Program-made: the position numbers and the translations under genes
The notes under the pieces: model-generated
The model's input: only the letters and a program-made list of their open reading frames with translations
What the model was told of the DNA's origin: nothing
The model's database searches: none
NCBI GenBank assembly: GCA_947464955.1
Contig: CANHZI010000020.1
Coordinates: 1 to 38,972 of the forward strand
Length of the DNA stretch: 38,972 nt
Source: Oxalobacteraceae bacterium
Lineage (GTDB): Bacteria > Pseudomonadota > Gammaproteobacteria > Burkholderiales > Burkholderiaceae_D
Reading direction: 5' to 3'
In this document: in pieces, positions 1 to 38,972 of the stretch
Position numbering within the stretch: position 1 is the stretch's first letter
How the letters are laid out: every line of letters starts with the position of its first letter

Positions 1-222
1 GAAACCACACTTGAAGAGGCAGCCCGCGCCATGACAAGAGTGCAGCGTGAATTGACCACTCACTTCTTCACAGCGAATGATCAACGCCTATTCATTACTT
101 TCAGCGCGGGCGTCGCGCTACGCGCCCCGCACGAGTCACAAGACTCTGTCTTGAAGCGCGCAGATAAAGCGATGTATGAAGCTAAGAAGACCGGTAAGAA
201 TCGGGTAGTCTGTGCCAACTAG
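1..222 (+). CDS. GGDEF (diguanylate cyclase-like) domain protein, C-terminal fragment, truncated by window edge
   Basis: Frame 1 is open from base 1; ends ...FSAGVALRAPHESQDSVLKRADKAMYEAKKTGKNRVV, the typical GGDEF-domain C-terminus (ADKAMYEAKKxGKNRV). Confidence 0.85.
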   Translation, partial: ETTLEEAARAMTRVQRELTTHFFTANDQRLFITFSAGVALRAPHESQDSVLKRADKAMYEAKKTGKNRVVCAN

Positions 223-233
223 CGAGCCTCAAC

Positions 234-983
234 TCAACGAGTGCGTCGCAAGAATCCTTTGGGTGCAACGCTCACCAGCAATTTGTTGGTGACTCGATCG
301 TCAATTTCAAAATCATTTCTATTTTTCAAAAAGAGTTCGACCGCCGTTTTCGGATTATTCCCTTTGCCCCACGGACGATTCCCAAACATATCGTCGGGCA
401 TATCTTCGATCACAGTATCAAACACTACGCAGTAACTTCCAACAGTCACTAAGTCGGCGTAGCTCAAGAGTTCGTTGTACACATGATCATGAGTATGATT
501 GCTATCAAGGGTAACGAGCACGCGCTTCTTGCCAACCGCCTTTGCCTTGATTTGTGCAACAATCGAAGCATCGATACTCGATCCTTCCAACATAGAAATC
601 CTCTTACTCATCGGATGAGCCTCGATCGCCTGCCGATTATGCGGGCGAATCTCAATATCGACCCCGACAACTTCACCATGCTCGATTTCACCGCACTGCA
701 CCAAGAGTTCGAGCATTGACGCATAAAATATTAGGGATCCACCATGAGCAATGCCGGTTTCAATAATGAGGTCCGGCTTAATCTCCCACAGCAACTCTTG
801 CATCGCAACGATGTCTTGCGGATATTGAATAATTGGGCGCCCCAACCATTCGAAATGATACGAATACTTCTTACGATTCACCAAATCCATCCAGTCTTGC
901 GATGCTTTTTTCAGTTCCGCATCTGCGCCTTGAATATCAATTTCTTCCACGCATTCCTTCTTGAATTGCTCATACGGTGTCAT
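234..983 (-). CDS. Cephalosporin hydroxylase (CmcI)-family SAM-dependent methyltransferase-like protein
   Basis: MTPYEQFKKECVEEI...WLGRPIIQYPQDIVAMQELLWEIKPDLIIETGIAHGGSLIFYASML...VLVTLDSNHTHDHV is typical of the CmcI family. Start at 983 is chosen because of the SD-like AAGGAGAG upstream (ORF extends to 1049). Confidence 0.8.
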   Translation of the reverse strand: MTPYEQFKKECVEEIDIQGADAELKKASQDWMDLVNRKKYSYHFEWLGRPIIQYPQDIVAMQELLWEIKPDLIIETGIAHGGSLIFYASMLELLVQCGEIEHGEVVGVDIEIRPHNRQAIEAHPMSKRISMLEGSSIDASIVAQIKAKAVGKKRVLVTLDSNHTHDHVYNELLSYADLVTVGSYCVVFDTVIEDMPDDMFGNRPWGKGNNPKTAVELFLKNRNDFEIDDRVTNKLLVSVAPKGFLRRTR

Positions 984-1021
984 ATCACTCTCCTTGTAAG
1001 AACTACAAATTACGAAATACT

Positions 1022-1660
1022 CTACTGAACTACTTTCTTCGCAGGGCACCCCACAACGATCTCATCGTCAGCGACATCTTTCGTCACAACTGCACCTGCG
1101 CCAACGACAGCCCTTTTTCCGATTTTTATACGTGGCAAAACAACCGCACCGGCGCCGATGAAACTAAACTCTCCAATTGAAATACAACCACATAAAGTCG
1201 CATTCGGTGCGACGTGAACGCCGCGTCCCAACTCACATTCATGGTCAACATTAGCATTATGATTAATGATGCATCCCTCGCCTAAGCGCACATCCGCCGC
1301 AACCACGGCTCCTGCAAGGACTTGACAAGCTTTCTCGATTACAGCGGATGGACTGACCACCGCTCGGGGGTGAATAAGCGTTGGGATCCGCATTCCGGCT
1401 TCCATTAACATCGTTAGTAACTTCACACGATCAGCACCGCGCCCGCCGCCAATCGCTACCACGCCATTTATCTCTGAGAGATCGGTTTGGCTTGAGCACC
1501 ATTCACGAAATGCGGGCTCGCCAACATACAGGGGAACTTCTTTCAATGCAGGCGCAACTTGAAAATTATCAAAAAGAGCGACCACTTGACCACCAGCTCC
1601 GTCAATCAGCTCTGCAACCACTTTTGCGTGACCAGCACTACCCCATATGACATAACGCAT
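1022..1660 (-). CDS. Sugar O/N-acyltransferase, PglD/NeuD-like, left-handed beta-helix hexapeptide repeats
   Basis: N-terminal MRYVIWGSAGHAKVVAELI nucleotide-sugar-binding motif followed by hexapeptide repeats (GEGCIINHNANVDHECELGRGVHVAPNATLCGCISIGEFSFIGAGAVVLPRIKIGKRAVVGAGAVVTKDV). Confidence 0.85.
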   Translation of the reverse strand: MRYVIWGSAGHAKVVAELIDGAGGQVVALFDNFQVAPALKEVPLYVGEPAFREWCSSQTDLSEINGVVAIGGGRGADRVKLLTMLMEAGMRIPTLIHPRAVVSPSAVIEKACQVLAGAVVAADVRLGEGCIINHNANVDHECELGRGVHVAPNATLCGCISIGEFSFIGAGAVVLPRIKIGKRAVVGAGAVVTKDVADDEIVVGCPAKKVVQ

Positions 1661-2799
1661 TACTTAGGCTCCATCAACTTATAGATAACTTCGGCAACGC
1701 GTGTTTGCTGCTCATGGGTAATGTCATGGAAACTCGGCAGATTGATAGCACGTGCGGCGATACTTCCAGCATGAAAACAGGCCTCATGCGCACCGAACAC
1801 ATCCAAAGTCGAAAGTGGATAGAAAAATACTCTCGCATCGATCTGTGCTGCTTTGAATGCCGCAAGCAACATTTCACGCGTAATGCCAGACTCTTGAGAA
1901 AACACAGCCGTTGGCATCCAAGCACAATTCAGCACATTTGCAGGTTCGGGATTGAGGCTTATTTGATCAAACTGTGAAAAAAGCTCCTTATACACGTGAA
2001 GAATTTCGCGCTTGCGACCAATCAACTCCTCTACCCGAGCCAACTGTGCACGTCCTAAAGCCGCTTGAATGTTGGACATCTTAAATTTATAACCAAGCTC
2101 GTCAGGCCAGAATTGCTTAGACTGCCCTGCTCTTCGGCCATGATTAGATAAGCAGAGAACCCTTTGATATAGGTCCTCATCGTTCGTCACGAACATTCCA
2201 CCTTCCCCAGTTGTCATGGTCTTGGTCCCATGAAATGAGAAAGTCGCGAAACGCCCCATACTGCCCGCTAACTTTCCCTCCCAACGGGAGCCCAAAGCCT
2301 CCGCAGCATCTTCGATCAAAGCTAAGTTGTGATTTTGCGCGATTAACTTGAGGCTTGTCATGTCGCATAAATTGCCATACAGGTGAACTGCGATGATGGC
2401 CCTTGTTTTTTCAGTAATCGCTTGTCGAACTTGCTGAGGATCAATGCACCAAGTTTTAGGATCAATATCCACAAAGATCGGAGTCGCGCCCAGATGAACG
2501 ACCGGAGCAACGGACGCGATCCAATTAGTATCGGCGATGATGACTTCATCCCCTGGGCCAATGCCAAGGGCTGCCAAGCCTAAAGTCAAAGCCCCCGTGC
2601 AGCTTGAGGTTGTAATGGCTCGACGCACACCAAGATACTCGGCGAACTCATGCTCTAGACGGACGATACTGTCATAGCAATGTTCACCCCATTCTTCTCT
2701 AACTGCATCGTTCACATACTTTATCTCCAACTCTGTAATTGAAGGTTTGGTATAGACAATTTTTTCCAAGGCAGGCTCCATACAATCTGCGAACGACAT
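1660..2799 (-). CDS. DegT/DnrJ/EryC1/StrS PLP-dependent sugar aminotransferase
   Basis: EDAAEALGSRWEGKLAGSMGRFATFSFHGTKTMTTGEGGMFVTND, with PLP lysine context FHGTKTMTTGEGG and the C-terminal DegT fold signature. Confidence 0.9.
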   Translation of the reverse strand: MSFADCMEPALEKIVYTKPSITELEIKYVNDAVREEWGEHCYDSIVRLEHEFAEYLGVRRAITTSSCTGALTLGLAALGIGPGDEVIIADTNWIASVAPVVHLGATPIFVDIDPKTWCIDPQQVRQAITEKTRAIIAVHLYGNLCDMTSLKLIAQNHNLALIEDAAEALGSRWEGKLAGSMGRFATFSFHGTKTMTTGEGGMFVTNDEDLYQRVLCLSNHGRRAGQSKQFWPDELGYKFKMSNIQAALGRAQLARVEELIGRKREILHVYKELFSQFDQISLNPEPANVLNCAWMPTAVFSQESGITREMLLAAFKAAQIDARVFFYPLSTLDVFGAHEACFHAGSIAARAINLPSFHDITHEQQTRVAEVIYKLMEPK

Positions 2800-2857
2800 T
2801 CAAGCAAAAAACAAGATCTAAACAATTTGTCATGCGGCTCATGCAGCAAGGTACAAC

Positions 2858-4087
2858 TTAGTCTGATACTTGTAGCTCTGGGATAGCGCGAACAAATTTG
2901 AATTCATGATGCATTTGACTGCGCAATTGAGTACGCACTTCGTCAAATAAATTCCAAGGCAAAACCAATACATAATCTGGTTTATTCTCAAGTAAATAAC
3001 TCAATCCACGAATTGGAATATGGCTACCAGGCATAAATTTATTCTGTTTATTCGGATTCAAATCAATGACAGCATCGACCAAATCGGGCTTCACTCCAGA
3101 AAAATTAAACAAAGTATTACCTTTCGCAGCGGCTCCATAAGCGATCACCTTTTTACCCGCAGCGCGTGCATCAAGCAGAAACCCGAGCAATTGATACTTT
3201 ACCTGCAGTGCCCTTTCTTGAGCCAGTGCATAAAAACCTTGGGTCTCAATTCCCGCTTCCGCTTCCTGCTCAACAATCGCAAAATATTCCTGACTGCACG
3301 GACGTTGAGTCACATCGCTTCGTTGTGCCCAGACCCGTAAGCTACCACCGTGAGTACTTAAGCGTTCAACATCGTAAACCCTCAAGCCATTATGTTGAAA
3401 AATTCGACGAACAGCCACTAGGGAAAGATACGAGAAGTGTTCATGGTAAGCGGTATCAAATTGATTCTCGCGAACCATGTTCAAAAGATGAGGAAACTCA
3501 AAACTCGCAACACCATCGTCTTTCAACAAGGCCGCAACACCAGTCACGAAGTCATTAATATCTGGAACATGTGCCAGAACATTATTCGCAATTAATAAAT
3601 CTACTGGCCCTTCTGTCTTCTTCAGTTCATGCGCATAGGCTGCGCCGAAAAACTCTTCGAAAACGTTAATACCTTTTTCTCTTGCAGCTTGTGCAGTGCT
3701 GTGTGTGGGTTCCACGCCAAAGCAAGGAATGCCAGCACTGGCAACATATTGCAATAAATAGCCGTCATTCGACGCCACTTCCACAACCTTACTTCCACTA
3801 TCAAGACCTAATCTATTAATGGCGGTCTCAACAAAGCTTTTTGCGTGGGCGAGCCAACTACTTGAGAACGAACTAAAGTACGCGTAATTCTCATCGAACA
3901 AAGCTTCACGCCCTGTAAAGTCAAGCGTCTGCACCAGCCAACATTTTTCACAAACTTGGATTCGCAAAGGTAACCACATCTCAGACTGCGCCAACCGCTC
4001 CGGGAGCAAATAGGCGTTCGAGGGTGGAGCGTAATCCAAATTAAGGAAATCACACTTCAACTCGTTGGCACAGTGGCGGCACTTCAT
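2858..4087 (-). CDS. Class I SAM C-methyltransferase with N-terminal zinc-ribbon (NovU/TylCIII/TcaB9-like sugar C-methyltransferase family)
   Basis: N-terminal MKCRHCANEL...VCEKCWLVQ (two CxxC), VVEVASNDGYLLQYV SAM-binding motif, YHEHFSYLSL and C-terminal AYGAAAKGNTLFNFSGV domain. Confidence 0.85.
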   Translation of the reverse strand: MKCRHCANELKCDFLNLDYAPPSNAYLLPERLAQSEMWLPLRIQVCEKCWLVQTLDFTGREALFDENYAYFSSFSSSWLAHAKSFVETAINRLGLDSGSKVVEVASNDGYLLQYVASAGIPCFGVEPTHSTAQAAREKGINVFEEFFGAAYAHELKKTEGPVDLLIANNVLAHVPDINDFVTGVAALLKDDGVASFEFPHLLNMVRENQFDTAYHEHFSYLSLVAVRRIFQHNGLRVYDVERLSTHGGSLRVWAQRSDVTQRPCSQEYFAIVEQEAEAGIETQGFYALAQERALQVKYQLLGFLLDARAAGKKVIAYGAAAKGNTLFNFSGVKPDLVDAVIDLNPNKQNKFMPGSHIPIRGLSYLLENKPDYVLVLPWNLFDEVRTQLRSQMHHEFKFVRAIPELQVSD

Positions 4088-4656
4088 AATGTAAACCCCT
4101 TGAAAGATTGGTCTAGCGTGGCTGCTTTTTGATCCCGTTCAGAACGCTCAGCCACCGGCAATGGCCAATCGATCGTCAGTAGCGGATCTAAAGCCTGCGT
4201 TACAAAATCGGCTTGCGGATAAAACGATTCACTATGCACGTACAGCATCTCGACATCATTCTCCAAAGTCTGAAACCCATGCGCAAAACCGGGAGGTATC
4301 AAAAGCGCTGCATTCTCCGCTGAGGCTAGATTGATACTGAATGTCTGAAGAAAAGTACTCGATCCGGCTCGCAAATCAACGACAACATCGAATACCGAGC
4401 CATGTAAACAAGTCACCAACTTATATTCTGTATAGGGAGGTAACTGCATATGCATCCCTCTTAGACTTCCCTTTCGCAAGGTCTTTGTGTGGTTGATTTG
4501 TTTGACAGCTGCACACCAACCCGCCTGAGCTAACTCGTTCAGATCAAACATCCGCTGAAAAAAGCCTCGATTATCTGCGATAGGCAAGCGTCTCAACGTA
4601 ATGAGCCCTTCGAACGAAGTTTTACTCATTTCAAATCTAGCGGTCATTTTGATCAA
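4084..4656 (-). CDS. dTDP-4-dehydrorhamnose 3,5-epimerase-family protein (RfbC-like cupin)
   Basis: LRRLPIADNRGFFQRMF...VKQINHTKTLRKGSLRGMHMQLPPYTEYKLVTCLHGSVFDVVVDLR...LLIPPGFAHGFQTLENDVEMLY. Actual start may be internal (MTARFEMSK). Confidence 0.9.
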   Translation of the reverse strand: MIKMTARFEMSKTSFEGLITLRRLPIADNRGFFQRMFDLNELAQAGWCAAVKQINHTKTLRKGSLRGMHMQLPPYTEYKLVTCLHGSVFDVVVDLRAGSSTFLQTFSINLASAENAALLIPPGFAHGFQTLENDVEMLYVHSESFYPQADFVTQALDPLLTIDWPLPVAERSERDQKAATLDQSFKGFTL

Positions 4657-4726
4657 TCACAAAAATATGCACTCAAAATCAAAGCGAAAAGCTCATAAGT
4701 ACCTTTTCTTCGAGTTCGTAGACAAT

Positions 4727-5830
4727 TTACTTCCAGCCAAAATACTCATCAATATCACGATCACACAAATGGCGCGCTAAATCACCTTCGTAGAAGTGGC
4801 GATACCAATCAACACTGCGTGCTACGGTCGTAGTGAGGTCCCACATTGGAGTAAGGCCCAAGGCCTTGCGCAGCTTACTCGCATCCAAGGCCAGCAAACC
4901 CGCCTCGTGCGGGCCAACAGGCTCAGAGGCAAACTCCAATTGTCCCTTACCAAACAATGCATGAGCTTGTTGCGCCACTGTACGAACATCGGCGCTACCG
5001 TCAGGTCCAATATTATATGCTTGCGAAAAAGCCATGTTTCCAAACCCATATTGAGCTAATAGAAGATACGCTGAGAGTGGCTCTAACACATGCTGCCATG
5101 GTCGTCTCGCATTTGGACGCCTAATCAAGACACTCTCAGAATTTGCCCAAGCCCTCATCAAATCTGGAAAGAGTCGATCTTCCGCCCAATCTCCACCGCC
5201 AATTACATTGCCTGCACGAACACTCACCAAACTTATCTTTGCATCATTGCAAAACGAATTCCTATAACTATCGATCACCAATTCACAAGCTGCTTTACTC
5301 GCACTGTAAGGGTCATAGCCCCCCAACTGATCATCTTCACAGTAGGCTTCGGCTCTCTCCAAATTGCGATACACCTTATCCGTTGTCACCATGATTGCCA
5401 ACTTCACGGAACGGGTATTACGTATTGACTCAAGTACATTCACTGTACCCATTACGTTGCTAGAGTAGGTCAAGGGAGGGTCTTGATATGCTGGTCGTAC
5501 CAAGGCTTGAGCTGCGAGATGCAGAACGATCTCGGGCTGTTGTTCTTGAAAGACCCCATACAACTCGGCAGCATTTCTGATATCGATAAACCTTGAATCA
5601 ATCTCTTTTGATAAATTCAAAAGTTCAAACAAATTGGGCCGCGTATTTGGAGCCAGAGAGACACCATGCACTTTCGCGCCAAGCCGTTTTAGTAGCTGAC
5701 ATAGCCATGCCCCCTTAAAACCAGTATGCCCAGTGACAAGAACCTGGCGACCACGCCAAAAATTCAAGTCCAAGTTTGGTCTTTGCAGCGATGCTACCAA
5801 CGCCGCCATGGTGCTCTCCCACTTTGCCAC
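4727..5830 (-). CDS. rfbG: CDP-glucose 4,6-dehydratase
   Basis: SDR fold: [51 protein letters not shown] (YxxxK), [25 protein letters not shown]. Start may be internal at about 5809. Confidence 0.92.
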
Positions 5831-6564
5831 AGTTCTTCCAACAAGTTTTTTTCACGCAAAGTATCCATTGCTTGCCAAAAACCCGAGTGTTCAAAGGCAA
5901 CCAGCTCGCCCTCAAAGGCCAGCTTCGACAAAGGCTCAGCTTCCCACGGCGTACTATCTCCGTCGATATAATCGATCACTTTTGGAGAGAGGACAAAAAA
6001 GCCACCGTTGATCCAGCCACCATCGCCTCTTGGCTTTTCAATGAAACCATTAACCTGTTGCCCATCTCTCTGCAAAGCGCCGTAGCGCCCTGGGGGTAAA
6101 ACAGCGGTAATTGTGGCCAGCTTGCGATGCTGTTTGTGAAATGCAATTTGCGCCCCTATATCGACATCTGAAACACCATCTCCATAGGTAAAGCAAAAAG
6201 CCTCATCCTCTTGCAAATATCGAGCCACTCGCTTTAGCCGCCCACCTGTTTGCGTGTCCGCCCCAGTATCAACTAGAGTCACCTTCCAAGGTTCGGCATG
6301 ATGCTCATGCACTTCCATACTATTATTTTCGAGATCGAATGTCACATCAGACATATGAAGAAAATAATTCGCGAAATACTCTTTAATGATGTAGCCCTTG
6401 TAGCCACAGCAAATAATAAAGTCGTTTACACCATGACTGGCATAAGTCTTCATAATGTGCCAAAGAATCGGATGACCGCCGATTTCTATCATTGGCTTCG
6501 GTCGTAAGTGGGTTTCTTCAGAAATACGTGTTCCAAGTCCACCTGCAAGTATCACTGCTTTCAT
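5794..6564 (-). CDS. rfbF: Glucose-1-phosphate cytidylyltransferase
   Basis: [64 protein letters not shown], canonical RfbF. Start at 6564 gives an ATGA overlap with the upstream gene. Confidence 0.95.
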
Positions 6565-8762
6565 TCTTGAGACTCCTGACAATATGTTCGCCACATTCCG
6601 CGAACAGCACTTTCGAAAGAGCGAGCGAAAAAATTGACATCCATAATCACCGAGTTTTGCATCATCCCTCTTAGATTCTTGCGAATATTTTGCAATCCTT
6701 CGATGTCATGCGCCAAGATCACCAATTTCTGGGCATATTCTTCTTCAGTATTGGCGATCCAATCTGCGCATCCCAAGTTCGCTAATATCCCAGTACCGAT
6801 TCGCCCCACTGGCGGTCTGTCTGCCAGAGTTACAAACGGTATTCCCATATAGAGCATTTCCATCAATGTCGTACCCGAGTTCTGCGGGAAACAATCTAAA
6901 CCAATATCAAAGCTTCTCAGCACATCCCAAGGCGGCGAATCAAAACCAAACAATAATCGCTCCCGCTCTACACCCATTTCCGTGAATCGACTGGCCATTT
7001 CCTCGCGCATTTTTGGGTCGATCAAATCCCCACTATTTAACACCAAACGTGAATTTGGGACCGCATTCAATACCGCAGACCAAACTTTCACTACACGATG
7101 ATTAATACGAATTGATCGCGTCAGACTTCCAAAGGTGATATAGCCATTAGTCAGATACGGGAGTTCGTTAGGCTCCCCCATCCCGATAGCTGGTTCAAAT
7201 ACCGTACTATGTCCTTCCAAATGCCAAATTTTTTCGCTAATAACAGGTTGTATTTCATGCGGCGCAGTGTATTTATCAGAGAGGTAGTAGTCGATGGCCG
7301 TTAGTCCGGTAGACGTGCCATAGTCGAGCCAGTGAAACGATACCGGCGCTGGCTTTTTCGCTAACATCATTAGACGATTACCGTAACAATGTCCATCTAA
7401 CTCACAGATGACATCAATCTCATCTTTCCTGATCCACATCGACATTTGTCGATCACCGATGCCACTACAGTTCCGAAAATGGTCCGCTTGTTTTTTATAC
7501 CATTCGGTGTATTCGTCTTCTTTACCTTGAGTTGCGTAGATATAAACTTCAACTTTTTCTCTATCCAAGTTTGCAATCAAGGGGCGTACGAATCGTGAGC
7601 ACGAATGACTCACGAATGAATTTCCTACAAATCCAAGTTTAATTCTTTTCTCGGGATTTTTTTCATTTGGGTAATGTATAGGATCAGTAATCTGATTCAA
7701 ACAGAATTTCTCGTTAAACTCTTTCGACAACGCAACAATGTCACTCAATGGAATATCCGGGTGACTAATCATACAGAACAGCAGTTGGCTATATATACCA
7801 GGTAGCAGGAGCGTGGACATTGCGTTCTGAGAAACCGAAACTGCCTTCACGAAAGCGTCAATTGCCGCGTTCAAACGATTTGCCTTCATTAATAGATAGC
7901 CATAGCTAAACCACACATGAGGCGAATGCGGATTCACCTGCAAATCTTCTTCACAGAACGCAAGTGCTTCCTCCAAACGACCATCTTCGACCAAAATAAA
8001 TGCCACATTAGATTTAATCGTGGTCAATTCCGGTCGCAACTGGAGTGCACGATTAAAGCAGTCTAAAGCTAGCTGTTTTTTGTCTAAGGCTGTGTACGCT
8101 GCACCGAGATTGGCGAGCACCTCAGCGTTGTTGGGGTCCAGCGTAAGTGCCTTAAGATATAACTCAACAGACAAATTCAGTTCGCCAGCATATTTATAGG
8201 CGTTAGCGACGTTATTGATCATCACCGGCATATCTGGAGCTAACTTCAATCCTTGTTCGGCATATGGAAGCGCTTCATCAGGAAAACCATTTGAAATAAA
8301 AGCGTTGATCAAATTCACCAGAATATGAGGGTTATTTCTGTCTCGCTCAATCGCTTTCTGTAAGGACTCAAGTGCTCCGGCAAACTCGCTGCGTGCTAAT
8401 TGTGCGAGGCCGCGGAAGTTCCAAGCCATCGCTATTGAGTCTTGAAACTCGGCCAACCAACTCGCCGCCGCAAAAACAAAATCGTATTCCCTTCTCTCAT
8501 AAGCAGAGCGAAGAACATCGAAAAATAGGTTAATGTAGAGTTGCCTATTGCTAGTCGCCTTTACTAGCTGAGTGCGCACTAGCGTCAACGCATCTTCTAG
8601 CCTACCCATGTCAAGAAAGGACTTACATTGCAAAATGCGCAATTCCGCGTTTTTGGGGTCAGTCTTAATCAGCCGCTCCAACAACTTACTTGCCTCGTCA
8701 AAACTACCAGATGCAAGAAGTTGCCTAATTTTTTTTGTCTGTAGCAACCTATCGTAATTCAT
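6561..8762 (-). CDS. TPR-repeat protein with C-terminal GT41 (O-GlcNAc transferase/SPINDLY-like) glycosyltransferase domain
   Basis: N-terminal TPR arrays (e.g. [34 protein letters not shown]); C-terminal [21 protein letters not shown]..., [34 protein letters not shown]..., [29 protein letters not shown]. Confidence 0.9.
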
Positions 8763-8824
8763 CGTTTAGCTTCTTTCGTGGCGTCTAAAAAATTGCGTAT
8801 CATAGGGTTGCGAGGAGTGCGAAT

Positions 8825-8980
8825 GTGTCAACTCTATCACTAGGATTAATAAAAACAAACCAAAATAAAGAGGAGAAACACCCTCAAGTTCTGGATTTTC
8901 AAGCCGCTAGCGGGGGAAAAAAAATAACTTTAGCTGTCTTTTTTTGGTATTTTTTCACGGCAACACTAAATGTTTTCTAG
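8825..8980 (+). CDS. Possible small protein (51 aa), GTG start, hydrophobic C-terminal segment
   Basis: Open frame GTG TCA ACT CTA ... TTC TAG encodes (V/M)STLSLGLIKTNQNKEEKHPQVLDFQAASGGKKITLAVFFWYFFTATLNVF. SD-like AGGAG at 8813-8817 lies 7 nt upstream. Absent from the supplied ORF track (too short). Confidence 0.3.
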   Translation: MSTLSLGLIKTNQNKEEKHPQVLDFQAASGGKKITLAVFFWYFFTATLNVF

Positions 8981-8993
8981 CAACGTTCGTTAA
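8967..8993 (+). promoter_or_regulatory. Putative sigma28 (FliA) promoter of fliC
   Basis: TAAA-N15-TTCGTTAA compared with consensus TAAA-N15-GCCGATAA: exact spacing, 5/8 in the -10 element; about 87 nt upstream of the fliC ATG. Confidence 0.5.
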
Positions 8994-9079
8994 AGACTCA
9001 ACGGCGGTGCAATGGTCAATACGACAGACCGAAGTTTAAGCAAAACGTCGAATCGAATTAACCAGTAAGGAGAAACATC

Positions 9080-10525
9080 ATGTCTTCATTTATTAACACC
9101 AATATCGCGTCCTTAAATGCACAACGCAATTTATCGACATCTCAAAACTCCCTGAATACATCCTTGCAACGTTTGTCTTCTGGCTTGCGTATTAACAGCG
9201 CGAAAGACGATGCTGCGGGTTTGGCGATTTCTGAGCGTCTTACGTCACAAATCGGTGGTTTAAATCAAGCTGCTCGAAATGCGAACGATGGTATCTCCCT
9301 TGCGCAAACTGCAGAGGGCGCTTTAGGTCAAATTGGCAGCAACTTACAACGTATCCGCGACCTCGCAGTTCAAGCAGCCAACGCCACTAACAGTGCGTCA
9401 GACCGTGCTGCGTTGAATAATGAAGCATCTCAATTAATTTCTGAAATTAATCGCGTCGCGACGCAAACGAATTTCAACGGCGTCAACCTGTTAGACGGAT
9501 CCTTTACTTCCCAAGCCTTCCAAGTTGGTGCAAATAGTGGTGAAACGATCTCAATTTCTTCGATTGCTAGCGCTCGCTCCTCTGCACTTGGTGTCGGTTC
9601 TTCCTCAAGCTACAGCGCGACTATCAATAGCGGTGGAACAGTAAATACTGCAAGTACAGCGCTGACAGCTGGTGGCATCACAATCAATGGCTATTCCGTC
9701 GGCGCCAGTGCATCAGACGGCGTATCTTTTGCCAATGGCTCTGGTAGTGCGATCGCGAAAGCTGCCGCTGTTAATGCAATTTCCGGCAATTCTGGCGTCA
9801 CAGCGTCTGTTGGTGCAAGTTCGAACTCATTCACTGCAACATCCGGCGCAGCGGGCGCCTTCAGTTTTACACTGAATGGTGTGTCAGTGAGCGGTTCTCA
9901 AAGTTCAACCAACACCTCATTAACTGCGTCTGAGGTTGCTGCATCCATCAACTCAGTGAGCTCACAAACAGGCGTAACAGCGACAGCAAGTGGCGCAACT
10001 TATACTTTGACTGCTGCAGATGGTCGCAACATCACCATTACTTCTGGTACTTCAAACGGTACCGGCGTAACGGCAAACAGTGAAGTGTATGGTTCGGTCT
10101 CATTATCGTCTACAAGTTCAAATGGTATTACCTTGGGTGGAACACAAGCGACCGCGGCAATTATCGGTGCGTCTGGCCAGGTAGTAGCTGCAACAGCAAC
10201 AGTCGGCGCAGGTTTGTCGTCATTGAACTTAACAACTGCATCAGGGGCGTCGTCCGCAATTACGACCTTGGATTCAGCGCTGGCAAATATTAACGCCTCT
10301 CGAGCTTCTTTGGGTGCGTACCAAAATCGCTTCTCATCTGCGGTTGCGAACTTGAATACGACTTCTGAAAACTTAACCGCATCACGTAGCCGTATCCGCG
10401 ATGCAGACTTCGCGCAAGAAACAGCCTCATTGACACGCGGTCAAGTATTGCAACAAGCAGGTACTGCGATCTTGGCTCAGGCGAACTCGTTGCCACAGGG
10501 TGTCCTTGCACTCCTCCGTGGATAA
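9080..10525 (+). CDS. fliC: Flagellin
   Basis: [82 protein letters not shown] and C-terminal [45 protein letters not shown]; preceded by AAGGAG. Confidence 0.98.
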
Positions 10526-10566
10526 TTAATGATGACGCGATAGCATCGCATTAATGAAAAAGAAGT

Positions 10567-10600
10567 CCCCCTGGTCAAGTTTTTGATCAGGGGCATTTTC
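10567..10600 (+). terminator. Rho-independent terminator downstream of fliC
   Basis: CCCCTGGTC-aagttttt-GATCAGGGG stem (one G-T wobble) followed by CATTTTC. Confidence 0.75.
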
Positions 10601-10616
10601 GCTTTAGGAGATTGCC

Positions 10617-11000
10617 ATGAGCATCCAAGCACTCGGTCCAAGTAACAATAGTTCACTTGGCACCCCTGTCGCTGAGCGTGCAGCTACCCCAGCAGCTGTC
10701 CGTATTCCCAACGCCACGGTGACAGAAACAAATAACCCAGTCAATCGCGCCACCGAGGTTTCCAAAAGCTTCAGCAAAGAACAAGTTATTGAAGCAGTCG
10801 ATGCGATTAATAAAGCCATTCGTAATAATTCCTCGCAAAATCTCGAGTTTAGTGTCGATAATGCCGAAGGCGGTGTCGTAGTAAAGGTTGTCGATCAACA
10901 AACCAAAGAAGTCTTACGGCAGATTCCTAGCGAAGAAGCCTTGGAAATCGCAAAATCTTTGGACAAGCTGCAAGGCTTACTGATTAAGCAAACTGCGTGA
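10617..11000 (+). CDS. flaG: FlaG family flagellar protein
   Basis: C-terminal FlaG pattern: LEFSVDNAEGGVVVKVVDQQTKEVLRQIPSEEALEIAKSLDKLQGLLIKQTA; lies between fliC and fliD. Confidence 0.92.
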   Translation: MSIQALGPSNNSSLGTPVAERAATPAAVRIPNATVTETNNPVNRATEVSKSFSKEQVIEAVDAINKAIRNNSSQNLEFSVDNAEGGVVVKVVDQQTKEVLRQIPSEEALEIAKSLDKLQGLLIKQTA

Positions 11001-11051
11001 TTCAGCCTGACAAAATGAGAAAAGACATAAATTAAGCGGTAAAAGCCCTTC

Positions 11052-11078
11052 TAAAGTCTGAATTGCAACTGCCGTTAA
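11052..11078 (+). promoter_or_regulatory. Putative sigma28 (FliA) promoter of fliD
   Basis: TAAAGTCTGAATTGCAACTGCCGTTAA: TAAA-N15-GCCGTTAA, 7/8 match to the GCCGATAA -10 element with exact spacing; 38 nt upstream of fliD. Confidence 0.8.
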
Positions 11079-11115
11079 TGCTTTAGAGTTCTAGCAAACA
11101 AAGAAGGAGCATAAG

Positions 11116-13131
11116 GTGGGCATTCAATCAACCGGAATTGGTTCCAATCTTGACGTCAATTCACTTATTACGAAATTGATGCAAGTAGAGAGCCAACCTC
11201 TAACCGCACTAGCAAAGAAGGAAGCAAGCTACCAGGCTAAACTGACAGCTTACGGCACTTTGAGCGGGGCAATGAGCTCTTTCCAATCAAGCCTCTCAAG
11301 CTTGAGCAATTTAGCAAGCTTCCAAAATTTGAGCGCGTCATCCAGCGATAGCAGCGTCTTAAGCGCAACGACTTCGAGCAGCGCAACTGCTGGCAGCTAT
11401 AACGTCAATGTTACTAAACTCGCGCAGGCTCAAACGATTTCGTCTGCAGGACAAGCTGCGACGAACACACCGATAGGTTCCGGGACAAGCTCCACGATTA
11501 GTATTCAGTTCGGCACTGTCTCAGGCGGGAGCTTGTCGTCAGGTGTTTACACTGGGGCTACTTTCACCCAAGATGCAACCCAGGCATTGGCGGAAATTAC
11601 GATTGATAGCACCAACAACACTCTGCAAGGCATACGCGACGCCATCAATGCGGCCAACAAAGGTGTCAATGCCTCAATTGTCGGCGACGGCAATCCAACA
11701 AATCCCTATCATTTGGTTCTGTCATCTAGTAAAACAGGAATCACTTCCAGTCTAAATATTAGTGTAACTGGGGATGCGACCTTACAGTCTTTACTCAACT
11801 ACAATCCGGGTGGGACACAAAACCTGACAGAAGTCACGACTGGGCAAAATGCGGCATTGACTATCAACGGCATCGCCATCACCAGTGCGTCAAACAGTGT
11901 AACAGGCGCTATTCAAGGAGCAACGATTAGTTTGAGCAAAGTTGGCACCAGCGCCCTTTCACTTAGCAATAACACCTCGGGCGTGCAAGCCTCAGTCAAT
12001 TCGTTTGTGAAGGCATACAATGACCTGCAAACCACGCTCAAATCTCTCACAGGATATGACAGCGCTACCAAGAGAGGAAGTATCTTACAAGGTGACGCCA
12101 GCGCTGTAGGTTTGCAAAACCAAATTCGCAGCCTTTTGAATACAGCAGTCAACGGCCTTGGCGGCGGACTTACCACCTTGTCGACAATCGGCGTCAGTAT
12201 TCAAAAAGATGGGACAATGGCTGTTGATGCAAGCAAACTCTCAACCGCACTCAACACAAAATTTAGTGATTTTGCTGGTTTGTTCGCAACAGCAGGCAAA
12301 GCGAGTGATAGCCTAATTAATTTTTCTGGCTCATCGACCGCAACAAAACAAGGTACCTACGGGGTGAATATAACAGCCCTTGCGTCACAAGGTAGTCTCA
12401 CTGGCGACCTCGATCTGACTGCTGGCAACGTGACTATTTCCGCCAATACCAAAATTAAGTTTACTGTCGATTCAAGCGTTGCCACGGTTTCCATCGCCGA
12501 AGGCAATTACACCGCATCACAATTTGCAGCATTGTTGCAAAGTACTGTGAACGGCAATACCACACTCAGTGCTGCTGGGGTAAAGATAGCTGCATCGATC
12601 ACTGGCAGTGGCTTTTTGAAACTGACATCCGACACCTACGGCTCAAGTTCAAACGTCATTCTCGAGGATGTTTCAGGCACTAGCTTAAGCAACATAACAG
12701 GCACCGTGACGACTGGCACTGGAGGAAGCAATGTTATCGGCACCATTAATGGGCAAGCAGCGACTGGCAGCGGACAAATCTTAACAGGATCTACCGGAAC
12801 AAACGCTGAAGGACTGAGCCTATTGATCAATGGCGGCACGACTGGCGACCGCGGCACGGTCTATTTTTCACGCGGATTCGCTAGCCAACTCAGCACTTTC
12901 TTATCGAGCGCGGTCAGCAGTAGCGGCTCAATATCGAGTTCAAAAGACGCCATAAACCAGAACCTAAAATCAATTGATAAAGAGAAGCAGACTCTCAACA
13001 GCCGTTTATACGATGTGGAGGCACGTTACCGCGCCCAATTTACGGCACTCGATCGCATTATCAGCAATCTAAACAATACCAGCGCATTTTTAACTCAACA
13101 ACTCAATGCATTAAACAACAGCAATTCATAA
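11116..13131 (+). CDS. fliD: Flagellar filament capping protein FliD (GTG start)
   Basis: MGIQSTGIGSNLDVNSLITKLMQVESQPLTALAKKEASYQAKLTAYGTLSGAMSSFQ... and coiled C-terminus YRAQFTALDRIISNLNNTSAFLTQQLNAL. Confidence 0.97.
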   Translation: MGIQSTGIGSNLDVNSLITKLMQVESQPLTALAKKEASYQAKLTAYGTLSGAMSSFQSSLSSLSNLASFQNLSASSSDSSVLSATTSSSATAGSYNVNVTKLAQAQTISSAGQAATNTPIGSGTSSTISIQFGTVSGGSLSSGVYTGATFTQDATQALAEITIDSTNNTLQGIRDAINAANKGVNASIVGDGNPTNPYHLVLSSSKTGITSSLNISVTGDATLQSLLNYNPGGTQNLTEVTTGQNAALTINGIAITSASNSVTGAIQGATISLSKVGTSALSLSNNTSGVQASVNSFVKAYNDLQTTLKSLTGYDSATKRGSILQGDASAVGLQNQIRSLLNTAVNGLGGGLTTLSTIGVSIQKDGTMAVDASKLSTALNTKFSDFAGLFATAGKASDSLINFSGSSTATKQGTYGVNITALASQGSLTGDLDLTAGNVTISANTKIKFTVDSSVATVSIAEGNYTASQFAALLQSTVNGNTTLSAAGVKIAASITGSGFLKLTSDTYGSSSNVILEDVSGTSLSNITGTVTTGTGGSNVIGTINGQAATGSGQILTGSTGTNAEGLSLLINGGTTGDRGTVYFSRGFASQLSTFLSSAVSSSGSISSSKDAINQNLKSIDKEKQTLNSRLYDVEARYRAQFTALDRIISNLNNTSAFLTQQLNALNNSNS

Positions 13132-13164
13132 TCCACGAAGCTAATAGAGTAAAAGGAAAATACA

Positions 13165-13638
13165 ATGTTCGGACCATCACAAGCACACGGTGCTAATGCT
13201 TATGCGAAAGTTGGGATCGAAACGGGTGTTATTGCGGCGAGCCCACATAAACTCATTGTCATGTTATATGACGGCGCTATCGTTTCTCTGGCGAATGCCA
13301 CACAGTCCATGAAAAATGGCGACCCAGCAAGCAAGGGGCAATATATTTCCAAAGCGATAGCCATTATCGAAAACGGTTTAAGGGCAAGTTTAGATAAAAA
13401 AATTGGTGGTGAGATCGCACAGAATCTCGATGCACTCTATGAATATATGAGCGCTCGACTGCTTCAAGCGAATATAAAGAACGAAGTCGAAGGACTGCAA
13501 GAAGTACAAGGTCTCCTGCGAGATCTCAAGTCTGCCTGGGAAGCGATTAGCCCCGACAGCAAACCAGTAAATGTCGAGCGGCCTGTTCCACAACAAGACC
13601 CACTCGCACCACGTCGACCCAATTTTTTTGAGGCGTAA
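13165..13638 (+). CDS. fliS: Flagellar export chaperone FliS
   Basis: NAYAKVGIETGVIAASPHKLIVMLYDGAIVSLANATQSM...ISKAIAIIENGLRASLDKKIGGEIAQNLDALYEYMSARLLQAN. Confidence 0.97.
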   Translation: MFGPSQAHGANAYAKVGIETGVIAASPHKLIVMLYDGAIVSLANATQSMKNGDPASKGQYISKAIAIIENGLRASLDKKIGGEIAQNLDALYEYMSARLLQANIKNEVEGLQEVQGLLRDLKSAWEAISPDSKPVNVERPVPQQDPLAPRRPNFFEA

Positions 13639-13643
13639 TCAAG

Positions 13644-13979
13644 ATGAATAGCATTGAGTTATTAGAAGTTTACGAAAAAGTCTCGGTGATCACATCGAAC
13701 ATGCTAGAGGCTGCCCGCAGTAAAGATTGGGATCTACTCGAAAAGTTAGAGCAAGATTGCAGTCTTGAAGTCAGCACATTGCGTACCTATGAAACTCCAG
13801 GCGATCTACCAAAAGACCTGAGGGATAGGAAGATCAGTATCATTAAACAAATCTTAGCGGATGATCGAGCAATCCGCGACATCACCGAACCTTGGATGCA
13901 GCAACTTAGCAAACTAATGAAGAGTACCAACACTAGCAGAAAGCTATCTCAAAGTTATGGTGCCAACCAAGTTGGTTAA
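13644..13979 (+). CDS. fliT: FliT-like flagellar chaperone
   Basis: Short helical protein immediately after fliS; LLEVYEKVSVITSNMLEAARSKDWDLLEKLEQDC resembles FliT. Confidence 0.8.
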   Translation: MNSIELLEVYEKVSVITSNMLEAARSKDWDLLEKLEQDCSLEVSTLRTYETPGDLPKDLRDRKISIIKQILADDRAIRDITEPWMQQLSKLMKSTNTSRKLSQSYGANQVG

Positions 13980-13984
13980 GGTCC

Positions 13985-15253
13985 ATGTCGGACATTTTTC
14001 CTCGTTTAAACATTAATCTCAACAACGCTGCTGGTGTTCTTGCCCCAGCAGCGGTTCGCAGTATAGAAGCGATAAAGCAGGACGTCATCGCTCAGTTAAG
14101 TCGATTACCACCGGGTGCAGCTTTGAATGCTGAGGTCATTGCGCAACTCGATGACGGAACCTTCATCGCCAACGTCGCCAATATTCCGCTCAGACTTGCT
14201 TTACCGCTTCACGCGAAGATCGGAGATAAACTCAAGCTGACAATCTCCCAAACCAATCCACACCTCACGTTTTCGGTCGATGGAAAACCGACTACAGCAA
14301 TTTTTGAAACCACAAATCAAACAGCTTCAGGTCTCAACACCAAACCTATTACATCGTTAGCACCGCATTTGAACAATCAAATACTTGAGCCTAAGCAAAA
14401 TCAAGTTCCGTCCAATACGGCCAGCGAATCAAAGCTTGATACAAGAGCCCCCCAAAGTCTCAATCGAGACCTGCAGGTGAATCTCGGTGGCCGCTTTAAA
14501 GATGCGTTACAGACTTACCAAGCAGTTAGTACACAATACGATTCCAGTGCGCAGATTGACATCAGTCCAACCGGAAAAATTCTGGCTGCCGTGCTTGGAG
14601 AGACGAGCCGACCTGGAATCAAGCTCGCGATCGCTGGCACCATACCTTTAGCTGATGACATTACCGCGAAAGCAAACCCTAGTCGACTTGCGCAAAGAAT
14701 TGAAACCCAATTGACTAAACAGATTGAACACAGTGGGCTTTTTTACGAATCACATCTGAGACAATGGGCGCAAGGTGAAAGGGAGATTGCCGAGCTGCAG
14801 CAAGAACCGCAATCAAGGCTTTCGCTGGCACTTGAAAACACCGTGCTCACTGATACACATGAAGAAAATCACGCGGCATTGACGCAATTAGTACATCAAC
14901 AACTCGACGTCCTCGATCAAGGATGCTTCACTTGGGTTGGGAAACTGACTGAGAGTGTGAACTTTCAAATGCATGTCGAACTTGAACAAGCCAGCGAAGA
15001 TGAAACGGGCTCAGCTCAAAACGAACAGGACCGACCAAAGCTACAGACTTGGCGCACCAAGCTCACCTTGCAGTTTCCGAAACTGGGAGAAGTTGAGTTA
15101 AGTATTGCATTGCGCGAGCATGCAAGTGATGTCCAGTGCAGGGTTGCCTCGCCAGAGATCGTGCAAACCCTACATGAGCACGCAAAGGAATTGATCAAAG
15201 CGTTTGACAACAGTGGTCATCAATTGCATTCGATGAAAGTGACAAGTAAATGA
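13985..15253 (+). CDS. FliK-like protein (second flagellar hook-length-control C-domain protein in the window)
   Basis: C-terminal domain: LDQGCFTWVGKLTESVNFQMHVELEQ...WRTKLTLQFPKLGEVELSIALREHASDVQCRVASPEIVQTLHEHAKELIKAFDNSGHQLHSMKV, similar to Flg_hook domain; precedes an FlhB-like gene. Confidence 0.7.
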   Translation: MSDIFPRLNINLNNAAGVLAPAAVRSIEAIKQDVIAQLSRLPPGAALNAEVIAQLDDGTFIANVANIPLRLALPLHAKIGDKLKLTISQTNPHLTFSVDGKPTTAIFETTNQTASGLNTKPITSLAPHLNNQILEPKQNQVPSNTASESKLDTRAPQSLNRDLQVNLGGRFKDALQTYQAVSTQYDSSAQIDISPTGKILAAVLGETSRPGIKLAIAGTIPLADDITAKANPSRLAQRIETQLTKQIEHSGLFYESHLRQWAQGEREIAELQQEPQSRLSLALENTVLTDTHEENHAALTQLVHQQLDVLDQGCFTWVGKLTESVNFQMHVELEQASEDETGSAQNEQDRPKLQTWRTKLTLQFPKLGEVELSIALREHASDVQCRVASPEIVQTLHEHAKELIKAFDNSGHQLHSMKVTSK

Positions 15254-15558
15254 ACGATGCCGCTAAGCCCCTCTCCTCTGCTGTGGCCCTCTCTTACGAA
15301 GACCAAAAAGACGCCGCACCGCATGTTGTCGCAAAGGGGCATGGACTCATCGCCGAAGAAATCATTGCGCGTGCCAATGAGCATGGTGTTTTTATACATC
15401 AATCAAAAGAACTCGTGTCCTTGTTGATGAAAGTTGACCTCGACGACAGTATTCCCCCCTCACTCTATCGAGTTGTTGCAGAACTACTCGCTTGGCTATA
15501 CCATATTGAAACAGGAATAACGACAAAACCAAATCAAGTGCCTGTTCCGCCACCATAA
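15250..15558 (+). CDS. FlhB C-terminal-domain paralogue (EscU/YscU/HrcU family, cytoplasmic domain only)
   Basis: AVALSYEDQKDAAPHVVAKGHGLIAEEIIARANEHGVFIHQSKELVSLLMKVDLDDSIPPSLYRVVAELLAWLYHIE aligns by eye to FlhB-CTD; no N-terminal membrane domain. Confidence 0.88.
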   Translation: MNDAAKPLSSAVALSYEDQKDAAPHVVAKGHGLIAEEIIARANEHGVFIHQSKELVSLLMKVDLDDSIPPSLYRVVAELLAWLYHIETGITTKPNQVPVPPP

Positions 15559-15575
15559 AATACATACAGAGTCAT

Positions 15576-16334
15576 ATGCAATCAAACTTCCCCTCTTTAG
15601 GAACCGAAAACCAAAGCCCATATCAAGTCGAATCGCGACGCGAAATCTTGGCTCTACTTCGAGGATTCAAAGAGAAAGCTCAATTGATTAGTATGATTAT
15701 CAATAATGGAAGCGAGGCTTTCATTACTTCTGTGTTGGCAATTGACGACACTCAAAATCAATTAATCGTTGATAGCGCTCCAGACAACATGGCGAATCAA
15801 CGCGTAATCGATTCACCGGTCGTTTTTTTTGATGGTTTGCTTGACCGTATCAGCATCCAATTTTCTTCTTCAAAGTTGCAAAGAGTTCAATTTGAAGGTC
15901 GCCCTGCTTTGCAGCTGACGATTCCGACTTCAGTTATTCGACTACAGCGCAGGGAAAACTATCGCATTAATACCCCGGTATCCACACCGATTCGATGCAT
16001 CATTCCAGTCGAAACTGAAGGCACTCTAGAAAAAGCAAGATTTTCTTTGGTAGATATCAGTTGTGGTGGAGTTGCACTTTTAGACGATCGTCGATTATTG
16101 GATTTGACTGTTGGAACGATCTACGATGAGTCCGAAATTGACCTACCAACGATCGGACTCCTAGAGACACAGTTGGAAATAAGAAATTCTCAGGAACTAA
16201 CCCTACTAAACGGCAAGACAACGCGCCGTGTTGGTTGTGCGTTCAAAAATCTTTCAAATCGAACACTGACGAATGTTCAACGTTACATCATGAAGCTTGA
16301 GCGCGAACGCAATGCCAGACTCACAGGCGTATAG
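15576..16334 (+). CDS. YcgR-like flagellar brake protein (YcgR N-domain plus PilZ)
   Basis: LRRENYRINTPVSTPIRCIIPVE...FSLVDISCGGVALLDDRR (PilZ RxxxR and D/NxSxxG motifs). Confidence 0.85.
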   Translation: MQSNFPSLGTENQSPYQVESRREILALLRGFKEKAQLISMIINNGSEAFITSVLAIDDTQNQLIVDSAPDNMANQRVIDSPVVFFDGLLDRISIQFSSSKLQRVQFEGRPALQLTIPTSVIRLQRRENYRINTPVSTPIRCIIPVETEGTLEKARFSLVDISCGGVALLDDRRLLDLTVGTIYDESEIDLPTIGLLETQLEIRNSQELTLLNGKTTRRVGCAFKNLSNRTLTNVQRYIMKLERERNARLTGV

Positions 16335-16405
16335 ACGAAGTCAGACCAAGCACTTTGCCGCTAAGAGGCTCGCTGTTCTCAACACTTGCCGGTATTTATT
16401 GCCAA

Positions 16406-16747
16406 CTAAATCTGCATATTCATAATGTCATGATAAGCAGAGACAAGCTTATTTCTCACTTGAACAGTGGTCTGAAACGAAATACTCGCCTTTTGCATAG
16501 AAATCATCACATCCGATAGACTCACACTATCATCGCCCAAAGCAAATTTCTTTCCTAGCTCTTGTGATGCACTTTGCTTGGCATTGACAGCATCCAGTGA
16601 ACTCTTCAAGGCGTCGGCAAAATCCAACTTATTGGGTGAAGTGATGGCTGGTGGCGGGCTGGTTCCCGCTTCCATCTTCGCTGCAGCCGCCTTGAGTTGC
16701 GCGACCATCGCATCGATACGAGTTTTATCAATTCCGCCTACATTCAT
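16406..16747 (-). CDS. fliE: Flagellar hook-basal body complex protein FliE
   Basis: C-terminal DDSVSLSDVMISMQKASISFQTTVQVRNKLVSAYHDIMNMQI is canonical FliE; start set at MNVGGIDKTRIDAMVAQLK. Confidence 0.95.
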   Translation of the reverse strand: MNVGGIDKTRIDAMVAQLKAAAAKMEAGTSPPPAITSPNKLDFADALKSSLDAVNAKQSASQELGKKFALGDDSVSLSDVMISMQKASISFQTTVQVRNKLVSAYHDIMNMQI

Positions 16748-16896
16748 GTCTGCCTCACACACTAAATTCAGATGTGCATACATTAACAGCAGATATTTCT
16801 CGCTTAGCGTCAAGAAGAGCGGCTAAACAGGCTTTTTTCTTTCAATTGAATTCGACAAAGACGTTCAAAATTCGTAGTAAGGAAAAAACCAAGGCT

Positions 16897-16912
16897 TGGA
16901 GCAAGACATGCA
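16897..16912 (+). promoter_or_regulatory. Putative sigma54 -24/-12 promoter upstream of fliF
   Basis: TGGAGCAAGACATGCA: conserved GG and GC dinucleotides with exact -24/-12 spacing (TGGCACR-N4-TTGCW consensus); about 40 nt upstream of the fliF ATG. Confidence 0.5.
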
Positions 16913-16950
16913 GAATTTACTGAATTTCAATTACGAGAGTGAGGCAGATC

Positions 16951-18666
16951 ATGGCAACCGTCAATGATGCGGCTCTGATCGAGCCAGCACCTGTTCCTGT
17001 CGTCTTTGGCATACCGCAAACGCCAGGTGTCAGGACTATCATGCTGTCGATTGGTGCAGCGATCACCATCGCCATCATGGCCGGAATCTGGATGTGGAGT
17101 CAAGCGCCCGACTATCGTGTCCTCTTTTCGAACTTCAACGATCGAGATGGTGGTGCCATCGTCGCCTCGCTGCAGCAACTCAATATTCCTTACAAATATT
17201 CCGATGGCGGAAGTGCTATTTTGGTTCCAGCCAATCAAGTACATGATGCAAGACTAAAGCTGGCATCTCAAGGCCTGCCCAAAGGTGGCAATGTTGGTTT
17301 CGAATTAATGGAAAATCAGAAACTGGGTATTTCCCAATTTCTGGAGCAAGTAAATTTTCAGCGCGCTTTGGAGGGTGAATTAGCGCGCTCGATTCAAGCA
17401 GTTTCAGCAGTACAGACAGCAAGGGTACACTTGGCAATTCCCAAAGCCTCGGTATTTGTGCGCGAGCAGCAAAAGCCCACAGCGTCCGTGTTACTTAATC
17501 TCTATCCGAGCAGAGTCCTCGATCAACAACAGGTTAGTGCAATCATTCACTTAGTTGCCAGCAGCATTCCCGAGCTTTCCGCGAAAAATGTGACGATTGT
17601 TGACCAAAACGGCAACCTCTTGTCCGATCCAAGTAAGCAAAATGCCAACCCTAACCTCGATCCGACGCAATTAAAGTACGTTCAAGAATATCAAATGGGT
17701 GTCGTGAAAAAAATCGAATCGATCATTTCGCCTATCGTTGGGGCGCAAAATGTTCGTGCGGAAGCAAGTGCAGACATCGATTTTTCCCGCACAGAACAAG
17801 CTGCGGAAATCTATCGCCCAAATACCCCACCCGAGGCGTCCAGCATTCGCAGTCAGCAAACGAGTGAATCCTATGGAAAACCCAATACCGCATCTGGCGT
17901 ACCTGGCGCACTGAGCAATCAACCTCCCGCTCCCGCAACTGCGCCTCTCACAACACCGGCTAACGCCGCTAGCGGCGCAGCAACTAGTGCCGCGTCTGCA
18001 CCAGCTCTGACGCAAAAAGATGCCACAGTTAACTACGAAGTAGACAAAACGATCAAATACACACAACAAGGCATGGGCGGTCTCAAACGTCTTTCTGTTG
18101 CGGTGGTTGTGAACTATAAGTCTGAGGTCGATAAGAATGGCAAAACCACTACTCGCCCTTTAACTGATATCGAAAAAAATCAAATTACGGACCTTGCACG
18201 CGAAGCCATGGGCTTCTCTAAGGAACGCGGTGATACCCTTAATGTGGTCAACACACCATTCGCGGCACCAGAGAAAGTTGTCAGTGAAGACATCCCCTTA
18301 TGGAAACAAGCAGATGTGATTCAAACCGCGAAAGAGTTTGGTAAGTATCTGATTGGTCTGTTAGCCATGTTCTACATATTTAAGAACTATCTCAAACCAA
18401 CTTTGAACAAGATTACTGGTAAAGATCAAGAGAAAACTGCGGAAGAGAAAAAGAAAGAGGAAGAAGAGAAAATTGCCCTTGAAAAAGCGCAACAAGAAGC
18501 CGATGATGAAGAAGGTGCGATTGTTGAGCTAGAAGGCCAAGTCGATGCGCAAGGGCATAAACAACTATCCACATATGAAATTAATCTGGACATGGCAAAA
18601 CAACTGGCTGCCACTGATCCAAAAATCGTCGCTAACGTGATCAAGACATGGGTGAGCAATGAGTGA
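16951..18666 (+). CDS. fliF: Flagellar M-ring protein FliF
   Basis: MATVNDAALIEP...YRVLFSNFNDRDGGAIVASLQQLNIPYKYSDGGSAILVPANQVHDARLKLASQGLPKGGNVGFELMENQKLGISQFLEQVNFQRALEGELARSIQ; ORF also open from an upstream GTG at 16939. Confidence 0.98.
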   Translation: MATVNDAALIEPAPVPVVFGIPQTPGVRTIMLSIGAAITIAIMAGIWMWSQAPDYRVLFSNFNDRDGGAIVASLQQLNIPYKYSDGGSAILVPANQVHDARLKLASQGLPKGGNVGFELMENQKLGISQFLEQVNFQRALEGELARSIQAVSAVQTARVHLAIPKASVFVREQQKPTASVLLNLYPSRVLDQQQVSAIIHLVASSIPELSAKNVTIVDQNGNLLSDPSKQNANPNLDPTQLKYVQEYQMGVVKKIESIISPIVGAQNVRAEASADIDFSRTEQAAEIYRPNTPPEASSIRSQQTSESYGKPNTASGVPGALSNQPPAPATAPLTTPANAASGAATSAASAPALTQKDATVNYEVDKTIKYTQQGMGGLKRLSVAVVVNYKSEVDKNGKTTTRPLTDIEKNQITDLAREAMGFSKERGDTLNVVNTPFAAPEKVVSEDIPLWKQADVIQTAKEFGKYLIGLLAMFYIFKNYLKPTLNKITGKDQEKTAEEKKKEEEEKIALEKAQQEADDEEGAIVELEGQVDAQGHKQLSTYEINLDMAKQLAATDPKIVANVIKTWVSNE

Positions 18667-19654
18667 AGACGGCATACAAAAAGCAGCCACTTTAATGCTG
18701 GCGCTAGGCGAGGATGCGGCAGCAGAAGTGATGAAGCATCTTGGGCCACGTGAAGTACAAAAAATCGGTGCTGCAATGGCAACTATCGGGGCGATTCCGC
18801 ATGAAACGATTGCCAAGGTGCTCGAAGAATTCAAGTCCCACGCAGACTTGAGTTCATCGGTTGGGCTAGACTCGGATGAATACATTCGCAATGTGTTGAC
18901 CAAGGCGCTCGGCGATGACAAAGCATCGTCATTACTCAACCGAATTCTAGGCGGCAAAGATGCCAGCGGTATTGAAAGTCTGAAGTGGATGGATTCCGCG
19001 TCGGTCGCTGAACTGATCAAGAACGAGCATCCACAAATTATCGCGACCATCTTGGTCCACCTTGAAAGCGATCAGGCGAGTGAAATTTTGAATCACTTTA
19101 GCGAACGCCTTAGAAACGACGCTGTGCTCAGGATTGCAACCCTGGACGGTATCCAACCGACAGCCCTACGCGAACTTAATGATGTGCTGACCAAGTTATT
19201 GACGGGGAACGAAAGCCTCAAGAAAAAATCGATCGGTGGTGTGCGTGCTGCTGCAGAAATTTTGAACTTCATGAGTGGTGAGAATGAAGCCTCCATCATG
19301 GAAAATCTGCGCAAATACGATGGTGATATGGCTGAGAAAATTATGGATGAAATGTTCGTCTTCGATAATATTCTCGAGATCGACGACCGTGGTATCCAAT
19401 TATTGCTGCGCGAAGTACAGTCAGATTCATTGATCATCGCGCTCAAAGGTGCGAATGCAGAAATGCGCGAAAAGATCTTCAAAAACATGTCACAACGTGC
19501 AGCCGAAATGATGCGCGAAGACCTCGAATCAAAAGGCCCTGTTCGTTTGTCTGAAGTTGAAGCGCAACAAAAACAAATTCTGATGATTGTTCGCCGCTTG
19601 GCTGACGAAGGTCAGATTATGCTAGGTGCGAAAGGCGAGGATGCTTATGTCTAG
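18659..19654 (+). CDS. fliG: Flagellar motor switch protein FliG
   Basis: MSEDGIQKAATLMLALGEDAAAEVMKHLGPREVQKIGAAMA...EHPQIIATILVHLESDQASEIL. Confidence 0.98.
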   Translation: MSEDGIQKAATLMLALGEDAAAEVMKHLGPREVQKIGAAMATIGAIPHETIAKVLEEFKSHADLSSSVGLDSDEYIRNVLTKALGDDKASSLLNRILGGKDASGIESLKWMDSASVAELIKNEHPQIIATILVHLESDQASEILNHFSERLRNDAVLRIATLDGIQPTALRELNDVLTKLLTGNESLKKKSIGGVRAAAEILNFMSGENEASIMENLRKYDGDMAEKIMDEMFVFDNILEIDDRGIQLLLREVQSDSLIIALKGANAEMREKIFKNMSQRAAEMMREDLESKGPVRLSEVEAQQKQILMIVRRLADEGQIMLGAKGEDAYV

Positions 19655-20321
19655 TGTGCTCCCCAAAGGACAGCAGACTGCATATCAACGATGGGAACTC
19701 ACCTCGTTTGGTGATGCTCGCCCATCACAAGTAGAAAAACAAACAGAAGTAGCTCGAATCTCAGAAGCTGAAATCGAAGCGATTAAAGCGCAAGCGAGAA
19801 ACGAAGCTTACGCAGAAGGATTTAAAGAAGCCTATCAAGTCGGCTATAACGAAGGGCAACAGACAGGCTATGCAGAAATGCAAGAGCAAGCAAGCAATTT
19901 GGTTGCCCACCTTGAAGGTTTAGCAGAGCAGTTTCAAGATCAATTAAATCAAGCGCATCAAGTTGTTGGCGATGAGCTACTCAAACTTGCTATTAGTCTC
20001 GCAAGCAGCATGACAAAGAAGTATTTTCAAGTCGCGCCAGAAGCAATTACAGACATCGCACAAGAAGCAATCGCCCTGCTGCCGTCGATACAACAACCAG
20101 CGCAAATTTTCTTGCACCCCGACGATGTAGATTTGGTTCGAGAGTTAGGAAATGCGAAGCTAGAAAAGGATGGTTGGCGTTTGCTGGCAGACATGCAAAT
20201 GACACGAGGCGGTTGCCGTATTGAAACCGGCCAGAATGTAGTTGACGCTAGCTATGAAACGCGCTGGAACCGTTTAACCGAGAATCTAATCGGTGTGACC
20301 CAAGCACCAGACAGCTTATGA
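19647..20321 (+). CDS. fliH: Flagellar assembly protein FliH
   Basis: [38 protein letters not shown] (AxxxGxxxG repeats) and [18 protein letters not shown]; start within the fliG 3' end. Confidence 0.95.
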
Positions 20322-21709
20322 GCGCGATCAACTCCCCATTTGCGTGGAAAGAACAGCTACAGTCTAGTCTGAGAAAAGTTCAGCAAGGACAAGTTGATAA
20401 TGTCTCAGGGCGCATAGTGAAAGTTACCGGTTTGGTGATGGAAGCTGTCGGGCTCAAACTTCCCGTCGGTAGCGCCTGTCTAATTGAGCTTCAAAGTGGG
20501 ATTAAAATTGAGGCAGAGGTCGTTGGCTTTGATGGCGATCGTTTATTTTTAATGCCCCAAAGCGATCTTGAAGGTGTAATACCCGGGGCCCCAGTCTTTC
20601 CCGTGAATGCACCACAAGTGCAAGATCCATCGCAGCCACAGCGCAGAAACAGTGATCGTACAAAACATCTCCCCGTTGGGGATGAGCTTTTAGGAAGAGT
20701 ATTGGATGCCAATGGCAGGCCTCTCGATAGTATCGGCCCACTACATTATCGAGCAACAGCACCGCTCGGGGCACGTATTTACAATCCCTTGTCACGAGCG
20801 CCAATCAAAGAACAACTCGACGTGGGTGTAAGAGCGATCAACAGTATGCTGACGGTTGGACGTGGCCAACGACTAGGGCTGTTCGCTGGGTCTGGCGTTG
20901 GTAAGAGCGTATTACTAGGCATGATGGCGCGCTACACCACGGCCGATGTGATTGTGGTCGGCTTAATTGGCGAACGGGGTCGGGAGGTGAAAGAGTTTAT
21001 CGAAGAGATTCTAGGTGAAGAAGGCCTAGCACGTTCGGTCGTCGTCGCTGCTCCCGCAGATGCGCCTCCACTGATGCGCTTACAAGGTGCCGCCTATGCC
21101 ACCACGATCGCTGAATATTTTCGAGATCAAGGGAAGAATGTGTTGTTGATTATGGATTCACTGACGCGTTATGCCATGGCTCAACGTGAGATCGCCTTGG
21201 CCATCGGTGAGCCCCCTGCAACCAAAGGCTACCCGCCTTCTGTATTCGCGAAGCTCCCTATTTTGGTTGAACGTGCCGGTAACGGTAAGCTTGGCGGCGG
21301 CTCTATTACCGCTTTTTATACCGTATTGACCGAGGGTGATGATCAACAAGATCCTATTGCCGACTCCGCTCGAGCGATCCTTGATGGTCATATAGTGCTG
21401 AACCGAACTTTAGCAGAAAGCGGTCATTACCCAGCAATTGATATCGAACAATCCATTAGCCGCGCCATGCACGGCATTACTACACCACAGCACCAAGCGG
21501 CAGCAAGAAAGCTCAAACAACTTTACTCACGTTATGAGCGGAGCCGAGATTTGATCAATGTCGGTGCCTATTCTGCCGGCTCGGACCCTCTTCTTGACGA
21601 GGCAATTCGGAAATACGCAAGAATTCAAGCCTTTTTACAGCAAGAAATCCCTGAAAAGGCGAGCATTTCAGAGAGCTTAGAGGGACTTTCCGCTCTATTC
21701 GAGGCTTAG
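20318..21709 (+). CDS. fliI: Flagellum-specific ATP synthase FliI
   Basis: Walker [78 protein letters not shown]. Confidence 0.98.
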
Positions 21710-21753
21710 ATTTTTGCCGCCTGCAGTATGCTAAGGAAAAGTGAAAATGGCTC

Positions 21754-22197
21754 ATGGCTAAATCGCAACTACAAACACTGATCGAATTGGCTGAAACTGA
21801 ACTGGATAACGCTGCTAAAAGTCTAGGTCGCACTGTAAAGGCCAAGGATGATGCGGATGCACAACTAGTCATGCTGACGCAATACCGATCAGATTATGAA
21901 AATCGGCTACAAGCCACAGCGCAACGTGGCCTGAATGTAGCGCAGTACGCCAACTTTCAAGCGTTTATTGCGAAGTTAGATCAAGCGATTGAAGGACAAA
22001 AGCAAGTCATTGCAGATGCAGAATACCGTGTAAAGCGCGCAACTCAGCATTGGCAAGAATGTGAGAAGAAACGCTTGTCCTATCAAATTTTGATCGACAA
22101 GAACACCAAGCTAGAGCAACAGCGTGATGTAAAACGTGATCAGAAGCAAACAGATGAATTAGCAACTCGGCGACTTTTCTACAATCGATCGAATTAG
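21754..22197 (+). CDS. fliJ: Flagellar export protein FliJ
   Basis: Coiled-coil protein downstream of fliI: LQTLIELAETELDNAAKSLGRTVKAKDDADAQLVMLTQYRSDYENRL. Confidence 0.92.
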   Translation: MAKSQLQTLIELAETELDNAAKSLGRTVKAKDDADAQLVMLTQYRSDYENRLQATAQRGLNVAQYANFQAFIAKLDQAIEGQKQVIADAEYRVKRATQHWQECEKKRLSYQILIDKNTKLEQQRDVKRDQKQTDELATRRLFYNRSN

Positions 22198-22211
22198 AAC
22201 AACCTTTAGGT

Positions 22212-24308
22212 GTGAAAATGCAAAGCTCTCAAGTATTGATCCAACTGACGGCAACCCCGATCTCAGCTAAGAACCCTGGCGTTTCCATCGATCAAAAACA
22301 GAATCCGAATTCAACGTTTAAAGCGGCATTGAACCGCGAGGTCAAGAATCAAACGAATGGTCTTGAATCAAAACAAAATGTCAAAAAAAACGAGTCAAAG
22401 GAAAAGCTCGAATCAAGCCATGCTGAAAAAAACGTAGGCGCCACCAGTACTGTAACCAAAGCGTCTCAAGAGAATGAAAGCCAAGAGGAATTAAAGACAA
22501 CCGATTCCGTAAGCTCCACGGAGCTTCCGGTAGCGAGCAATCAATTTCTTCATCCACTAGAAATTATTCGCGACCTGCAAGCATTGGAGCAAGAAAAAAA
22601 AGACGAGCTCACGCTGACTGATGATCAACACCCAGACGGCAATCTTGCATCGTTAATCAACGTAGGCAATGTTCAAACCAGCCTGCCAACAGATAAGGTT
22701 CAGGACCTTAGCGATGAAACACAAACGATGAGGACGACGGAATTATCGTTAGGCAATCAAACCCTTAGAAATAATAATGCTGAGAAAACCGAAGCTTCAA
22801 CTGACAATAAACAAGATGCCTCGAATATGAAGACAATTCCGATCGATGAACTGGCTGTTCAACGCCCTGCGGGTCCACCAGAGGCTCAGCAAGTTATTAA
22901 AAACCTGAGCGAAAACGACCAGAAAGTCGAAACTGCTGTAGACACAAAAATAGCAGCGGCACCGACAAAGGCAAGTGCCCCTACCACCACTACCTCAGTT
23001 AAAGTAGAGAACAACAGCAAATTGACTGCAAGCCTTAATTCAGCATTGGCAAAAGTGTTCAACACTGAAGTGCCAGCCACAGCGGTTCGCCCACAAACGA
23101 CTGAAGCGCAAGATGCGACTCCAGCAATTCAGGTGACGACACCATTAACGATGATCGATACTGCTGCGAAAACTGATTCCACAGATACCAAAATACAGAA
23201 AGTGGATGCCCTACGCATTCCTGAAGCACAAGGCAACACATCGATCTCAGCGAAAATCGACTCGGCAAGCGCCAAGCAACCTCTTGATCTGTCGCCGGAA
23301 TCTCGCTCTGCTTTGAACATCAGTGGAGATGTCTTACCCGTCGCCATCAGTAAGGATCTAACTAAAACAACTACTGTTGTTTCAACGCAATTGGCGAGTG
23401 AATCTAACAAAACAAGCAGAGAACCAATCTCCAATCTAGGTGACGAAGAAATCGTCAATATAGACGCGGCAAAAAACATCACGGTGAAATTGAGCGAACC
23501 AAATATCGCACCGCCACCCGCGAATACGGTGAAGCCTCAAAGCGAAACCAATGTAACGATCACGCCAAACCAAGCGAGTTTGCCAAATCAAACCATTCGC
23601 AATGGCTTAAACCTGAAAGATAGTGATCGAGATAGCAATACCAAGCTGGGAATGTTGGAGACCCTACAAAACCCAAACATCGCAGCAATAGAAAAGAAAC
23701 AGAGTGATAGCGATTCCAGAATAAACAATCTTGAAAAGAAACACGATTTTGACAGCAGTTTAAAAGAGCGCATGGCGAATAATGCGATGCCACCAGTAAT
23801 GGACGAAACGACGATCGCCAATGCCACTCCAAGTATTGGTGAAACTTCAGTCGCTAGATTAGAAGATAAGCATATTGGGCCTCGCGTTGGCTCTAAGATG
23901 TGGGATCAAGCCATTGGACAGAAAGTCATATGGATGGTTGCTGGCGGGGAACAGAGCGCAGAGCTCAGCTTGAATCCTCCTGATCTTGGTCCATTGCAAG
24001 TGGTTCTCAGTATTAGCGATAACTTTGTCGATGCCAGTTTCGTTTCTTCACACCTTGATGTGAGAGAGGCGATCGAAGCTGCAGCGCCGAAATTAAGAGA
24101 AATGATGGACAACGCTGGCATTTCATTGTCGGGATTCTCTGTTAGCTCACAGTCATCATCTAGCAATATGAACTTCTCAAACGAGCAGAATAGACAGTCA
24201 CCTTCATCTTCTTCAAGAATGAACAAGCTCGAGGTCGATAATTCTGTCCGTGTGAACGCGACACCGGTTTCTCGTACCCAATTGGGTGCGGTTGATACAT
24301 TTGTCTAA
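22212..24308 (+). CDS. fliK: Flagellar hook-length control protein FliK (GTG or internal ATG start)
   Basis: C-terminal GGEQSAELSLNPPDLGPLQVVLSISDNFVDASFVSSHLDVREAIEAAAPKLREMMDNAGISLSGFSVSS. Confidence 0.93.
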   Translation: MKMQSSQVLIQLTATPISAKNPGVSIDQKQNPNSTFKAALNREVKNQTNGLESKQNVKKNESKEKLESSHAEKNVGATSTVTKASQENESQEELKTTDSVSSTELPVASNQFLHPLEIIRDLQALEQEKKDELTLTDDQHPDGNLASLINVGNVQTSLPTDKVQDLSDETQTMRTTELSLGNQTLRNNNAEKTEASTDNKQDASNMKTIPIDELAVQRPAGPPEAQQVIKNLSENDQKVETAVDTKIAAAPTKASAPTTTTSVKVENNSKLTASLNSALAKVFNTEVPATAVRPQTTEAQDATPAIQVTTPLTMIDTAAKTDSTDTKIQKVDALRIPEAQGNTSISAKIDSASAKQPLDLSPESRSALNISGDVLPVAISKDLTKTTTVVSTQLASESNKTSREPISNLGDEEIVNIDAAKNITVKLSEPNIAPPPANTVKPQSETNVTITPNQASLPNQTIRNGLNLKDSDRDSNTKLGMLETLQNPNIAAIEKKQSDSDSRINNLEKKHDFDSSLKERMANNAMPPVMDETTIANATPSIGETSVARLEDKHIGPRVGSKMWDQAIGQKVIWMVAGGEQSAELSLNPPDLGPLQVVLSISDNFVDASFVSSHLDVREAIEAAAPKLREMMDNAGISLSGFSVSSQSSSSNMNFSNEQNRQSPSSSSRMNKLEVDNSVRVNATPVSRTQLGAVDTFV

Positions 24309-24563
24309 GTTGTTGTCGTCTACACAGTTTTTTGAGGTTTTTTGGATGGAATGAAGGTTCATCGCTTATCAAATGCAAAACAATACTATAATTGGATGAG
24401 TGAAATAAATTCCCTATTGAAACTTTTCCCTGAAATTTAGTTTCGATAGATTTGAATTTAAGAGCTAAGCCCAAAATCCTACGTTTTTTCTAGGATGAAA
24501 TTTCTAGAAAAGTGGGGATAATGATCCACAGCGAACACCGTATTGAAGTTGCGAGAGGAAAAA

Positions 24564-25067
24564 ATGTCGAAAGCACCTGCAAAACCAGCAGCAGATGGCG
24601 CAGCGCCAGCAGGAAAGTCCAAAAAGAAACTTATCGTTATCATTTTGGCTGCGGTAGTACTTTTAGGTGGTATTGGTGGGGGAGCGTTTTTCTTTCTTTC
24701 AAAGAAAAAAGCACCTGGAAAAGAAAAAGAACATAAGGAAGAAGTGGCAAAGGCACCCGTTTTCCTACCACTTGAGCCCTTTGTCGTGAATCTGCAATCA
24801 GAAGGCGGAGATAAGTACCTGCAAGTACAAATGACTTTACAGGTTCCCGACGATGCACAGGTCGCGTTGATCAAGGCAAATAACCCCCAAGTTCGTAGCC
24901 GAGTGTTGATGCTACTTTCAAGTAAAGATGCTAATGAAATTCTTACCCAAGAAGGTAAAGACAAGCTAATTGAAGAAATTACTGAACAAATTAATTTGCC
25001 ATTTGTTCCCAAGGGCAATCCGCAAAAAGTCAGCGGTGTATTTTTCACTTCTTTTGTAGTCCAATAA
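24564..25067 (+). CDS. fliL: Flagellar basal body-associated protein FliL
   Basis: MSKAPAKPAADG..., single TM VIILAAVVLLGGIGGGAFFFL, then LEPFVVNLQSEGGDKYLQVQMTLQV; SD GAGAGG upstream of ATG 24564. Confidence 0.95.
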   Translation: MSKAPAKPAADGAAPAGKSKKKLIVIILAAVVLLGGIGGGAFFFLSKKKAPGKEKEHKEEVAKAPVFLPLEPFVVNLQSEGGDKYLQVQMTLQVPDDAQVALIKANNPQVRSRVLMLLSSKDANEILTQEGKDKLIEEITEQINLPFVPKGNPQKVSGVFFTSFVVQ

Positions 25068-25071
25068 AAAC

Positions 25072-26085
25072 GTGTCTGATAATTTTCTATCACAGGAAGA
25101 AGTCGATGCCCTTTTAAAGGGCGTGACTGGCGATCAAGACGATACCGACAATCTTGAAGATACCTCGGGTGTCCGCCCCTATAATTTGGCAACCCAGGAA
25201 CGTATCGTTCGTGGTCGTATGCCAACGCTGGAAATTATCAATGAACGTTTTGCGCGTCTTCTACGTATCGGGCTCTTTAATTTCTTGCGTCGCAGCGCTG
25301 AAGTGTCCGTCGGTACTGTCAAAGTTTCTAAGTACAGCGAATTCATTCGTAACCTCGTGGTACCAACCAATCTAAACCTAACACACATGAAACCCTTGCG
25401 TGGCACATCCTTGATTGTGCTTGACCCTGGCTTGGTGTTTCTATTGGTTGACAACTTATTTGGTGGCGATGGTCGCTTTCATACGCGGGTTGAGGGGCGC
25501 GACTTTACACAAACCGAGCAACGCATTATTCAACGTATTCTCGAAATCATTTACGAGACTTACGCCAAATCTTGGGAACCTGTGTATCCCGTTCAGTTCG
25601 AATATATTCGCTCTGAAATGAATACGCAGTTCGCCAATATTGCCACACCAAATGAGGTGGTTGTCTCTACCACGTTCACCATCGAATTGGGCCCAGTCAG
25701 CGGCGAAATGCATATGTGCATGCCCTACTCCATGATCGAGCCAATTCGCGATTTGCTTACCAGTAGCTTGCAAGGTGAAACACTGGAGATTGACAAACGC
25801 TGGGTGCGTTTAATGACACAACAGATTCAAATTGCTGAGGTTGAACTGGTAGCAGACTTGGGTCAAACCCGCGTCACCCTAGGTGACATTCTGAATATGA
25901 AAGTCGGTGACGTCATTCCTTTACACGTACCGGAAATCGTTTCGGCAAAAGTCGACGGCACACCAGTGATGGAATGTAAATACGGCGTTTTCAACGGCCA
26001 ATATGCCTTACGTGTAGAAAAATTATTAGGCTCAAGCGTCAATGAAATCGCACACGAAGTAATGCAGGGAGAGAATAATGGATGA
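25072..26085 (+). CDS. fliM: Flagellar motor switch protein FliM (GTG start)
   Basis: MSDNFLSQEEVDALLKGVTGDQDD...LVFLLVDNLFGGDGRFHTRVEGRDFTQTEQRII. Confidence 0.98.
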   Translation: MSDNFLSQEEVDALLKGVTGDQDDTDNLEDTSGVRPYNLATQERIVRGRMPTLEIINERFARLLRIGLFNFLRRSAEVSVGTVKVSKYSEFIRNLVVPTNLNLTHMKPLRGTSLIVLDPGLVFLLVDNLFGGDGRFHTRVEGRDFTQTEQRIIQRILEIIYETYAKSWEPVYPVQFEYIRSEMNTQFANIATPNEVVVSTTFTIELGPVSGEMHMCMPYSMIEPIRDLLTSSLQGETLEIDKRWVRLMTQQIQIAEVELVADLGQTRVTLGDILNMKVGDVIPLHVPEIVSAKVDGTPVMECKYGVFNGQYALRVEKLLGSSVNEIAHEVMQGENNG

Positions 26086-26506
26086 CAACAACGAAACCCC
26101 GATCAGTGAAGACGATTGGGGTGCGGCGATTGCTGAACAAGAGAAGGCCGACGCTGAGGCAGCCGCCCGGGCTGCTGCGCCAGCGGTGAACTCTGGTGCT
26201 GGCTTGTTCCAAGAATTTGGAAAAGGTACCCAGTCACAAACACAGAACGATATCGATTTCATTCTCGACATTCCTGTCCAACTCACTGTTGAACTTGGTC
26301 GCACCAAAATCGCAATCAAAAACTTGCTGCAATTGGCACAAGGCTCTGTGGTTGAACTCGATGGTTTAGCCGGTGAACCGATGGATGTGCTCGTCAACGG
26401 TTGTTTGATTGCACAAGGTGAGGTCGTGGTGGTCAATGATAAGTTTGGTATTCGCTTGACTGATATTGTGACGCCTGCTGAACGTATCCGCAAACTGAAC
26501 AAATAA
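26078..26506 (+). CDS. fliN: Flagellar motor switch protein FliN
   Basis: IDFILDIPVQLTVELGRTKIAIKNLLQLAQGSVVELDGLAGEPMDVLVNGCLIAQGEVVVVNDKFGIRLTDIVTPAERI. Confidence 0.98.
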   Translation: MDDNNETPISEDDWGAAIAEQEKADAEAAARAAAPAVNSGAGLFQEFGKGTQSQTQNDIDFILDIPVQLTVELGRTKIAIKNLLQLAQGSVVELDGLAGEPMDVLVNGCLIAQGEVVVVNDKFGIRLTDIVTPAERIRKLNK

Positions 26507-26922
26507 TGCACAAACTCCTCTCGTTTCTGATTTGTATTGCGGCGCCAGGCGTATGCTTGGCGCAAACAAAAACGGTGTCACCAACTACCGGCCTATTACA
26601 AATTTTTTTGGCACTGTCTTTCGTCATTGCGTTGATGTTGGTTGCGGCTTGGTTATTCAAACGAATTGGACCAATCGCAAACGGACATTTGCTACAAATG
26701 AGAGTGATTGGTGGTTTGAATATTGGAAATCGTGAAAAGATCATGGTCGTGGAGGTCGCTGATCAATGGTTAGTGCTCGGAGTGACTGCACAGAACATCA
26801 ATACTTTAGCGACCTTACCCAAACAGGAAATTCCAAGTACAGAAACGAATCAAGTTGTACCGAATTCCTTCGCAGACTGGTTAAAGAAAAATCTCGACAA
26901 GCGCAATTCACCTCAGCCTTAA
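26506..26922 (+). CDS. fliO: Flagellar biosynthetic protein FliO
   Basis: Signal/TM segment then KRIGPIANGHLLQMRVIGGLNIGNREKIMVVEVADQWLVLGVTAQNINTLATLP; between fliN and fliP. Confidence 0.95.
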   Translation: MHKLLSFLICIAAPGVCLAQTKTVSPTTGLLQIFLALSFVIALMLVAAWLFKRIGPIANGHLLQMRVIGGLNIGNREKIMVVEVADQWLVLGVTAQNINTLATLPKQEIPSTETNQVVPNSFADWLKKNLDKRNSPQP

Positions 26923-26931
26923 AGTAAGATT

Positions 26932-27702
26932 ATGAAAAGACCACGCGCTTACCTTGGCCTTGCAGCCAGCCTCGCTGCCTTGGCACTATTCGCGGCAACA
27001 CCGGAAGTTGCGTTTGCACAGGCTAACAGCGCTTTGCCCGTGATCACGAGTACGCCTGCGGCTGGTGGTGGTCAAAACTATTCACTGAGTATTCAGACGC
27101 TGCTGTTTCTAACAGCGCTCAGTTTTTTGCCGGCTGTACTTTTGATGATGACCAGTTTTACGCGAATCATCATCGTCCTCTCTCTATTACGTCAAGCATT
27201 GGGCACACAAGGCGCACCACCAAACCAAGTTCTGGTAGGTCTCTCTTTGTTTCTGACCTTATTTGTCATGGGGCCTTCGTTTGACAAGATATACCAAGAC
27301 GCATACCTACCGTTTAGCGAAAACAAAATTACCATGCAAAAAGCGATGGAGAAAGGTGTTGAGCCACTGAAGCAGTTCATGCTGAAGCAAACTCGAGAAA
27401 CCGACATCGCCCTCTATGTACGTCTTTCAAATACACCAGCGCTACAAGGCCCAGAAGATGTGCCGCTACGTGTTCTGATACCAGCTTTCATTACCAGCGA
27501 ACTTAAGACTGCCTTCCAAATTAGTTTCGCCATCTTTATTCCATTTCTTATTATCGATATGGTGGTAGCTAGCGTGCTGATGGCCATGGGTATGATGATG
27601 GTGTCACCTTCTATCGTATCCCTTCCGTTTAAGTTGATGCTATTTGTACTCGTCGATGGTTGGCAACTATTAATCGGCTCGTTAGCAAGAAGTTTTTATT
27701 AG
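26932..27702 (+). CDS. fliP: Flagellar biosynthetic protein FliP
   Basis: [59 protein letters not shown]. Confidence 0.98.
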
Positions 27703-27710
27703 GAATTGAC

Positions 27711-27980
27711 ATGACACCCGACAGCGTAATGACTTTAGGTCGACATGCAATGGAAATCACCTTGATGGTTTCTGCCCCTCTTCTACTGGTTGCACTGGTG
27801 ATCGGTTTGTTAGTCAGTATCTTCCAAGCAGCCACACAGATCAATGAAACGACACTGTCTTTTATTCCAAAACTTGTCGGCATATTTGTCACTCTCGTGA
27901 TCGCAGGACCCTGGATGCTGACCGTGATGGGCGATTACATGCGTGAAGTATTTACAGGGATCGCCACGATCGCTGGCTAG
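27711..27980 (+). CDS. fliQ: Flagellar biosynthetic protein FliQ
   Basis: MTPDSVMTLGRHAMEITLMVSAPLLLVALVIGLLVSIFQAATQINETTLSFIPKLVGIF. Confidence 0.97.
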   Translation: MTPDSVMTLGRHAMEITLMVSAPLLLVALVIGLLVSIFQAATQINETTLSFIPKLVGIFVTLVIAGPWMLTVMGDYMREVFTGIATIAG

Positions 27981-27985
27981 TCGCC

Positions 27986-28783
27986 ATGATTTCAATTAGT
28001 ACCCAAGAGCTGCTCTCCCTCATCGCCGCATTTCTGTGGCCCCTCACTCGCATACTTGGATTCATTGTCGTCGCCCCGCCATTCGGTAACAATGGCGTCC
28101 CTCCTTTGGTTAAGATCGCGCTCGGCGTAATGCTGGCTTTAATCGTCGCACCGACCATTGATCCCATTGCAAATGTCGACATGGTCTCCATCACAGGCAT
28201 CATGATTCTGATTCAACAGTTTGTCGTTGGGCTTGCTATGGGCTTCATGGTGCGTATCATTATGGCTGGGGTCGAAATGGCGGGTGAAGTTGCAGGCCTC
28301 ACCATGGGATTGGGCTTTGCCACGTTTTTTGATCCACAAACACGAGGTAGATCAACTGCGATCAGCCAATTCTTGGTTATCATTGCGACCTTATTGATCC
28401 TAACGATGAACGTGCATCTAGCAATGTTTGAAGCCTTAGTGACGAGCTTTAAGACGATTCCTATTTCAACTTCCTTAGAAATGGGATTTAGCTCGCAAAA
28501 GCTAGTAATCTGGGGGCAAGAAATATTCAAGGTTGGCATGCTCTTGTCACTCCCGATCGTCGCGGCGCTCTTGATCGCGAATATTGCGCTAGGCATATTG
28601 ACCAGAGCTGCTCCGCAGTTAAACATTTTTGGTATCGGATTTCCGATTACCATCACCGTTGGTTTTGTGATGTTAGGTTTAGTGTTACCCTACCTTCTTT
28701 TACCATTTGAAAACATCTTCCGCCACATGATAGACGCGATTAATAGCATGGGGCAAAGTCTTCCTCCCACACCTTCGAATTAA
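27986..28783 (+). CDS. fliR: Flagellar biosynthetic protein FliR
   Basis: Membrane protein following fliQ: PLTRILGFIVVAPPFGNNGVPPLVKIALGVMLALIVAP...FATFFDPQTRGRSTAISQFL. Confidence 0.97.
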   Translation: MISISTQELLSLIAAFLWPLTRILGFIVVAPPFGNNGVPPLVKIALGVMLALIVAPTIDPIANVDMVSITGIMILIQQFVVGLAMGFMVRIIMAGVEMAGEVAGLTMGLGFATFFDPQTRGRSTAISQFLVIIATLLILTMNVHLAMFEALVTSFKTIPISTSLEMGFSSQKLVIWGQEIFKVGMLLSLPIVAALLIANIALGILTRAAPQLNIFGIGFPITITVGFVMLGLVLPYLLLPFENIFRHMIDAINSMGQSLPPTPSN

Positions 28784-28830
28784 GACGCTCAACAAACCTA
28801 TGGTGGTATCAACACCAAACACGCTGACAT

Positions 28831-30378
28831 ATGAACTCTTCTATCGCCAATAATTTGTCAGTGTATACCTGCGAACAAATTCGTCATATTGAAGGTCTAG
28901 CTAAAAGCCGCTTGCCGACCCCAAGCCTTATGCAAAGAGCGGGCTTAGCAGCCGCCAATTTTGCTAGCCAACTGGCACCGACAGGAAGCCCGCTACTAGT
29001 ATTTGCTGGCGCTGGAGATAATGGCGGTGACGCTTTTGAAATGGCCGCACATCTAAGTCAACGTGGGTATAAAGTCAGCATCTATACGATAGGCGAAGAA
29101 ACAAACTATTCTCCGGATGCTTTACTAGCATTACAGAATGCCAGAAACAATGCGATTAGCTGGATCAAGGATCGCAAAGATCTTGAACAATTATTAGACA
29201 AAGCTGCTTTGATCGTCGATGGCTTATTCGGCATCGGACTCAATCGTCCAATTGCGGGGCTGGCGAGTGAGATCGTTGGTTTAATCAATCAAACAAGCTC
29301 AAGAAATGCGATACCTGTTTTGGCACTCGACATTCCCAGTGGACTCATGGCAGATACCGGGCAAACATGTCGCGGCACGATACAAAACGACAAGGAAATG
29401 ACAGCCGTTCGCGCCAGCCATACCATCACTTTCATTGCCTATAAACCTGGCTTATTTACAGCGAAAGGCAGAGACTTGGCAGGGCAAGTCTTACTCAATA
29501 CGCTGGACATCAATCCCAGTGACTTTCCAGAACCCACCATTACACTCAATACCCAAGAAAATACCCAGTCGCTACTCACGCCAAGACTGCATGATAGCAA
29601 TAAGGGCAGCTTTGGAAATGTGAGTATTGTCGGCGGTGCAGATGGTATGTACGGCGCCGCTATCCTTAGCGCCCGCGCGGCCCTATTCGCAGGTGCGGGA
29701 AAAGTCCATATCGGCTTTTGTGGTGAGGGCGGCAAATCGCCAGTGTTATTCGACTCGATCCATCCTGAGATCATGTGCCATCACGTTGACCAGATTGAGA
29801 TGCATTCAGGCGTCGTCGCTATTGGGCCTGGCTTAGGCAAGAGTAAGCAAGTGAAAGAAGTTCTAGCATATGCTTTGACGCATTCACCGCGACTGATAAT
29901 TGATGCAGACGCCATCAATTTAATCGCAGACGATGGACATCTGCAAGACCTGCTTGCATTACGTTCGACTCAAAACTTCACGAGCATTCTAACGCCCCAT
30001 CCACTTGAGGCCGCACGACTTTTACAAACCAGCACCATCGAGGTGCAAGCCAATAGACTGTCAGCGGCCGCTCAATTGACGAAACGGTACCAAGCTATTT
30101 TTGTTCTCAAGGGCTCTGGCAGTATTATTTGTGGCGAAGCACAAAGTTATATCAACACCAGCGGCAACCCTGCTCTCGCGACTGGCGGCACCGGTGATGT
30201 GTTAACGGGCGTGTGTGCGGCTCTACTAGCGCAGGGACTCACCGCCATCGACGCTGCACGACTGGCCTGCTTCGCGCACGGTGCTGCTGCCGACGATCTC
30301 GTTGCGCAAGGCTTAGGACCAATCGGCTTAGTTGCAAGCGAATTGCCGTCGGCTATCCGACAACAGCTGAATCATTAG
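28831..30378 (+). CDS. nnr: Bifunctional NAD(P)H-hydrate epimerase / ADP-dependent (S)-NAD(P)H-hydrate dehydratase
   Basis: YjeF_N: LVFAGAGDNGGDAFEMAAHLSQRGYKVSIYTIG; carbohydrate-kinase-like: HDSNKGSFGNVSIVGGADGMYGAAILSARAALFAGAGKVHIG ... NPALATGGTGDVLTGVCAALLAQGL. Confidence 0.95.
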   Translation: MNSSIANNLSVYTCEQIRHIEGLAKSRLPTPSLMQRAGLAAANFASQLAPTGSPLLVFAGAGDNGGDAFEMAAHLSQRGYKVSIYTIGEETNYSPDALLALQNARNNAISWIKDRKDLEQLLDKAALIVDGLFGIGLNRPIAGLASEIVGLINQTSSRNAIPVLALDIPSGLMADTGQTCRGTIQNDKEMTAVRASHTITFIAYKPGLFTAKGRDLAGQVLLNTLDINPSDFPEPTITLNTQENTQSLLTPRLHDSNKGSFGNVSIVGGADGMYGAAILSARAALFAGAGKVHIGFCGEGGKSPVLFDSIHPEIMCHHVDQIEMHSGVVAIGPGLGKSKQVKEVLAYALTHSPRLIIDADAINLIADDGHLQDLLALRSTQNFTSILTPHPLEAARLLQTSTIEVQANRLSAAAQLTKRYQAIFVLKGSGSIICGEAQSYINTSGNPALATGGTGDVLTGVCAALLAQGLTAIDAARLACFAHGAAADDLVAQGLGPIGLVASELPSAIRQQLNH

Positions 30379-30425
30379 CCTAAGACACTATGCCCCAATG
30401 GATAATGGCTACCAGAAATAAGTAA

Positions 30426-32495
30426 CTATCGTATGGGGCGAGGCAGGCTCAATACAAACTCAACGCCATCAGAAACATTACGAGCAGCGATGGTTCCTCC
30501 CATTTTTGCCATATAAGTTTGCGCGACAAATAAACCCTGCCCCCGATTACCATTGGCGCCAGACTCGAGTTGATCCGATACGCCATATTCAAAGATCTTA
30601 TCCAGCATCTCCGGAGCAATATGCGGCCCTTGATTGTGAATGACAACCGACACTGTCGTTTCATCGACTAATAAATAAATCCGAATTGGACTCTCATCAG
30701 GGCGATAACGGTCAGCGTTCTTTAATACATGCGTGACTACATCCTCGAGTGAGTATTCGTCCGCTTTCACCACCAAATTAGATTGATTCGATTCAAACAA
30801 CACATGAGCAATGCCTGCATGAGGTGCGTTCGTAGCGACATGCCGTAGGAATTCAGTAATATCAAGCTCACCAATTTGCAAGACCGTCGATTGGAAAGCC
30901 TCACTCGGCGTCGCACTGCCATAAAGGACTTTAATCGCTTGTTGCATGCGGCTGATGTAGCGATGACTTTCATCCTCAGCGCTAGGATGTAACACCATCA
31001 AACTCTGGAGCGGCGACATGATTTCATGGCCTACCGCATGCCACATTTGCTTTTCTTGCTCAGTACGTATCGTTTCGCGCTCAACGTCTTCTTTCACCCT
31101 ACGCAAAAGATCATGCAAACCACTTGCCAACACCCCAAGCTCATCGGGGCTGCGCAAATCACTCACATCCAGTTGATCGAGCTCCCCTGCCCCTTTCATC
31201 GTGCGCGACAGCGCTGCGGCTCGGCGGGTCAGCAAAGTAATGCGGCGAATAATGCTAATTTCAATCAAAAGCCAAGCCAACAATAAAGCCAACAGCATGG
31301 CGCCGACGAACCAAGAAACGCGGGTTGCCACCACACTCAAACTTTTACTGATGCTGCGCACATCGCCCTTCATCATGAGTTCATAATTATCTAGAGGCGT
31401 ACTGATTAACTCTTTGCTTTCCAAGGGCGTAGCAAACTCGTCGACAGGCAAACGCCGAATCAGTCGCGTGAGTAAGTTCGACGATTCTTCCTCTTGCTCG
31501 ACTTTACCGAGCAATCGGATCACCTCTTTTTTGTCCGAGGATTTACGCAGCACCAAACTCTCACCGGGCAGCAACAAAGCATTGAGGTCGTTCAGTGAAA
31601 ATGGTGTCGCACTTGGAACCGATTTACTATCGAGAAGAGGGATTTCGCTTTCTGGCGCTAAGACGGTCAGTTCCACTTGGATTTGCTCTAAATCCTGCGG
31701 CGGCCAAACGGGCCGTTTCTTTTCAAACAGCGCTTCCTGCAAAACAGCGATAGGCAAACGCAGGGAGAAGAAGGTATTGCGCTCACAATTAAGATCTTTG
31801 CCATCTTTGTCTGCATCCTTATCTGGATTATTACAAACGGCCTTCTGCCAAGCCCAACCACGGAAGTCACGTACTGGACGCGCACCTGATTTAGCAACTT
31901 CAGACTCTAAGAAACCAACCCAGCGTCCACGAATGCCAGAGTTAGGACGCGTACTGATTTCCTCTTCAAAGGGAGCTATCCATTGATAATGTTGTCCGCG
32001 CAAAGCTACGCTAACACGAATACGATGTGCTTCATCTTTGATCAACTGCCCGCGAGGATGCGACACGAGTGCCGCGCTATTGAAACTTCCCGCGACATAG
32101 ATAAAACCACCTGCCCAAGGATTATTCCCAATGCCGACACACAGTGAACCATCATTACCGTATTGCACCAAACAACCCGACATGGCGATGGCCTGCTGCA
32201 CTTTGCTTTGATCGTCAAAGTCTAAGGCAGAGAATGGCAAAAGCAAGGGATGCAAGTTTGCTGTATCTTGATCCAAAGGCGGATTAAGTAATGCCAATTG
32301 ACCCGCAGGATGGCGTAGCGTCGCGGTAATTTGGCTTACGGTCTTATTGAAGTTCGCTTGATAATTGTTGTAACTAAGCTGCTTCTCTTGTTGCAGCAAA
32401 GAGAGTGCAAGTCCTAAGGTTGCCAGTGCCAATAGCAAAAACACGCTACGAAAAATAATCCGTAGTCGATAGCTCGCTAACAGCAAACGTTTCAT
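30426..32495 (-). CDS. Membrane sensor histidine kinase with large extracytoplasmic sensor region
   Basis: TM1 FRSVFLLLALATLGLALSLL, about 350-aa region, TM2 WFVGAMLLALLLAWLLIEISI, HAMP-like segment, H-box WHAVGHEIMSPLQSLM, N-box DVVTHVLKNADRYRP, G-box NGNRGQGLFVAQTYMAKMGG. Start at 32495 overlaps the RR stop (ATGA). Confidence 0.9.
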   Translation of the reverse strand: MKRLLLASYRLRIIFRSVFLLLALATLGLALSLLQQEKQLSYNNYQANFNKTVSQITATLRHPAGQLALLNPPLDQDTANLHPLLLPFSALDFDDQSKVQQAIAMSGCLVQYGNDGSLCVGIGNNPWAGGFIYVAGSFNSAALVSHPRGQLIKDEAHRIRVSVALRGQHYQWIAPFEEEISTRPNSGIRGRWVGFLESEVAKSGARPVRDFRGWAWQKAVCNNPDKDADKDGKDLNCERNTFFSLRLPIAVLQEALFEKKRPVWPPQDLEQIQVELTVLAPESEIPLLDSKSVPSATPFSLNDLNALLLPGESLVLRKSSDKKEVIRLLGKVEQEEESSNLLTRLIRRLPVDEFATPLESKELISTPLDNYELMMKGDVRSISKSLSVVATRVSWFVGAMLLALLLAWLLIEISIIRRITLLTRRAAALSRTMKGAGELDQLDVSDLRSPDELGVLASGLHDLLRRVKEDVERETIRTEQEKQMWHAVGHEIMSPLQSLMVLHPSAEDESHRYISRMQQAIKVLYGSATPSEAFQSTVLQIGELDITEFLRHVATNAPHAGIAHVLFESNQSNLVVKADEYSLEDVVTHVLKNADRYRPDESPIRIYLLVDETTVSVVIHNQGPHIAPEMLDKIFEYGVSDQLESGANGNRGQGLFVAQTYMAKMGGTIAARNVSDGVEFVLSLPRPIR

Positions 32496-33244
32496 ACGCT
32501 TTCCACCCAACGAAAACCGCGCATAGGCACGTTTTCTATGCCTTCGAAATCTGGATCAATTTCTCGAAACGCATCGCGTATGGTGCTCACATGCTTACGA
32601 ATATTGTCGCGATTGCGTCCGCTCTTCACCACTTCATACAGATCGTCATACGACACCACTTGGCCCCGCTTTTCCAACATCACGGCAAGAATGCGTTGCG
32701 CTGTCAAAGGTAAGTTGATCCGCTGCCCTCGCCACATCGGTGTACGTTGGCGCAATGGATCCATGGTCAAGGCTTCACCACTATTTGGTAATTCCTTCGT
32801 CGCTTCTTTCTTCGCTTCATTCTTCGCTTGACGCCGCTCTCTCACGGCGCGCAACATATCCAAAAAGGTTTCGATGAAATCAGCCTCCTCGAAAGTAGCT
32901 TTTTGCAGGTAGTCCCATGCATCTAGCGCCTTCATGATGCTGCGATAGATCGTCGCCGGCATGGCTGATACGACCAATACTGGCGTCGCCTGGCCGTCAC
33001 GACTGATGTTCTTGTTGATGGCATTAATGATCGCTACACCGGCATGGCGTTCGCGACCTAACTCAATGTCCAGCACCACCAAATCGTACTGTTCACGTAC
33101 GATAGCGGCTTCTGCATCATCACGGTTAAACCATTGATCGATTTGTATGCCGGGTTTAGCCGCTTCTATCCAAGTTTTGAACTGATTGCTCGTAGGCAAA
33201 TCATCTTCAATCACTGCAACCCTAATTTCTGACATTGCAGACAT
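32492..33244 (-). CDS. Response regulator: REC domain plus C-terminal winged-helix DNA-binding domain
   Basis: IRVAVIEDDLPTSNQFKTWIE...YDLVVLDIELGRERHAG...PVLVVSAMP...DYLQKATF (D-D-S-K arrangement); C-terminal INLPLTAQRILAVMLEKRGQVVSYDDLYEVVKSGRNRDNIRKHVSTIRDAFREIDPDFEGIENVPMRGFRWV. Start placed at MSAMSEIRV. Confidence 0.88.
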   Translation of the reverse strand: MSAMSEIRVAVIEDDLPTSNQFKTWIEAAKPGIQIDQWFNRDDAEAAIVREQYDLVVLDIELGRERHAGVAIINAINKNISRDGQATPVLVVSAMPATIYRSIMKALDAWDYLQKATFEEADFIETFLDMLRAVRERRQAKNEAKKEATKELPNSGEALTMDPLRQRTPMWRGQRINLPLTAQRILAVMLEKRGQVVSYDDLYEVVKSGRNRDNIRKHVSTIRDAFREIDPDFEGIENVPMRGFRWVESV

Positions 33245-33356
33245 CAACTCGCACTCCAATCTTTGTTCTTTTGTCTCTTGATTTCCGCTAAATCCAGCAG
33301 AAAATCGATGTGTTTTCGCAGTATCCCTTTTTTTGGGGCAAAAGTCAGTCCTCAGC

Positions 33357-33374
33357 TGTGAGTTTTTCCTCACA
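33357..33374. promoter_or_regulatory. Inverted repeat TGTGAG-N6-CTCACA in the RR/SPFH divergent intergenic region (candidate operator)
   Basis: TGTGAG tttttc CTCACA, perfect 6-bp arms, between the divergent genes. Confidence 0.3.
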
Positions 33375-33551
33375 AGATCTTCCGTCTCCTCCGAACGCGC
33401 CGTTTTCTTTCCTGCTTTGCGATGATTTTCACCCGCCGGCGGCATTGAACGCTCTTGCCCGCTAGGCGCAAGATTCGTCTCAAGGAAAGACAACAAGTTC
33501 GATCCCCGGATACACAAACAAAGTCATTTTGAAACCAATTAGGAGGCTACT

Positions 33552-34913
33552 ATGAGCAATCGTTTAAAAACCATCGTTAATGCAGTTCGTTCCAGTTTTA
33601 CTTCTTTGTTCGGCAGCAAAAACCCAGGCTACAGCGCGCCCAGCGGTTTTGACAAAGAGGCGACCACTACGGAAGAAAGTGAATATCAAAGTGAATACCC
33701 AGCGGAGTTCCAGGTCAAAGAACGTCGTCCATTGATTACCAAAAAGACGCTGACAAGCCTAGGTGTAATCAGCGCCATCAGCTTGGTTGCCTACAGCTTG
33801 TATAACCATCCTCCGCTCAAAACGGTAAGCCGTGGCGAAATCGGTATTCGATCTAATCAATTGACGGGCAACGTCACCGCCTTCCGTGAAGGCAGTGTGA
33901 TCGTGATTCCGGGCTTATTCCAATTGCGCAAATTCTCCTTGCAAGATCAGTTATATCGCCCATCGAAAACAAGCGCCAGCAACGATGCTCCGTTTCAGTC
34001 AGTCGAAGGTTTGTCCTTAGGCGTTGATTTGGCTGTGCGTTATGCCATCGACCCAGCTAAGCTCATCAGCAATACCAAAGGTTTACCAGAGAATGTCAAT
34101 GCAGAGATCGTAGAACCGATGGTGCAAGGTGTGATGTACAAGGCGTTCACCCGTTACACGGTCAAAGAGATTTTCTCGACCAAGCGTGGTGAGATTCAAC
34201 AAGTCATCGAAACGGAATTAAAACCTAAATTGGCAGCCGAAGGCATTATTTTGCATGCGGTAATGATCGGCAAGATCGACTTGCCAGAAGATTATAAACG
34301 CGGCATGGAAAAGCTCTTAGCTGAAGAACTTGAGAGTGAAAAAATGCGTTACACCTTGGAACTGAAAGAAAAGCAGGTAAAGCAGTCTGCCTTGGAATCA
34401 GAAGCAGAAAAAGTACGTCGCGAAAAAGCAGCGGAAGCGGCGGGTAATGAACAAGTGATCGCGGCAAAAGCACAAGAGGAAGCCATGAAACACGTATTGC
34501 CGTTCAAACAGAAACAAATCGAACAACGCCAATTGGAAGCAGAAGCCGCCAAAATTTCGATGATCAAAACTTCCGAAGGTAATGCCCAATCACGTTTGAT
34601 TGAAGCCGCCGGTGAAGCCGATTCTCGTCGTAAGTTAGCCGATGCGGAAGCCTATCGCCAAGAATTGGTAGGCAAAGTCTCGAGCGCTCAATTGGAACGT
34701 GACGGTGCACTCTTGAGCAAACACCCATTGTTGATCCAAAAAACCATGGCTGACAAATTGTCCGACAAGATCTCTGTAATTATTGCGCCTCCCCCAGCAG
34801 ATGGCGGCTTCATTGGTTCTGCTTTGCTTGGTAGCGGTAACAATGCCAAAGCGCAACGCACCAATAAAGAAACGCAAACCGAGAACACTGAAGCCAATAC
34901 CGAAAGCAATTAA
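33552..34913 (+). CDS. SPFH (prohibitin/stomatin-like) domain membrane protein with long charged coiled-coil
   Basis: TM TLTSLGVISAISLVAYSLY, KTVSRGEIGIRSNQLTG...GSVIVIPGLFQLRKFSLQDQLYRP, VDLAVRYAIDPAKLISNTKGLPENVNAEIVEPMVQGVMYKAFTRYTVKEIFSTKRGEIQQVIETELKPKLAAEGIILHAVMIGKIDLPEDYKRGMEKLLAEELESEKMRYTLELKEKQ; strong SD AGGAGG. Confidence 0.9.
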   Translation: MSNRLKTIVNAVRSSFTSLFGSKNPGYSAPSGFDKEATTTEESEYQSEYPAEFQVKERRPLITKKTLTSLGVISAISLVAYSLYNHPPLKTVSRGEIGIRSNQLTGNVTAFREGSVIVIPGLFQLRKFSLQDQLYRPSKTSASNDAPFQSVEGLSLGVDLAVRYAIDPAKLISNTKGLPENVNAEIVEPMVQGVMYKAFTRYTVKEIFSTKRGEIQQVIETELKPKLAAEGIILHAVMIGKIDLPEDYKRGMEKLLAEELESEKMRYTLELKEKQVKQSALESEAEKVRREKAAEAAGNEQVIAAKAQEEAMKHVLPFKQKQIEQRQLEAEAAKISMIKTSEGNAQSRLIEAAGEADSRRKLADAEAYRQELVGKVSSAQLERDGALLSKHPLLIQKTMADKLSDKISVIIAPPPADGGFIGSALLGSGNNAKAQRTNKETQTENTEANTESN

Positions 34914-34922
34914 TTCGGTCTC

Positions 34923-34959
34923 AACGACACCTTAACGACACCTTAACGACACCTAACGA
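34923..34959. repeat. Short tandem repeat (AACGACACCTT)x~3.4 between the SPFH gene and the SH3-like gene
   Basis: AACGACACCTT AACGACACCTT AACGACACCT AACGA read directly. Confidence 0.9.
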
Positions 34960-34983
34960 TTATTTCTTACAACAGGATCTATC

Positions 34984-36450
34984 ATGTTTAGCACCTTAAG
35001 TACCATCGCCGCTTCCAGTTTGATCGCCATCGTCACCCAAGACCAGGCAGCACTCAGAGCCTCACCTCGCGATAGTGCTCAGCAACAAGTCGTCCTATGG
35101 CAAGGCGATAGCCTCGAAATTCGTGGCGAGCGCATGGACTATTTGCAGGTATATGACCATAGACGTGAACGCGCTGGCTTCATCAAAGCGAGTCAAGTGC
35201 GCTTGGTCAGAACCGAAGCCGATGGTGCCGCTGAAAGTATGTCAGTGATCCGTTTTCTGCGCGACACACCTGGCTCCGAAGCTCTCGGCATTAGCTACGC
35301 TGCCGCCTATTTGAAAGCCGCACCAGCGAATCAAATCAACGCTGAAATCTTTGATGCGTTAGGTAGCATGGCCGAGCGTTTAGCACGCCGCTCGACGAAT
35401 TTACAAGCGCAGACCGGAAGCACAAAGCCAAACAAACAAATGGAAACCGCGATTGCAGCGCACTTAGAAGTGGCGACCTACTACGGTGTGCAATTCAAAA
35501 GCTTTGAACGCGAAGGCCGTATTCAACTTTGCTATGACGGTGAGGCTTTTCGCCGTGTCTTAGCCATGAACGCAAGCGACGAACAAAAGGCCCGTGCCGC
35601 ACTAGCGCTAACACGTTCGGAATGTATCGATCCGGCGACCAGACCATTAGAAAAATCTGCGATCGACACCTGGCGTGCCGATGTGTTGGACCGTGTAGAG
35701 ACAAGTAAATTACCAGAACAACTAAAGAATCGTATCAAAATGCGTAAAGCAACAGTATGGTCGGCAATCGCCTTTCAACGTGCGCGGAAAGCGGAAAACA
35801 AAGATGAAATGAACAAGGATGTACAAGCAGCCGGCAATCGCGCCGTACTTGAATTAGCTTCCATCAACAAAGAAGAATTAAGTGACGAAGACAAATTCAG
35901 CTATACCGACACAGGCATTCGTGCCGGCACTTCACGTTGGGCGGCAGAACTTGCAATGCAAAACAAAAGTACATTAAAAATCGTCACTAGCGCTGGTGAA
36001 CCTGGTGAAACTTGCGTCCATCTGATCGACGCTAAACATGACTTGAAGAATCCCTTAGCTAAACGTTGTACTTACAGCGTAGTATGGTCACACTCAGCGC
36101 GCGCGAATACCCATAGCACCGCACTCACACTCGCCGTACAACCGATGGAAAGTTGGCGTGAATTATGGCTATTCCATCAAACAAGTAACGGCTGGATCAT
36201 TGACGTTCTGCCACCAGCCAATACCGATCCACAGTTAGGCTATGTCGAATTCGCAGGTTGGGTGCCAGCGACAAATAAAATGCTGGTAGCGCGCGAGGCG
36301 AAAGTCGATGGCGTCTTTAAACGTCGATTTGAGGTCATTAATATGGATACGCTGCAGGCAGAAAACGGTGCTGACAATCCTTCCTCATTGAGCACCTTCT
36401 ACAAATGGCAAGATGCTATATGGAAGAGTCAGACCTTGAGTCTACGCTAA
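34984..36450 (+). CDS. Secreted/periplasmic SH3-like domain protein of unknown function
   Basis: N-terminal signal-like MFSTLSTIAASSLIAIVTQ, then ALRASPRDSAQQQVVLWQGDSLEIRGERMDYLQVYDHRRERAGFIKASQVRLVR (bacterial SH3 pattern). Confidence 0.75.
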   Translation: MFSTLSTIAASSLIAIVTQDQAALRASPRDSAQQQVVLWQGDSLEIRGERMDYLQVYDHRRERAGFIKASQVRLVRTEADGAAESMSVIRFLRDTPGSEALGISYAAAYLKAAPANQINAEIFDALGSMAERLARRSTNLQAQTGSTKPNKQMETAIAAHLEVATYYGVQFKSFEREGRIQLCYDGEAFRRVLAMNASDEQKARAALALTRSECIDPATRPLEKSAIDTWRADVLDRVETSKLPEQLKNRIKMRKATVWSAIAFQRARKAENKDEMNKDVQAAGNRAVLELASINKEELSDEDKFSYTDTGIRAGTSRWAAELAMQNKSTLKIVTSAGEPGETCVHLIDAKHDLKNPLAKRCTYSVVWSHSARANTHSTALTLAVQPMESWRELWLFHQTSNGWIIDVLPPANTDPQLGYVEFAGWVPATNKMLVAREAKVDGVFKRRFEVINMDTLQAENGADNPSSLSTFYKWQDAIWKSQTLSLR

Positions 36451-36468
36451 CGTGTGATTTGCTGTATA

Positions 36469-36497
36469 AAGAAGGGCTCGCCTCTGGAGCCCTTCTT
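36469..36497 (+). terminator. Strong hairpin just downstream of the SH3-like gene (terminator-like, no U-tract)
   Basis: AAGAAGGGCTC gcctctg GAGCCCTTCTT, 11-bp perfect stem. Confidence 0.6.
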
Positions 36498-36621
36498 CAC
36501 ACCAACAGAAAGAATCAGCGTCATCGTCTGCAAATCCTGTTTACATTCTTCCACATCATGAATCTTTCAATCTTCGAGGTATCGTCTCCGATCAGTGACA
36601 CAGGGTTCATCGTTGAATTAA

Positions 36622-36771
36622 TCACAGGAGCAGAATTCGATTCAGATCGGCAAAAAACTGAGCCGTACCCTTGGATGATGTGAGAATGCCAGCTTTGTAA
36701 AGCTGGCACAATAAGCTGGTTTCGCCACACTCGTGTTGAACTATAGGGCCTTTGGTAGCATTCATCATCAT
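36622..36771 (-). CDS. Possible small ORF (49 aa), function unknown; may be a decayed gene
   Basis: Minus-strand ATG...TGA: MMMNATKGPIVQHECGETSLLCQLYKAGILTSSKGTAQFFADLNRILLL. No obvious SD; contains a hairpin. Confidence 0.2.
   Translation of the reverse strand: MMMNATKGPIVQHECGETSLLCQLYKAGILTSSKGTAQFFADLNRILLL
36687..36708. repeat. Perfect inverted repeat TGCCAGCTTT-GT-AAAGCTGGCA
   Basis: 10-bp arms with a 2-nt centre, read directly. Confidence 0.9.
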
Positions 36772-36807
36772 GACCGATGTACTTGATCCCATAGAGTACA
36801 TTTAAAA

Positions 36808-36824
36808 TTATCGGTCACCGATAA
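36808..36824. promoter_or_regulatory. 17-bp palindrome TTATCGGT-C-ACCGATAA (operator-like)
   Basis: Perfect 8-bp arms around one central base; a further ACCGAT half-site lies at 36773-36778. Confidence 0.45.
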
Positions 36825-36875
36825 ATTGGCCGACACTGCAGCTACCGCGCGAAATCAAAAGGCAACGATAGCCAG

Positions 36876-36902
36876 AAAAAAAGCCGGAACTAAGTTCCGG
36901 CT
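36876..36902 (-). terminator. Rho-independent terminator of the merR-like gene
   Basis: Minus strand: AGCCGGAAC TTA GTTCCGGCT TTTTTT, 9-bp stem and U-tract directly after the MerR stop codon. Confidence 0.92.
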
Positions 36903-36906
36903 CTTC

Positions 36907-37281
36907 TCATAATTTTAGTAAGCTAAGTAGTGCTTGTAACTCTGATCGAATTTGTCCCAAGCTCAGTGGATCATTATTCGTCTGCTCTACTTTCACTTCT
37001 TCGTGCGTCGCCTGATTATTGAGTTTGTTGCGCGCACCATTGATGGTAAAACCTTGATCATAAAGTAGTTCGCGTATACGACGAATCAGTAGTACTTCGT
37101 GATGCTGATAATAACGACGATTTCCGCGGCGCTTTACTGGCTTAAGTTGGGCAAACTCTTGCTCCCAATAGCGCAATACATGCGGTTTTACACCGCATAA
37201 ATCACTCACCTCACCAATCGTAAAATACCGTTTGGCGGGGATAGGCGGCAGCACGAAATTTTCCATGGCGGCGTCACTCAT
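36907..37281 (-). CDS. MerR-family transcriptional regulator (ihfA-linked)
   Basis: KRYFTIGEVSDLCGVKPHVLRYWEQEFAQLKPVKRRGNRRYYQHHEVLLIRRIRELLYDQGFTINGARNKL. Confidence 0.93.
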   Translation of the reverse strand: MSDAAMENFVLPPIPAKRYFTIGEVSDLCGVKPHVLRYWEQEFAQLKPVKRRGNRRYYQHHEVLLIRRIRELLYDQGFTINGARNKLNNQATHEEVKVEQTNNDPLSLGQIRSELQALLSLLKL

Positions 37282-37289
37282 ATCGACAA

Positions 37290-37715
37290 TTAGGCTGCGT
37301 TAGCCACGTTAAATTGACTTGGTGTGTGGAGATCTTCCACCATACCTTTAAGCTTTTGACTGGCATGGAAAGTCACAACACGACGCGCTGTAATCGGGAT
37401 CTCTTCCCCTGTTTTTGGATTGCGACCTGGACGTTGTGGTTTATCACGCAATTGAAAATTGCCGAAGCCAGACAGCTTTACTTCAGCACCCCGCTCTAGG
37501 GCATCACGAATTTCACCAAAAAACGTTTCGACCATATCTTTCGCTTCGCGCTTATTCAAACCAACTTGCTCGAACAAGAGTTCAGCGAGCTCAGCTTTAG
37601 TCAAGGTCGGCAAATCTTTCTCCGCCTTCGATCGCGCTTGTGCTTCACGCACAGCCCGTTTCAAATCTTCGTCCAGCAAAGTTTGAAGATCTGCAGGATT
37701 TACTTCGTTTATCAT
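37290..37715 (-). CDS. ihfA: Integration host factor subunit alpha (N-terminally extended ORF)
   Basis: [90 protein letters not shown]; 3' of pheT as in many proteobacteria. Confidence 0.96.
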
Positions 37716-37796
37716 TGTGAACCCATCTCTGTATCTGTTTTTCTTGTATGTACCGCACTACAGAAAATCACATCTAATTAGCGCTCAAAAAACACT

Positions 37797-37840
37797 TTGA
37801 CGCTCTACCCTGCCTTGCATTCTGGCATTGAGAGCGTCAA
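37797..37840 (-). terminator. Stem-loop between pheT and ihfA (terminator/attenuator-like)
   Basis: TTGACGCTCT-N24-AGAGCGTCAA, 10-bp perfect arms with inner TGCC/GGCA; on the minus strand followed by AGTGTTTTTTG. Confidence 0.6.
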
Positions 37841-37855
37841 GCTTTGTACGATTAT

Positions 37856-37881
37856 TTAAATAAAAACCTTAAATAAAAACT
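37856..37881. repeat. Tandem 13-bp AT-rich repeat TTAAATAAAAAC(C/T) x2 immediately 3' of pheT
   Basis: TTAAATAAAAACC TTAAATAAAAACT. Confidence 0.85.
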
Positions 37882-37892
37882 TTATTTAATAT

Positions 37893-38972
37893 TTAACGTA
37901 GTCTTGCCGAAACAGCCGCAGCCGCAGCGTTGACTAAAGCAGTCATTGCTTGCTCAACTGTTTCATCTTGTAAGGTATTCTGAGTATCTTGCAAGCTAAA
38001 GCGGAATGCAAGACTTTTCTCATCATTTTCCAAACCTTTGCCACGATATTCATCAAATAAAACAAGGTCTTGCACGATTTTGCAAGAATCTGCTTTCTTT
38101 ATTTCCGCGTGGAAAACATCAACCAAACTTTGCACACTCACAGACTGCTTGACGACCAAGGCTAAATCACGGGTCACCGCTTGGAATTTAGAAATGTCAC
38201 GATGACTCGGCAGACTGACCGCTTGCAAGGCATCGGCAGCGACTTCAAACACGATAGGCGCGAATGGCAAATCATATTTCTGTTGCAAGCGTGGATGCAG
38301 TTCTCCAATGAGACCAATGACTTTACCATCGCATTCAACTGTTGCAGCACGTCCTGGATGTAATGCAGGATGATCAATCTTGTTGAAGCGTAGAACTTTC
38401 GGCGCGAACAAGTTTTCCAGATCCGCTTTGACATCGAAGAAATCAACATTACGTGTTGGCATACCCCACTGCTCTTCCGCAACAGGGCCGTAAGCGAGTG
38501 CCGCCAAACGTTTCGGTTGATCGTAGCCGGCAACGCTTAAAGGACCGTCTTGTACTTTTTCATCGCGCAGATAAACTGCAGCCAATTCAAAAATACGAAC
38601 GCGATTAATTTTACGATTCAGGTTATAACGCGCATTGGCAACCAAGCTTGCGATCAAACTGGTACGCATCACACTCATTTGACTCGCAATCGGATTTTGC
38701 AATTTGATCGCTTGATCGTTATTGCAGAAGTCTTTTTCCCAGGCTTCTTCAACAAAGCTATAGTTGACGACTTCTTGGTAATCCATATCCGCAATTTGAC
38801 GGCGCAAAGTAAATGCCGAACGCGTATTCTCTGGCGCGATCAACATCGCGTTTGGCGCAACCGGTGGCAAGGAAGGAATATTTTCAAAACCAAACACGCG
38901 CACCACTTCTTCGATCAAATCTTCTTCGATTTCGATATCGAAACGATAGGATGGTGGCGTCACAGAAAACAA
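37893..38972 (-). CDS. pheT: Phenylalanyl-tRNA synthetase beta subunit, C-terminal portion (truncated by window edge)
   Basis: PPSYRFDIEIEEDLIEEVVRVFGFENIPSLPP...VNYSFV...LQNPIASQMSVMRTSLIASLV...DISKFQAVTRDLALVVKQSV...VLFDEYRGKGLENDEKSLAFRFSLQD. Confidence 0.97.
   Translation of the reverse strand: MFSVTPPSYRFDIEIEEDLIEEVVRVFGFENIPSLPPVAPNAMLIAPENTRSAFTLRRQIADMDYQEVVNYSFVEEAWEKDFCNNDQAIKLQNPIASQMSVMRTSLIASLVANARYNLNRKINRVRIFELAAVYLRDEKVQDGPLSVAGYDQPKRLAALAYGPVAEEQWGMPTRNVDFFDVKADLENLFAPKVLRFNKIDHPALHPGRAATVECDGKVIGLIGELHPRLQQKYDLPFAPIVFEVAADALQAVSLPSHRDISKFQAVTRDLALVVKQSVSVQSLVDVFHAEIKKADSCKIVQDLVLFDEYRGKGLENDEKSLAFRFSLQDTQNTLQDETVEQAMTALVNAAAAAVSARLR

Follow-up and report, generated by a model that had tools for sequence, protein, structure and literature searches.

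The four adjoining genes described here, which lie in a window of 38,972 nucleotides from an Oxalobacteraceae bacterium (the whole stretch of DNA that was analysed), probably constitute a two-component circuit of the dedicated, "private" kind: a response regulator (RR) and histidine kinase (HK) would drive both their own operon, rr-hk, and the divergent pair spfh-sh3 from one shared operator. In the circuit as proposed from the sequence, the signal would reach HK through an extracytoplasmic domain with predicted disulphides that belongs to no known family, and HK would phosphorylate the OmpR-type RR. The latter would bind a single box of 16 bp between the divergent genes and activate, rather than repress, its own promoter as well as that of spfh-sh3, acting on spfh-sh3 from positions phased to one face of the DNA helix. 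The output would be a prohibitin-like SPFH membrane protein, predicted to form a periplasm-facing ring or cage of the HflKC/prohibitin type, together with an SH3-alpha-beta partner for which a periplasmic location and docking on the SPFH protein are predicted.

Organization of the locus

All four open reading frames named in a preliminary description of this DNA were found (Table 1), and the same layout is retained in orthologues of 50–88% identity across dozens of species. The ATGA overlap between HK and RR reported there was likewise seen, at 32492–32495. RR and spfh are divergent, with about 310 bp between them, and the gap from spfh to sh3 is 70 nt in the window; in the relative locus L028, sh3 and spfh overlap by 4 nt. 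Among named records containing this locus, the nearest is Undibacterium nitidum (99% identity in the SH3-type protein).

Table 1. Genes and predicted regulatory elements of the four-gene locus (positions in the window).
Feature	Position	Strand	Description
HK	30426..32495	minus	Sensor histidine kinase; ATG start overlaps RR stop
RR	32492..33244	minus	OmpR-type response regulator; ATG at 33244 or 33235
-10 of predicted RR-HK promoter	33320..33325	minus	GATACT; conserved, fixed offset from box
-35 of predicted RR-HK promoter	33343..33348	minus	CTGACT; spacer 17 nt
Predicted RR operator box	33358..33373	plus	GTGAGTTTTTCCTCAC; common to both divergent promoters; EM motif
Phased element of predicted spfh promoter	33426..33455	plus	tgcccc..gc..GCATTGa...ctTCC type; offset class 50
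spfh	33552..34913	plus	SPFH/Band_7, prohibitin-like; AGGAGG at 33541–33546
sh3	34984..36450	plus	SH3-type protein; SH3b-like, alpha-helical and beta domains

Domain composition of the four proteins

HK contains the Pfam domains HAMP and HATPase_c (the latter with 2e-14), and its H-box HEIMSPL and its N and G boxes are invariant; the HisKA Pfam model did not reach E<1 on this protein. RR matched both Response_reg (PF00072) and Trans_reg_C (PF00486) above the cut-off; its acidic (Asp) pocket is invariant, and so are D55, S89 and K111 (numbered as in the aligned fragment). Judged by these domains and the conserved catalytic residues, HK-RR has the make-up of an OmpR-family two-component system. 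The transmembrane (TM) segments of HK are located near residues 13–31 and 393–411, so that the extracytoplasmic region comprises about 360 aa, close to the about 350 aa that had been called unusually large. The region had also been said to belong to no family recognizable by eye, and this holds at the level of Pfam and of sequence comparison with the PDB, neither of which yielded a match. Exactly four cysteines are present in it, all of them 100% invariant. Its AF2 model has a pLDDT of 81.7, and a fold search with this model revealed no convincing analogue; a START-domain match was weak (E 1e-3, TM 0.2) and was not accepted.

The SPFH protein was assigned to Band_7 (PF01145) with 68.5 bits against a cut-off of 23.6 (1e-18). 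It possesses one N-terminal TM segment (about residues 67–84), a long coiled coil and no cysteine, in agreement with its earlier characterization as a single-TM SPFH/prohibitin-like protein with a long coiled coil. Its best sequence match among solved structures is prohibitin 1 (E 9e-5); the matches to cage-forming SPFH proteins were weak (E 9e-5 to 2e-3) and were to prohibitin alone. The positively charged stretch that precedes the TM segment in most orthologues suggests an N-in/C-out topology as in HflK/C, the positive-inside rule being not clear-cut for the window's own protein, which has a net charge of -1 before the segment and +2 after it.

The SH3-type protein was modelled with a pLDDT of 90.6 and a pTM of 0.87 as an SH3b-like domain (about residues 12–76), an alpha-helical middle part (79–321) and a C-terminal beta-sheet domain (332–463). 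It belongs to no Pfam family, and comparison of the model with the PDB returned local SH3-, propeller- and TPR-like matches alone, none at E≤0.001. Like the HK sensor it has exactly four cysteines (183, 214, 344 and 362), which are 100% invariant, and the invariant cysteines of both proteins would fit disulphides formed outside the cytoplasm. Neither family, that of the HK sensor or that of the SH3-type protein, has a counterpart in Pfam or NCBIfam, or a convincing one in the PDB. With regard to the export proposed previously for the SH3-type protein, the N-terminus in the lineage of the window is short, uncharged and hydrophobic and is no canonical signal peptide, whereas relatives outside the HK-RR lineages (e.g. 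at L062, L098 and L106) do have canonical signal peptides; export is not obvious from the N-terminus of the window's own protein.

Distribution and co-inheritance

The preliminary description had joined the two gene pairs into one system, and their co-conservation was confirmed both within the genus (36 genomes) and within the order (399 genomes). The module occurs patchily in the genus, being found in 14 of the 36 genomes (HK/RR of genome G035 are missing solely at a contig end), while in the other 22 none of the four has a close homologue. Among the 399 genomes of Burkholderiales, the SH3 gene was detected in 18 and RR in 16; 15 have both, three SH3 alone, one RR alone and 380 neither (Fisher 2e-23). 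The genes flanking the module vary between most genomes and the four remain adjoining; plasmid carriage of the module was not found.

In a scan of 84,980 species, relatives of the SH3-type protein turned out to be encoded in at least 127 stretches. In the 80 loci kept from that scan, spfh adjoins the gene of the SH3 relative in 79, and the divergent HK-RR is present as well in about 60. The SPFH-SH3 loci devoid of HK-RR are mostly those of Lysobacterales, plus a few of Betaproteobacteria, and an orthologous RR was wholly absent from 13 of the 14 genomes with such a locus that were tested. The reverse arrangement, HK-RR without SPFH-SH3, was encountered in genome G047. Since SPFH-SH3 is found without this HK-RR in other lineages, the effector pair can do without that particular sensor; SPFH-SH3 is the core unit and HK-RR its probable regulator in Betaproteobacteria.

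The same distribution bears on a different, unlikely reading of the locus, according to which SPFH and SH3 would be accessory sensors of HK, i.e. modulators of the CpxP or LiaF type, and the whole module a signalling device with feedback. Near-perfect co-inheritance would suit such a device, feedback would follow from the divergent co-regulation, and the HK sensor, the SH3-type protein and the SPFH domain (if N-in/C-out) would share the periplasm. However, at least 15 genomes have SPFH-SH3 without any orthologous HK-RR, which argues for a function of its own, and the box described below is without other clear targets, so that the signalling device would have itself as its sole output.

A shared operator predicted for the response regulator

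Returning to the dedicated circuit, the intergenic region between RR and spfh contains one conserved box of the pattern GTGAg..TTTcTTCAC. An unsupervised EM search recovered the motif GCTGTGAGTTTTTCTTCACACG in 38 of 38 non-redundant intergenic regions, with a log-likelihood of 541 versus 75–82 in shuffles and an information content of 1.48 bits per column versus 0.2–0.35 in the flanks. The strict pattern is present in 61 of the 62 loci with RR, the exception, L108, having a palindromic variant of 8.3 bits. There is one site per intact locus; intact RR-containing loci with the strict pattern score 20–38 bits and the window's own box 29.6 bits. Upstream of SPFH in genomes lacking RR the box is absent (best score 5.5 bits), an absence that is partly confounded, as most of the RR-less loci are phylogenetically distant.

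Loci in which the two gene pairs have come apart retain the box. At L028 and L102, from two species, inserted DNA (about 6 kb and about 4 kb, respectively) parts the pairs, and each of them bears a box of its own, oriented in the same way with respect to its gene. A 17-bit box is still found at spfh in L057, where RR is located elsewhere in the genome; at that separate RR locus (L177, Accumulibacter) there is no box. In G047, with HK-RR alone, the box upstream of RR is recognized by the strict pattern, its PWM score being low (0.4). Counts of the box across 24 genomes gave, in those with RR, the site at the locus plus 0–2 others, which is about the rate in the RR-less genomes; there was no sign of further conserved targets of the pattern across these 24, and a wider regulon was rejected for want of an excess over the RR-less genomes.

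These observations also weigh on the possibility, which appears highly improbable, that the four genes are merely a co-transferred island of shared ancestry whose box, read as a GTGA-N8-TCAC palindrome, serves another, global regulator. The patchy presence of the module inside the genus would accord with an island, and the GTGA...TCAC arms resemble CRP/FNR half-sites. The arms are, however, 8 nt apart versus 6 in CRP sites. Unlike the sites of a global regulator, the box hardly recurs within a genome; its presence tracks that of RR, and the split loci keep it at both gene pairs. The box could still be bound by another factor that itself tracks RR.

Predicted promoters and their phasing

In 27 of 38 non-redundant loci the RR side has a sigma70-like element, TGACtT-N16/17-GATACT, whose distance from the box is constant. 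A second element was found on the SPFH side in all 38, with a log-likelihood of 497 versus 99–110 in shuffles. Its distance from the box is exclusively 9–10, 29–30 or 50–51 nt in 60 of 60 intact loci, in steps of 20–21 bp that equal two helical turns; the resultant length at 10.4 bp is 0.93 for these 60 loci, which are not phylogenetically independent, yet classes 29 and 50 alternate inside the genus. At the split loci the element is found solely beside the box on the SPFH side, with 25.7 bits at L028 and 32.1 bits at L102; beside the other copy of the box the scores are -7.6 and -9.7, respectively. Both the phasing and the split loci would fit an activator whose action depends on the face of the helix. 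A GG-N10-GC-like spacing on the SPFH side had raised the possibility of a sigma54 promoter, which was dismissed since the GG lacks conservation.

Given the tie of the box to RR, its copies at the split loci, the phased element and the near-uniqueness of the box, it is very probable that RR activates spfh-sh3 along with its own operon and hardly anything else. The control of SPFH-SH3 by HK-RR suggested earlier is thus reinforced by co-conservation and by an RR-linked, phased predicted operator and promoter within 33245–33551, and is qualified by the lineages in which SPFH-SH3 is present without this HK-RR.

Possible function and relation to known systems

It may be speculated that the SPFH-SH3 output protects or organizes the inner membrane under envelope stress, a label reasonably guessed from the compartment together with the biology of SPFH proteins; the earlier ideas of a membrane microdomain and of cell-wall contact are conjectural. 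A more far-reaching view, somewhat less likely than not, is that SPFH and SH3-alpha-beta make up a distinct, modular, periplasm-facing machine of the prohibitin type that has an adaptor family of its own. In Betaproteobacteria a private two-component system would control this machine, in other lineages something else, and HK would read the state of the same compartment with a new class of disulphide-stabilized sensor. No paper that combines SPFH with an SH3 partner and a two-component system turned up in a literature search. The locus offers one SPFH family with a fixed partner, a dedicated sensor and a predicted operator named to the base, and the circuit provides a direct handle with which to turn the module on, to find the inducing signal and to learn the purpose of a prohibitin-like module.

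A highly improbable assignment is that to Rtc RNA repair, with SPFH-SH3 as a membrane scaffold beside rtcR-rtcB in Lysobacterales. Adjoining rtcR/rtcB genes were seen at L062 (rtcR alone, on a short contig), L097, L098, L106 and L107, and 4 kb away at L087; RtcR occurs in 10 of 14 module-positive versus 4 of 22 module-negative genomes of the genus, a weak correlation (p=0.004), and an SPFH protein of P. aeruginosa, PaFlo8, which counts in favour of the link, sits in an rtc locus (PMC13086221). Membership was rejected since the host genome has a separate rtc locus (L171, on contig C69), in which a distinct Band_7 protein is encoded and no RR box is found, and since the adjacency is confined to some other lineages, that in Lysobacterales possibly stemming from one ancestral event; moreover, four module-positive genomes (one just 70% complete) have no RtcR.

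Neither was the module attributed to anti-phage defence, PADLOC models having given weak matches to the kinase and receiver regions alone, and aragorn found no consistent cognate tRNA or tmRNA gene beside it. The proteobacterial dedicated sortase system resembles it in supplying the top NCBIfam match of RR and in an HK of similar length with a large N-terminal region. Membership (TIGR03785/TIGR03787) was rejected at 40.9 versus 612.2 bits for HK and 68.2 versus 335.7 bits for RR, as was homology of the sensors (hhalign probability 0.3%), and no sortase gene was seen in the module.

With HflK-HflC and prohibitin the SPFH protein shares the N-terminal TM segment with the SPFH domain immediately behind it, and the long coiled coil. 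Sequence similarity to them is weak, however, the distribution is highly patchy, a dedicated two-component control is predicted, and the partner is of the SH3 type, being neither another SPFH protein nor, so far as was seen, FtsH. The combination of spfh with one conserved partner gene is reminiscent of the SPFH-NfeD operons (flotillin/FloA and QmcA types), in which SPFH genes are paired with NfeD (PMC13086221). The partner in the present locus consists of an SH3b, a helical and a beta domain and, being without any Pfam match, is not NfeD.

In envelope stress circuits of the LiaRS-LiaIH and CpxRA type, a self-regulating two-component system drives a membrane-protective or scaffold module. The proposed self-regulation and drive of a membrane module would be alike in the present case, whereas the sensor and the effectors are unrelated and the predicted regulon is nearly that of a single target.

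N-terminus of the SH3 protein

Comparison of the SH3 protein N-terminus in the window with those of its orthologues showed a canonical signal peptide in many lineages lacking the RR; in the HK-RR lineages the protein starts with a short uncharged hydrophobic stretch. The SH3 gene of one MAG (L041) carries an in-frame TAG directly past the N-terminal strand (AIVT*DQA), at a position where other SH3 genes encode Gln.

Rtc genes and the module

In the window's genus, RtcR was found in 10 of 14 module-positive and 4 of 22 module-negative genomes, a weak correlation (p = 0.004). In five Lysobacterales loci (L097, L098, L106, L107 and L062), rtcR is convergent with the SPFH-SH3 pair; contigs that extend far enough also show rtcB on the far side of rtcR. 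The window's genome has its rtc locus on another contig, C69; this operon encodes its own Band_7/SPFH protein of 376 aa, together with RtcB-like and RtcA-like ORFs and one protein with a weak HEAT-repeat match. Directly downstream of the RtcA-like ORF in G026, ARAGORN reported a tRNA without definite identity, possibly a tRNA-like RNA.

Altered arrangements of the module

The two gene pairs are separated in G003 by an insert of ~6 kb with, among its genes, one of CBM5/12-GH18 chitinase-like type and one for a thioredoxin-fold protein, and at L102 by ~4 kb whose inverted-repeat-like ends (CGGGAAAT..TGCGGTCGAC) suggest a mobile element. In G047, HK-RR is present without SPFH-SH3; a darcynin-domain gene now lies opposite the predicted operator at the RR gene, with a weak (9 bits) SPFH-type promoter element at the phased offset of 51. 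This arrangement may represent a remnant or an exchange of target.

Location of features in the window and at loci of comparison
Feature	Sequence	Coordinates
Large cluster of flagellar genes, from flagellin- to FliR-like, lying upstream of module	window	9080-28783
SH3 protein N-terminus	window	34984-35030
SH3 gene with in-frame TAG	L041	755-2188
Separation of gene pairs	L028 (G003)	7896-12968
Separation of gene pairs	L102	3727-7517
HK-RR without SPFH-SH3	L031 (G047)	8787-9606
rtc locus	L171 (G000, window's genome)	7468-14910
Possible tRNA-like RNA at rtc locus	L172 (G026)	13723-13797
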